From Hydrangea macrophylla (Eukaryota > Streptophyta > Magnoliopsida > Cornales > Hydrangeaceae): a DNA stretch of 64,000 nucleotides. The number at the start of each line of letters is the position of its first letter. Positions within the stretch are counted from its first letter, which is position 1. Both the position numbers and the translations under genes were made by a program. The notes under the pieces are model-generated. The model had not been told where the DNA came from, did no database searches, and worked only from the letters and a program-made list of their open reading frames with translations. The DNA is taken from contig CM066993.1 of assembly GCA_033977485.1 (NCBI GenBank), forward strand, positions 25,410,001-25,474,000, in the 5' to 3' direction. Of this stretch, positions 1 to 64,000 are shown piece after piece.

Positions 1-430
1 TAAATCCAAAAATCACATATCTTATACCATTGGAAAGATATTGGAGTCTAGTATTTTATAAAAATGGTTTAGAAATCATTAAAATTATTTGTAACCATGT
101 TACCCTTGAAGAACCATTTTGCATTGAATTTGCTTAAAATGCATATTTTGAACTTTTGACTTTTTTTAGTGCAATTGCTTTGATCAAAGGGATATTCCAA
201 GGATGCTTTCATATTTTGGTACATGTTTTAACACGTTAGTTCAAAAAGTGTCACTCCCGGGGTATTTTGGCCATTTTGGTTTTGAAATTGGCAGGTTTTC
301 GAGTTAAGAAGCTTTCTGAAGAGCATGATTTTATCATTAAGGATTTTGAATTCTTTCCAACATTGTCGTCATCGATTTTAGAGGTAACCATCCCCTGATT
401 TCGATGGTCGGTCAAAATTGGGATGTCTAA
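1..430 (-). repeat. Tat-type LTR, terminal fragment
   Basis: The first 430 bases look like the right end of a Tat-clade LTR read on the + strand. The motif taccattggaaag near base 27, set in a stretch beginning taaatccaaaaat, recurs in the LTRs at about 26880 and 34630. The segment ends in gggatgtctaa, a degenerate form of the gggtgtctaca that closes the LTRs at 27485, 43960 and 61383. It is followed by tttgcccctcg, the complement of a polypurine tract, so the element runs on the minus strand and this is its 3' LTR. It resembles the LTR of the 24-35 kb element more than the one at 17324-20322, so pairing with the latter is uncertain. Confidence 0.75.
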
Positions 431-794
431 AATTTGCCCCTCGTCAGCAAAGCTTATGAAGCAACGCGTATCACAAGTAAATGTCGATGCCTGTGTAAAG
501 ATAAGCCTTTGACCGAACTGGCAGATTTAGGTAAAAATAAAGTACGTTGCAAAAATACGATGCCTAGATGGTTGGTGCTGGTCGTGCTCAATGATGAGCT
601 ACCTATGTATCCCAATGGGAATCAGACTAGGACGTAGTTAGGGTAAGGGATCACACACAAGCACAAATAGTCACATGGATGAATGCACCTATCCTACCGT
701 GATGCACGTGCCCATGGAATAACGACTACCAATGCAATTTCATGCTTCAAATTTTAAGACTATGCAAATGTGACGACTCGAGGTCATGCTGTGC
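431..794 (-). other. Tat 3' untranslated DNA next to LTR
   Basis: This noncoding stretch follows the polypurine-tract complement. It contains one copy of the family's conserved motif at 598-640 (ctacctatgtatcc, then gggaatcag, then acgtagtta), also found at 27652, 29961, 30058, 30160, 44192, 49466 and 49568. The short ORF here reads through the motif and is not regarded as a gene. Confidence 0.6.
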
Positions 795-1190
795 TTGATT
801 TTTATTACCCGTAACCACCTTGGTCCCCCGGATAAGTGCTTTTCATCGCTATCAGTAGCTACCTTAGCCCCCCCGGATGCATTTTTTTTCTATCAAGATG
901 CAATTGACTGGACTATGCCTCGCTCATTATGCCCTGATAAATGCAATTGACTAGACTATGCTTCGCGCATTACGCCCCAGTGCCGACGTAGGTTTGCTCT
1001 AATTTCAAATACAATTGGCTGGACTATGCTTCGTGCCTTATGCCCCGGTGTCAACGCATGTTTGCCCTTTCAAAATGCAATCAACTAGATTGCGCTTTAC
1101 GCCTTACGCCCTAGTGTCAATGCAGGTTTACTCCTCAGAATGCAATTAACTAGACTATGCTTCGCATATTATGCCCCAAAATTAATTGAC
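795..1190. repeat. Tandem repeat, unit about 66 bp
   Basis: A unit containing caattgactggactatgc, then cgcattatgcccc, then tgtcaacgcaggtttg starts near 901, 944, 1012, 1078 and 1143. The spacing is 65-68 bp, with one shortened copy. The copies are diverged by substitutions. It lies in the 3' hypervariable region of the Tat element that ends at 430. Confidence 0.8.
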
Positions 1191-1199
1191 AAGATGATT

Positions 1200-1400
1200 C
1201 AAGGATTGCTGCCTAGACGGTTCTGAGTGATTGATCAGGGATTGCCGTTGAGGACTAACAATGATTGCCTTTGAGGACTAACAGATGACCATTGAAGACT
1301 TAACAAGGATTGCTTTTGAGGAGTAATGAGGATTACCATTGAGGACTAATGAGGGCTGCCATAGAGGTCTTAACACTATGGCAAGATATTGGTCAATAGC
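1200..1400. repeat. Short tandem repeat, gattgcc-ttgaggacta unit
   Basis: Degenerate units of about 27-35 bp share gattgcc(t/a)ttgaggacta and run from about 1205 to 1380. The phrase gaggactta carries over into the next, longer repeat array, so the two arrays may be related. Confidence 0.65.
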
Positions 1401-2900
1401 CACTCAAGGACTTACATTATAAGAATGATGGTCAAAAAGCTACGCAGGGACTTATATTACTAGAGTGATGGTCAAAAGCCACTCAAGGACTTATATAGCA
1501 AGAATGATGGTCAACAGCTTTTTAAGGACTTAGAACAATGGTCAACAACCTTTCAAGGACTTATATTGAAAGAACGATAGTCGACAGGTTTTCAAGGACA
1601 TAGAACAATGGTCAACAGCCTTTCAAGGACTTATGTTGCAATAATGATAATCAATAGCCCTTTGGAGGACTTATGTTGCAAAAATAGGGATCAACATCCT
1701 CGCAAGGACTTATATTGTGAAAGTGACAATCAACAGCCCTTTGGGGGATTTATATTGCAAAAATAGAGATCAATAGCCTCACAAAGGCTTATGTTGTGAA
1801 AGAGACAATCAATAGCCCTTTGGGGGACTTATGTAGCAAAAATAGACATCAATAGCCTCGCAAGGGCTCATATTGCAAAAGCGACAATCAATAGCCCTTT
1901 GGGGGACTTATGTTGCAAAAATAGATATCAATAGCCTCGCAAGGGCTCATATTGCAAAAGCGACAATCAATAGCCCTTTGAGGGACTTATGTTGCAAAAA
2001 TAGAGATCAACAACCTCGTAAAGACTTATGTTGCAAAAGCTATAATCAACACCCCTTTAGGTTACTAATGTTGAAGAAATAGGGATTAACAGCCTCGCAA
2101 GGACTTATTTTGCGAAAGCAACAATCAACAGCCCTTTGGAGGACATATATTGCAAAAAGAGAGATCAAGAGCCTCGCAAGAACTTATGTTGTAAAAGCGA
2201 TAATCAACAGCCCTTTAGGGGACTTATGTTGGAAAAATAGGGATCAACAACCTCGCAAAGACTTATGTTACGAAAGCGATATTCAATAGCCCTTTCAGGG
2301 ACTTATGTTGCAAACATAGAGATCAATAGCCTCGCAAGCACTTATGTTGTGAAAGCAACAATAGCCCTTTAGGGGAATTATGTTGCAAAAATAGGGATCA
2401 GTAGCCTCGCAAGGACTTTTGCTGTGAAAGCGATAATCAATAGCCCTTTGGGGGACTTACGTTGCAAAAACAGGGATCGATAGCCTCGTAAGGGCTTCTG
2501 TTGCAAAAGCGACAGTCAATAGCCCTTTGGGGGACTTATGTTGCAAAAATAAAAATCAACAGCCTCGCAATGACTCATGTTGCAAAAGCGACAATCAATA
2601 GCCCTTTAGGGGACTTATGTAACAAAAATAGAGATCAACAGCCTTGTAAGGACTTATACTGTGCAAGCAACAATCAACAGCCTTTCGGGGGACTTATGTT
2701 GCAAAAAACAGAGATCAATAGACTCGCAAGGACTTATGTTGTGCAAGAATCCACAGCCCTTTAGGGGACTTATGTTGCAAAAATAGAAATCAGCAGCCTC
2801 TCAAGGACTTATGTTACCCAAGCAACAATCAACAGCCCTTTGGGGGATTTATGTTGCAAAAATAGAGATCAACAACCTCGCAAGGACTTATGTTGTAATA
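1400..2900. repeat. Minisatellite, about 40-bp units in a 79-bp higher-order repeat
   Basis: Two alternating half-units of about 39-40 bp make a composite of about 79 bp. One half carries agccctttgggggacttatg and the other agcctcgcaaggacttatg; each ends in ttgcaaaa or ttgtgaaagc. Roughly 15-20 composites are present, the clearest between 1690 and 2890. The beginning (1400-1690) has a simpler single-unit form. ORFs here (for example 1873-2082) are products of the repeat. The bases from 2901 to 3098 are unique AT-rich sequence in which I see nothing. Confidence 0.85.
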
Positions 2901-3098
2901 CGACACAAAAACTGATTAACTGGTATCAGACTGATTCTCAAACGATTTCATGGATTCAATTTACTAATTTTTGACTTGTGAGGTTCAAGTTCATTCCTAA
3001 GCAACTTTGCTTGCTCAACTGATTCAGATTCAAATTCAAATTCTTTACTTTGCTACTATGACTGATACATTCTTGATTTGGCTCTCAACTGATACTCA

Positions 3099-3622
3099 CA
3101 CTACAAGAAAAAACACTTTTAATGTCACTTTTAAAATTGTTGTTATGCCACTAAAAATATGAGTGACATGTATATTTCTCACATGTGCTTTTTATGTCAC
3201 TTTTTTAGCTGTTATGTCACTTTTTAAAAACTCTATTATTTATGTCAGTTATAAAGTATTTATGTCACTTTTTTTAAACCGACATAAATAAAAAGCGATG
3301 GCAATTTCGTAAATAAATCACATTCAACCCTCTCTATAAAAACAATTTAGGGCTTTTGTTTACTTGCTTGCTTTCCTCATTCCCGTTCTCCCTTCTCCGC
3401 TCGTTCCTCTCTCTTCTTGCTTGTTCCTCTATATCTACAGTCAATATCAAATCTTTCATTAAAACAAAAAGAGAAAGGAGATAGGATAACTGCTCGGAAG
3501 AACAGAGGGAAAAATAGATCAGAAGCCTGCGCCATCGTCCTCTTGTGGCCATCCACTAGCACCGCCATTCTCCTACTGAAGCCGCAACTAACATCACTTC
3601 TCTGACAGAGGTATTCACTCAC

Positions 3623-3661
<39 letters not shown>

Positions 3662-4310
3662 AGCTCTGGCGACAAGGAAAATTTTCTGTCCATCATTGCT
3701 ATGGATCGTGCTTTACACTTCTTAGTCGCCATCTCACTTGCCTTTCAATCATTTTAGGGTTTGATAATTGTTTTGTTTGATGATTCAGTATCTAATTAGT
3801 AGATCATAAAATCTCAATGTTACAATTATGTAAGTCTGTTGATCTGATAGTTTTGAATAGCTTCCTTGGTTTTTGGACTCAAATGACTGCGAATCTATAT
3901 ATAATTTTTGTTATCAAATTTTGGAACAAGTTCATGTTAGCAGATCTAGGCTCGAAAACTCTCTTACATAACTGATGGAAAAAAAAAACACACAATATGT
4001 ACAAACGAACAACTATTTGAGTGATTGTAATGGTAGAATAACCTAATAGAATGAGTCAGTTAATAAATGAATGAATGGCATAAAAACACTAGGAAAATGA
4101 TATTGTTGATTGAAAATTTAGTTAAAGCAACTTTATTTGTAAATTACTTTTAATACATTTGGTCAGTGTTTAATATCATATTATTGTCGGTAAAGCTTGC
4201 CCTGCTTCACTCCCATGTATGCACATAAGGGGTGAAAGAACATTATTGAGAAGGGAAGCAGAATTTGCTTTTTAAAAAAATGACCTTAACTTGAGGGGGA
4301 AAAAAACTTA
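3099..4310 (+). mobile_element. CACTA (En/Spm-type) transposon, truncated
   Basis: The segment opens with cactacaagaaaaaacac, the hallmark terminal inverted repeat of plant CACTA transposons. Directly inside it are at least five copies of the subterminal motif tatgtcac(t/a) (3186-3270). I do not find the opposite terminus (ending cttgtagtg), so the right end is missing and the stated end is approximate. Inside, at 3330-3350, is a TATA-like ctctataaaaac, then a CT-rich leader-like stretch, a possible donor site after gacagag at 3610, and about 600 bp of AT-rich sequence typical of a first intron. No long ORF is present. The leader could belong to the element's own transposase gene or to a captured host promoter. 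Confidence 0.65.
3626..3658. repeat. (TC)n microsatellite
   Basis: An almost perfect run of tc dinucleotides, about 33 bases long, within the leader-like part of the CACTA remnant. Confidence 0.95.
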
Positions 4311-4432
4311 GGGTAAATTACACAACCTCCCCTGAGGTTTGCCTTAATTACACAGACCTCCCTCGAGGTATGTAATTAGGTAACAAAACGCTCCCTCCCC
4401 TAACTGTCCGTTAGTTTTTTTTTTACATTAGC
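4311..4432. other. Possible DNA-transposon or MITE fragment
   Basis: The sequence gggtaaattacacaacctcc followed by cctgaggtttg, with a second partial copy (ttacacagacctccctcgag) 30 bases later, resembles a motif common at the ends of small nonautonomous plant DNA transposons. I recognise the style, not a named family. It abuts the Athila 5' LTR. Confidence 0.3.
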
Positions 4433-6069
4433 TAACAAGCGGAGGTATTTGTAAAATACAATAGCGCCAAAAGAAGAAAATGTGCTAAATTATTTCACAA
4501 TTCCTCCATTTATCTGCAATTTGAATTACAATGCTAGTTTGTACACGATTTGATTAAACTATGATAAGTTGTTTGTTTTAGCTGTAGTTTGTGCAGATTA
4601 CTGTTGTTGTGAGAAGAATTGGATGAGAAAGATAAAAGGGAGTGCTGAATTGTAATGAAGACAAGTAAAGGATGAAAAGTGAACCTCGATCGATTGAAGA
4701 CCATTCGATCGATCGAAGGTTCGATCGATCGAGAGAAGCTCAAGGGCTCGAAGATCCCAGAAGTTCAATCGATCGAAAGATGTTCGATCGATCAAACATG
4801 GGTTTTATCAGATTTTACGCGCACGCAGCAGAAGCGGGATTTTAACCCAAGCATTAGGTTTTCAGTATTTATACTCATATTATATATGTCCATAAGGACG
4901 CCCACTTTCATTTTCATCAGTTCATAGAGAGTAGAGAGCTTTACTTTGTTTTTTTTTTTGAGGGTTTTAATCAAGGTTATACATTGTTTGGTTTGGATTC
5001 CTCCTTGTTCAATACAAGTTTTCATTTCCAGGTTACTTTGTTTACGTTCTGCGCTTAGCTTATAGTAGTATAACTTGTTATCCCGTAGTCTTGCATGTTA
5101 GTTAGAGTTAAACAATTAATTTTCATAGATTTTATGCAAAAATCACAATCAAACACACCTTTAATGGAACTTTACGTTAAAAACACATCTGAGACACTTT
5201 AGACCATGTCCGAGTAGTCCCCAGGTTGGGAGATCACGATGAAATCGTGATCTCAAGCCTCTGTCATGCAGTAGAATAATTCCTATGTTCGATCGATCGA
5301 ATATGTTTGATCGATCGAAACAGAGATACAGTCGAGCGATCGAAGTCAGTTTGATTGATCTAAAGATGAAGATAGTCGATCGATCGAAAGCACGTCGATC
5401 AATCAAACTCTCTGATTCTTGAGAGCATTCTATGCAGTATTCCTAGACTTTCTGCTTTATTGATTTGTTATCAAATTGTCCCCAAATGCTTAGTTTGTCA
5501 AAACAGTCTGTAAACGTTAAGCCTTGAGGCATTCTTCTTCAATATATTTTGCAAACCACCCTCAATGCTAACACCATTGTAGATGCAAGTTGAAACTATT
5601 GTTTTAAACCGCTTTTTTGTATTTTAAACTTAATTGTGATGATATAGTCTCGGTCATGAAAGGACTATAGATTCTTTATCCTAAGAGAAATACGGAATAC
5701 TGTATAGAATGTGCTCCATTGAGCTTCAACGTAACTGCATGGTAGATGGCTAGGTCACGGTGGATTCGTGTGAACCCAACATTCCCTTTTATTAATATAA
5801 ACACATTTTAAATCATCGCTTAAATTAATTAGTTAGTTATTAGTTTAATCTAGTTTTGTTGCTTTATCTTTAGTAGTTGATAAATTGCGGGACTTTGTGT
5901 TCTGCATTCCGTTAAAATATTGATTTTTATTTTCTTGTTTGAGAATAATCTGAGTAATTAGTTTAACGCCTTCCCTATGGGATCGACCTAGACTTAACCA
6001 AATTACTACTTGCACGATTACCTACACTTGGGTATAGCACACAAGCGCACACATAAAATTCTTGTGTCA
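4433..6069 (+). repeat. Athila 5' LTR
   Basis: The LTR starts at taacaagcggaggtatttg, matched by tgacaagcgggggtatttg at 15645 (the initial TG is mutated to TA here). It ends in cttgtgtca, six bases before the primer binding site. Length is 1637 bp. It holds two clusters of GATC-rich palindromes (4682-4798 and 5288-5406), a TATA-like tatttatactcatattatat near 4868, and the Athila-style 3' part with ccctatgggatcgacctag near 5974. Short ORFs inside it are not genes. Confidence 0.88.
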
Positions 6070-6075
6070 AGTTTT

Positions 6076-6093
6076 TGGCACCGTTGCCGGGGA
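6076..6093 (+). other. Primer binding site, tRNA-Asp type
   Basis: The 18 bases tggcaccgttgccgggga match the complement of the 3' end of plant tRNA-Asp (tggcgccgttgccgggga) with one mismatch. This is the usual Athila primer site. It lies six bases after the LTR terminus. Confidence 0.9.
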
Positions 6094-6198
6094 AGGCGAC
6101 AAGCTAACGCTTCGATTACCTTAATCTATCCTTATCTCTTTCTGTTTTTCTTTTTCTTTCGTTCTTTAGATTAAAAACTACTTTGGGTCTTTCCCTTT

Positions 6199-8111
6199 AT
6201 GTCTGATAATTCCTTCGAAGGAATTTACGAAAACGTATTCTATTCATCCAATTCATCTAGTTCTATTAACCCCATAGTTACACCTATCGACTCAATGGCT
6301 GATAATCAAAGTGAAAACGGTGATAATGTGGTCGTACCAATCGACGATTCACTGCGTCCTTTGTGCGATCTCATGACACCTGAACACGCGCCTACACCTT
6401 CTTGTATTCTCATTCCACCTCATGCAAGCGAATTCCAATTTTGCAATGGAATGATTCAACTCCTAACTACCTTTCATGGAATGGAGAGCGAGAAGGCGTA
6501 TTTACATGTCAAGGACTTTGAGGATGTTTGTAAAACTTTCTCACAGAATTGTCCTATAGACGTGACACGTCTAATGCTATTTTTTTTCACTCTAAAGGAT
6601 AAAGCAAAAGCGTGGTTACTCACCTTGAAGCCAAACTCCATCTACACCTGGCATGCGATGAACACTGCTTTCTTGAAGAAATTCTTCCCACCTCGCATGA
6701 CCACTGAGCTTAAACGACAAATAAATTCTTATAAGCAAAAGAGCAATGAAACATTCACCCAAACTTGGGAACGTTTCAAGGATTTGCTACTCTCATGCCC
6801 ACATCATGGATACGAGAAATGGCAAACCATCAGCTACTTTTACGAAGGATTAAATGGTAAAACTAGGAAATTGGTCGAGACCATGAGTTCAGGGCCATTT
6901 CTTCGTAAAAACACGGAATAAGCTGAAGCTTATTTTGAGTGGTTAGCTGAACACGCCCATGAGTGGTCAAATTTAGACGATGTCCCACGCTCACAGATAT
7001 CCTGTGTGGAAGATAAAAGTTTATACCAACTAAAAAGTGAGGATCATCTGATGAATAAGTATGAAGAACTAGCGAAGAAAGTGGAAGAATTGGGAATGAA
7101 AGGAGAGAGTTCTATGCAGTTTTTGCCTGAAGAACCATGTGGCACATGCAACATGCTGGGATACACTACTCAATACTGTCCGAATGTGCAGTATTTTCAA
7201 GAACAACCCCCCATGGAAATGAATGCCATGCAAGGGTATAGGTGGGTGGGGAATTCCTACAACAATTATAATTCACAAAATAATAACAATGCTGGGACCC
7301 AACACCAATATCAACAACAACAGCCCTACAATAACAATAATCAGTATCACCTCACAAATAGAGCAAATAACTACAATAACAACAGCCCTACAATAACAAT
7401 AATCACTATCAGTCCCAGCCATTCCATCCAAATAGAGCAAATAACTACAACAACGCTCAACCGTCCAATAATCAACAGCCAAATGTTTATGTGTCACCTC
7501 ACAAAAAGGTGCAAGAGAAAGATCCACTCTCTAACGCAAATTTAACACAACAGTTAATTCAAATGATGAGTAAAATGTCCGCGACATTAAAGAGGATGGA
7601 TGCATGACAAGAGGGTTCGAGTAGTACATTTCCTGCTCAACCACTTCAAAACCCTAAGGGATACAATAATGGTCACCCTAATCATGAACAGGCAAAAGCC
7701 GTGACAACTTTGAGAAGCGGCAAAGTCATAAGGAAAAACACGCCTCTCTCTACCCCTGAAGAGTATGAAGAGGATGAAGTGGTGGATAAGAGTAAACCAT
7801 CTACTCAAAAGGAGGAGCTTTCTACTAATAACAAAGCATTAGAATCAAGTGAGGACACTCCTAAAGTAGTAGAAGAAGTTGAGAGAAGGCCTGGAAAGGA
7901 GCCCATCAAAGACGAATTACCTGAATGCCCTTTCCCCGCGTCTTACCCTCAAAGGCTCAAGAAACCCCAAAACGAGATAAAGAATCAGGAGTTTTTGGAG
8001 TTGTTCAAACAAGTGAAAATTAATCTCCCACTCCTTAATGGAATCAAACAAGTGCCAGCCTACGCTAAGTACCTAAAGACTTTTGCACGGTTAAAAGGAG
8101 GCAAAGTGTGA
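6199..8111 (+). pseudogene. gag: Athila gag (nucleocapsid precursor), broken
   Basis: Gag packages the element's RNA into virus-like particles. Translation starts at ATG 6199, and the retrotransposon Gag core lies at about residues 90-235 (FHGMESEKAYLHVKDFEDVC, then KAKAWLLTLKPNSIYTW). An in-frame TAA at 6919 interrupts the frame, which resumes through a zinc-knuckle-like CGTCNMLGYTTQYC at about 7135 in which the usual His is Tyr. An Asn/Gln-rich tract follows; within it a duplicated block (7313-7350 and 7377-7415) goes with a change of reading frame. The C-terminal part continues in another frame at 7701-8111 (MTTLRSGKVI and later FLELFKQVKINLPLLNGIKQ, typical of Athila before the protease). 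It is certainly nonfunctional as it stands. Confidence 0.85.
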
Positions 8112-8149
8112 AGAAACACGCTTATGTCGCTTGCCAAGCAAGCGCAATT

Positions 8150-8862
8150 ATTCAAAATGAATTACCTCCAAAGCTTAAAGACCCTGGCATCCCAACTGTT
8201 TCGTGTAGAATTGGAAATCAAAGGATAGACAATGCACTCCTTGAGTTAGGAGCTAGCGTAAACTTGCTGCCATATTAGTATATAAACAACTAGGGTTGGG
8301 TGAACTCAAACCTACCCGAGTTGCATTGCAATTGGCGGACAGGTCAGTTAAATATCCTAGAGAAATACTGGAAGACGTTCAGTTATAGATTGATACATTT
8401 GTTTTTCCGGTCGATTTTGTGATTCTGGACACTGAACCTGTGTCTAATCCATGTTCACAAATCCCGGTGATTTTTGGACGTCCATTCCTGAACACTATTG
8501 ATGCCACAATCAAAATAAGGAGTGGCATCATGACCATCGTATTTGGGAACATGACTTTAAATGTCAAGATATTTTTAAATCCCCGACCTGAAGAATACAA
8601 GGACGAAGAAGAAGTTAACTTCATCGAAACAGTCATCGAGGACGAGGTTGGCCGTGTAGAATACAAAGATCCTTTGGAGGTAGTTGTGTCACAATTCGAC
8701 GCTACTTATCAACCTAACAATTCTACCCCATTGGATGCTGCTCTAAATCATGACTGCCTCGTGATGGAAACTAAAGAGGAAGATAGAGATGAATGCATGT
8801 GGGTCACACCATATGAACCCTTGCCTCCGAAACCGAAGTTAACCATGCCTTCGAACTTTTAG
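8150..8862 (+). pseudogene. pro: Athila aspartic protease, broken
   Basis: The polyprotein-cleaving protease is recognised by NALLELGASVNLLPY at about 8230, the Athila counterpart of the D-[LT]-G-[AS]-S active site. The position of the catalytic Asp reads Glu (codon gag). A frameshift just after NLLPY moves the reading frame, which then gives VYKQLGLGELKPTRV and LQLADRSVKYPREILEDV, an in-frame TAG at about 8386, then VFPVDFVILDTE and PVIFGRPFLNTIDATI (8419-8520), the second conserved protease block. The rest to 8862 is a charged linker leading to RT. Confidence 0.8.
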
Positions 8863-8871
8863 TTTCCTGAT

Positions 8872-10480
8872 TTGGAATTAAAAGAGCTTTCAAAAGAGCT
8901 CAAATACGCTTTTTTAGGGACTGAAAAGACTTATCCTGTGATAATCTCATCTACATTGAATTCTGAAAAAGAGGAGAAGTTGATTCAAATGCTCAAACTG
9001 TACAAGGGAGCATTGGGATGGACCATTGCCGACCTAAAAGGCATAAGCCCTTCTATTTGCTCCCATAAGATATATTTGGAGGAAGACGCTAAACCTTCGC
9101 AACAAATGCAAAGGCAACTGAATCCTAATATGCAAGAAGTAGTGAAAAAGGAAGTCCTAAAACTTCTTGACATAGGGATAATATATCCTATCTCTGACAG
9201 CTCTTGGGTTAGTCCAACCCAGGTGGTGCCCAAAAAGGCGGGTATAACAGTTATCCCAAACAAAGATGGCGAGTTAGTACCAACACGCATCCCCACTGAT
9301 GGCGGATGTGAATTGATTACCAAAAGTTAAATACTGTGACCCGGAAAGACCACTTTCCATTGCCATTCATGGATGAAATGCTAGAAAGAGTGGCGGGTCA
9401 TAAATTTTATTGCTTCTTGGACGGATATAGCGGCTATAACCAAATCAAAATTGCTCCTGAAGATCAGGAGAAGACAACTTTCACTTGTCCGTTCGGTAAA
9501 TTCGCCTACCGTCGTATGCCTTTCGGTTTATGCAATGCACCTTCCACTTTTCAGCGGTGCATTTTAAGCATATTCAGTGATATGGTTGAACAGACACTCG
9601 AGATCTTTATGGATGACTTCTCAGTGTTTGGCCATAGTTTTGATAACTGTCTAGAAAACCTTGAGAATGTGTTAGCGAGATGCGAGGACAAACACTTAGT
9701 ACTAAACTTGGAAAAGTGTCACTTCATGGTGACCAAGGGAATTGTCCTCGGCCACATTATCTCTGATAAGGGTATCCAAGTCGATAAAGAAAAAATTGAT
9801 ATAATTTCAAATATGCCTGTCCCTCGTACAGTCCGAGACATTCGATCTTTTCTGGGACATGTTGGATTCTATCGACGCTTTATCCAAAATTTTAGTGCAA
9901 TATCCCGACCACTGTGCCAACTCCTAGTCAAAGACGCACCTTTCGAATGGTCGGAAAACTGTCAAATATCTTTTGATGCACTAAAAGAACACCTTACCTC
10001 CGCACCGATAATACAGGCACCCGATTGGAATTTACCGTTTGAGTTAATGTGCGATGCTAGCGACTATGCCATTGGCGCATTTCTAGGACAGAGGAAGGAC
10101 AACAAGCCTTATGTAATCTACTATGCCAGCCGAACACTTACTGAAACTCAAATGAATTATACGACTACTGAGAAAGACCTACTGGCAATAGTATTTGCTC
10201 TAGACAAATTCAGGTCTTATCTGATAGGTTCCCCAATCGTCTGTTTTACAGACCACTCGGCCCTCAAGTACCTGCTATCTAAGAAAGACGCGAAACAGAG
10301 GCTTATCCGCAGGATACTCCTACTCCAGGAATTTGATATCACTATCAAGGATAAAAAAGGAGTAGAAAATGTGGTCGTCAATCATTTATCTCGGTTGACA
10401 TTCACTGACAACACTAAGCCTGTACCTATAAAAGATGAATTCCCAGACGAGCAACTGATGGCTGTCTCCAGCATGTATGT
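8872..10480 (+). pseudogene. pol: Athila reverse transcriptase and RNase H, broken
   Basis: Reverse transcriptase copies the element RNA to DNA and RNase H removes the RNA strand. The N-terminal RT part lies in one frame (8872-9290: KKEVLKLLDIGIIYPISDSS, VSPTQVVPKKAG). A frameshift before 9300 and a TGA at 9309, where the family has a Cys codon, precede the rest. From 9336 an uninterrupted frame gives FPLPFMDEMLERVAGH, the FMDD catalytic motif (9610-9621), RRFIQNFSAISRPLCQLL and the RNase H part (MCDASDYAIGAFLGQ, YTTTEKDLLAIVFA, FTDHSALKYLLSK). Homology ends near DEFPDEQLMAV (about 10470); the frame runs on to 10610 in unrelated sequence. The tether and integrase normally found next are missing. 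Confidence 0.9.
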
Positions 10481-10692
10481 GCACGTGAGTTATTTGTTGT
10501 TCCGGCTTCAATGCCCTCTACCTGCTAGTGCACCTGGGGATATCAGGCGAATAGTGAGGTTAATTCTTGGTCACATTCCTTTATCTTTCTTTTCATGTTG
10601 CTTTGTTTAATTCTTCCTACTTAATCTTTCTTTTGTTTTAGTTAATTTATTTCTTCATTTCTTTTTTGTTTCCCTTTGTCAGGAATATCACT

Positions 10693-11004
10693 ATGAATCC
10701 ACCATTTCCACCGTTGTACCTTCCACATCAACTCTTTCATGGATTTGGACCATACATAAGGTCCTCGGGTACTCTGCCGCAAGTGGAACGTTTGATGCGC
10801 AATTACACTCTGTTATCCTTATCTCCATCCGGATCCCCTAATGTCAGTGAAATCAATTCCTTAGAGAGTTTGGACTTGTTCGATGATGTCCTCGCTGCTT
10901 TTCGCTTGTTTTGGGAAAGGGAATCATCAAGTTTAGACTCTACATTTGAAGTTCCGGCAGAGAAGGAGGTTGTGGAAGACGAAATATTCCTGCTTGACGA
11001 ATAG
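10693..11004 (+). CDS. Small Athila downstream ORF, function unknown
   Basis: An open frame of 103 codons starting MNPPFPPLYLPHQLFHG. I do not recognise a domain. It has an acidic C-terminal end (EKEVVEDEIFLLDE) and no membrane segment or signal peptide. Eleven bases upstream of the ATG is a pyrimidine tract ending in cag (tttgtttccctttgtcag, about 10665-10682), which looks like a 3' splice site. The same arrangement precedes the next ORF, whose product also starts MNP. It lies in the position of the env-like gene of Athila elements, beyond the point where integrase should be, so it may be expressed from a spliced mRNA. It may also be chance coding. Confidence 0.4.
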   Translation: MNPPFPPLYLPHQLFHGFGPYIRSSGTLPQVERLMRNYTLLSLSPSGSPNVSEINSLESLDLFDDVLAAFRLFWERESSSLDSTFEVPAEKEVVEDEIFLLDE

Positions 11005-11989
11005 TGTTTCACTTCAATTGTCTTATGTCATTTCATATTTCTTTCATCAATTGGAGTGTATTCTTAGACAAAGTTTTGTTAGTTTCTGCTTTATTTTAGT
11101 TTTTCTTTTCCAATAAGGTTTTAAAGACCATGTTGGGGGCAATAATATTGCAAGTGGATGCTATTATAAAGATTTATTTATATAAATTTGCAATTTTCTA
11201 CTATGAGGATGTTGTTTTTGGCTTACATGTCTTGTCAATGAACTGTTTTATCACTATTCTATATGCCCAGAATAGTGTTGGGTAGTTGGGGGTGTATAAT
11301 TTCTCAATGCATTCAAGTTGTAGAATTTTCAGGTTCGATCGATCGAACATACCAGAACCTCGAGCGCTTCAACAGGCCTCAATCGATCGAAGGTACGATT
11401 GATCAAGATTTCTCGATCAAGATTTCTCGATCGATCGAGACCTGTATTCAAACGAAGCGTCGTCGATACACTTTCTCAGTTTCTCACTCTCTCTCCCTTA
11501 AGTTCGAGCGATCGGAGACAGAGGAGAAGCTCGCTATTTTTGGACCACCCAAGCACCTCCACATCACCTGTAGAGAATCGGACCCCTCGGCTCAACATCT
11601 TCAACCTCCCCTTCACCTCTGTCGAGCATATCTTGAGGTGAGGTCTCAGTTCCCCCCCCCCCCCCCCCGGTGTCTTTCTTTTCATTTGAATAGTATTGGG
11701 GGGGGCCCCCTTGTGGTATTAATCTTCTTTTTATGTTTATTTTTGTAATTTTTGTGTTTACAGACAATTCCCGTAATCGTGGGTTGTCGCTGCACCTTCG
11801 CTGTGCTTGATCGATCGAGAGAGGTTCGAGTGATCGAGCTCAACCACAGCTCAATCGATCGAGAGAGGGTCAAGCGATCAAAACCAACCCTCTTCTCGAT
11901 CGAACATGTCTCAATCGATCGAAGTGCAACAGTGTCCTTTTCTGGTTTCCTATTTTTAATGTTTGTTTCTTCTGTTTCAGGGCTTTACG
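11005..11989 (+). other. Noncoding spacer with GATC palindromes and C/G runs
   Basis: Between the two downstream ORFs lies sequence with clusters of cgatcgatcga-type palindromes (11334-11430 and 11806-11926), a run of 17 C (11652-11668) and, 29 bases later, ggggggggccccc (11698-11710). The region ends in gtttgtttcttctgtttcag (11961-11980), a strong candidate 3' splice site nine bases before the next ATG. The ORF 11263-11748 spans the palindromes and homopolymers and is not credible as a gene. Confidence 0.6.
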
Positions 11990-13471
11990 ATGAACCCTAT
12001 CACTGGGTATCACAAATCTAAGCCATTTGACTTAACCATACCCGACCCTATACTCGATCACGGGTTCAGAAACGAAGAAGACCGGGTATGGTTCACTAGA
12101 TATTTCCAGTCAGGAAAGGTTATGCTTGAGCGACCTCTTGAGACTGCCTGGCTTTCTACTCCGTGCTATCTTGCCCAGATACGCGCCATGCCACAGTGGT
12201 ACACGCTCCTCTCCCAGCCTAAGCACATTAATCTATCCTGGATTAGGGAGGCATGTGCGACGATGATCAGGGACCTGACTGCTCCATTCACATTACGATC
12301 ATTTTTCCGTGGTCGGAGATCATCTGTAGTCTTGCCACTGTCTCCGTTGCTCTTGGGGTACCTGAGGTACCTAATTGTGTTTGTCCACCGCTGCTCTCCC
12401 CCGACTATTATTATCAGAGAGATCACTGGGGGTGCTCTTTCGGGCAGGGATGGCGAGGCCCTTATTCTTGACTTCTACCTCACAGATAATTATCATATGC
12501 TGCACCTAGCCCTCAGCAATTGCCTCTTAGTGACATCTTATCGGGAGAAGATTGCAACATGGTACGCCCGTGTGTTATATGCGATCGGGAAACGGCAGCA
12601 GGTTAGTTTGCCTCGCCTTTACATTGATTTCATGAGGCACCCTACTCGATACATTCAGGCCAAGAAGCACCTGAAGGGTGCTTGGGCCATTCACCGGGTT
12701 ATTGAGCAGGCCGGTCTACTTCCATTGGCGGGTGATGCGACTGCCCAGTCTCGCAGTCGTTTTGGAAAGACTGCTTTCTGCCGGTCTGATGCGTAGAAGA
12801 GAAAGAGGCGAGGTAAAGGCAAGGCGAAGGTTGGCGAGAAGAGGAGACGAGGAGGAGGCACTGATACAGAGGGTGTTGCTTCTGGGACACCCACAGAGGC
12901 TGAGGACCATGAGTCTGAGGAGGAGATGGATCCTATTAAGGAGGTTGAGAGATTTGAGCTGAGACAGAGATCTCAGTCTCGTGCCCAGGGAGAGTCTTCT
13001 TTTGCGCCTCACCTGACTATTCATGAGTTACTATTGAAGGAGAGAGAGGCCCAGATTAGACTTGAGGGCAAGGTTGATCAGATGACGACTCTGCTTGAGG
13101 GGATCTTGATCCAGATGAGAGTCGACCAGGCTGTTCATGCAGCTTCTGCACCACCCCCCAGCAATCCACCTGCCACTTTTGCTATTCCACCACCTACCAC
13201 CTCAGATCCTGTAGCCCCACCACCCACCACTGGTCCATCATCTTCCGCTACACCTTCCCAGATTGATCCTACAACTTCATCATCGTCGGCGACACCGCCT
13301 GCTACAAAGATATCACTTCTACCTCCTCCTGTTGTGGCTGACACACCCTTATCTATTCCAGCTGCCACGATCACGATTGACCCGGCGGCACCAACTGTCG
13401 CTGAGGGTGGCAGTGGGGATGCTCCCGATGTTTTTATTGAGATATTATCGGACGTCGCCGATGATGTCTAG
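11990..13471 (+). pseudogene. Athila env-position ORF (ORF3), one stop codon
   Basis: A single frame of 494 codons starting MNPITGYHKSKPFDLTIPDP, interrupted only by TAG at 12794-12796 and otherwise open to 13471. The first 268 residues are compact and mixed (LERPLETAWLSTPCYLAQIR, YREKIATWYARVLYAIGKRQ). A short stretch before and after the stop is strongly basic (KRKRRGKGKAKVGEKRRRGG). Next comes a predicted coiled coil (ELLLKEREAQIRLEGKVDQM, about residues 345-380) and finally a Pro/Ser/Thr-rich tail. It lacks clear transmembrane helices, so it is not a classical envelope protein. Its position matches the extra downstream ORF of Athila elements. Function is unknown. The candidate splice acceptor at 11980 favours this ATG over the upstream one at 11963. 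Confidence 0.6.
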
Positions 13472-15644
13472 TTTCTGCTGGATCGATGTTGTTGGTTGTT
13501 TTTGGTTAATGGGTTGTTTAGACATTTTGGACATTGTGGTTGGATTTGGATGTGTTGGTTGGTTGTTGCATATTTTTTTGATACTGTTGGGATATTTTGT
13601 TTTGTTGGATGATTTGTATATTATGTATTTTAGTTTGTATGGCGCATATTATCACTGTTCTGTTCTTTCACTTTATTATATTTTCAGTGATTAGTTCTAT
13701 TTTAAGTATGGATCCCATGCTCTATATTTCATATTGTTTTGATCTCTGCTGCTTGGAGTTTGTATGCTTTCTGTACAAGTTGTTACACTTGTGATTCTTA
13801 TGATGATATATATCAGGTGATATCTCTCTATCTATTTTTTAAAATCGCCTGCTGAGGACATTACAATTTTCAGTTGGGGGTGGGATGTAGATAGATAATC
13901 ACCTGTGCATATTAGTTTTTAGTAATCTGGACCACTCTATCTATTGCGTATGTCATACAATTTCCATTAGAAACTAAATTAAAATTTCACAATTCAACAA
14001 AATTGCAAAAAAGTTTCAAACAATTAATTTAGGTTTGAATTAAATTGGTAGAATAATTTTGAATATTCACTTCTATTTACCTGTTGTCGAGCAATGACAC
14101 AAACGTTTTATTCTCATCCTTTTATGAATTAAGTTCACGCGTTTTTCTAATTTCGCTAGGATGAATGCATATGTTGACCATTCTTGTATCCAAATCATTT
14201 GCACGTGTTAATAGCTATGCAGAAAACTTAAAATAAGAGCTAATACGATTTTCGTACTTTAAGGAATAAAGTAGTGGAAACTAGTTACCCTTAGTGAGCT
14301 TTTGAATCCAATCTTCAATTCTGAGGGAATTATCACATTAAAACTCGAATTGTTTTTCTTGAATATGTCGATTAAATTCGTTGAATAGTCTCTAATTCTT
14401 TCATTTTTGGCTTCTTAGTAGAGGAGAACGTTCAGGATTTACCAACTAAACTCAATGAACATTAACGTGTAAAAATTAAGAAGTTAAGAAAATGAATTAA
14501 GCCTTCGTATTTGCTCCTTGCCTTCTCCATTTACCTATATCGACATCTCTGGATATGCATTGTTCTTAACCCCACACCTAATAAATAATGCCGAATCCAT
14601 TATGAAATTCTAAATCCCTAATCATATACTTTGACCTCAATATACCCCATTGCACACCCAATGTGATTAAATTGTTGAAGTATGAGGAGGGAATAGTGGT
14701 GAGAAGGGCTGCATAAAAAAAATATGATAATATATATTCATATGTATGGAGAGGATGGTTAGAATAAAGTGAAGAAATTACTAAACACAGTCACATGCTG
14801 AAAATGTGCAAATTTCTTACCCCTCTAATTTCTCCCCTACTAAATAAAAAAAAAACCGAAAAGTCAAAGCCTTAATGATTCTCAACAACTTAGTTTAAAC
14901 ATGAACGTGTAATTTGAGTTATCCACGGTATTTCGCTCCTCTAGTAAGTAGTATTCCGTTCGTGAGATTATACACTCTAAAATGTTCGTCTTCTGTAGAG
15001 TCGAGTATGAAAGCATTAGTATCCGAAAAATCACTCCTATCAAAGCTTTCATACAATGTGCGTTCATTATTAGTCATGTTTCTGTGGAATGTTTATTTTT
15101 TAGTGTAATAACTATGTGAGGATTGAGTTGAAACTACAAGTTCTGAGAGTATGATAGTCTAAACAAATCTAAATAAAGTTCGATGTATAGTTGTTAACTT
15201 CATACACACACGGATACAGGGATGTGATGCGTATGTTGTTTTTATCTTGGTGACATGAGAAGTATGTGCATTTCTTTCATGGTTTGAATGAGGATGATAT
15301 GTTTTGTAGAGCTAAATTAATGGTTGAATGGAAGAGAGAGTGTTTAAAAGTTATTCCATATCTTTTTGAGCTTAAAATCAGAGAAATGTGTGGGTACATT
15401 CACTGCAAACCCTCACGAGACAACACTCGTCCACTAGGGGAAACCTAGGGGTTTAACAGCTTGTTGCATTTGCTAAATGCAACCACGATTCCTGCGAAAG
15501 TGAGTTAGGTAGTTTCTTTCTTGTTATTTTTAGTTTAGTTAATCTGGGTCTAGTTTATTTTCATTTTTCTGTTATAGTTGTAGTTTAGCTTGTTTTTATT
15601 TTTGCTCTATTGCTAGGGACGAGCAAATCGCTAGTTGGGGGTTG
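13472..15644 (+). other. Athila 3' untranslated region
   Basis: AT-rich noncoding DNA with no credible ORF. It contains an internal polypurine-like cagttgggggtgggatgtag near 13871 and the true polypurine tract agttgggggttg (15633-15644) abutting the 3' LTR. Short ORFs at 13597-15448 are not conserved in any way I can see. Confidence 0.7.
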
Positions 15645-16139
15645 TGACAAGCGGGGGTATTTGTAAAATACAACAGCGCTAAAAGAAGAAAATGTGCTAA
15701 ATTATTTCACAATTCCTCCATTTATCTGCAATTTAATTTACAATGCTAGTTTGTACACGATTTGATTAAACTATGATAAGTTGTTTGTTTTAGCTGTAGT
15801 TTGTGCAGATTACTGTTGCTGTGTGAAGAATTGGATGAGAATGATGAAAGGGAGTGCTTAATTGTAATGAAGATAAGTAAAGGATGAAAAGTGAACCTCG
15901 ATTGATTGAAGACCATTCGATCGATCGAAGGTTCGATCGATCGAGAGAAGCTCAAGCGCTCGAAGATCCCAGAAGTTCAATCGATCAAAAGATGTTCGAT
16001 CGATCGAACATGGGTTTTATTCGATCGATCGAATGAAGACCATTCGATCGATCGATGGTTCGATCGATCGAGAGAATCTCAAGTGCTCGAAGATCCCAGA
16101 AGTTCAATCGATCGATTGAACATGGCTTTTATCAGATTT
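15645..16139 (+). repeat. Athila 3' LTR, truncated
   Basis: Starts tgacaagcgggggtatttg and tracks the 5' LTR (4433-4817) to the phrase ttttatcagattt, where it switches to unrelated sequence. It contains an extra copy of a block of roughly 105-125 bp (gaagaccattcgatcgatcg to agttcaatcgatcg) that occurs once in the 5' LTR. So the two LTRs differ by a tandem duplication as well as by substitutions. Confidence 0.85.
15896..16122. repeat. GATC palindrome cluster (3' LTR copy)
   Basis: Seven or more copies of the perfect palindrome cgatcgatcg, each in a setting such as ttcgatcgatcgaa or cgatcgatcgag, are packed into 227 bases. Related clusters lie at 4682-4798, 5288-5406, 11334-11430 and 11806-11926, all within the Athila element. 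Neighbouring palindromes can also pair with each other as longer hairpins. Confidence 0.85.
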
Positions 16140-17270
16140 GATGCATGCATTGCACACATAGCACACGAATGAAATGCAAGTGTGTGTGTGCCTACTCTAT
16201 ATGCCAAAGCAAAGAAAAATTCTAATCCTAACAGATAAACACATAAGCACATAAAATCCTCACCCATGTCAAGTGCAATAATTTCTCCTCTCGTTGTGAT
16301 CCCTACTACCCGTTCAAAGGTTGGGTATTTAAAAAATTTTCAAAATTCATTTGAAAAAACATTTCTTTAGAAAGATAAGATCTTTCAAAAACAATTCTCA
16401 AGAATTTTGAATCTCTTATTTAAGAATGAGGATGTGAAAATATTTCTCAATAAAGAGGATTAGATTGGAATTCTGCTTTGAAATTCATTTGAAGAGCATT
16501 TCTTTCAAAAATAATTCCCAGAATTTTGGATTTTTCCTTAAAAGATGATCATGTGAAAATATACCTTAATAGAGGTTACTTTGGGGCTTTAATCAAAAAG
16601 TGAACTCCAAAGATTTTTTTTGAAAAAGCGATTGAAAACTTTGAAATAAAGATGGCAAAAATCCATATGCTTTCAAAGATGGATTTAAAATTTTAGGTAG
16701 AATGATCACATGATCAGATTATCACCGTACTTTCCATGAATTCGGATACATACAAGGTCAATGATGCTTAGCTAAACATGATATAAGAGATGTAATCTTA
16801 TAATCAAAATCTAACATTTTCCCAAATGTCATGGGACATGAAGAGGAATTGCTCGAAAGTGACTAAGAGATTACACATCTTTCATCAAGCAAGCATCGTC
16901 ATCATGTCAAATAACTCCTTCCGGGCATACAACATTCCCTAGCACATAACCCTAGTCAAAATTAATTTCCTAAGACTGCAAGGTTCTACAGAAACTATCA
17001 CGCAAAGGATGGGTTTTGGTCAAATAAGGGACCCTTGACACACATCCGATAGGATGCTTCATATACCAAATCATGGTACGAGATCAAGGGTGATCACACA
17101 GTCCAATGATAACTTGACCGACCGGGTTGCCCCGAGCCTCCAAGGTCATAGTTTCGTGCAATCGACTGGCTGGACATGCAAGTGAGATGCAACAGGCATA
17201 CAAAGATTAATTAATTTGATTAAAAGGATGCTTTCAAGTCTAATCCTCAAGTGAACCCAAAATCAAAATC
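16140..17270 (-). other. Tat element 5' untranslated region
   Basis: This segment lines up with the 5' untranslated part of the young Tat element: cacataagcacataa at 16245 corresponds to 56950, and the block with gaaactatcacgcaaaggat and gggttttggtcaaataaggg (16993-17030) corresponds to 57663-57705. No ORF is present. The element therefore runs on the minus strand, with its 5' LTR to the right at 17324. Its coding region is not in the window or has been lost; the Athila copy adjoins its broken left side. Confidence 0.75.
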
Positions 17271-17320
17271 CTGGTCTGCGAAACCAGAGATTATGGGTTC
17301 GATCCCCAGCAGAGTCGCCA
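17271..17320 (-). other. Primer binding site with 50 bases of tRNA-Arg
   Basis: Read on the + strand these 50 bases are the 3' half of a mature tRNA-Arg: anticodon stem ctggt, loop ctgcgaa, stem accag, variable part agatt, T arm with gggttcgatcccc, acceptor strand cagagtc, discriminator g, and cca. It ends three bases before the LTR. The minus strand thus offers tggcgactctgctggggatc as primer site, of the tRNA-Arg type used by Ogre/Tat elements. The presence of CCA shows it came from RNA rather than a tRNA gene. The loop reads GCG at the anticodon where plant tRNA-Arg has ACG (inosine in the RNA). Confidence 0.8.
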
Positions 17321-17323
17321 GAT

Positions 17324-20322
17324 TGTGGATATCACAATTTTTCTTACCCGCAACTTTTCTTTTAAAAACTTTTTCGACTTAAAACACAAAACAATGAGTC
17401 GCCACTTAATTTTTAAAAGGAAAAATTAAGAAACCGTTTTTAAAGCAAACTGATCTTTTTAGAAACCAGAGATTAACTAGGTCCGACGATTATGGAATGA
17501 GAGAAGAAGGAGCCAGTCGGACTAAAACACCCTCTCTCATCCTATCTTGCGATAGGCCTGTACTCAACATCCTTCTAATCGAATTATTAATTTAAATGTG
17601 CCCTCAAATAATACATATGTATAAAATATACATTACAAAAGCATGTCTAAAGGGTGTAAGATTGCAAGTGATAAAATATCATTTAAAAGCCACGTAATTC
17701 AGGTAGCAAGCAATATGATATGCAAATAGGGGGAACTAGAGAACTTACCCGGGATTCGGCCATGAATATTTAAACGTGCAAATGCATGCAAATAGATAAA
17801 ACCTAGGAAAAAATCTCTAATCCATATATACAAGTAAAGCAAAACCTAATTCTAAGGTGTCGCGCATTAAGTTAAAAAATCGATAAAATAAAAATAAACT
17901 AAAAAGGAGTTCAAGAAATCATACCTTACTAGCGCTACAAAACGAAGGGTTAGTCCACATGATATACAATATATAAAGTTGGATCTTAAATAACAATCCT
18001 AGACTTCTAGCTTAAATCTATCAAATGTAAATAAATCTAAAGCAAACAAGTCCTAATTACAAGCATCAAGCCACATGGATGAATATGTTCATGAACAAGA
18101 ATAAATTATGAAATAATCAGTGATTTAGATCACTTAAACTTTGAATTCAAGCTTAACTAATCATTATTAAAACATGGTTTGAGCCCTAGGTCATAGAAAA
18201 GTCATTTGTACCATTATTTACAAAGTTGGTTAAATCTGTCATAAAATTCTGAAAATTGTAGAGAGCAGACTAGAACTTTAACAAAATAACAAGCATGCTT
18301 CCCATGGTTTGATATTGATGAATTTTGGACACAAGATGTCTCTGTGAGTCTAGTTTCCAAATCAAAAAGAAAATCAAAGTTTCAACGGTTAGATCTCTGG
18401 GAAAAGGACAAACACCAGACATCACTCAGAGATGTACAACTCTCTGTCCAGAGATTTTGTTTGATTTTTTAAAAATAGCAAAAAGATCAGAAATGCTTTG
18501 TTCTTTTTAGGGTGACTTCCTAACACATTAATGTACTTAGAAAAATTATTTTGGGTCACAAATACTTTATTAAGGTTCTGATTTACTTATTTCAAAAGAG
18601 TGTTACTGTTCTGAAACTCTAGAAAGATTGTAGTGACATTACAAAACTCATGACCAAACCACTTTAAACATGAAATCTCCTTAAAACAAAAATTACAGTG
18701 GTAAAACATTGTGTTATTCACACTTTCCAGTTGGTTTCATTCAGTTTCAACGGTCTGATTTCGAACTAAAAATCTTTAATCAAAATTGGTTTATGAACCC
18801 ACTGTTTCATTGTCAAGTTTAACTTTTATTTGTTAACCCCAATTATTAAACTATGAAGTTGGACTTAAACTAAACCATTTTCTCCTACCATTTGATGGTC
18901 ATTGGAGACTAAATACCTTTACATTTGTAGATTTCAAATGAAGTATGAATGGACTTCATGAAATCTCAAGGTAATTAATCTAAACCATGGAGATGGGCTT
19001 AGACTCAAACTACTTTCTCCTACCACTTGATGGTCATTGGAGATGAAGATATGACTAATACTCATGAGCCTTCCAGAGTCTCAAGAGAGAAGTACAAACA
19101 AACATAGCTAATACCCATAGGTTTTCAAGGAATATGGAAGGGGATTCCATGAAACCTTAAATTAAAGAATCCCAAACCATGGTGGGGGTTTAGACTCATT
19201 TACTTGCTCTTATGTAAAGGATGATCAACCTTGACTCTCATGGGGGAGCACAAGCTCACATGGAATCAAGGGATCCAACTCATGAGATTCAAGTGAAGTA
19301 TGGAAGACTTCCAAGAATCTCAAGACAGAAGTATAAACAAGGAAGAAGAGAAGAAGGAACTAAAAGAAAAGGCAATTAAAGTTTTCAAGTTCCCTAATAA
19401 AACTTCTACAAAAAGGTTAATTAAAAGACCAAGTAGTTTTAAGATTAGAAGTTCAAAAGAATGAAGAAAAACAACTTGTGGTTAGAGGTTCACCTCAAAA
19501 CTATCCTCAAAGCTTCTCTCCTTTGGAGATCTTCCAAGCTCTTCTCTCTAAAAAATGTGTTAGTGTAGTGGTAGTTATTTCTTGTGTTTTATTTTTGTGT
19601 CTCCTCCCCAAGCAAGATCCTTCTTCTTTTATAGACAAAAATACCAAGTTTTCTCAGTGAATTCGGAGTAAAAGACAGGTGTAAATATCTCATTTGGTGG
19701 TACCATACGTATTTCCTGAAAATAGACAGACTGCTACAGAAGGCGGCAGTCAAAAATCCTTTGTGGCAGTCAGTGGATGCCGCTGCGGCACTCCGTGAAA
19801 GCCGCGGCGACATTCCATGACTGCCGCGCGACTCTCAATAAGTGTCGCGCCAAATTATTGATTGCCGCATTTTTGTCAACATTACTTTATCAGTTTTTTG
19901 TTTTTATCCGCATACATATACGTATTGTACCACATATACGGACTGTTAAAGCAAACGACAGTCAAAAATTGTCGGCGGCATTCGGTAAATGCCGGTCTGG
20001 CTTTCTGTGACTGCCGTTCGGCACTCACTGAGTGCCGCAAACAACTGCCGTGTGCCGGCTTCTGTTGAACTTCCCCTTTTTAGGTCTTTTCTTTTCTCCT
20101 TTTTTTAAAAAAAGACTTTTTTTCGAAGATCTTTTCCAAAAGTGATGTTTTATACCTGAATTCTCCTAAACACCTGGTATTTCATTCTGTGAAAATTTTA
20201 CCGTGTTTGGAGAACTTTCTGAAGAGCTTGGAACACTTCGAATCTTTCGGTCCTTGTCATCATCGGATATGGATGTGACACTCTCCTTAATTCGACGTTT
20301 GGTTAAAATCGGGGTGTCTACA
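17324..20322 (-). repeat. Tat-type 5' LTR (2999 bp)
   Basis: Bounded by tgtggatatcac next to the primer site and by ggggtgtctaca at the right, it has the TG...CA ends of an LTR and the same terminal phrases as the other Tat LTRs. On the minus strand a TATA box (ctataaaag, about 19625-19633) lies 100 bases downstream of a GC-rich block with repeated gccgc and gcggca motifs (19738-20053). No credible gene is present; the ORFs at 19478-20068 overlap this promoter-like block. Its partner LTR is not clearly identified in the window. Confidence 0.8.
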
Positions 20323-21240
20323 CACCTTCACTTCAATCTCCAGAAGTGGATTCAATCGATCATAACTTAGCTTTGCTCAATCGGTTGAACATTTCAAAAC
20401 ATGATTATTTCTTATTTGTTATAATACATATTGTTTAGTTGTTTCCATATCGATACATGCTTCCAACATGCGATACCGTGGAATCAAAGGGATAATGGGA
20501 TGCGATAATGAGATAGTATGGTGAGCAACGTATCAGGTTTAGAATGCTAGTAATGGTTGCACTCTGACAAGTTGATATTTCACTCATGTTAAATCAAATA
20601 GGTGGGTAGCAGGGATTGGTCAGGATTATGGTTGTGAGAGCCATGTGTGTACCATACTTGCAAGTGTTCTTAAAAGTAGTGAATAGTAAGAGTTCTTAAA
20701 AGCAGTGAACAAGAGTAGTGTTACATTCATAGGCCAGTCATTATATTGGAACGATGTATAGTGTTCGCAAGAGTTCTTAAAAGTGGTGAATAGTAAGAGT
20801 TCTTAAAAGCCGTGAACAAGAACACTAGTATGTCGTGATGACATAATTAGTTCATAGTAGTCAGTCAAGGTCGATACATTTAATCTTAGGGTTTAAAGGA
20901 AATAGGAATTGGGTAATGTGACCGGAATAAAAGAGAAGGATATTATTAGTATCACTACTATATATCATTCATAACCAGTTATTATTCTATACCTATGAGA
21001 CTATGTTAGTTACTTCTCACTCAGCTTTCATTAAGCTAGCAGCTTTTATTGCCTGAACATTCCCCGTCTAGCCTATCATGTCTATGTTATTGCGGGTAAT
21101 GAACCAAACGAGGATGGCTACTGTCCAGAAGAGGAGTACGCAGAGGGTGGTCTGATCGATGACGGTTATGCTTGTATGTGTCAGAAAATCTATAATTATA
21201 ATAGTTTAGGAGTGCCAGACAAATGTCCTCTTGAATTGTG
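20323..21240 (+). repeat. Del/Tekay-like chromovirus LTR fragment
   Basis: The phrases ctcactcagctttcattaag, attccccgtctagc and gaagaggagtacgcagag (21017-21145) correspond to ctcactcggctttaataag, attcccatgtccagc and gaggaagagtacaccgaa at 38292-38417 in the chromovirus LTR. A short tandem array of aagagttcttaaaag with agtgaa (20660-20825) sits where that LTR has its 81-bp repeats. Both ends are broken. Confidence 0.6.
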
Positions 21241-22248
21241 AATAATTTGACAAAATCAGATGATTAGAGAGATAGAGGAACGAAATCTCTCCAAATAGGT
21301 TTCTACTTGCTTTAACAAAGATTAAAGACTTCAAATATAGGAAACACCGAGAATGATTAAATAAATAATAGAAATTGATTTCTATTAGATCTCATACAAA
21401 ACAAGGTTCAACTAGAGGTGGAAATCCATCTTCTAACTGGAATTGAACTATTATTCTACTCCTAAAATAGGTAAGTAAATTGGAATTGAAATTGACAAAT
21501 GAAAGGAAAATAACAGTGCATAATACATAAAATGCTAAGTATTTGATTGATCGGGAATCCTTCTTTCTACAACTCTCTGTCTTTATATAGATTGCAATGA
21601 AAATTGCAATCCAGTAATTTGAGAAACCGCCCACTATATCCATGATTCAGGCATAGTGGGTCTTCATCCATAACTGGATCAATCACGATCTTCACATTGT
21701 ACATGTCATAGACTTGTGTAGAAACAGCTGTCAATAACCGTTCTACCATTGAAGTGGCAGACGCACTGGTTTATGGCATTTTTTATGTTGTATCACCCAT
21801 CAATCTGCATTCACATCCTCCCCACGTGTAATGCCCAATTAGATTTAGTGGGCCCATTTTTATTTTTAGTTTATGGTGCAAACAATGCCCCCCAACATCC
21901 CTTACAAGTAAAAGTGTAAGAAACCAATACTTAAAGGGATGTTGCCAAATGGGAACACTAGCCCACCAAATACAAACAAAAATAACTTCATTTAAAGAAG
22001 TCATCCTCCCCTTTCCTCTTCAAAACCACCATTTTCGAAATCGGTGAGGTGGTAGCTCAAGAGTAAAGATTCTCTTCTTAAAAAGACGCTGACTTGACCT
22101 TTATTTATATTTATTTGCACTGTTGTCTCACTTCCATCCCCATTCTTAGGTAATTCCAATTTGAAACCAATGTTTTTTTTTGGAAGAATTCAATTTGAAT
22201 CAAATTCCAACTCCAAAACCCTTCTTTCTCCATATACCTCTTCTATTT
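21241..22248. other. Unassigned spacer
   Basis: About 1 kb of AT-rich DNA with no coding frame I can support and no recognised repeat. The short minus-strand ORFs here (21392-22004) show no domain. Confidence 0.5.
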
Positions 22249-22346
22249 AAGTCTTTGCCAACTTCTTTTGGCATCACACTTCTTGTCAGCATCTTTTAAA
22301 CCCTTAATCTCTTCCTACATCTTCAAGCTCTTAAGCTCTAGCTCTC
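22249..22346 (+). promoter_or_regulatory. Promoter-like leader of the PMD pseudogene
   Basis: A TATA-like tctatttaagtctttgcc at about 22251 is followed by a pyrimidine-rich, AUG-free leader of about 90 bases and an ATG at 22347. The layout is that of an ordinary plant polymerase II gene start. Confidence 0.45.
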
Positions 22347-24104
22347 ATGGCTGAAATTCCACCACAATCCACTTCATCCCCCAGCCCAGAGGAGAGTGAT
22401 ACTGACCCTGTGTCACGGGCACAAGAGACCTTAAAACAATTCTAAAGCGCCGCTTTTAAGGGAGTAAGTCTGCAAGTATTGGAACCCTCTCCTGATTTTA
22501 CTCTTCCTATTCTTGGCTCGAGTGTTGCCCAAGAATTTGTTCTTCCTAGGGTTTCCAAACTTTTCCCAACGAATGGCCTATTCCTATCTGAGCACCCCCA
22601 TCCTCCACTTTATAGATGAAGCAATAGCAACAATATCCATTTCTGGCCCTCAAAGCCCTTGCCACAGTGGCTAGGGTTACCCCCACAAGCTGTATCAATG
22701 GAAGAAATAGAGCAGCCATGATCTGATTCAATTATCTATAATGCCCCTGCCCATAAACATTCCTCTCCTCTCTTCTGTTCTAGCTTTTTGATCCGTGTCC
22801 ACCAATTCTTTTCACTTCCCTTGTGGGATGACGTCCCCCATTCTTCTTGACTTGGCTTTCCTAATTAAGGTGAGGCTAGATGGTGATCCAATTAATTCCC
22901 AATTGTCCCAGAGAACCTACTCCGTTTTTTCCATTACTATTGGCTTTGAAAATAACACAAGCTATCAGTCCTTCATCCTAGAACATAAGAAGGCTGATGG
23001 GCCTTTGACTGATGCTGAATATCTTGCTTTCCTTACTTTCTTAGTTAGCAAATACTTGACTAGTCCACCCTCTTTTAAGATTGTCAAATCTGATCTACAC
23101 CTGGCCTTGGCCCTGCCTTCTGGCCAAGATTTCACCCCCTTTTCTTCTTGCTCAGATATATAAGGGTTGTTTTAGGCTGATAAATAGTAACTTGGATACC
23201 TTGGGTGACCCCTATAGATCTTGCAATTATGGTTTAACCTGTACATTCCTAAGATTAGCCCTTCTTGCACTACCGTATTTGACCCCTCTATTTATGACCT
23301 GAATTTGGCCACATTCTCTTCTAGTCCCTTCGGGTTCTCCAACTGCTTGAGCTTTTTCTTTTCTCTTAGGACTCCACCTCCTTTTAGGTTCTTGCCCTAT
23401 CATCCTCGTCTTTATGGGCTAGTTTGGTTTAAGGCCTCTTTCATTGAGCCAAATAGTTACCTTAAAATATGGGCATAAATCTTTCTTCTCGAGACTTCCA
23501 TCACCCAGTGATGAAAGAGAGATTAGGTAACAACCAATGGGATGTGGAATCCTATTTTCCAAAATTATTACACACGCCAATTTGGCTTGACCCAAGGTCT
23601 TCCTTATCCCAACTTTCATTAGCCAACTCGGATCTCCTGGCCTGCACTATTTTTAAAACTTATGAGGTAGACCAGCATGTGGACGAACTAAACAAGCTTC
23701 TCATTGGATGCTTTAAAATTCATCCTTTCTCTCCTAATCCTGCTTCTACTTCCTCCTTTGACACATTTTGGCTAAAGCATTTTGATCGTTGCTTTATTGA
23801 TTATGCCACTCTACTAAATGCATTGTCTCCGTTGCCACCATCACCAATAAATAATCCTTCTATTGGTCAGATTGCAGGCAAACAAAAAAAGAGCCAAGGT
23901 ATAGATCCTGACCTTAAAGTAGAATATGACTCCATCATAAAGTTTGAAGAGTTTTATAAACTAAAATGCAATCCTCAAAAGCCCTCTGAGTCGATCTCGG
24001 AGGTGCATCGAATCCGAATCAGATTGAAAAGGGAAAGGATTGAAAAGAAGGCTCAGAAATGTAGGAAGAGCCCCAAATTGGAAGCAACTCGGTGCTTTTA
24101 CTAA
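22347..24104 (+). pseudogene. Plant mobile domain (PMD, MAIN-like) pseudogene
   Basis: PMD proteins (Pfam PF10536, aminotransferase-like plant mobile domain) occur both as host genes such as MAIN and MAIL1 and inside transposons. The frame from ATG 22347 (MAEIPPQSTSSPSPEESDTD) hits TAA at 22443, continues open to a TGA near 22617, and homologous coding resumes at 22795 with NSFHFPCGMTSPILLDLAFL, the PMD signature. LDGDPI, SITIGF and DAEYLAFLTFLVSKYL follow. The next part (LLAQIYKG at about 23145, then LWFNLYIPKISPS at about 23224) is in shifted frames, and a last frame 23469-24104 carries FDTFWLKHFDRCF and a basic C-terminal end. At least three frame changes and two stops make it a pseudogene. 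It belongs to a different PMD subtype from the one at 46658-48785. Confidence 0.75.
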
Positions 24105-24206
24105 AAATTAGGTTAGGAAGACATGCCCTTTTCCACCCCTAGCTGAATTTGGGAATGCAGAACCGGTTGCCCGAGCTATCGCGTCTGTGGGAGTTACTGT
24201 GGATGG

Positions 24207-27200
24207 TATGGACATGCAGCCTCCGGGAGTCCACTACCCCTTTTTCTTCTGGGGTTTTGGAATTGATTTTCCTTTGAAAGTGTTTGAAGAAAAGAAAGAA
24301 AGTCTGTAAAAATAGATACAGAGTCACCACTTGGTCTTTAAGGAACCAAGAAACCTAATTTTGACTCACCCAAATAGATAAAAGGGCACCAGCATCTCAT
24401 AACCAAAGAACTTGGCTCTAGGTTTTGGTACGAGAGAGTAAGGAGCCTTTATCACATCTAAAACACCCTCAACTCGCTCCGTCTCTCGACGGGCCTCAAC
24501 TAACATCCAAATAATCATCTTATACTATGTTTAGTCTGACAATTAATACTCTGATAGTATATTACATCTCATAAGATTCTTAAAATGGAAGATCAAAAGA
24601 TAAAATATCATTCATAAGATCTAAGCCAAGTATCACACAATGCAAAAGTGAAAGATCACACAAACAAACCTAAGAAAAATTTTCTAATCACATATCAAGT
24701 AATCAGGTTTTCCTAGTCTAGAAGAGGGACATGAATTGTTATTAAAACAAATAATCAAAGAAATAAAAAGTATGGTTAGCAAGCTAGTATAATCCATGTT
24801 AATTCTTGAAAAAGAAGGTTTCTCAATCCACGGGACTGGTGAGAAAGGAAGATTTGATCGAGAGGAAGCATGAAAGTGTGGTCAAGTTCATTCCTTATAA
24901 TCTTCTAAGATTAGGAGTCACAAAAACTCCAAAACTTGCATGGATGCAATGCATGATCCTAGAATGGGTAAAGATTGTAGTGTGTTTTATGTTCATGGAT
25001 TTTCAAAAGTGACCTAGAAATCTAAAGTATGCATGAATGAATGAAGAATGTTATTATAGGATGTTTACAAATGTAGTATGAACTACTTCCTAAGACATGG
25101 GCTAATTTGGATTGCATGTAAACATCTAATCAACAATGAAGTAAAAGAAGCTTGCTGTGAATAGTGGATAGAACAGTGAGCTGATTTTGTAAAAATGGAA
25201 AAGTGAGGTTAGAAATGTTTTCAATTCATGATGTTTTATGGAGATTATCCGTACTATGTTTAGAACACATATCAAAAAGCCAAATTACTATTGAATTTAT
25301 AGATTGACAGAAATCATATGAAAAAGAGAGGTTGCTCATAAACAATATCCGTTCTGTCGACTGAAATGTAGAAAAAACTTTGAAAATGAAAACAACACAT
25401 GTAGAGACCCATATTATACAGAACGTTCCCTACGACATTAAAATTCAAGGGAAAATGAGTTCGGACTACTCGGTTTTGGAAACGTTTTTTAGAAAACAAG
25501 TTGAAAGTCAACTGAGCTGCTGTGACAAAGAAAATAGAATTCCAGGAAGGAATGTTTGGGTCAAAATGGAACCCTTCCAAGTGTTTTTAAATCAAACCAA
25601 AAATGCTGAGTGTTCTTTAATGAGTAAGGAAGACATTTCGAGTGGCCTTGGAATCACCTATTGAGTATTGGACTTAGAATAACATTTTGAAGTTGAACAA
25701 CTCACTATTTTGAAGATTTTGAGAAAAACAAATATTTTATTTCTTGAAATCAAAATGAGGGGTTTAAGAGGGATTTTGAAATTGGGGTTTTGAGGGTGTA
25801 TTTCCATCACAAAATAGAGATTATAACATCTTAGAATATCAATATCAAACTCATATCAAGAACATCCAAGATTGTTGGAGAGCAGTGTTTTCATTTTGTA
25901 AATAACTTCAAGAATATTAAGGAAGTATTGAAGTTAGAATCACAATCTATTAAACATGTTTTTTAGGTCAAGAGCAACTATCCATAAGGATTCACTTACC
26001 TCAAATACCATGTCATCGTCTAGATGATGATGAACTAATAAGTAATTGAAGAAAAATATAAAAGAAATGAGGTAAGAAGAGATGAACATATATAAACAAG
26101 CAAGCAAATAGCAATCAATAGATGATAATCAATGTGATTTTGGACTTGTAACTTGGTGTTTCACTCATATGTGATGACATTTGGACATGGAAGAAGCTTC
26201 CTATCTCATAAATACTCACACAAATGGTGGTTGGATGTATTCAATGTGAAGTAAGAGGAGTAATGGAGTAGAAATAAGGTTGGGAACTCACTTTTATATA
26301 GAAAATCAGTTAGAGAGAGCTCTCTTTCTCTTCTCTAACCTTATCACTACCTCTAAAACTTCCTAAGCTTTTTACTTGCCACCCCCAAATTGAAGAGCAA
26401 AGGGGGGTTTATATAGGCCAATTTGGGGTGGTTTTGGGATTTAAGAAGTGCTCCATTGGTCATAAAAATTTGTGAACATGAAACTACGCATTTGGGCTTT
26501 CAATTATTTAATTGGGCCCCCACACAAAATTACAAAATTGGACTGTTCTGGGGAAGAGTGTCACGGCAGTAATGGACCTGTGGCACGATGGCAGTGGGCC
26601 AATGCCACGATGGCACTGCTCCTCAGATGCCCAGATTATTCTGTTTAGGCCCCCAAAGGTTTTGGTATTCGCAAAAAGGCCCTATTTTGTCCAAATTTCA
26701 CAGAAAATGCATACGAACTCCAAACTGAGCTTGTGATATACCATTGGAAAGGAAATGGAGTGTATTTTTCATAAAAAAAAATAGTTCGAAGATAGGACAC
26801 TTTGAAAAGTTTTGCGGTATTCGCAATAAAAGCTGATTTGATCACCATTTTCACCTTAGAAAAATCACAATAAATCCATTTTAAATCCAAAAATTATATG
26901 TGATATACCATTGGAAAGCTATTGATCTCTAGTATCCATGAAAAATATTTGAAAAATGATACAGTTCTCTTGTTTTAACGTCAACAAATCGGTCAAAACG
27001 GGGATCTCTAGAAGTTCTAGGAACCTCTCGGACCTCCCAGGAGCTGACGTTTTTGTCCGATTTTCTTTTAAAACATTTTTTAGTACTTTTTTCATGACCT
27101 TGGATGATCTCAAAACTTTCTGGCAAATTCGGATAATTTTTGTCAAACCCTGGTCAAGCTTAGTCAAACCTTTGTCAAACCAGTCAACGGGGACTTTCCG

Positions 27201-27485
27201 GCAACTTTCGAGACTTCCGAAGGTCCCTGTGAGCTAAAGATTTCATTTGATTTTATTTTAAAACTTATTTTATCCTTTTCTTTTGACGTAGTGTGTTTCC
27301 AGAACTTTTGGTCTAAATCTGGGAGTGCTTCGGCTTTTAGGGGTATTTTGGTCATTTGTACCACTTTATGAGTATTTTGAGATATAGAATTAGTTCTAGG
27401 AGTCCTTTCGAGTCTTTTCGGTCATCATAAACCACTAGGCTATGGGTCTCCTAAATCTGATAGCCGACAAAATGGGGTGTCTACA
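24207..27485 (-). repeat. Tat 3' LTR (left copy)
   Basis: Starts at tatggacatgcagcctccgg, matching tgtggacacacgacctccgg at 31947, and ends in ggggtgtctaca. The comparison with the right copy is continuous (gagaaaggaagatttgatcg at 24840 against gagaaaggatgatttgatcg at 32586). TATA-like sites on the minus strand are at about 26297 (tatataaaag) and 26409 (tatataaac). A GC-rich inverted-repeat block lies at 26549-26632. The short ORFs inside (24806-25664, 26512-27364) are not genes. Confidence 0.85.
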
Positions 27486-28089
27486 GTTTGCCCCTCTTTG
27501 GCATGAACTTGTGAGGCAACTCATGTAGCTATCGAGTGCCAAAGCTTTGAAGAGACAACTCTTTTTGGATGCTATAGAATTAGGATAAAAGCGTTGCAAA
27601 GGATGCAAGAAACACTGGTGTTAAGACTAGTACTGATCACGCTCTGTGTCAGCTGCCTATGTATCCAAAGGGGAATCATACCAGGACGTAATTCGGGGCA
27701 CAAAGGAACAAATCAGACATGCACAACAAGACAGGAGGATGCTATGCTATGAGGATGATATGCAATGCATGGATATAATATGATTGTTTCCTAAGTCCTA
27801 TCATGTCAAGCGTTCTGATTCTAGTATGAGCTGGTGCTATGGGTGTGTGCCACTCCGAGTGGACTTATGTCATGCTAGTGTTATGTCTAATGGAATCATG
27901 TCAGATTGAGAGCAGAGTGATAAGCACAATGTGTTCAAGCAAAGGATGATTTGAGAGTGATGGGTCGAACAATATGACTAACAGGAAGACAACAAATAGA
28001 TTATAATTTAAATGAGAACAATGAACACGACATATTTTGAATGAGAGTGACAATAAACTAATGATGATTAATGAACTGATGACGTACAA
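27486..28089 (-). other. Tat 3' untranslated DNA
   Basis: Begins with the polypurine-tract complement gtttgcccctctttggca and contains the conserved hairpin-like motif at 27652-27695 (ctgcctatgtatcc, ggggaatcat, gacgtaattc). No gene. Confidence 0.65.
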
Positions 28090-28400
28090 ATCTAGATGAT
28101 GAGTTGACAGTAAACTACTGTGGTTGTCATGGGTTGGACCAATAGTTAGACTAATCGTGATGATGTACTAATTGAGGTGACGAGTCAACAATGAACTACT
28201 ATGACTGCTATGGATTGGACTGACGATGTACTAATCAAGATGATGAGTTGATAGGGAACTACTATGACTGTCATGGATTGGACTAACGATGTACTAATCG
28301 AGACGACGAGTCGATAGTGAACTACTATGACTATCATGGATTGGACTGACAATGTACTAATCGAGATGACGAGTCGATAGTGAACTACTATGACTATCAT
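28090..28400. repeat. Tandem repeat, about 63-bp unit
   Basis: Units containing gaactactatgactgtcatg, gattggactgacgatgtact and aatcgagatgacgagtcgat start at about 28193, 28254, 28319 and 28382. It occupies the hypervariable position beside the 3' LTR. The minus-strand ORF 28185-28400 is a product of the repeat. Confidence 0.85.
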
Positions 28401-29450
28401 GGATTAGACCAGCAATTGGACTAACAGTGATCAAAAGAACTGATGATGTATGGATTGATAAACCTACTGGGGATAAATTGAATCTGCTAGGGATAAAATG
28501 ACTCTTTTAGGGATAAGATGATTCTGCCAATGGAGTAATTGATTGCACTAAAGATAAATTGAACTTGTTGGAGGAAAAACACCTCTTCTAGGGACAATCC
28601 TTCTAGGAGTGAACTAATTATGTAGGGAGGGTAATGACCCTTTCTGGTATGAAAATGGTTTCTTCTAAGGATTTGGAAAGGATGTGGTTTTAATTGATAT
28701 GCACCCCATTTGTTCAGGAAGCTTTTCTAGAGATGAACTAGCTATATTGGAAATGACTTTGCTTGGGATGAGAGGATTTGGCTAGGGAGAGAATTGTTGC
28801 ACTGTGAATAGAGTAATTCAGCTAAGGATGAAGAGCATTTGTGATGTGAATTTGGTTTGTTTGCTACGGAGCTGGTAGAAGATAGCCAGTGGATCTTATT
28901 GATTGTTTTATGAAAACAAATGACTGTGATTGGGGGAGTGTCACCAATGCTCGAGGTACTTGAGACTCTTGTCATGTTGCAACCTTGACAAGTGTCGTGA
29001 CAGTGTTCATAACTTTTGCTTGTATCCACACTTTTTTTTTTATAATTTGGAACCTCCTTAAACCCACACATTTGAGAACATCAGGACGAATGGACTTGAC
29101 AGGAATAACAATGGCAAGTCGGGTTGGTTTGTATGAACTTTGAGTTCTGATACACTTTTATTACTGACTCAACCAAAGAAGAATTGACTCGTCAAAAGTA
29201 ACGGCACGAAGCACCCAAATTGCCATGTGTCTTTATCAGAAACCATGTACTGCTTTTCTTATATGTGCACTTCTCGTCTTATTATGATAGCACTTTTCCA
29301 TTAAATTTGATTTTTAAAAATTCCTCCCTACTGATCTAATCAATACTCTACTTCTCCTAGGAAGTGCTTTCAATTAGTGCCTTAGCTTATAGAATAAAAG
29401 ATACTCTGTTTTAAATTTTTCAAAACAACTTGGTGACTTGAAAACTTGCC
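28401..29450. other. Degenerate repeats and noncoding Tat sequence
   Basis: From 28460 to 28640 a short degenerate unit with ctagggataaa(t/a)tga recurs several times. The rest shows no gene or clear repeat. The minus-strand ORF 28742-29071 has no recognisable domain. Confidence 0.5.
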
Positions 29451-29690
29451 CTTAGTATGAAGGGATTGTTAGGCCAACGAAGTTTGCCCTTAGTTTGATG
29501 TTTAGGAAGTGGAATTCAGGCAAATAAGGGGGGTGACCAAAGTTTGCCCATAGTTTGGACAATGGTTCATTGAAGGTTTGGGGCAAACGAGGTAGGTGAT
29601 CGAAGTTTACCCCTTGTATATAGGGTAGATAATAAAATTCAGGCAAACGAGGTGGGTAGCTGAAGTTTGCTCCTAGTGTGGAAGGTGATT
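29451..29690 (-). repeat. Array of polypurine-tract-like motifs
   Basis: Four units of about 55-65 bp each contain gaagtttgcccntagt preceded by gcaaacgaggtgggtg (at about 29480, 29541, 29605 and 29663). On the minus strand each reads like the element's polypurine tract (agaggggcaaac). The homologous array in the young element is at 49300-49435. Confidence 0.6.
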
Positions 29691-29960
29691 TCTGATTTAA
29701 GGCAAGGACTGTGACTTTAATCTCTTAAATGCTCTTAACTTTTGCCTAGGCACCAGTGAGGTGACCTAGCAAGCTCTTTTATTTCTTTTATTATTGCTCA
29801 CTATGGGTTTAGCTCTAATTTTTTGCCTAGGTGTCCTTTCGGATTTTTGACTTAGTGAGCCATCCTTTTTTTTTTAAAAGTCTACCTACGATCCGCCAAA
29901 TGGGGATCAAGTGAAGACATTGGGGTTGATTATGATGTTGTCAACCAAACCAATCCGATT

Positions 29961-30205
29961 GCCTACGTATCCCTGAGCAGGAATCAGGTCGGGCATAGTT
30001 CAAGGCAAGGTCTTGAAAAAGGGGGGTTGATGATGCTGTTGACCGAAGTGATGCGGTTGCCTACGTATCCTTGAGTAGGAATCAGGTTAAGCGTAGTTCA
30101 TGGCAAGGTCTTGAAAGAATGGGGAGTTGATTATGATGGTGTCGACCGAACCGATGCGGTTGCCTATGTATCCTCGAGTGGGAATCAGGTCGAGCATAGT
30201 TTAAG
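29961..30205 (-). repeat. Three copies of the conserved hairpin-like motif
   Basis: Copies at about 29961, 30058 and 30160 share gttgcctacgtatcc, a short spacer, nggaatcaggt and gcgtagttc, at roughly 100-bp spacing. ctacg and cgtag can pair around an inner tcc/gga pair. Confidence 0.7.
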
Positions 30206-30639
30206 GCTAAGGGATTTGAAAAGGTCGAGGAATGGGGGTTTTTCAAACCAATATTCAATGAAGTTCAAACTTGGGTCACTTGTGGTAGCCTTGAATAACA
30301 AGATTCAGTTTCGATCCCCCCCCCCCCCCCCTCCCTCTTTTTTTTTTGGTTTGAGGATTGACCATTTTCACTTTCACATAGCCAGTCAATTTTGGTTTTT
30401 ATGTAGTTGATTCATGTGAGATCTACTTATTAAAATCTCAAAATTTCACAATGTGCATGTCAGCTCTCAGAATTTGTTTGTGGTCATTCCAAGCCCTTTG
30501 AAACACGATCTAGGCACGATCTAATGTTGACAACCTACATGTTTGATAGTTGGCACCCAAGGAACTTTGTTCACTTGAGAAGTTACCTCCAAATCCCTAA
30601 GATTTATCCTTGTATGATCCAAGGTTGGTAGCATGACCC
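30206..30639. other. Noncoding stretch with poly(C)
   Basis: Contains a run of 16 C at 30316-30331, followed by a T run. No gene or repeat seen otherwise. Confidence 0.5.
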
Positions 30640-30965
30640 CTAGCCCTTTTTTTTCTCTTTAGTAAATCAAATCATTGTTCTAGCTTGCTTGTTATTGTTA
30701 ATTCGTACCTGTCATTTAAGTAGTTAACTTAATTAGTTACCGTTTTACCTTAGTTTTACTCGCGTGATTAGTTTTAGGTTTAGAGTTAGATAGCCTCAAA
30801 ACAACCACCTTTTCTTTCTTTTTGGATACGGTAGTAGTGTATTCGTGTCTTGGAACTATAATCTTCTGGTCTAGTCCCCGTGGAAATCGACCTCGTACCT
30901 ACCCGAGTATTACTTGTTACGATTGATTTGCACTTGAATCATACATATCCCGAGAGCGAACAATC
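30640..30965 (+). repeat. Athila-like LTR remnant
   Basis: The part tccccgtggaaatcgacctc followed by acttgttacgattgatttgc (30880-30935) resembles the 3' portion of the Athila LTR (tccctatgggatcgacctag at 5974, then acttgcacgattac). Only this portion is recognisable, so it is an old insertion scar inside the Tat element where its coding region used to be. Confidence 0.45.
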
Positions 30966-30969
30966 ACCA

Positions 30970-31305
30970 GTAGGAGAGAATTGGAATTTTCTGGAAGAAA
31001 CACAGAATTTCTGGGAAGAACAGGGATTTCAAGGTTTCTAGGAAAAATAAGGATTTGTGAGAAATCTGGGCGGATGGGATAGAGTTTCTGGGAGAAATAG
31101 GAATTTCAGAGTTTCTGGGTAAAACAGGGATATTTGGGTAACTTGGTCAGAGTTACTAAGGGAGGCAGGGATATCTAGATAGTTTGGGCTGTGTTTTTGT
31201 GACAAACAGGTATTTCCAAATGAGTTAGACAATATTTCTAGGAGAAACTGGGAAATAGGGACATCCGGATGAGTTGGGCAGAGTTTCTGGGAGAAACGGT
31301 TGTAT
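30970..31305. repeat. Tandem repeat with tttctgggagaaacaggga
   Basis: Degenerate units of about 25-65 bp containing tttctgggagaaa(c/t)agg, then atttc, then agtttctggg run through this stretch. The minus-strand ORF at 31038-31232 follows from the repeat. Confidence 0.7.
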
Positions 31306-31946
31306 ATGATAGGACCATGTGATGATGGTGATCATACCGTCTAGCAGGTTTTCATACTCCTATGTCTTAGGACTAACAAACAAAGTTTGCAGTGCATATC
31401 TTTGTGAACATAGAGCCGACATCCTTATCATGCTGCCTAGGCAGGTCGACTCAATGTGATCACATGTGAGTGATTGTCCTAGGAATCATAAGAAGGAGGT
31501 TCTGTCCTAGGCCATATAAGCGTCTACACCGCGCAGGTAATCCCGTCAGGGCATGCAACAGTTATATCACATTGTCCTATCCGAAAAGATAAATCAACAG
31601 TCCTAGAAAAGGTTCTATAGGAATCTATGTGCAAAGGCTTGGTTTAGTCAAAGAGGGTCCGTTGACGAGAGTTCCAATATACCGTCAGAGAGACAGTATG
31701 GAAGTTTTTACTCTTTTTGATATACCTTGGAAGGTACAATATCAATTGTGATTTGTGCCCTGGTACAGCAATTAAGACTTGAACAAACTCAGTGCTGCAT
31801 TTCAGATATAGTCGTGAGTGGGAAATGCAGGAGTGCAATGCGATGAATCAGACACAGCAAAAAGATGATTTTAAGATGCTTCTTATGAGTCAGACCTCTG
31901 CATTATTTCATTTTGAAAATAAAAGTCCCCAGTAGAGTCGCCATAT
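31306..31946 (-). other. Tat 5' untranslated region and primer site
   Basis: Aligned by eye to the 5' untranslated parts of the other two Tat elements (catcacattgtcct and ggttctatag near 31560-31620, compare 57608-57660). The primer-site complement ccccagtagagtcgcca is at 31927-31943, three bases before the LTR. Unlike the copy at 17271, only the terminal part of tRNA-Arg is matched. Confidence 0.75.
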
Positions 31947-34900
31947 TGTGGACACACGACCTCCGGGAGTCCCACCACCCCGCCTTTTCTTTCGGGGTTT
32001 CGAAATTGATTTTTCTTTGAAAGTGTTTGAAGAATAGAAGAAAGAAAGTCTGTGAAAATAGATACAGAGTCAGCACTTGGTCTTTAAGGAACCACGAAAC
32101 CTAATTTTGACTCACCCAAATGGATAAAGGGCACCGGCCCTTCATAACCAAAGAACTTGGCTCGGGATTTTGGTACGAGAGAGGAAGGAGCCTTTATCAT
32201 GACCAAAACACCCTCAACTCATCCTGTCTCTCGACGGGCCTCAATTAGCATCCAAAAAATTATCTTATACTATGTTTGGTTCGACAATTAATACTATGAT
32301 AGTATATTACATCTCATAAGAATCTTGAAATGAAAGATCAAAAGATAAAATATCATTCATAAGATCTGAGCTACGTATCACACAATGCAAAAGTGAAAGA
32401 TCACACAAACATACCTAGGAAAAATTGTCTAATCACATATCAAGTAATCATGTTTTCCTAGTCTTGAAGGAGGACATGGATTGTTCTTGAAACAAACAAT
32501 CAAAGAAATCAAAAATATGCTTAGCAAGCTAGTATGATGCATGTTAATTCTTGAAAAAGAAGACCTCTCAATCCCTGGGACACATGAGAAAGGATGATTT
32601 GATCGAGAGGAAGCATGAAATTGTGATCAAGTTCATTCCTTATAATCTTCTTAGATTAGGAGTCACAAAAACTGCAAATCTTGCATGGATGCAATGTATG
32701 ATCCTAGAATGTGCAAAGGATGTAGTGTGTTTTGTGTTCATGGATTTTCTAAAGTGACATAGAAATCTAAAGTATGCCTGAATGAATGAAGATTGTTATT
32801 ATAGGATATGTAAAAATGTAGTATGAACTACTTCCTAAGATTTGGGCTAATTTGGATTGCATGTGAATATCTAATCAAAGAATAAAAGTAAAGCAAGCTT
32901 GCTGTGAATAGTGGACAGAATAGTGATGGATTTTGTAAAAATGGAAAGGTGAGGTAAGAAATATTTTTAATTCATGATTTTTTATGGAGATCATCCTTAT
33001 TGTGTCTGAAACACATATCAAACAGCCAAATAACTATTGAAGGTACAGATTGAGAGAAATCATATGAAGAAGAGAGGTTGCTCAGAAAAAGAATTGTACT
33101 ATCGACTAAAATGTTGAAACATCATTGAAACTGCAGACAAAACATTTAGATGGCCATATTATATAGAAGGTTCACTAAGACACTGAAGTTTAAGGGAAAA
33201 ATGAGTTGGTACTACATGTTTTTGGAAAAGTTTTAAAAAAAAACAAGTTGCAAGTCAATTGAGCTGCTGTGATAGAGAAAACAGAATGTCTCGAAGGAAT
33301 GTTTAGGTAAAAATGGAACCGTTCTAAGTGTTTTTAAATCAAACCAAAAATCGTGGGTGTTCTTTAATGAGTTAGGAAGACTTTTCAAGTGGCCTTGTAA
33401 TCACCCATTGAGTATTGAACTCAGAATGATATTTTGAAGTTGAACAACTCACTGTTTTGAAGATTTTGAGAAAAACAAAAGTTTTATTTCTTGAAATCAA
33501 AATGAGGGGTTTAAGAGGGATTTTGAAATAGGGGTTTTAAGGGTGTATTTCCAGCACCAAATGGAGATTATACCTCTGAGAGTATCAACATCAAACTCAT
33601 ATCAAGAACATCCAAGATTGGTGGAGAGCATTATTTTCATTTTGGAAATAACTTCAAGAATATTCGAGAAGTATTAAAGTTAGAATCATCATCTATCAAA
33701 CATGTTTTTGAGGTCAAGAGCTACTATCCATAAGGATTCACTCACCTCAAATACCATGTCGTCATCTAGATGATGATGAAAGAGTAAACAATCAAATAAA
33801 AATAAAAATAAATTAGGTAAGAAGAGATGAACATATATAAACAAGCAAGCAAATAGAAATCAATAGATGATATATAATCAATTTGATTTTGGACTTGTAG
33901 CTTGGTGTTTCACTCATATTTAGTGACATTTGGACATAGAAGTAGATTCCTATCTCATAAATACTCACAAAAATGGTGGTTAGATGTATTGAATGTGAAG
34001 TAAGAGGAGTACTGGAGTAGAAACAAGGTTGGGTACTCACTTTTATGCAGAAAATCAGTAGGAGGGAGCTCTCTTTCTCTTCTCTAACATTATCTCTACC
34101 TCTAAAACATCCTATGCTTTTCACTTGCCACCCCCAAAATGAAGAGCATAGGGGGATTTATTTAGGCCAATTTGGGATAGTTTTGGGATTTAAGAAGTGC
34201 TACCATTGGTCCCAAACATCTGTGAACAATAAACTATGTCGTTTTGGCTTTCAATTATTCAATTTGGGCCCCCAAACAAAATTACAAAAATGGACTGTTC
34301 TAGGGGAGAGTACTACGGTAGCATTAGGCCTGTGCTGCGGTGGCAGTGGGCTAGTGCCACAGTGGCACTACTCCTCAGATGCCCAAATTATTCTGTTTGG
34401 GCCCCTAGAGGTTCTGGTATTCACAAAAAGGCCCCATTTCATCCAAAATTCGGAGAAAATGCGTACGAACTCTAAATTGAGCATGTGATATACCATTGGA
34501 AAGGTAATGGAGTTTACTTTTCATAAAAATATAGTTTGAAGATAGGTCAATTTGAAATGTTTTGTGGTATTCGTGATAAAAACCAATTTGATCGTCTAAT
34601 TCACCTTCGAAATTCATAACAAATCCGTTTTAAATCCAAAAATAATATGTGATATACCATTGGAAAGCTATTGACCTCTAATATCCATGAAAAATATTTG
34701 AAAGATGATGTAGTGCTCTTGTTTCAAAGTCAACTTTTAGGTCAAATCGGTTAAATGGGGGATCTCTAGAAGTTCTGGGAACCTCCTATAGAGCTCCCAC
34801 AAGCTGATGTTTTCGTCCGATTTCTTTTAAAACTCGTTTTAGTACTTTTCACATAATCAAGGATGATCTCGAAACTTATGAGTGAATTCGGATAATTTTG

Positions 34901-35130
34901 GTCAAACCCTGGTCAAGCTTGGTCAAACCGGTTAACGGGGATTTTCCGGGAACTTTCGGGACTTCCGAAGGTCCCTGGGAGCTGACGATTTCATCCTATT
35001 TTGTTTAAAAACTCATTTTACTTCTTTTCTTACGACTTAGTGTGTTTCCAGAACTTTTGGTCCAAATCTAGGAGTGTTTGGGCTTTAGGGGCATTTTGGT
35101 CATTTGTACCACTTTTTGAGTATTTTAAGA
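31947..35130 (-). repeat. Tat 5' LTR (right copy), truncated
   Basis: Starts tgtggacacacgacctccgg and follows the left LTR to gagtattttaagagat, about 120 bases short of the expected end, where chromovirus LTR sequence begins. It has numerous substitutions and small indels relative to the left copy, so the insertion is old. Confidence 0.82.
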
Positions 35131-36044
35131 GATAAAAGTAACTTCCTCTAATACCTGTATATTTTCTATTTGTACAATAATACCAGTTTTCTGAATTTTT
35201 CGTATTTGATCGATTATTATATTATTTTATTTGTGTGACGATATCGACGTGTTACTAATTAGACTGTAAGCACTGCACCGGAACGATCGTAATAAGACTT
35301 AACTTAGTCCCATACTCGGACCCGAACATTAGAAATAGTACCCATTTGCACGTAAAATGAGATTAACACGTATATCGAGGACTTATGCACACAAATTGAG
35401 AAAGTGGAACAAAACCCAAGGTGGGCCCCACATGGCCGGCCACATGGAAGCTCCATGCACAATCCCTACACATGTCCACCACACTTTAGATACTTGTCAC
35501 CCTACCTTAGCCACTAGTCCACTTATTGGACACATGTCCTTGTATGCACACATGCAAACATGCATGAGGACACCTAGCCACCATCCTTCTCTATATAAGC
35601 ATGCCCCATCCATGCATTTTACTCTCTTGGGTAGTTACAATCTACATGTAGGCTAGATAGAGAGCTCGGAGTTATGAGTGTTTGATGAAATAGAAGAGGT
35701 ATTAGAAGGGGAACCCAAGAGTTCATCTCCTTCCTTTGCATACTACCATCAAAACATACACACCCATAAACTTATTTACACAACCATGGGGACTTAGAAG
35801 CTATTAGAATAGGTCACTAGAAGAAGAAGAAGTGCAGAATTAGAAGAAGAAGAAGAAGAAGAAGTTTCCACCATTAAAACTTGAGTTCAAGCATCCACAA
35901 GCTCAAATCCAAAGTCCAAGCTCAATTTTAAGTTTAAGTGAGTTTACTAACTCACATTAGAACATATATAGTATGTAGTAATATTTAGAATGTGCTTGAT
36001 GTTGTTATTTTGAGGTTTCCATGCCATGCAAGACAACTATTCAA

Positions 36045-36545
36045 ATATGAGAAACAGAAACTGCCAGCTGAATGTAGTTTAGTAAAATGAACATTTTGAG
36101 TAGTTAAAAAATCTGAATTAAGCTAGGCATTTTTTTTGGAGAAAGCTAACTCAATTATATATAAATAACTCTTCTATAACTCAGTCTAAAAATCAATTTT
36201 TCATAGGTGAAATGTATGTACAACGCAGTGCTATAAATTTGAGAAACAGAAACTTCTAATAGAATGTAGTTTAGTTAAATGAACATTTTGAGCAGTTCAA
36301 AAATTTGAATTAAGCTAGATTTTTTTATGGAGAAAGATAACTCACTTATCTACAAATAACTCTTCTATAACTCAGTCTAAAAATCATTCCTTCATGGGTG
36401 AAATGTACATACAACGCAGTGCTAAAAATCTGGACATAGCAGTCCAAAAATTGAAATGTCTAAGTAAAATAAATATTTTGAGCAGCTCAAAAATCTACAT
36501 GAAGCTAGATTTTTTTGTACATGAAGATAATCCAATTACCTATAA
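36045..36545. repeat. Tandem repeat, about 188-bp unit, three copies
   Basis: Units share gagaaacagaaact, gaatgtagtttagt, gaacattttgagcagtt, gaattaagctag and ggtgaaatgtatgtacaacg. They begin near 36052, 36240 and 36425; the third is the most diverged. Confidence 0.8.
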
Positions 36546-37164
36546 TTTTCTAGTTTTGAGTTTGATCTATAAAGCAATTTATCATGCCCAAATAAATCAT
36601 ATTAATTCTATCAACATAGTGGAAATATATCCTAGCAGATTATACAGCTTTTTGTATGATGTTTTGTTTATGCATGGTGTTGATTGATGATGCTAGTTTT
36701 CTGGTACCTGTGTTGTTATGAATATCTTATGCTATGGTAGCGCTATCACGTGGATGAGTAAGTTAAGGGTTTCATCTATATGTTTATTAGTATCAAATTC
36801 ATATTATGGATCTATGAGCTACATGCTAGGTGTCCGTTGTTATAAATATAGTGTGATGACCATTGAGAGTTCATACCCAAGCTATAAGTATGTTGTATAG
36901 CACGATTATTGCGTCAATAGTTATTGGAAAGTTTCCAACGTAAGTATATTGAGGGGTAAAATGGAATGCCGAACGTATAGTAAAGTCTTGATGGTTACAA
37001 TTGGAAGTCATTTCATGAACCAAACTCCTTAATGAGTGACGCATGTGTGGTCGGGTATACGTGAGTATTAGCTGTGTAATGTTGGAAGTAGCTTATGCTG
37101 AGGACAAATGGAAAATAGTTAAATTAGGCCGTGGAGTCTGGGAGAGTGAGAAAAGGATGTGGTT

Positions 37165-38060
37165 GTTGGGTTATAAAGTTGTGTATCCTTTCAGTTCTTC
37201 ACGACGAAACAGATATGGTGAATACTTCGGTTCATCTGACAACGTGATGGTTATGAAATTGTATAGCCTTTCGGTTCTTCATGATGAAACGGATATGGTG
37301 AATACTTTGGTTCTTTGTGACGAAGTGATGGTTATGAAATTGTTTATCCTTTCGGTTCTACGTGACTAAAGAGATATGGTGGATACTTCGATTCTTCGTG
37401 ACAAAGTGATGGTTATGAAATTGTGTATGCTTTCGATTCTTTATGACAAAATAGATATGGGAAAAACTTTGATTCTTTGCGACGAAGTGATGGTTATGAA
37501 ATTGTGTATCCTTTCGGTTCTTCATGACGAAACGAATATGGTGAATACTTCAGTTCTTCGTGACAAAGTTATGGTTATGAAATTGTGCATCCTTTCGGTT
37601 CTTCGTGACGAAATGGATATGGTGAATACTTTGGTTCTTCATGACGAAGTGATGGTTGTAAAATTATGTATCCTTTCGATTCTTCGTGACGAAACGGATA
37701 TGCTGGATACTTCGGTTCTTCATGACGAAGTGATGGCTATGAAATTGTGTATCCTTTCATTTCTTTGTGACAAAACGGATATGGTGAATACTTCGGTTCT
37801 TCAAGATGAAGTGATGGTTATGAAATTGTGTATCCCTATGGTTCTTCGTGATGAAACGGATATGGTCAATTCTTCGATTCTTCATGACGAAGTGATGGTT
37901 ATGAAATAGTGTTTCCTTTCGATTCTTCGTGACGAAACGGATATGGTGAACACTTCGGTTCTTCGCAACGAATTAGCGGTTCATTGAGTTAAGACTCCTT
38001 TCGGATCTTCGTGACAAAATGGATGTCCTTGAACACCGCTGCACTTCGGTTCTTCGTGAT
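37165..38060. repeat. Tandem repeat, 81-bp unit, about ten copies
   Basis: The phrase gtgatggttatgaaattg starts at 37244, 37325, 37406 and 37487, exactly 81 bp apart, and continues to about 37900. Each unit holds two related halves with tcggttcttcgtgacga. Because 81 is divisible by three the array stays open for long frames (37043-37369 and 37376-37909), which is a property of the repeat rather than proof of a gene. Confidence 0.9.
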
Positions 38061-38785
38061 GAGGTGGTTAGTGAAAGGTGTTTTGGGTTGGTGATAGAAA
38101 TGGATGGTGGTCGTGGTTAGGATGTCGAGGCAATTCAAGTTGGTTGTTTGTATTCTTTTTGAATACTTAGTTGGGAAAGATAGTTATTATAGTTTGACGG
38201 TGAGAATGTGGGAGAATTTTAAAAGACGTAATAGAGGTAGTAAACATATCTTGTTTATGTGTGGCTATATAATCTCAATTCGATTTGGTTCTCTCACTCG
38301 GCTTTAATAAGCTGAAGACGTTCATGTTGCTGGACATTCCCATGTCCAGCTTATCCAGATAATGAGTGCACGGGTTATGATGCTACACAAGCAGAGAACG
38401 TGGAGGAAGAGTACACCGAATATGGCTATGGATATGCTAGTTAGAGAGAAGACTAGTGGTGCCTTTGTAAATGTTTTTGGTTGTAATCTCTATCAGAAGA
38501 CTAATCATATCTTTTGTAATAGCTTTTATAAGGCCCTAGAGCCATAAGACTCTGTGTATTTACAATAATGTAATAGTTATGTAGTAAGGTGGTCGACTAT
38601 TGTAATATAACCTTGTAAGCAGATGTTTGTCTTATCCTTTTTGTTATGATATTTATTATTAGCATTTGGTCGTGGTCAATTCGGTAATGTAACCAGTCAC
38701 GTGCCTCAGGGTCCAAGATGGAAATTTTAATTTTTCCCTATTTTAATGTAACCAGTCACGTACGTCGGGGTGTAACAAGAGTTTT

Positions 38786-38797
38786 TGGTATCAAAGC
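38786..38797 (+). other. Primer binding site, initiator tRNA-Met type
   Basis: The 12 bases tggtatcaaagc match the common plant retrotransposon primer site tggtatcagagc with one difference, just inside the LTR. Confidence 0.85.
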
Positions 38798-39789
38798 TTT
38801 AGGTTAAGACATGTACACCGATTGTCCTACACACTTAAGTTATAAACTGTTAGACCCTTTTTCCACCTATGATGATATAAACCTTGTGATAGTTTTGTGA
38901 TTAGCATGGCACCGTATTACGTCCTGGATGGATATAGAGGACGGGGTTGATGAGAAGATTGACCCAACAATGGGTATTGATCCAGTAGAGGATGTTGACC
39001 CAACAAAGGATGCTGGTGAAGAGGAAGCGATGGTAGTTATGGAGAATGGATAGCCAGAGGTTAAGGATGACTTTGAGGATGACTCTAAGGATGTAGAAAG
39101 AGAGAGAGCCTTTGGATAAGGACGAAGATGAGATGGTTGATAAGTTGACCTGCACTTGGATTGGGTTCCACCTGAGGAGATTCCAACCCAGGATGATGTT
39201 CTACCATATAAGTCAGACATGAAGGACTTTTGGGATAGCATTCCTAGGATCTAGAGCTTTACTTGTATTAGGGCTAGTAGCCCATGTTTTGTGTATATGG
39301 TAGGCACCCAGGCATATAACACGAACTAGTAGTAGCGTGTATGCCTTTCTATGTAGATATTAAAAGTTATCTATGAAGACTTGTTTCCTCTACTTGATGA
39401 AATGTATACTTGATGAGATATGTACTCATATTAGAATTGTTAGCTATACCTTATATTAGTTATATGTCTTGTAACCATAGTTAGGACTGGAAGGTAACTA
39501 ATAGATATTCAGTTAGGAACATAAGCGTACAAGCAGATGAGAAGTCACCCACCCTAGCTCAGGGTTGGACTAAGGAGAAGACCTGCGTCCTGTTTCCAAG
39601 GAAACAAATGCCCATGGAATAGTGGTAAGAAACCAGGACCCATTTTTCCCCGGGATAAGCATGCAACACCACCCGTACAACTAGTACCAACCACAACCAT
39701 CGGGAACAAAAAGGATGGATGTTTCAATTATGGGATCCCAGACATATGGCATGAGATTGCACCATCCCCAGGATCAAAAACCAAGCTAA
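38798..39789 (+). pseudogene. gag: Degenerate chromovirus gag region
   Basis: The position between primer site and zinc knuckle should hold gag. A possible start at 38905 (atggcaccgtattacgtcct) is followed by many stops in all frames. No Gag core is recognisable by eye. The minus-strand ORF 38867-39241 is a shadow. Confidence 0.4.
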
Positions 39790-40470
39790 TTTTATATTCT
39801 ACAACTGTCGCAAAAGAGGGCACATGAGCAAGGATTGCAAGGCACCAAGAGGAAACTATCATGTACATAAGGTCAAGCTGGTAAGGCCCGACTCAATACA
39901 ATCATACCCGAGGCGGCCGACTATGGCTGAAAGGAACAGTAGATCTTGGAAGGTACACTCTCATTAGATGCTAGTCAAGTTAAAATACTTTTTTGATACT
40001 GGTGCTACAAATTCATTTATTGCCTTTGAGATTGTACGACGATTGGGTTTTGTACCCCAAACACCTGAGGTAGCTCTGAAGGTGGTATCACCCTTGGGAG
40101 TGACCGTAAAGCTAGGAAAAGTGTGCTAGGACTGCACTTTAACATTGGAGTATTGGAACATACCAGCAGACTTAATTGTTCTGTCATTGAATGAATTCGA
40201 TGTGATCCTAGGATTTGATTGGCTTACCAAGTATCATGCGAAGTTGGATTGTGCTAATAAATCAATCACATTTTTTGTACCTAGAAGTACACCCTTCAGT
40301 TTTCAATACAGCCCTAATAGTGACGCTTTCTTACAAGTCGCTTAGCCGCTATGGAAACTACAGGCTCAGAATTGACGATCGCTCAGATTCAAATAGTTCG
40401 AGACTATGAAGATGTCTTCCAGAACATTTTTGAATTACCACCTAAGCGCGAGATCAACTTTTGCATTGAG
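39790..40470 (+). pseudogene. pro: Chromovirus zinc knuckle and aspartic protease, broken
   Basis: The zinc knuckle reads FYNCRKRGHMSKDCKAP (39797-39847); the first Cys of CX2CX4HX4C has become Phe. The protease active site FDTGATNSF lies at about 39990, and VILGFDWLTKYHAKLDCANK at 40202-40261 is the second conserved block. A TAG near 40126 interrupts the frame, and a further frame change after 40340 leads to a segment ending LPPKREINFCIELV, the linker that normally precedes RT. The sequence breaks off there because the Tat element is inserted. Confidence 0.75.
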
Positions 40471-40475
40471 TTAGT
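40471..40475. other. Target site duplication, left
   Basis: ttagt here and ttagt at 61384-61388 flank the 20.9-kb element. Removing the element and one copy joins the chromovirus codons for IELV to the PGT that follows, as expected for this protein family. Confidence 0.9.
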
Positions 40476-43400
40476 TGTGGACCACTGCGAATGAGGAGGT
40501 CCTGACGCTCTCCCTCGATAGTGTCCCGGGACGGATCCCAAGGAGCACACTTCAGGGAAAACTAGGACTTCCTCACGCGATCCTAGAGACAAAGAGTCGC
40601 CACCTAATTTTTATCGGGAATTAGGAAACCCAAGTTTGACTCGCCCAAAATTGAATAAGGTTACTCGCCCTTCATTACCAGAAACAAGGTTCGGGGGTCT
40701 TGGTACGAGAGGGGAAGGAGCCCAAGCAGGACTAAAGCACCCCCTCCTCGCCCTACCGAATGGTAGGCCTTGATTCAAATATCCTTGTTATTAATTCATA
40801 ATAGATGTTGTTTCCTCAAACATACTAGATAGATATATACATGGCAAAAAGAAACATCTAATGAAAATCATTTCAAGAGACTAAATCAAGTAGAAAGCGG
40901 ATGCTCATGCAATACAAGGGAAAAGTATACTCACAGTGGCTAGTCCCGCCCGGGACCGATGCAAATAAAGTAAACATGTCATGATATGCAAAGGGAACGA
41001 GAAGACTTACATTGGTTGACTCAAGCGGAGTCGCGAAAGCAAAAAGAATGGAAACGTGCAATGCAATCATGCAACAATCCTAGATAAGATGTCTCTAACA
41101 AATAATCATATAAACGGAGACTATCCTAAAGGAATTGTGTCGTTGAAATCAAAGTTGTAAACCTAGAAAAATTCTAAGAGAAAGGATAGAGATAGTACAC
41201 GATACATGGGCACTAAGCCACATGTAGACGAGGCAAACCACAAATCGAAGTCCGGGTCCGAGGCACTTAATTCTCTGCACTAATACACCAAAGAATACCC
41301 AAGCATTGCAAAAATACAAGCAAACAAATGATATGCATGATAAACAAAGAAAACATGTCATCAATCAAATTTCCAGATTCAGCAACCTCTAATGAATCCT
41401 ATCAAAAGTGGTCTTAAACATGAGCTGGATAAAAACCCTTTTACAGAAAGTTAGATACATGTCTTAGGGAACTTCTCCAAAAAGTGGGACCTCAATATCA
41501 ATTTTATTGTTTGAGAAATAAATGTTTTGGGAATAGTGGATCAGGACTGTCCACTGTTCTTGTAAAAATTATAATTAAATCTACAAAAATCATATGAAGC
41601 TCTATTTGGTGTAAAAAGAAAGCTATTTCATTGTAGTATATGATAAAAATAAACCCATTGACATTCTGTAATCACAAGGTTTCTGAAAAAGTGTTTTAAA
41701 CAGACTCTGTTATTCTGGAAATTTGGTATCATTTGACAAATGAATGCAAAACATAATAGAAGTATAATAGAAGTTCATGAATCATGTTAACCAAGTTGAT
41801 TTAAGCTTTTGATCTCTCATCCATTTATCCTAGGTGATTTCTAAACCAAGTTTTATTCATCAATTGTTGTTGAGTGATCAAGGTATGACCATTTTGTATA
41901 CATAATCATATTTGTAATTAAACTTAGAAAATTCCAGAATAGTTGTATCAACTTTAAACGCTTAGAAAACGATCCTAACTCGATCGTATGCTCACGATTT
42001 TACATCGGCATATAGATATATGAGTTAGGAATCATCCCCAAAAAGCGGAACGTCGATAACTATTATAGATTTTCTGAAATTCAAGCACAAAGAGACGATG
42101 TTCAAATCTGTCAACCGATTTCTCAACAATTTCTAAAAATAGTATATGAATCCTAAAAGCTCTCAAAACGGACCGGATGAAAGCTAATTCATTAAAGTTT
42201 ACCCAGAAAATTTGAAATCCATCAAACTATGGGTTTTGATGGACCAAATCTAATGGACAAAACCAATCTGCTTTGCTGAATTTTTATCTAGTTCATTTTA
42301 AAGTGTGAGGAAAACATTTTAGTGATAGTTGAAGCTTATTAGAGAGATCAAACTCATAGATCAACTTAATTATCATGATTCCCAATCAATTTAGCCCTCA
42401 AGTTCTATGAAGAACTTTTAGATCAAGGATCAAAGGGACTTATAAATATCATGTTGGAGATGAAATTCAATAGGAATCCTAGGTAATAGGAATAATCAAG
42501 AGATAGGTATGAACATAGAAATCATCCTTCTCATAGACCATATTTCCAAACCATCATGGAATTCAAAATAGATATATGTATATATATATAATCATGTATG
42601 CATGAATCTAAACTAAAATTGAAGAATGAAACCAAAATTGAAAATCAAAGTGAAAAACAATCTCTAATTGTAAATTATCAATAAAAATCAAAGAGATTTG
42701 GATCTAACTATGTGAGTGTGTGAAGAACATGAGAGGAAGAAGATGAGTGTTCTAATAAGTAGAAATAGAACTAAGTTAGATCCAAATCTTATAGATCTAT
42801 ATATACAAAGTAGGAATTAGAGATGAACTATAGTGTTTACCTCTTGGAGGATTCTCAATTACAAGACCAAAATTGATTTGAAGATCTTCTTCTTCAAGTG
42901 TTATTCAAGTGTTCTTCAAGCACTCATCCATGGAAGTTGAGGGAGGCAATTGATGTTCAAATTGTGGTCTAATTAGCCTAAGTTAATCTAAATTCAATTC
43001 ATAATTTTCTCTCTCTAGAATTCACCTAAATTGAAAGTATATTCAAAGTATACTTATCTCTCTTGTATGTGCTTCTATGTGTGTTTGTATCTCCAAGTAT
43101 ATTCAAGTGTATCTCTTCCAAGTGTCTAGTGTGTTAAGATGTGATCTCATATGAGATGTATGAGATCTTATATAGAGTTTTGAAGACTTAGCTCTTAAGT
43201 TTCAGGGTTAAAACAGGATTTTTAGAGCTTAAAAGAGGGTTAAAATGGCCATTTCGGAGCCTAAACGCAATTTCCAGGCAATTTCCTCGCAGTGGGAAGC
43301 TTCTAGAAGGGTCTGGAACTCAAAAAGCTCCGTGGAGGACAAAAATGGAAGTGGCGGTTATGGTGGGACCCGCCACCCCTATACCCAAAACCGCCATTTA

Positions 43401-43960
43401 CTATTTGGGTCCCTCTGGTCACCCACAAGCTCTGTTTCAAAAATCACGTGCACTGCTTTTCCAGATTTTTGTAAAAATGCTTTTTGGTGTCCGAAATCGT
43501 CCGTTTACGTACCGTTGGAAAGCTGTCAGGTTGAATTTCAGTATAAAAATATTTCCAGAGGTTTTATAATGAGAATTGAAGTCCAATTGAAGTCCGGAAG
43601 TCCTCCGGAACTTTCGTCGTCTTTTTGAAATCAAATGACGTCTTTTCCAAAATTGCTTTCAAATGTGCGTCGATTTCAAACTTTTCTTTAAAATTGAATC
43701 TCTGGATACCTAGAATACTGCGTTTAGAACACTTAATGTTCATATAACCCTGAGAGAATATGAATTCTGAGAGATGATTTTGACAAAACCGGGATTTATC
43801 CATGGAAAAGGGCTTTTCTGAGCTTGAAGTCACTTTCCGAAGTCCGATCTTCTGATTGTGTGGAATCCAGTACCTTCCACGGGGTACTTTTCATCATCGA
43901 ATCCTCCAAGACGTTGTCCACCCTAAATCCTATCAGTGTGGTCAAAATTGGGTGTCTACA
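40476..43960 (-). repeat. Tat 3' LTR (left copy)
   Basis: Begins tgtggaccactgcgaatgag and ends gggtgtctaca. From 40489 on it pairs with 57912-61383 at a constant offset of 17423, with no indel. Differences I see are at 40922, 41613, 41659, 42194, 42611, 43342 and 43678. A minus-strand TATA box (ctatataag) lies at about 43168-43177, and an inverted repeat with ggcggtt and aaccgcc at 43352-43400. No host-like gene is present: the ORFs 43245-43628 and the like are LTR sequence and recur in the right copy. Confidence 0.95.
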
Positions 43961-44560
43961 GTTTGCCCCTCTTTGGCAGAGCTTGTTGTGAACAACGTGA
44001 ACTGCAAGTGAGTGCCAAAGCCTTGAAGGCACCCAAATAACCATACTGAGAGGTTTTAGGAAAAACAAAAAATTCGCAAAATCAAGAAATTCAAAATCAG
44101 AGAAAATCAAGAAATTACGAATGCAAGAATGCAATGCAATGCTGGGTAGAGGCGGCTAAGTTGAAGCTGATGCTGGTCGTGCTCCGCTGGAGCTGCCTAC
44201 GTATCCTTTCCAGGAATCAGACCAGGGCGTAGTTCAAGCGCGCGGGAAAACGGAAAACAAACAACAACAATGCGGATGAAATGCTCCTATCCTAGGATGC
44301 TGGTGCAGTATGAAAACGTGAATGTGCAAGTGCTGGAGGAATCATCCTCAAGGGTTCCCTGGATGCAAAATCTAATGCAAGGGATGTAATGACTCTCTCT
44401 CACAGTCGAATATGCTAAAGGTATCTTGGATGATTCTCGAGGTTTTTGTCAAAGTTATTCTTCTGATCTTAAGGCTCGTAGGCGTCATCTGTATCCTGGA
44501 CGACTCTTGAAATAGCGAAGTATCTTGGATGAATTCTGAGTCATGTCAAACAACTGGACG
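43961..44560 (-). other. Polypurine tract and 3' untranslated DNA
   Basis: The complement of the polypurine tract (gtttgcccctctttggcaga) adjoins the LTR. The conserved hairpin-like motif is at 44192-44235 (ctgcctacgtatcc, aggaatcag, gcgtagttc). No gene. Confidence 0.75.
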
Positions 44561-44970
44561 ATTGCTGGTGTAGAGTCCTTCTGCTGGGGACGATTACTGA
44601 TGTAGAGTCCTTCTGCTGGGGACGATTGTTGATGTAGAGTCCTTCTGCTGGGGACGATTGCTGAAATAGGTCCTTCTTCTGTGGACGATTGCTGATGTAG
44701 AGTCCTTCTGTTGGGGACGATTGCTGATGTAGAGTCCTTTTGCTGGGGACGATTGCTGGTGTAGAGTCCTTCTGCTGGGGACGATTGCTGATGTAGAGTC
44801 CTTCTGCCGGGGACGATTGCTGAAACAGGTCTTTCTTCTGTGGACGATTGCTGATGTAGAGTCCTTTTGCTGGGGACGATTGCTGATGTAGAGTCCTTCT
44901 GCTGGGGACGATTGCTGATGTAGAGTCCTTTTGCTGGGGACGATTGCTGATGTAGAGTCATTTTGCTGGG
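44560..44970. repeat. Tandem repeat, 32-bp unit
   Basis: The unit gtagagtccttctgctgggg plus acgattgctgat starts at 44570, 44602 and 44634 and continues for about 12 copies, some with shortened variants containing gaaataggtccttcttctg. No frame on the minus strand meets a stop, which produces the long but meaningless frames 44485-44961 and 44594-45106. Confidence 0.92.
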
Positions 44971-45255
44971 GACAAATCTTCTGAAACAGGTCTCTCTGCC
45001 GGAGACAAATCTTCTGCTCTTCTGAAACAGGTCCTTCTTCTAGACAAATCTTCTGTAACAGGTCTGGAAACAAGTCTTCTGAAACAGGTCTCTCTGCCGG
45101 AGACAAATCCTCTGTTCTTCTGAAACAGGCCCTTCTTCTGGGGACAAATCTTCTGTGGCAGGTCTAGAAACAAATCTTCTGAAACAGGTCTCTCTGCCGG
45201 AGACAAATCCTCTGTTCTTCTGAAACAGGCCCTTCTTCTGAGGACAAACCTTCTG
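44971..45255. repeat. Tandem repeat with aacaggtctctctgccggag
   Basis: Units of about 30 bp, and a larger period of about 120 bp, contain ctgaaacaggtctctctgcc, ggagacaaatc and ttctgttcttctgaaacagg. It directly follows the 32-bp array and shares its ctgctgggga/ctgccggaga core, so it is probably a diverged derivative. Confidence 0.8.
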
Positions 45256-45800
45256 TTCTTGATGCACGGATTCTGAGAGATACACAAATTCTGAGAGATG
45301 ACCCTTCTTCTGAGAGCAACCCACGGATACACGATTCTGATTTTGAGAGAAACCCTACATTCTGGAGGCAACCCTGATATGCGATGCTGAGAAATACATG
45401 ATTCTGAGAGAAACCCTACATTCTGGAGGCAACCCTGGATACACGATTCTGATTCTGAGAGAAACCCTACATTCTGGAGGCAACCCACGATTCTGAGAGA
45501 AACCCTACATTCTGAGAGCAACCCACGGATACACGATTCTTGGCATAAACCTTGTATTCTGGAGGCGACCCACGATTCTGATTCAGAGAGAAACCCTACA
45601 TTCTGGAGGCAACCCACGATTCTGAGAGAAACCCTACATTCTGGAGGCAACCCTGGATACATGATGCTTGGCATAAACCTTGTATTCTGGAGGCGATTTT
45701 GATGCTCAAATTCTGAGAGATACCCTTTATCTGGAGGCAACCCGTGGATACATGATGCTTGCGAGAAACTTAATTCTGAAAGTTCTCTACTGGGGAGATC
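45256..45800. repeat. Tandem repeat with ttctgagagaaaccctacat
   Basis: Units of about 35-65 bp combine ttctgagagaaaccctacat, tctggaggcaaccc and cacgattctga. About ten copies are present, degrading toward 45980. The minus-strand frame 44958-45740 is a product of the repeat. Confidence 0.85.
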
Positions 45801-46657
45801 CTATGATTCTGAGAGATGCACGAATTCTGTATACCTTGACAATATCTGGAAATTCTCTGCTTGAGGAGATATCTGAGGTTTCTGGGACGCGAGCACATAT
45901 TCTGGAGGCCCTGCTGATTCTTTCTGAGACTCATATTGGTGCTTCGACCAACGCAATCATTCTTGCAACACGTCAGGCTTACTCTAACCCTTTCTGAACA
46001 TCTCGCATTCTGACCCATCTTCTGAAAGTCCTTTCTGGATGTAATTCTCAAGCGACAGTAGACTCAAATGTCCATTTTCTAAGACAACTCATAATCAATC
46101 CCAAAACGACGGGAGTTTGCCGTTTCTCGGCCACTTTCAGGCTGCGGTGCCTTTGATTCTTCTCATCTGGGGGACTTTTTTTTCAATTCTTGAATGGATT
46201 TTTACCAAGATTCAAATCTCCAGAGGTCCTCTAGACCAATTCCAACAAGTTTTAAGCACTCTCAAGGCTTATATATCAAAAATGGACCAATCCGGGATCA
46301 AATCAAGAGTTCCGGGGGTCAAAACACGAATATAGAGCAAAATGGGGAAATGGCAGGAAGTGAATAGTAAATGGCGGTTCCCCACACCCCCTTGGGAACC
46401 GCCAGCCGCAACTTTGGGGTTTTAAACCCATTTTCTTCTTTGTTCTTTATTCATTTCTTCTTCAATGCATCACCTCTTCCTTCTAAGGTGCTCAAATCTT
46501 GCAATTTCTTGATGTTTTGAGTGATTTCTTGCATTAAAACCTCCAAAAATTTTGTTGATTTCATCAACTCCTCCCTATTCTAGGGGATTCAAGTACCAAG
46601 GTTTTTACTATTCATCATCTTCAACCTCTTATCTTCAAGCTTCAAGCATCAACAACC
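45801..46657 (+). promoter_or_regulatory. Upstream region of the PMD gene
   Basis: No gene is seen before 46658. At 46373-46403 there is a perfect 10-bp inverted repeat, ggcggttccc and gggaaccgcc, around an 11-base loop. The half ggcggtt is shared with the inverted repeat upstream of the TATA box in this element's LTRs. A TATA-like ggggttttaaaccc lies at 46413, followed by a pyrimidine-rich leader. This is the expected place for the PMD promoter, though the exact start is not visible. Confidence 0.4.
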
Positions 46658-48785
46658 ATGAGTTCCCATGGACAAGGTGAAAGTTCTAGAACACGTAGAA
46701 GCCAATTTCAAGCTAGTGGAGCTTCATCAACTCAAACCATGGAGTATGCAACCATGAAAAATCCACTAAATCATATCTCTAGGAGGGCCTTTCGTCAAGA
46801 GGTAACCCATTCTTTAATTACTCCTTTGTTTCACATCTTCATACGTGTCTCTTTATTCTTGCGATTCCTTAGAAATCATCCTTTTTCTTTTTAGAATGTG
46901 GTTGGTCATCTTAGAGGTCATGGTAGCCATGGAAAATGCCTTGAATGGTTTAATGAATTGTCGGAGTCGCGTCCCCAAGTAGTAGCCAATATCAAGCAAG
47001 CGGGCTTTGGGTCGTTTGTAACCTTATTGGAGAGATCGACTAATGATTTGGCCATGATTCAAGCTCTTGCTGAAAGGTGGTGGGATTCCACAAATACTTT
47101 TCACATGCCTTTTGGGGAGATAACCATGACCCCTCTTGATTTTGCAATGATAACCGGCATCTCATTTGGCGGGCATCGTCTTGCCTTTGCAAAGAACATC
47201 CATAGACATCCTACTATCATTGAGCGTCTCCTAGGCATCATCCCATCCCAGAGAGATCTTCACGGATCGAGCGTAGGCATCACATGGTTCATCAACAACT
47301 TCAGGCCTTCTGAAAGAGCGGCTCAATTTACCGATATGCAGCTTACCCGTGCTTTCATCTTGTATTTGCTTGGTTGCTCTCTTCTTTCTACTCGAGCTGA
47401 GCGGATTACATTGAATATGCTTGATAGTCTTCGAAATCTTGAGGAGATTGCAGATTTTGATTGGGGCTCTGCTGGTTTAGCCATTCTGTATAGTCATATG
47501 GGGGAGCATTCTCGAGGCAAATCCCCTGGATTCGGCGGATTCTGGAGAGCTTGGGAGGTACTGAAAATATTTTCATTTCCAGTTTTTATCATTTGATGTT
47601 CTGCTGTTTTGACCACTGCTTTATTTTCCCTTGTAGGTGTGGGCCTTTGAGTATTTCTCCATGACGGCTCCATCATTCCGGGAGGAAGAGATTCATATTT
47701 TTCCACGGGCTCTGAAGTGGCGTCGCCAAGCCGTAGGTACCAAGAATGATGCTCATAATGTTATTTCTTGCCGGGATTTTCTTACCCGTCTCAGATTCAC
47801 CCAAGTTAACTGGCATCCTTGGGTGACAAATGGAGATGTGACTGAGATTGGCTTAGCTAGACAGATGACTGGAGAGAGGATTCTTCTTGAGGGTCCCTCT
47901 GTTCTTGAGTGGTATCTTGGAGAGAGAGTAGCTCCTCAGACTGATTTGGAGGATCGTCTCTTAGTGCCACAGGATCCGCCTTCTTGTATGAGGTCGGCGC
48001 AGAATTTGGAAGATGAAGATCTTATTAATGCTTTGAACGGAATTCCTTCAGCCTCTTTTACTCTGTTTGAGGAGAACTATGACGTCTTCAGGGTTACTCA
48101 TCTGATGCCTAATTTCCCGCTCTCGGATGACCCGCAGGTATTTCACGACTTCTTCATTTCTGATCGAATGCTTGCTTTATCTTATTTCTTATCATCATTT
48201 GCAGGGGAGTTCTTTTGTGGATGGCCCTGGTCGACCTCTACCTCTCATTCCTCCTTGTGATTGGCGAGCCTCGACCATGCTGCGCGGAGTTATATCTTCT
48301 GTAGAGATCCCCCGTGATCTTGTAGAGCCTCAGCTAGTTTCAGAACAACATGAGTCCGTTCCCCGAGCCGTTATCAATGAAGAGCGAGCTTATGCACAGA
48401 ATCTGAGGGCTTGGAGCCTTGCTCGTGAGGGACATGTAAGTAATTTCTGAACTCATTACCTCTGATTCTTCTGATCTTTCTGACCATATCTTTCTTCTCT
48501 TTGCAGTGGGATGGCATGTGCCAGACTTACATAGACCGTGATGCGGCCCTGGTAAATTTCTTGACCTTTTCTTCTTATCTCATTGCTTTTTCAAACCCCT
48601 ATACTGATTCTTTTCTTCCACAGGTGGCTCAAGTTAGGCATCTTCAATCACAGTTGGAGCGGATGAATGCAGGCCCTTCTGGTGGGGCTGGTGGGTCTAG
48701 GCGAAGGCGCCAAATTGAAGATGATGATAGCTCTACGGCCTCAGATATGCCTGCTTGGTACCCATGGGCTACTCGTCGTCGCTGA
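46658..48785 (+). CDS. PMD (MAIN/MAIL1-like) protein, six exons, antisense in Tat element
   Basis: PMD proteins (PF10536) include Arabidopsis MAIN and MAIL1, nuclear proteins needed for meristem maintenance and transposon silencing, and many transposon-borne relatives. I infer six exons: 46658-46801, 46895-47557, 47637-48137, 48205-48435, 48507-48551 and 48624-48785. Each intron is 67-93 bp with GT and AG borders and a T-rich 3' end, and each coding exon length divides by three, so all introns are phase 0. The spliced frame has 581 codons without a stop. Signature residues: ALAERWWDSTNTFHMPFGEI then TPLDFAMITGI (exon 2), a Trp-rich middle (GFWRAWEVWAFEYFS across the exon 2-3 junction), PLPLIPPCDWRAS (exon 4), a short coiled coil (VAQVRHLQSQLERM) and a basic, acidic and Trp-rich tail (exon 6). 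It converges on the integrase ORF and may be expressed from its own promoter. Confidence 0.85.
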
Positions 48786-49299
48786 TGATGATCATATGCA
48801 CCCATGACTATCTTTCTATTTTTCTTGCTTTCTGTGCTGAGACTGATGTTGATGTATTCTGTCTGAGACTTGATGGGCTTGTACTCTTGACTTTGCTTGA
48901 TGCTGTTTTATGCTATCCTTCTGTTTCGCTTTGCATCCCTTGTCACGAGACTGATTTGATTGACACTTTGCACACTGACACACAGGACTCGATTTTACAG
49001 GGAAAGGAAATTTCTGACGATTCCTCTTTCTCGACAATGTCTTTTGACTTGGATATTTGAATTTTCTAAGGATTTGCATGTTTTTGAAAATGAGATTTTA
49101 TCTTGTAGCAGGATATTGTGTTGGCTTTGCATGTAATCTTGAAGCTTTTGAAAATTTTCCACATAATGTTTCAGTCTTGACATTAGATTCACATCTTTAG
49201 ATTGCTAAAAAAAACTTTTCAACTTAATATCAAGAATTACCAGATTTTTCACTTAGGTGCTTTAATTCTGATAGCCAAGTGATCCAGAGAGGACAGGTA
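48786..49299. other. Spacer between PMD and pol
   Basis: Noncoding, T-rich sequence that should contain the 3' ends of both convergent transcripts. I see no clear terminator. The ORFs at 48755-49192 are not credible. Confidence 0.5.
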
Positions 49300-49440
49300 G
49301 CGAGGTATGGGCAAACGACAGTTTGCCCCTAGTTGACAGAGATAAATGGAAGTTTGGGCAAACGCAGTTTGCCCCTAGTGTGGCAGTGATATCTTGAGGC
49401 TTTGGGCAAACTTGAAAGTTTGCCCCTAGTTTGCAAGGTT
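49300..49440 (-). repeat. Internal polypurine-tract-like array
   Basis: Three units contain gggcaaac(n)gtttgcccctagt (about 49311, 49358 and 49407). On the minus strand the motif actaggggcaaac repeats the core aggggcaaac of the true polypurine tract at 43961. The same array type is at 29451-29690 in the older element. Confidence 0.65.
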
Positions 49441-49465
49441 CAGGGATCGAGAGCCAGGAAAGCTC

Positions 49466-49612
49466 GCCTACTTATCCCCAAGTGGGAATCAGATCCAAAG
49501 TAGTTCGGCCAGGTCTTGAAAGAAAGTATGGTTGAGGGTTTCAGGAGCAGTGACCGAACCGAGCAGGTTGCCTACATATCCCCAAGTGGGAATCAGGTCA
49601 AGTGTAGTTCCT
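49466..49612 (-). repeat. Two copies of the conserved hairpin-like motif
   Basis: Copies start at about 49466 (gcctacttatcc, gggaatcagatc, agtagttc) and 49568 (gcctacatatcc, gggaatcaggtc, gtgtagttc), just downstream of the integrase stop codon. Confidence 0.7.
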
Positions 49613-49659
49613 CGAATGCTGGAGGTTTTGAAAGAACAGGTTTTGAAAGAAAAAGGCAT

Positions 49660-51429
49660 TTAAGCATAGTATCTCTTGAGACGGTCAATGTTGATTGGCT
49701 GATTGAACTCAACTCCATCTAGATCCATCAGGTATGCCGCTCCTCCAGAGAGAAGCTTCTTGATGACGTATGGGCCAACCCAATTTGGCTTGAATTTCCC
49801 TCTAGGATCGAAAACGGGTGCTTTTAAGGCTTTAAGCACAAGGTCGCCTTCCTCAAGTTTTCTTGGACGGACCTTCTTGTTGAATGCTCGAGCTATTCTT
49901 CTCTGATACACATGCACATGATCAATTGCGGCCAACCTTTTCTCATCAAGTAACATTAGCTCCTCATATCTATCTCTTAGCCAATCAAATTCTGGAATCT
50001 CGGATTCTGCCACAACTCTCAAAGATGGTAGTTCTATTTCAACTGGGAGTATTGCTTCGATTCCGTAAGCCAATGAATAAGGAGTGGCTCCTGTAGATGT
50101 TCGGATAGATGTTCTGTATCCCCACAGTGCATACGGTAACTTCTCATGCCAATCTCGGTATGTATCAGTCATCTTTCTTAGGATCGTCTTCAAATTCTTA
50201 TTAGCTGCTTCAACTGCCCCATTTGTTTGTGGCCTATACGGCGCTGACATGTGGTGCATGATCTTGTATTCTTCTAGTAGATCCAAAACCTCTTTCTGGA
50301 AGTGACTGCCATGATCGGATATCAACTCATGAGGGACCCCGTATCGGCAGATTATATTTCTTCTGATAAATCTGGCCACATCTTTAGCCTTCAATGTCGC
50401 ATAAGACTCTGCTTCCACCCATTTTGTGAAATAATCAATTGCTACCAGGATGTATTGATGCCCATTAGACGCCTTCGGGGTTACTTCTCCAATAACATCT
50501 ATTCCCCAAACTGAGAATGGCCAAGGGGTAGTCATGTTGTATAGCAGTGACGGCGGCACATGCTTCATATTGGCATGGATCTGACATTTGTGACATTTTC
50601 TGACATATTCATAGCAGTCCTTGTCCATAGTAGTCCAATAATATCCTTGTCGGATGATCTTCTTAGCTAACATGTGTCCACTCATATGAGGACCACACAC
50701 CCCTTCGTGAATTTGCTCCATCATCTTTCTCGCACTGTTTCCATACAGACATGTCAAGTTGAATCCATTGTGAGATCTCTTCAATAGATTTCCGCCACAA
50801 ATCATGAATTGAGCCGAGAATCTTCTTATGGCTCTCTTGTCTTTCTCAGAGGCGCCTTCCGGATATTCCCCATTTTCAATGAAGTTCCACACGTCGGTGT
50901 ACCACGGAAGTTCTTCTGCTTCTTCTATTTCCCCAATCATCTCATAAGACGGCTTTTCCCTTTGTTCAATCATCAAAGGAGTTAGCTTTATCCCCACAGG
51001 AATCTCAATCATTGACGCTAAAGTAGCCAAAGAGTCTGCTAGCTGATTTTCTTCTCGAGGCAGGTAGAAGAACGTGATATGCAAGAAACGAGTTCGTAAA
51101 GAATCAAGATACTCATGATAGGGTTTTAACTTCTCTTCCTTGACTTTCCAATCTCCTCGAACTTGGGATATGATCAAATTGGAATCCCCGAATACATCAA
51201 GTTTCCTTACCTCCAAAGTCAATGCGGCTTCTAGCCCCAAGATACAAGCTTCATACTCAGCAGTGTTGTTGGTGGAGGTGTACTTCAGCTTAATAGAGAA
51301 TGGGGTATGTGCTCCTTCAGGGGATACAAGGATGATTCCTACTCCATATCCTTTTTGGTTTGCAGCTCCATCAAAGTACATTTTCCACACATCTTCTTTT
51401 AATTCCATCAATCCTTCGTCAGGGAACAT
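49660..51429 (-). CDS. pol: Tat pol, second part: archaeal-type RNase H and integrase
   Basis: This 589-codon frame starts at the first ATG (MFPDEGLMELKED), but coding similarity begins further upstream (about 51490), so it is the continuation of the larger polyprotein after a frameshift. Residues 15-140 form an RNase H with Asp20 (MYFDGAA), Glu58 (NNTAEYEA), Asp82 (FGDSN) and Asp132 (ENQLADSLA), the set acquired by the Tat clade. Integrase follows: zinc ligands His241, His248, Cys279 and Cys282, then the DDE triad at Asp311 (WGIDVIG), Asp372 (ISDHGSHF) and Glu407 (TNGAVEAAN), with a C-terminal region containing RPRKLEEGDLVL and FKPNWVGPYVI (GPY/F module). Integrase joins the DNA copy to the chromosome. 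All key residues are present. Confidence 0.93.
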   Translation of the reverse strand: MFPDEGLMELKEDVWKMYFDGAANQKGYGVGIILVSPEGAHTPFSIKLKYTSTNNTAEYEACILGLEAALTLEVRKLDVFGDSNLIISQVRGDWKVKEEKLKPYHEYLDSLRTRFLHITFFYLPREENQLADSLATLASMIEIPVGIKLTPLMIEQREKPSYEMIGEIEEAEELPWYTDVWNFIENGEYPEGASEKDKRAIRRFSAQFMICGGNLLKRSHNGFNLTCLYGNSARKMMEQIHEGVCGPHMSGHMLAKKIIRQGYYWTTMDKDCYEYVRKCHKCQIHANMKHVPPSLLYNMTTPWPFSVWGIDVIGEVTPKASNGHQYILVAIDYFTKWVEAESYATLKAKDVARFIRRNIICRYGVPHELISDHGSHFQKEVLDLLEEYKIMHHMSAPYRPQTNGAVEAANKNLKTILRKMTDTYRDWHEKLPYALWGYRTSIRTSTGATPYSLAYGIEAILPVEIELPSLRVVAESEIPEFDWLRDRYEELMLLDEKRLAAIDHVHVYQRRIARAFNKKVRPRKLEEGDLVLKALKAPVFDPRGKFKPNWVGPYVIKKLLSGGAAYLMDLDGVEFNQPINIDRLKRYYA

Positions 51430-51493
51430 GAACTCTCCTTCGTTTTCCAGATTTATCGGATGTTCTGCTAAATGTTCTGCGACAGCCCTTCCT

Positions 51494-54400
51494 TTAACAG
51501 ATCAAGTCAAACTCAGATAGCATCAATGTCCATCGGGAGATTCTTCCGGTCAATGCTGGTTTTTCAAATAGGTACTTCAAAGGATCCATTCTGGAGATTA
51601 AAACAACAGGGAAGGCCAACATATAATGCCTCAGACGACGAGTGGCCCAAACCAAAGCCCAACATGTCTTTTCTAACGGAGAATACTTCAATTCGTATCC
51701 AGTCATCCTTTTACTTAAGTAGTAAATGGCTTTCTCTGTACGCCCTTCATCTCCTTCTTGGGATAACATGCATCCCATAACATTCTCTGACACGGATAAG
51801 TACAACAGCAAAGGCTTCCCTGACTTTGGGGGTGAAAGAACCGGTGGGTTTGATAAATAAGCCTTGATCTTGTCAAAAGCTTCTTGACATTGATTGTCCC
51901 ATTCGAATTTCTTCCCTTTTCTCAACAAGCTGAAAAGCGGATCGCAAGTAGCAGTGAGCTTAGATATGAAGCGGCTGATGAATTGGATTCTTCCCAGAAA
52001 TCCTCTTACTTCCTTTTCATTTGTCGGAGGCGGCATATCCATAATAGCCTTGATCTTTGTGGGGTCAACCTCAATTCCTCTCTGTGTGATGAGAAATCCT
52101 AGCAGCTTTCCGGTGGTAACTCCAAAAGTACACTTCTGTGGATTCAATCTCATTCTGTATTTCCTTAATCTTTCAAAGAACTTGGCGAGTGCTGTTAAAT
52201 GCCCACTTCTTTCTTTGGACTTAACAATCATATCATCCACATAAACTTCTACCTCTTTATGGATCATATCATGTAACAAAGTAGTAGCAGCTCTCTGATA
52301 GGTTGCGCCAGCATTCTTTAACCCAAATGGCATCACTCGGTAGCAATACGTCCCCCAGTGAGTTGTGAATGTAGTCTTTTCTCTGTCTTCGGGTGCCATT
52401 AAAATCTGATTGTACCCTGAGAAACCATCCATGAATGATAACAACTCATGCCCCGCGGTGCTATCTACCAGAACATCTATGTGTGGAAGCGGAAAATCAT
52501 CCTTAGGACTAGCCTTGTTTAGATCTCTGAAGTCAACACATACACGGATCCTTCCATCCTTCTTTGGCACAGGAACTATATTGGCTATCCATTCCGGATA
52601 TTGGGTTGCCATCAGGAATCCAGCTTTCAATTGTTTCTCAACTTCTTCTTTGATCTTCAAAGTCCATTCGGGTCTCATGCGTCTCAACTTTTGCTTAACA
52701 GGTTTTGAATTTGGAAAGAGAGGGATGTGGTGTTGGACAATCTCTGGATCGATGCCTGGCATATCTTGGTAGGACCAAGCGAAAATATCTTTAAATTCTT
52801 TTAATAAGTTGATTAGTTCATTGCTTTCTTGTGAAGTGAGCGTGGTGCCAATATGAACATTTTGTGGATTATCTTCATTATCCAAGTTTATTAGCAAAGT
52901 TTCTTCAATAATCTTGCATGCAGATTCATTTTCATTTTCAATTAATCTTTGCAAATCCTCAGAAATTTCAAAATCAAGATCATCAGACACAGAAGAGTAA
53001 GCAAAATCCTCGTTCATTTCATTAACATTTTTGGGTACATCAAAAGCAAAAGCAGACTCAACATCATGGCTCATATTGGCCTTTACAGACTTCCGGGGAA
53101 ATGGGGGAGGGGATTTGTTGACTTCCGATTCTATCACCCAATTGTTCAGAGCTCCCTCTATTGGCTTGATTTCTTTCACATTTCCCAGTGCTTCTTCGGC
53201 ATCCATCAGCATGTTCAGCTCTTCATCCATTAGCATGTTCAAATCATCACTTGTCATCAGCTCAGCCCAGTCCTTCCTTTCTTTCTTGATAGGCGGAGTA
53301 TACAAGAACGGATCCTCATAGTCGGAGAACTCATGTTTGAAGAAAATCTCAAATCCAGGCTTAATGTTCTTGGTAGCCGGATCATACCATGGTTCAGGGA
53401 ACCCACAGAAGGGAAAGTCATCGCCTTCTTTCACGAAGTATCCATTCAGGATTCTTGGCCCAGAAACAACCATCGGCCCTTTTCCTTTTGTCATCTTCTT
53501 CTTATCTTCTTCAGTCAATTGATACCCAAGCCCAGATTTATCTTTCTGTTCGTGGAAGTTCGGTGGTTCAGTTATTCCTTGTTGACGACGACCTAGTCCC
53601 ATTCCAGGAAAATAGTTCATCTTCCGCACCATATGAGCCACTTTAGGATTGGCATACTGGTCAAAGTACAATGGCATGACTTCAGGGATCCAATTCTGTC
53701 CCACTTCTTCTTGTAGATCTTTGGCAACCGGGTTTCCCTTCTCGAACATCTTTCTATATTCGCGTCCGGTGATGAACGGCTTCTTTTTCTTGATCGGAGT
53801 GATTTCTTCGCCCCAGACAGATGCATCAGGAAGTTTCTTCTCATAGCTGAGTCGATCCCAAACGGATTTCTTTTTCTTAGCTCCTTCATTTATCATTCCC
53901 ACAAAGTTGAATCCTCCTAATTCATTTTCTTCTTCCGGTGTTTGGACTTCTAGCACAGGACCATGGCTTGTCCCTTCTTCTTTGATCCAGCTATCCCCAA
54001 AGATTGTTACCACATCCTCTTTCCAGATGAACTTGACTTTCTGGTGGAGAGTGGAGGCGACTGCATCATTCACATGTAACCACGGACGTCCCAATAGCAG
54101 ATTAAAGCTAGCCGGAATATCAATCACTTGGAAATCAGCTTCTTTGTTTAATGGCCCGACTTCAATTTTCAACTTAATCATTCCCACAATGGCCCTTTTG
54201 GTGTTATCATAGGCCCTCACAGTTTGTGTTGATGGCAAGAGTTCTGAAATAGACAACCCCATTCTGAGAGCTGTTTGGAGAGGACATACATTCAAGGCTG
54301 ACCCATTATCTACCAAGCAGACCGGTACTCTATTCCCCAGGCAATGTACAGTGATGTAGAGAGCTCTGTTGTGGTGTGCCCCTTCCGGCGGTAAATCTTC

Positions 54401-56551
54401 ATCTGTGAATGTGATTACAGGCTTACAAGGCTTTGAAGAGATCATGTTTACTAGATCTTCGGGAGTAGTATTGACAGAAACATCCAAACGATTGAGAGTA
54501 TCGAGCATGGCCTGCCTGTGTTTGTGAGAGGTCATAAGTAATCCCCATACTGAGATCCAAGCTTGTGTTTTCTTCAATTGCTTTAGGATTTCATCTTCTT
54601 CTTCGCTCACGGCTCCTTTACCAGCCTCTTTTGCTTTGACGACTTCTTTCTCATTCCATGTTTCTTTTCCACGATTTTCTAACTCATGAGGCTTGAAATG
54701 ACGTCCGGAACGGGTCAAGTGGTTTGCTTCATTGGTGATCCAGATAGACTCAAGTTCTTTGGCTAACTTTTCGGTGCCAACAGTGATTTTCCAAACAGAA
54801 TCATCGGGGATTATGGTATTATTAACGGAATCATCCTCATCATCATACCACCAATCTTCTTCTTCTTCCATCATTGCAATAAGATCGTCATCTTTGATTT
54901 CAAGGTTCTCGACAGGCTTTAGCAATTCTTCTATCGGCTCAGTGCTTTGTTTCTCGGTGACTGCTTCTATGGGCTTTTCTTCCTCATACCAGATCGAGTC
55001 GTCGGTGATGGCATTGGGATCCCACCATTCAATTGTAAGATTTCCGTTGGCTATTTCTTCTTCAAAAGCCAGTGCTTCTTCGACCCATTCTTCCTCTTCC
55101 ATATTCCTCAAGATGCAAATTGCAGCGTCTTCCGGAAGTTGAACATCCATAGCTGGTTGATTCGAGGATGTGATGTAGATCTTTGGGTTATAAATCTGAG
55201 ATCCTTCTTCTACAAAGTTAACATTTGGCGTGTTCCCCTTATGATTAGGGAGAGGATTCTTCTGAACATTTGGCTGAGAGGGAGGAGGGGAGATGACCCC
55301 TTTTTCAATCAAGTCTTCAATTTCATGGCGAAGTCTCCAGCATCTATCTGTGCTATGTCCACGGCCTTGATGAAAGTCACAAAAGAACTCTGTTTTGAAA
55401 CCCGGTGGAAGTGGATTTGGCTCTGGTTTAGGTTCCAATTTCTGCAAGTACCCTTTTTCTATCATTCTTTCAAGTGCGGTGCTTAGTGGCATCCCCAAGT
55501 CGGAAAATTCTCTTTTCTCTCTCGACTGTTTCTGATTTTGACTTCCTCTTGCATTAGCCATACTTCGACGCTCTTTCTGAAAAGGCTGAGGAGATAGTGT
55601 GTTGACGTCAGCAGACTGATGATAGACTGGCCTTTCTGTCTTTCTGTATCGATTGCTCGTGCTTTCTTTCTTGATCTTTCCATCTCTAATGGCATCTTCT
55701 ATCAAAGTTCCCACATCAAACAGCTGTTCGAAACTCACAATGGACTGAAATTCTAGCCTTTCCAAGTATTCGGGCTGTAGATTCTTGATGATCATTCGGA
55801 CTTGATCTTTTTCCGCTGGCCTGCTAGTCATTTGAGCAGCTTTAGCTCTCCAACGAGTAAGGAAACCTGCGAAGGATTCCCTGTACTCTTGTCGGGTGGT
55901 TTCTAGATCTCTTGCAGTTACATCAAACAACTGGTTATATGAATATTGAGCCACGAAAGCTTTGGCCAATGCCTCCCAATCTCTGGTTATGGCTGGTTCC
56001 AACGTCAAGTACCATGAAAGTGTTGCTCCACTCAAAACTCTTGGAAACAATAGAGCGAAGAGGTCAGATCCAATGCCCATGGGCTGCAAAGTTCCTACAT
56101 AAAGCCTCAGATAGCTCTTTGGATTTCCGGTTCCATTGAAAAATTCAATATGCGGCATCTTAAACTTCTCTGGGAGTTTGGCTTTTGGAGCGTCACACAA
56201 CCCTTCAACATCGAACAAATACTCATCCACCCCTTTGCTCTTTCTGATCACACTCTCTAGTTTGTCGATCTTGGCCAACTTGTCCTGAATTTCCTGATCT
56301 AGCTGAACCTTTGGTTGAACTGTCTCCCCAAAATCTTCTTCTTCATGATGCTCTGGAGGTGGTGGTGGTGGTGGATTAGTTAGCTGCTCAATCATTCTCA
56401 TCATAGTGGCAAGTTGTTCTCGATTCTGCTCCCTGCTCTGATCCAAGGCAGCTTGCATTACGGCCAATCTGGCTTCCATATCCGCTTCGTATGTCATATC
56501 TTCAACCCTAGTCGACTCGGCTGTTCCTTCTTCTAACCCTGATCTGATCAA
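51494..56551 (-). CDS. gag-pol: Tat Gag-protease-G-patch-RT-RNase H polyprotein
   Basis: A 1685-codon open frame. In order: a coiled N-terminus with a Pro run (about 59-66); the Gag core (about 135-270, FNGTGNPKSYLRLYVGTLQP); a zinc-knuckle-like CDFHQGRGHSTDRC at 391-404, with His at the second position; a very acidic linker (480-580); the protease active site VDNGSALNV near Asp748 with LLLGRPWLH at 818-826; a G-patch-like FPGMGLGRRQQG at 981-992; RT from about 1285 with the catalytic YVDD at 1437-1440; and the gypsy RNase H (1570-1680). In that RNase H the first catalytic Asp is missing (LSVSENVMGCML where the family has DAS), as is usual for Tat elements with a second RNase H. It ends LSEFDLIC-stop; the next residues of the family appear in another frame, so the stop marks a small deletion or frameshift. 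Confidence 0.93.
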   Translation of the reverse strand: MIRSGLEEGTAESTRVEDMTYEADMEARLAVMQAALDQSREQNREQLATMMRMIEQLTNPPPPPPPEHHEEEDFGETVQPKVQLDQEIQDKLAKIDKLESVIRKSKGVDEYLFDVEGLCDAPKAKLPEKFKMPHIEFFNGTGNPKSYLRLYVGTLQPMGIGSDLFALLFPRVLSGATLSWYLTLEPAITRDWEALAKAFVAQYSYNQLFDVTARDLETTRQEYRESFAGFLTRWRAKAAQMTSRPAEKDQVRMIIKNLQPEYLERLEFQSIVSFEQLFDVGTLIEDAIRDGKIKKESTSNRYRKTERPVYHQSADVNTLSPQPFQKERRSMANARGSQNQKQSREKREFSDLGMPLSTALERMIEKGYLQKLEPKPEPNPLPPGFKTEFFCDFHQGRGHSTDRCWRLRHEIEDLIEKGVISPPPSQPNVQKNPLPNHKGNTPNVNFVEEGSQIYNPKIYITSSNQPAMDVQLPEDAAICILRNMEEEEWVEEALAFEEEIANGNLTIEWWDPNAITDDSIWYEEEKPIEAVTEKQSTEPIEELLKPVENLEIKDDDLIAMMEEEEDWWYDDEDDSVNNTIIPDDSVWKITVGTEKLAKELESIWITNEANHLTRSGRHFKPHELENRGKETWNEKEVVKAKEAGKGAVSEEEDEILKQLKKTQAWISVWGLLMTSHKHRQAMLDTLNRLDVSVNTTPEDLVNMISSKPCKPVITFTDEDLPPEGAHHNRALYITVHCLGNRVPVCLVDNGSALNVCPLQTALRMGLSISELLPSTQTVRAYDNTKRAIVGMIKLKIEVGPLNKEADFQVIDIPASFNLLLGRPWLHVNDAVASTLHQKVKFIWKEDVVTIFGDSWIKEEGTSHGPVLEVQTPEEENELGGFNFVGMINEGAKKKKSVWDRLSYEKKLPDASVWGEEITPIKKKKPFITGREYRKMFEKGNPVAKDLQEEVGQNWIPEVMPLYFDQYANPKVAHMVRKMNYFPGMGLGRRQQGITEPPNFHEQKDKSGLGYQLTEEDKKKMTKGKGPMVVSGPRILNGYFVKEGDDFPFCGFPEPWYDPATKNIKPGFEIFFKHEFSDYEDPFLYTPPIKKERKDWAELMTSDDLNMLMDEELNMLMDAEEALGNVKEIKPIEGALNNWVIESEVNKSPPPFPRKSVKANMSHDVESAFAFDVPKNVNEMNEDFAYSSVSDDLDFEISEDLQRLIENENESACKIIEETLLINLDNEDNPQNVHIGTTLTSQESNELINLLKEFKDIFAWSYQDMPGIDPEIVQHHIPLFPNSKPVKQKLRRMRPEWTLKIKEEVEKQLKAGFLMATQYPEWIANIVPVPKKDGRIRVCVDFRDLNKASPKDDFPLPHIDVLVDSTAGHELLSFMDGFSGYNQILMAPEDREKTTFTTHWGTYCYRVMPFGLKNAGATYQRAATTLLHDMIHKEVEVYVDDMIVKSKERSGHLTALAKFFERLRKYRMRLNPQKCTFGVTTGKLLGFLITQRGIEVDPTKIKAIMDMPPPTNEKEVRGFLGRIQFISRFISKLTATCDPLFSLLRKGKKFEWDNQCQEAFDKIKAYLSNPPVLSPPKSGKPLLLYLSVSENVMGCMLSQEGDEGRTEKAIYYLSKRMTGYELKYSPLEKTCWALVWATRRLRHYMLAFPVVLISRMDPLKYLFEKPALTGRISRWTLMLSEFDLIC

Positions 56552-57911
56552 ACGGCTGTTCGGAGCTCTGACCCAGAAAGGAGTACAACTTTTCGGTCCT
56601 ATCTTTTCTTATCTGGTTTATTTAGGGATTTTCAAATAATCAGGTATCTTTATTGCAAAAGAATTTTTCAAAGAATGATATAAGAAGGTGGATTTACAAA
56701 GATGGAAATCATAAATGGAAAATCATTTCCTTTTTCAAAAACATTTTTCTTAAAATCAAAGAAATCTTTTCAAGCTTTCAAAATTCTGAGGAAAACAAAT
56801 CTTTTCTTTTGAAAGTATATTAGAGGCGTCGCACTCGTGAGTCGTATATGCAATGCTCGTGTAGTGCATGCAAATGCAGATGAAATGCAATCTAATCTAA
56901 ATGCAATGCACCTTAATCTAGCTTAGACCTAGCACATCAGCACATAAGCACATAAGATTCCTTGAGTATGCTAATCACCCTACTAATCCAATCATTATCC
57001 AAGGATTTTGAGTTTTGAAATTCTTGATGGTTCAGGTTTGAAAATTGAAATTTTTCATGAAAATCTTTGAAAAAGATGGGGAGATTTGTAATTTTCAAAA
57101 GAATTTTTGAACCATCAATGCTTGTGGTGAGAAATCATGATTCTTAAAAATTGAGGTGGGAATTTTGAAATTCTAAGATCTGAGAGGAAGATTTTGAAAT
57201 TGAATCATCATGATTTCTTGAAGACCAAAGTAAAATTTTTTTTTTTTTGAAATTCTCTAAAATCTAGGAGAATTTGAAATTGAATCATCAAAGTGTGATC
57301 ATGATTTCTGGAAATAGGAATTTTGAAATTCTCTAAAATCTAAGGAGAATTTTGGAAAGATTTTGTGAAAGTGAATCTCAAAGCAAATTTTCAAAAGGGA
57401 TATTCTTGGAATTTTCAAAAGACTTGGGGTTTTTCAAAGAAGTGCTTATAGTTTCAAAAATTTTCAAAATTGTCCTCAAATAATGATTGGATGTTCGGAT
57501 AAAGACCATACTATCCTAGAGGAATCCACCATACAAGGTTTGATGATGCCTTCGCATACACGTCCTCATCATCCACATAATCCCTTACGGGCAAGCACAA
57601 GTAATTCATCACATTGTCCTAATCAAAGATGATAATCAAGATCCTAATTGAAGGGTTCTATAGAAACTATATGCAAAGGCCGGGTTTTAGTCTCATAAAG
57701 GGTCCATTAGCAAGCTCAGCGGTGTGGTTGACCGCCTCCCCGAGGGCGTGCCGTTCACACATAGGCTCTATATACCGCACGCGGTACAAGGCTAACGGTG
57801 ACTACATGCTACCAAAACTCTTGACAAATAGAGGAAAGATGACTCTCTATCTTCAAGGCAATGATCTCAAGCAGTCGCGGTGAAAGAACAATGCAAGTGC
57901 AAATGCAGGCA
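56552..57911 (-). other. Tat 5' untranslated region, primer site absent
   Basis: About 1.36 kb of AT-rich noncoding DNA with many attttgaaattc-type short repeats (57000-57480). It matches 16140-17270 and 31306-31946 in several phrases. Where those elements have cagagtcgcca just before the LTR, this one passes straight from gcaaatgcaggca into the LTR body, so the tRNA-Arg primer site is missing. Confidence 0.75.
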
Positions 57912-60900
57912 GAATGAGGAGGTCCTGACGCTCTCCCTCGATAGTGTCCCGGGACGGATCCCAAGGAGCACACTTCAGGGAAAACTAGGACTTCCTCACG
58001 CGATCCTAGAGACAAAGAGTCGCCACCTAATTTTTATCGGGAATTAGGAAACCCAAGTTTGACTCGCCCAAAATTGAATAAGGTTACTCGCCCTTCATTA
58101 CCAGAAACAAGGTTCGGGGGTCTTGGTACGAGAGGGGAAGGAGCCCAAGCAGGACTAAAGCACCCCCTCCTCGCCCTACCGAATGGTAGGCCTTGATTCA
58201 AATATCCTTGTTATTAATTCATAATAGATGTTGTTTCCTCAAACATACTAGATAGATATATACATGGCAAAAAGAAACATCTAATGAAAATCATTTCAAG
58301 AGACTAAATCAAGTAGAAAGCGGATGCTCATGCAATACAAGGGAGAAGTATACTCACAGTGGCTAGTCCCGCCCGGGACCGATGCAAATAAAGTAAACAT
58401 GTCATGATATGCAAAGGGAACGAGAAGACTTACATTGGTTGACTCAAGCGGAGTCGCGAAAGCAAAAAGAATGGAAACGTGCAATGCAATCATGCAACAA
58501 TCCTAGATAAGATGTCTCTAACAAATAATCATATAAACGGAGACTATCCTAAAGGAATTGTGTCGTTGAAATCAAAGTTGTAAACCTAGAAAAATTCTAA
58601 GAGAAAGGATAGAGATAGTACACGATACATGGGCACTAAGCCACATGTAGACGAGGCAAACCACAAATCGAAGTCCGGGTCCGAGGCACTTAATTCTCTG
58701 CACTAATACACCAAAGAATACCCAAGCATTGCAAAAATACAAGCAAACAAATGATATGCATGATAAACAAAGAAAACATGTCATCAATCAAATTTCCAGA
58801 TTCAGCAACCTCTAATGAATCCTATCAAAAGTGGTCTTAAACATGAGCTGGATAAAAACCCTTTTACAGAAAGTTAGATACATGTCTTAGGGAACTTCTC
58901 CAAAAAGTGGGACCTCAATATCAATTTTATTGTTTGAGAAATAAATGTTTTGGGAATAGTGGATCAGGACTGTCCACTGTTCTTGTAAAAATTATAATTA
59001 AATCTACAAAAATCATATGAAGCTCTATTTGGTGTCAAAAGAAAGCTATTTCATTGTAGTATATGATAAAAATAAACCCATGGACATTCTGTAATCACAA
59101 GGTTTCTGAAAAAGTGTTTTAAACAGACTCTGTTATTCTGGAAATTTGGTATCATTTGACAAATGAATGCAAAACATAATAGAAGTATAATAGAAGTTCA
59201 TGAATCATGTTAACCAAGTTGATTTAAGCTTTTGATCTCTCATCCATTTATCCTAGGTGATTTCTAAACCAAGTTTTATTCATCAATTGTTGTTGAGTGA
59301 TCAAGGTATGACCATTTTGTATACATAATCATATTTGTAATTAAACTTAGAAAATTCCAGAATAGTTGTATCAACTTTAAACGCTTAGAAAACGATCCTA
59401 ACTCGATCGTATGCTCACGATTTTACATCGGCATATAGATATATGAGTTAGGAATCATCCCCAAAAAGCGGAACGTCGATAACTATTATAGATTTTCTGA
59501 AATTCAAGCACAAAGAGACGATGTTCAAATCTGTCAACCGATTTCTCAACAATTTCTAAAAATAGTATATGAATCCTAAAAGCTCTCAAAACGGACCGGA
59601 TGAAAGCTAATTCATCAAAGTTTACCCAGAAAATTTGAAATCCATCAAACTATGGGTTTTGATGGACCAAATCTAATGGACAAAACCAATCTGCTTTGCT
59701 GAATTTTTATCTAGTTCATTTTAAAGTGTGAGGAAAACATTTTAGTGATAGTTGAAGCTTATTAGAGAGATCAAACTCATAGATCAACTTAATTATCATG
59801 ATTCCCAATCAATTTAGCCCTCAAGTTCTATGAAGAACTTTTAGATCAAGGATCAAAGGGACTTATAAATATCATGTTGGAGATGAAATTCAATAGGAAT
59901 CCTAGGTAATAGGAATAATCAAGAGATAGGTATGAACATAGAAATCATCCTTCTCATAGACCATATTTCCAAACCATCATGGAATTCAAAATAGATATAT
60001 GTATATATATATAATCATGTATGCATGAATCTAGACTAAAATTGAAGAATGAAACCAAAATTGAAAATCAAAGTGAAAAACAATCTCTAATTGTAAATTA
60101 TCAATAAAAATCAAAGAGATTTGGATCTAACTATGTGAGTGTGTGAAGAACATGAGAGGAAGAAGATGAGTGTTCTAATAAGTAGAAATAGAACTAAGTT
60201 AGATCCAAATCTTATAGATCTATATATACAAAGTAGGAATTAGAGATGAACTATAGTGTTTACCTCTTGGAGGATTCTCAATTACAAGACCAAAATTGAT
60301 TTGAAGATCTTCTTCTTCAAGTGTTATTCAAGTGTTCTTCAAGCACTCATCCATGGAAGTTGAGGGAGGCAATTGATGTTCAAATTGTGGTCTAATTAGC
60401 CTAAGTTAATCTAAATTCAATTCATAATTTTCTCTCTCTAGAATTCACCTAAATTGAAAGTATATTCAAAGTATACTTATCTCTCTTGTATGTGCTTCTA
60501 TGTGTGTTTGTATCTCCAAGTATATTCAAGTGTATCTCTTCCAAGTGTCTAGTGTGTTAAGATGTGATCTCATATGAGATGTATGAGATCTTATATAGAG
60601 TTTTGAAGACTTAGCTCTTAAGTTTCAGGGTTAAAACAGGATTTTTAGAGCTTAAAAGAGGGTTAAAATGGCCATTTCGGAGCCTAAACGCAATTTCCAG
60701 GCAATTTCCTCGCAGTGGGAAGCTTCTAGAAGGGTCTGGAACTCAAAAAGCTCCGTGGAGGACACAAATGGAAGTGGCGGTTATGGTGGGACCCGCCACC
60801 CCTATACCCAAAACCGCCATTTACTATTTGGGTCCCTCTGGTCACCCACAAGCTCTGTTTCAAAAATCACGTGCACTGCTTTTCCAGATTTTTGTAAAAA

Positions 60901-61383
60901 TGCTTTTTGGTGTCCGAAATCGTCCGTTTACGTACCGTTGGAAAGCTGTCAGGTTGAATTTCAGTATAAAAATATTTCCAGAGGTTTTATAATGAGAATT
61001 GAAGTCCAATTGAAGTCCGGAAGTCCTCCGGAACTTTCGTCGTCTTTTTGAAATCAAATGACGTCTTTTCCAAAATTGCTTTCAAATGTGCGTCGATTTC
61101 GAACTTTTCTTTAAAATTGAATCTCTGGATACCTAGAATACTGCGTTTAGAACACTTAATGTTCATATAACCCTGAGAGAATATGAATTCTGAGAGATGA
61201 TTTTGACAAAACCGGGATTTATCCATGGAAAAGGGCTTTTCTGAGCTTGAAGTCACTTTCCGAAGTCCGATCTTCTGATTGTGTGGAATCCAGTACCTTC
61301 CACGGGGTACTTTTCATCATCGAATCCTCCAAGACGTTGTCCACCCTAAATCCTATCAGTGTGGTCAAAATTGGGTGTCTACA
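57912..61383 (-). repeat. Tat 5' LTR (right copy)
   Basis: Pairs with 40489-43960 without an indel and ends gggtgtctaca. The inner 13 bases present in the left copy (tgtggaccactgc) are missing. A minus-strand TATA box lies at about 60591-60600 and the GC-rich inverted repeat at 60775-60823. This LTR should drive the element's genomic RNA. The ORFs inside repeat those of the left LTR and are not genes. Confidence 0.95.
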
Positions 61384-61388
61384 TTAGT
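61384..61388. other. Target site duplication, right
   Basis: ttagt, the partner of 40471-40475. Confidence 0.9.
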
Positions 61389-61616
61389 ACCCGGAACGAA
61401 TCCATTATCCAAGATCCCTTATCGTATGGCCCCAACGGAAATGCTAGAGCTAAAGAAGAAAGTACAAGAGTTAGAAGATCTTGGATTTATTAGACCAAGC
61501 ACGTCACCTTAGGGAGCCCCGGTTCTATTTGTTAGAAAGAAGGATGGAAATCTTCGACTCTATATCGACTGCAGAGAGTTGAATAAGGTCACCATCAAGG
61601 ACAAGTACCCCCTTCT
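61389..61616 (+). pseudogene. pol: Chromovirus RT, N-terminal fragment
   Basis: The frame continues the chromovirus polyprotein: [40 protein letters not shown], then an in-frame TAG at 61510 where the family has Trp, followed by [20 protein letters not shown] and [14 protein letters not shown]. It is cut at 61616 by an inverted LTR, before the catalytic motif. Confidence 0.88.
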
Positions 61617-62755
61617 GTCACACCCCGAAGTACAAAAAATAGGGAAAAACAAAATTTCCTTTATGGGTTCTTAGATACGTGACTGGTTTGTGAGTGTCAC
61701 CTGATTGTCCAAACATGCTTATAACAATAATGTGATATGGGAAAGTGACGAAGTTCAGCGGAAGTAGAAATTTAAAATATCCAAGTCTTACATCAGTAGT
61801 ATATTACAGGCCAAAAAGATATCCAAAAGATACATATTACAAGACCAGCTAAACTATTACATCACTAACATAATAATAACAGAACTATAACAAAAGAAAA
61901 GCTCCAAAGTCTTCAGCTGGCGAAACTGTAGACTTCCTCGTAGTAATCTTCACTAGCATAGTCTTCAGTAGTAAAGTCAACATCTTGATAGCAGTCGACT
62001 CCGTCTGGACCTACAAAGGCTGGACGTGGAAGGTCCAGCGGCATGAAAAGCCGTTAGCATTTAAGCTAAGTGAGGGTCCCCTTAAGGTTACCACCACTTA
62101 AGGTAAGTTATTCTTCATCTCTTCTTATTTCTCGAAACCATAACTCGTTCATCATTTCTTATTCTCGATACTATGTCTTGTTCGTCTTTTCTTATTCTCA
62201 AAATCATGTCATATTTAAACCCAATCATTCCTTTTGAAACTTATCCCAGAACTGAATTGACGAATGACATTAACTAAAAGAAGACTTAACTCCAAACGCA
62301 TTTACTGGTCAAGAAAGAACAACACTCAACAACGAATAGTTAACTGTCGCCCAATTGGCACTCAAACTGTCGCCCAAATGGCATAAGTGTGCGGGACATT
62401 AACAATCTCTTGGTCGAACACGTCATGCCGATCCTCAGGTCGCCCGCATGTTACCGAACACGTCATGCCGATCCTCAGACCAAGGGTACGGGAAATTAAT
62501 AATCACTTGGACAAACACGTCATGCCGATCCTCAGGTCAATCGTACATAACCGAGCACGTCATACCGATCCTCAGTCTAAGGGTGCGGAAAAATAATCAA
62601 CCACTTGATCGAACACGTCACGACGATCCTCAGGTCATCCGCACTTGACCGAACACGTCATGTCGATCCTCAGATCAAGGAACAAAACATAACTCACCAA
62701 TCGACACAATTTTTCCTTCACACTTGTATAAGGTACTTGTTCTCAATCTTGCGAC
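61617..62755 (-). repeat. Inverted Del/Tekay-like LTR fragment
   Basis: It starts tgtcacaccccgaagtac, the reverse complement of an LTR end like gtcggggtgtaaca at 38777. The phrases tacgtgactggtttgtgag and gaccacgt-type blocks on the reverse strand match aaccagtcacgt near 38691. The part gctggacgtggaaggtccag to catttaagctaagtgag (62020-62072) is the inverted counterpart of 38290-38352. It inserted into, or recombined with, the chromovirus RT. The right end is not defined. Confidence 0.7.
62385..62690. repeat. Tandem repeat, 97-bp higher-order unit
   Basis: The motif cgaacacgtcatgccgatcc followed by tcag occurs about six times, starting near 62415, 62455, 62512, 62552, 62610 and 62650. Spacings alternate between about 40 and 57, making a 97-bp composite in three copies. 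It sits in the LTR at the place where the plus-strand LTR has its 81-bp array, but the sequence is different. Confidence 0.85.
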
Positions 62756-62756
62756 G

Positions 62757-64000
62757 ACTTGACGTAAAGCACAAGAAAAGCCACCACTTTCCCTTCACAC
62801 TTCTTGTATACGCAAGGTTCATCCAGATTTTGTATGAAACCAAACGACTTGATGGCTCGGTCATATCGGATGTTCCAACTCTTGGATGCTTGCTTAAGCC
62901 CATAAATGGACTTTTGCAACTTGCATACCAAGTTACCTTTCCGACCAGCTATGAACCCTTCTGGTTGCTGCATATAGATGTCCTCCTCAAGATTGCCATT
63001 CAAGAATGCAGTCTTGACGTCCATCTACCAGATCTCATAATCTATACATACAGTAATGGATAAGACTATTCTGGTGGACTTGAGTATGGCTACCGGCGAG
63101 AAGGTTTCCTCATAGTCAATGCCTTCCCTCTAAGTATAACCTTTCGCTACAAGCCTAGCCTTAAAGGTCTCAACATTTCAACCAGATCCTATTTTCCTCT
63201 TGTAGACCCACTTGCAACAAATGGGTTTAATATTGGCTGGAAGTTCTACAAGATCCCACACCTGATTAGAATCCATAGATTCCTATTCAGCCTTCATAGC
63301 TTTAACCCAATGAACTGAATCAACATCAGCCATTACCTCTTTGTATGTGGCAGGATCAGATTCAGATTCAGATTCAGATTCTATGGAGACAGCTTCAAAA
63401 ACTTCTCCTAAGAACATGTATCTATGAGGCTGACTGATAATCCTCCCACTACGACGAGGTACTGGTACAGAAATGGGTGAAGAAGTGGTGTTTTCTTGAT
63501 TTACATCGTTATTAACTGCGAGTTGGACTGAGGGCTCTCCTTCTATCTCTCTAAGATCTATTCTTCCCTTAGGTTTATGGTTCATGATATAATTATCTTC
63601 CAATAAAACAACATTTGTACTAACAAACACTTTCTATTCTCTTGGATCATAAAAATACCATCCATAAGTACCCTTTGGATACCCAAAGAAGTAACATACT
63701 TGTGATCTAGAATCCAACTTGATCATCTTTCCTTTCAGCACATGTGCCGGACACCCCCATATCCGGATATGTTGCAAAGAAGGCTTGCGCCCAATCCATA
63801 TCTCTCGTGGTGTCTTGGGAAAAGATTTGCTTGTTACTAGATTTAGTATGTATATAGTAGTTTCCAAAGCATAACCCTAAATGAATAATGGCAACTCAGA
63901 ATAACTCATCATCAACCTAGTCATGTCTAAAAGAGTTCGATTCCTTCTCTCCGCTACACCGTTCTGCTGAGGCGTACCAGGTGTAGTCAACTGTGACAGA
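62757..64000 (-). pseudogene. pol: Ty1/copia pol fragment (integrase end and RT), broken
   Basis: Read on the minus strand: integrase residues with the catalytic Glu context TPGTPQQNGVAERRNR (about 63970-63923), ALETTIYILNLVTSK, SLQHIRIWGCPAHVLKG, FFGYPKGTYGWYFYDPRE (63867-63634), VFVSTNVVLLEDNYIMNHKP (63630 on), then the RT part WVYKRKIG, FKARLVAKGYT, DVKTAFLNGNLEEDIYMQQP and KLQKSIYGLKQASKSWN (63024 on) up to FLVLYV. The catalytic YVDD is lost at the break near 62757. Several stops interrupt it (for example at 63283 and 63637). The frame includes four to five copies of gattca (63353-63383), which insert Ser-Glu repeats. The element runs out of the window at 64000. Confidence 0.88.

What the first reader, a model, noticed from the sequence alone, without database searches (positions are those of the whole stretch)
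46658..48785. Intact six-exon PMD gene carried antisense inside a young retrotransposon
The plus-strand exons join into 581 uninterrupted codons with PMD signatures. All five introns have GT-AG borders, are 67-93 bp long and are phase 0. The host element is transcribed from the other strand, so these introns are invisible to splicing of the genomic RNA and can survive each retrotransposition cycle. A sense-oriented gene would lose them. Extra ORFs and transposon-borne PMD domains are known in plant Tat elements. A complete, apparently functional, intron-bearing MAIN-like gene in a copy this young suggests that the element keeps it for a purpose, for example interference with host silencing, in which MAIN/MAIL1 take part. 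That purpose is inference.
Basis: partly seen in the sequence, partly recalled or inferred. Interest (0 to 1): 0.92.

Follow-up and report, generated by a model that had tools for sequence, protein, structure and literature searches.

The report
Intron-bearing antisense gene inside a retrotransposon
A young plant retrotransposon carries, on the strand opposite its own genes, a protein gene with five predicted introns, at least four of them at positions shared with a distant sister family in which the protein shows strong purifying selection; the gene therefore likely does a job for the element, and its backward placement would hide the introns from splicing each time the element copies itself through RNA.

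Summary
Six plus-strand exons (46658-48785) join into 581 codons with a significant PMD domain. The host is a Tat-type Ty3/gypsy element (40476-61383, minus strand; LTRs 99.8% identical). The window's genome holds 412 places with the exon 2/intron 2 border and none with the spliced exon 2/exon 3 border (up to 3 mismatches). In 30 of 30 fetched copies (the window's included) all five introns have GT-AG ends and integrase lies on the other strand; 24 of 30 ORFs are intact. A second Tat family (37-44% protein identity) has introns 2-5 at matching positions and the same 45-nt exon 5; dN/dS in its PMD exons has median 0.04. So the gene is old, conserved and element-borne. Corrections: the PMD falls in a retrotransposon clade apart from MAIN-type PMDs, though some MAIN-type loci, one beside a MULE transposase, have an intron where intron 2 lies; and this copy lacks a primer binding site. 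PMD ORFs in Tat/Ogre elements and antisense extra ORFs are known; a conserved multi-intron antisense gene under protein-level selection was not found in the papers searched. Transcription, splicing and any anti-silencing function are untested.

The parts
46658..46801 (+). PMD gene exon 1 (48 codons)
   Evidence: GT donor after it in 30 of 30 copies; exon 1 not located in family R; codon usage does not favour its frame
46802..46894 (+). intron 1, 93 nt, phase 0
   Evidence: its acceptor lies at the same codon in family R by inspection
46895..47557 (+). exon 2, first half of PMD (profile 13-166)
47558..47636 (+). intron 2, 79 nt; position shared with family R and with three MAIN-type PMD loci
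47637..48137 (+). exon 3, second half of PMD (profile 181-290)
48138..48204 (+). intron 3, 67 nt
48205..48435 (+). exon 4
48436..48506 (+). intron 4, 71 nt, in-frame stops
48507..48551 (+). exon 5, 45 nt; 45 nt in 15 of 16 family R loci
48552..48623 (+). intron 5, 72 nt
48624..48785 (+). exon 6 and stop
46270..46276 (+). TATA-like sequence about 390 bp upstream of the ATG, candidate own promoter (untested)
   Evidence: one consensus match, no chance control
51494..56608 (-). gag, G-patch, reverse transcriptase and RNase H open frame
49660..51501 (-). additional RNase H (RVT_3) and integrase open frame, convergent with the PMD gene
40476..43960 (-). 3' LTR (40489-43960 shared with the 5' LTR)
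57912..61383 (-). 5' LTR, last 13 bp missing; primer binding site absent beside it
40471..40475 (.). target site duplication TTAGT (other copy 61384-61388)
43958..43970 (-). polypurine tract motif at the 3' LTR
49318..49427 (-). three further polypurine-tract-like motifs, each in a short palindrome, between integrase and PMD gene
44524..45760 (.). tandem repeats between PMD gene and 3' LTR

Best explanation
A Tat-type Ty3/gypsy retrotransposon carries, between integrase and 3' LTR and on the opposite strand, a predicted six-exon gene for a plant mobile domain protein; its exon plan is shared with a second Tat family in which selection preserves the protein sequence, so the gene is likely an accessory gene of the element, and its antisense placement would let the introns escape splicing of the genomic RNA. 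Shown: anatomy, orientation, copy numbers, presence of the introns in the copies, absence of spliced genomic copies for exon 2/exon 3, shared positions of introns 2-5, purifying selection in exons 2 and 3 of family R. Inferred: the gene has its own promoter (a TATA-like sequence is present) and is spliced from a plus-strand Pol II transcript; the LTR-driven genomic RNA carries the introns as reverse complement, where the splice signals are not read, so reverse transcription copies them unchanged. Inferred, less sure: the protein works in the nucleus on chromatin or transcription, where related host proteins MAIN and MAIL1 act with PP7L, and favours expression of the element by competing with or diverting that silencing module.
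For: Gene model and domain. Orientation: integrase end on the opposite strand in 30 of 30 fetched copies, the window's included; 68 of 100 listed integrase places have the PMD border at 2.66-2.77 kb in the same layout, and 68 of the 74 PMD borders listed in the same range have the integrase. Introns: five GT-AG pairs in 30 of 30 copies, 24 of 30 ORFs intact; 412 unspliced against 0 spliced borders at intron 2, up to 3 mismatches. Sister family R: 37-44% protein identity; intron 2 at the same codon with GT-AG ends in 15 of 16 loci, exon 2 (from its PEF motif on) free of stops and length changes in 16 of 16; introns 3-5 at matching places, exon 5 of 45 nt in 15 of 16; integrase antisense in 2 of 2 elements examined. 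Selection: dN/dS median 0.042, range 0.028-0.14, in the 80 of 91 pairs with dS above 0.1, from 14 copies; divergence by codon position 0.048, 0.024, 0.246. Host PMD proteins in silencing: PMC5418596 and PMC7156037 (passages).
Against: No RNA data: neither transcription nor splicing is shown. A scan for three polyadenylation-like words in 48786-49400 found none, and codon usage does not favour the frame of exons 1, 5 and 6. Copies came from the top of ranked hit lists (40 scored of 1660 candidates, 30 fetched; 77 of 16,633, 16 fetched), which favours intact copies. Among recent window-family copies the variants look neutral and 6 of 30 have stops. Integrase patterns outnumber PMD borders 704 to 412; of 3 unpaired integrase places fetched (of 32), one has a partial PMD and one none at that place: elements without it exist. 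The spliced-junction search was answered for one intron of one family only. The silencing role rests on kinship to MAIN/MAIL1, and the PMD here lies outside the MAIN-type rows.
Confidence: 0.72

Rival explanations
1. The antisense transcript itself, not the protein, is what matters: it pairs with the genomic RNA, gives small RNAs and regulates (or betrays) the element.
For: Such a role is proposed for antisense ORFs in PMC7264820 (passages). [quoted passage not shown]
Against: Selection acts on the protein: dN/dS 0.04, changes concentrated at third codon positions, exon plan and splice sites kept while intron lengths vary.
Confidence: 0.12
2. Passenger gene: a host PMD gene captured by chance and carried along without use.
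For: Recent copies vary neutrally and 6 of 30 carry stops; deletion derivatives exist.
Against: Two Tat families at 37-44% PMD identity share the exon plan, and family R shows dN/dS 0.04 with dS up to about 1.5; the window family's intron 2 border occurs 412 times.
Confidence: 0.06
3. Same gene, other job: the protein is a working part of the replication cycle (nuclear entry, cDNA or integration-site choice) and not a silencing antagonist. This disputes only the last, inferred step of the best explanation.
For: Antisense accessory proteins of related elements are nuclear or predicted to bind DNA (Grande GENE23, TRP28; PMC7264820 and PMC11963269, passages). Location next to integrase.
Against: No direct evidence; the PMD proteins described in the papers seen act in silencing and gene expression.
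Confidence: 0.3
4. The PMD gene sits in the element by a nested insertion of another transposon.
For: A MAIN-type PMD gene lies beside a MULE transposase elsewhere in this genome (L040).
Against: No long inverted repeats around the gene (five pairs of 14-28 nt only); same layout in 30 of 30 copies and in the second family.
Confidence: 0.02

Closest known systems
PMD-type extra ORFs of Tat/Ogre Ty3/gypsy elements (Neumann 2019 PMC6317226; PMD-A clades of Ikeda 2017 PMC5418596; Steinbauerova 2011, not held, recalled)
   Same: Plant mobile domain carried by Tat-lineage gypsy elements; reported in 57% of Ogre elements; Gypsy-encoded PMD clades spread in angiosperms.
   Different: Neumann 2019 took open frames of at least 250 codons; the exons here give stop-to-stop frames of 233 and 207 codons. 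The passages seen describe no introns. Two Hibiscus proteins join a DUF7745/PMD-like part to reverse transcriptase on the same strand. Here the PMD gene is antisense, 3' of pol and has five predicted introns.
Antisense extra ORFs between pol and 3' LTR (Grande gene23, RIRE2, Retand TRP28)
   Same: Position, orientation, tandem repeats nearby (PMC7264820, PMC11963269; passages).
   Different: Other domain (no TRP28 match in the PMD protein); the word intron does not occur in the text held of those two papers.
MAIN/MAIL1 silencing proteins
   Same: Same Pfam domain; three MAIN-type PMD loci in this genome have an intron at the position of intron 2.
   Different: Separate clade; function untested.
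MULE-borne PMD genes
   Same: PMD gene convergent with a transposase gene in L040.
   Different: DNA transposon, so introns need no protection from an RNA stage.

Membership tests
Plant mobile domain proteins | PF10536 above its cut-off | tested here: met
   140.4 bits against 34.9
Tat lineage of Ty3/gypsy | additional RNase H; between RH and integrase in Ogre/Retand | tested here: met
   RVT_3 upstream of integrase in ORF 49660-51501, after RT_RNaseH in ORF 51494-56608
Ogre | primer binding site of the tRNA-Arg type | tested here: inconclusive
   absent from the window copy; 4 of 4 sister copies have a site of that look beside the LTR, but the match to tRNA-Arg is recalled, not tested
[quoted passage not shown]
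   no TRP28 in the PMD protein; other frames of that region were not scanned
MAIN/MAIL (genic PMD-C) | groups with MAIN-type sequences in a tree | tested here: not met
   outside the five MAIN-type rows; 13-row clade 100/100, long branches flagged. MAIN-type was assigned by a recalled motif, no Arabidopsis sequence was at hand
PMD-A of Ikeda et al. | clusters with their PMD-A sequences | not testable with these tools
   their sequences are in supplements, not available; being Gypsy-borne fits
Antisense accessory gene of an LTR element | same position and strand across copies, protein under selection | tested here: met
Antisense accessory gene of an LTR element | transcribed and spliced from the plus strand | not testable with these tools
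   no RNA data

The most novel reading that the evidence does not exclude
Tat retrotransposons have carried a complete multi-intron gene through RNA-based replication since before two families at about 40% PMD identity parted, by keeping it on the strand that their genomic RNA hides from the spliceosome. Its intron 2 is homologous to that of MAIN-type PMD genes, so element gene and host silencing gene descend from one intron-bearing ancestor, and the element protein is a rival of the host's MAIN/MAIL1 silencing module.
Probability: 0.35. Interest if true: 0.85.

Novelty: new variant of a known kind. Interest (0 to 1): 0.68.

Why it matters
RNA-copied elements are expected to lose introns. A natural gene that keeps five of them by lying antisense shows in evolution a route long used by experimenters in retrotransposition reporter cassettes (recalled). 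It gives a way to find hidden accessory genes: scan the antisense strand of LTR elements for spliced genes, which open-frame surveys with a 250-codon cut-off miss. The shared intron 2 bears on a question left open in Ikeda et al. 2017, whether the genic PMD came from Gypsy elements or the reverse: it suggests that the common ancestor already had an intron, which argues against passage through a spliced sense copy.

Tried and rejected
Structure: an AlphaFold model of the Rhododendron relative P0002 came out at mean pLDDT 45.5, so no fold search was run. PDB sequence search: 0 hits. Viral-contig scans with exon 2, with the PMD alignment and with pol pieces, and a prokaryote-genome scan with the PMD alignment, gave no relatives. 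A second profile search added no new proteins. dN/dS between the window family and family R could not be given because synonymous sites are saturated. Family R intron 2 lengths that are multiples of three were considered as a sign of translation and dropped: 11 of 16 have in-frame stops. Nested insertion was rejected. The Steinbauerova 2011 paper is not held.

Full report
Observation. Joined, they give 581 codons and a stop; all five introns are GT-AG, 67-93 nt and phase 0. The protein matches the Pfam plant mobile domain at E=1e-40. Introns are T-rich (48% T, 33% GC) against exons at 48% GC. The longest spliced ORF that can be built there is 621 aa, against a maximum of 339 in 60 shuffles and 258 on the other strand; 4 of 19 other stretches of the window also reach 401-581 aa, three of them in another element's coding region. 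A codon-usage score trained on pol and exons 2-3 favours the predicted frame for exons 2, 3 and (weakly) 4, but not for exons 1, 5 and 6. Related proteins come from Rhododendron, Prunus and Camellia: 23 at E up to 0.001, 22 of them 30-38% identical and one 25%. Compared with the window DNA, several end and restart at the intron 2 borders. Of 72 columns conserved in 22 of these relatives, the window protein agrees in 60, against 94 of 369 other columns.

The host element. It lies on the minus strand with LTRs of 3472 compared bases differing at 7 and the duplication TTAGT on both sides; the joined flanks read, by inspection, as the pol frame of another gypsy element. The order gag, G-patch, RT, RNase H, additional RNase H, integrase makes it a Tat element of the Ogre/Retand type by the published scheme (PMC6317226, passages). 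The PMD gene lies between integrase and 3' LTR, convergent with pol. The 5' LTR end and primer binding site are missing in this copy, while 4 of 4 sister copies examined have them; so the copy is young but probably could not copy itself unaided.

Family in the genome. The window's genome is held (2.22 Gb, 19 contigs). A search with the gene DNA scored 40 places of 1660 candidates, all near-identical over bases 1 or 3 to 2201 of the query. In the 30 fetched (the window's own copy is one), all five introns keep GT and AG, 24 ORFs are intact and 6 have stops, and the integrase end lies on the opposite strand in 30 of 30. A 36-base pattern across exon 2/intron 2 occurs 412 times with up to 3 mismatches (control 0); the pattern for the spliced exon 2/exon 3 border occurs 0 times. 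An integrase pattern occurs 704 times. Pairing used the 100 listed integrase places (perfect matches, contigs C1 to C3 at 59.4 Mb) and the 74 of 100 listed PMD borders in that range: 68 pairs, 2661-2769 bases apart, same layout. Of 3 unpaired integrase places fetched (of 32), one has the PMD with its intron, one a part of it, one none at that place.

Sister family. A search with the Rhododendron protein P0002 found a second PMD family (77 places scored of 16,633 candidates), 37-44% identical to the window protein. In the 16 loci fetched, exon 2, from its PEF motif on, has the same length and no stop, and intron 2 (93-126 nt) sits at the same codon, with GT-AG ends in 15. Introns 3, 4 and 5 lie at matching places: exon 3 donor GT in 16 of 16, exon 4 acceptor AG in 16, exon 4 donor GT in 15, exon 5 acceptor AG in 15, exon 5 donor GT in 14, exon 6 acceptor AG in 14; exon 5 is 45 nt in 15 of 16, as in the window. 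Exon 1 of this family was not located, but the acceptor of intron 1 appears at the same codon (by inspection). In the two elements whose flank was fetched the integrase, 76-79% identical to the window's, is antisense to the PMD gene, and in one more locus a reverse transcriptase match is too.

Selection. Between 14 of the 16 family R copies (two dropped for an early stop in exon 3), dN/dS over exons 2 and 3 has median 0.042 and range 0.028-0.14 in the 80 of 91 pairs with dS above 0.1. Differences per site are 0.048, 0.024 and 0.246 at codon positions 1, 2 and 3. The loci were the best-scoring ones, which selects intact copies, but neutral sequence would not give dS near 1 with dN near 0.05. 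Within the window family the distinct variants are 28 nonsynonymous (3 of them stops), 11 synonymous and 10 intronic; 32 of these 49 are C-to-T changes, 27 of those in a single copy: decay after insertion. Selection therefore acts on the lines that spread, not on each copy. In one pair of family R elements the integrase has dS 0.27 while the PMD gene has 1.2, which suggests exchange of PMD segments between elements.

Kinship. In a tree of 22 rows the window protein, family R and the Rhododendron, Prunus and Camellia proteins form a 13-row clade (100/100) apart from five MAIN-type loci, two other genomic PMD loci and two DUF7745 proteins (the program warns of long branches). MAIN-type was assigned by a recalled motif. 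L040, a near-identical sister of tree row L039, lies beside a MULE transposase. Three MAIN-type loci (L039, L040, L044) have, by inspection, an intron at the place of intron 2, one (L043) reads through it, two (L041, L042) were not resolved. So the intron probably predates the split of retrotransposon and MAIN-type PMDs.

Mechanism. Most likely the gene is transcribed from its own promoter and spliced, and the genomic RNA, being the complement, carries the introns unread; this follows from how splicing reads sequence and was not tested. A TATA-like word lies upstream (no chance control); a scan for three polyadenylation-like words downstream found none. What the protein does is inference: host PMD proteins MAIN and MAIL1 silence transposons and act with PP7L (PMC5418596, PMC7156037, passages), and Ikeda et al. 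suggested anti-silencing use for PMDs captured by MULEs. I favour an accessory protein acting on chromatin or transcription to the element's benefit.

Known and new. PMD extra ORFs in Ogre and antisense extra ORFs in Retand, Grande and RIRE2 are in print (passages). I found no report of a multi-intron antisense gene in an LTR element with conserved introns and protein-level selection in the searches, of which I read passages of eight papers (one section in full) and otherwise saw listings; subscription papers such as Steinbauerova 2011 could not be read.

Noticed in passing
window 49318-49427 (-) and 43958-43970 (-): The polypurine tract motif of the 3' LTR recurs three times just after integrase (two of the three with one mismatch), each inside a short palindrome; the core also recurs twice near integrase in each of two family R elements (L061, L062). 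Possibly internal primers for second-strand synthesis, or a trace of how the PMD block was inserted.
   Followed up: partly
L061:763-1896 (+), L062:1285-1890 (+): Family R elements have a second antisense ORF between PMD gene and integrase, with weak DUF7745/PMD matches.
   Followed up: partly
family R, L045/L062 against L055/L061: PMD gene dS 1.2 but integrase dS 0.27 in the same element pair: perhaps mosaic elements.
   Followed up: no
window 51494-51501 (-): The RT/RNase H frame and the additional RNase H/integrase frame overlap by 8 bases in different frames; by design or by mutation, not examined in other copies.
   Followed up: no
window 24220-35134: Another element with LTR-like repeats 86.6% identical and the same polypurine motif at 27483; weak DNA similarity to the big element.
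   Followed up: partly
window 4435-16115: Element with 374-bp repeats 96% identical, gag and RT on the plus strand and a Transposase_32 match below its cut-off.
   Followed up: no
L039, L040, L044 and places: MAIN-type PMD genes, L040 beside a MULE transposase on the opposite strand; several places share the same score, so the family looks multi-copy. Ikeda et al. reported PMD-MULE fusions in grasses and Amborella.
   Followed up: partly
family R intron 2: Six distinct lengths (93, 105, 114, 120, 123, 126 nt) are all multiples of three although 11 of 16 introns have in-frame stops. The search looked in one frame only; that, not bound to a frame, gave the same lengths for 12 loci.
   Followed up: no
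G000: 19 contigs and 2.22 Gb would fit Hydrangea macrophylla (recalled, untested).
   Followed up: no
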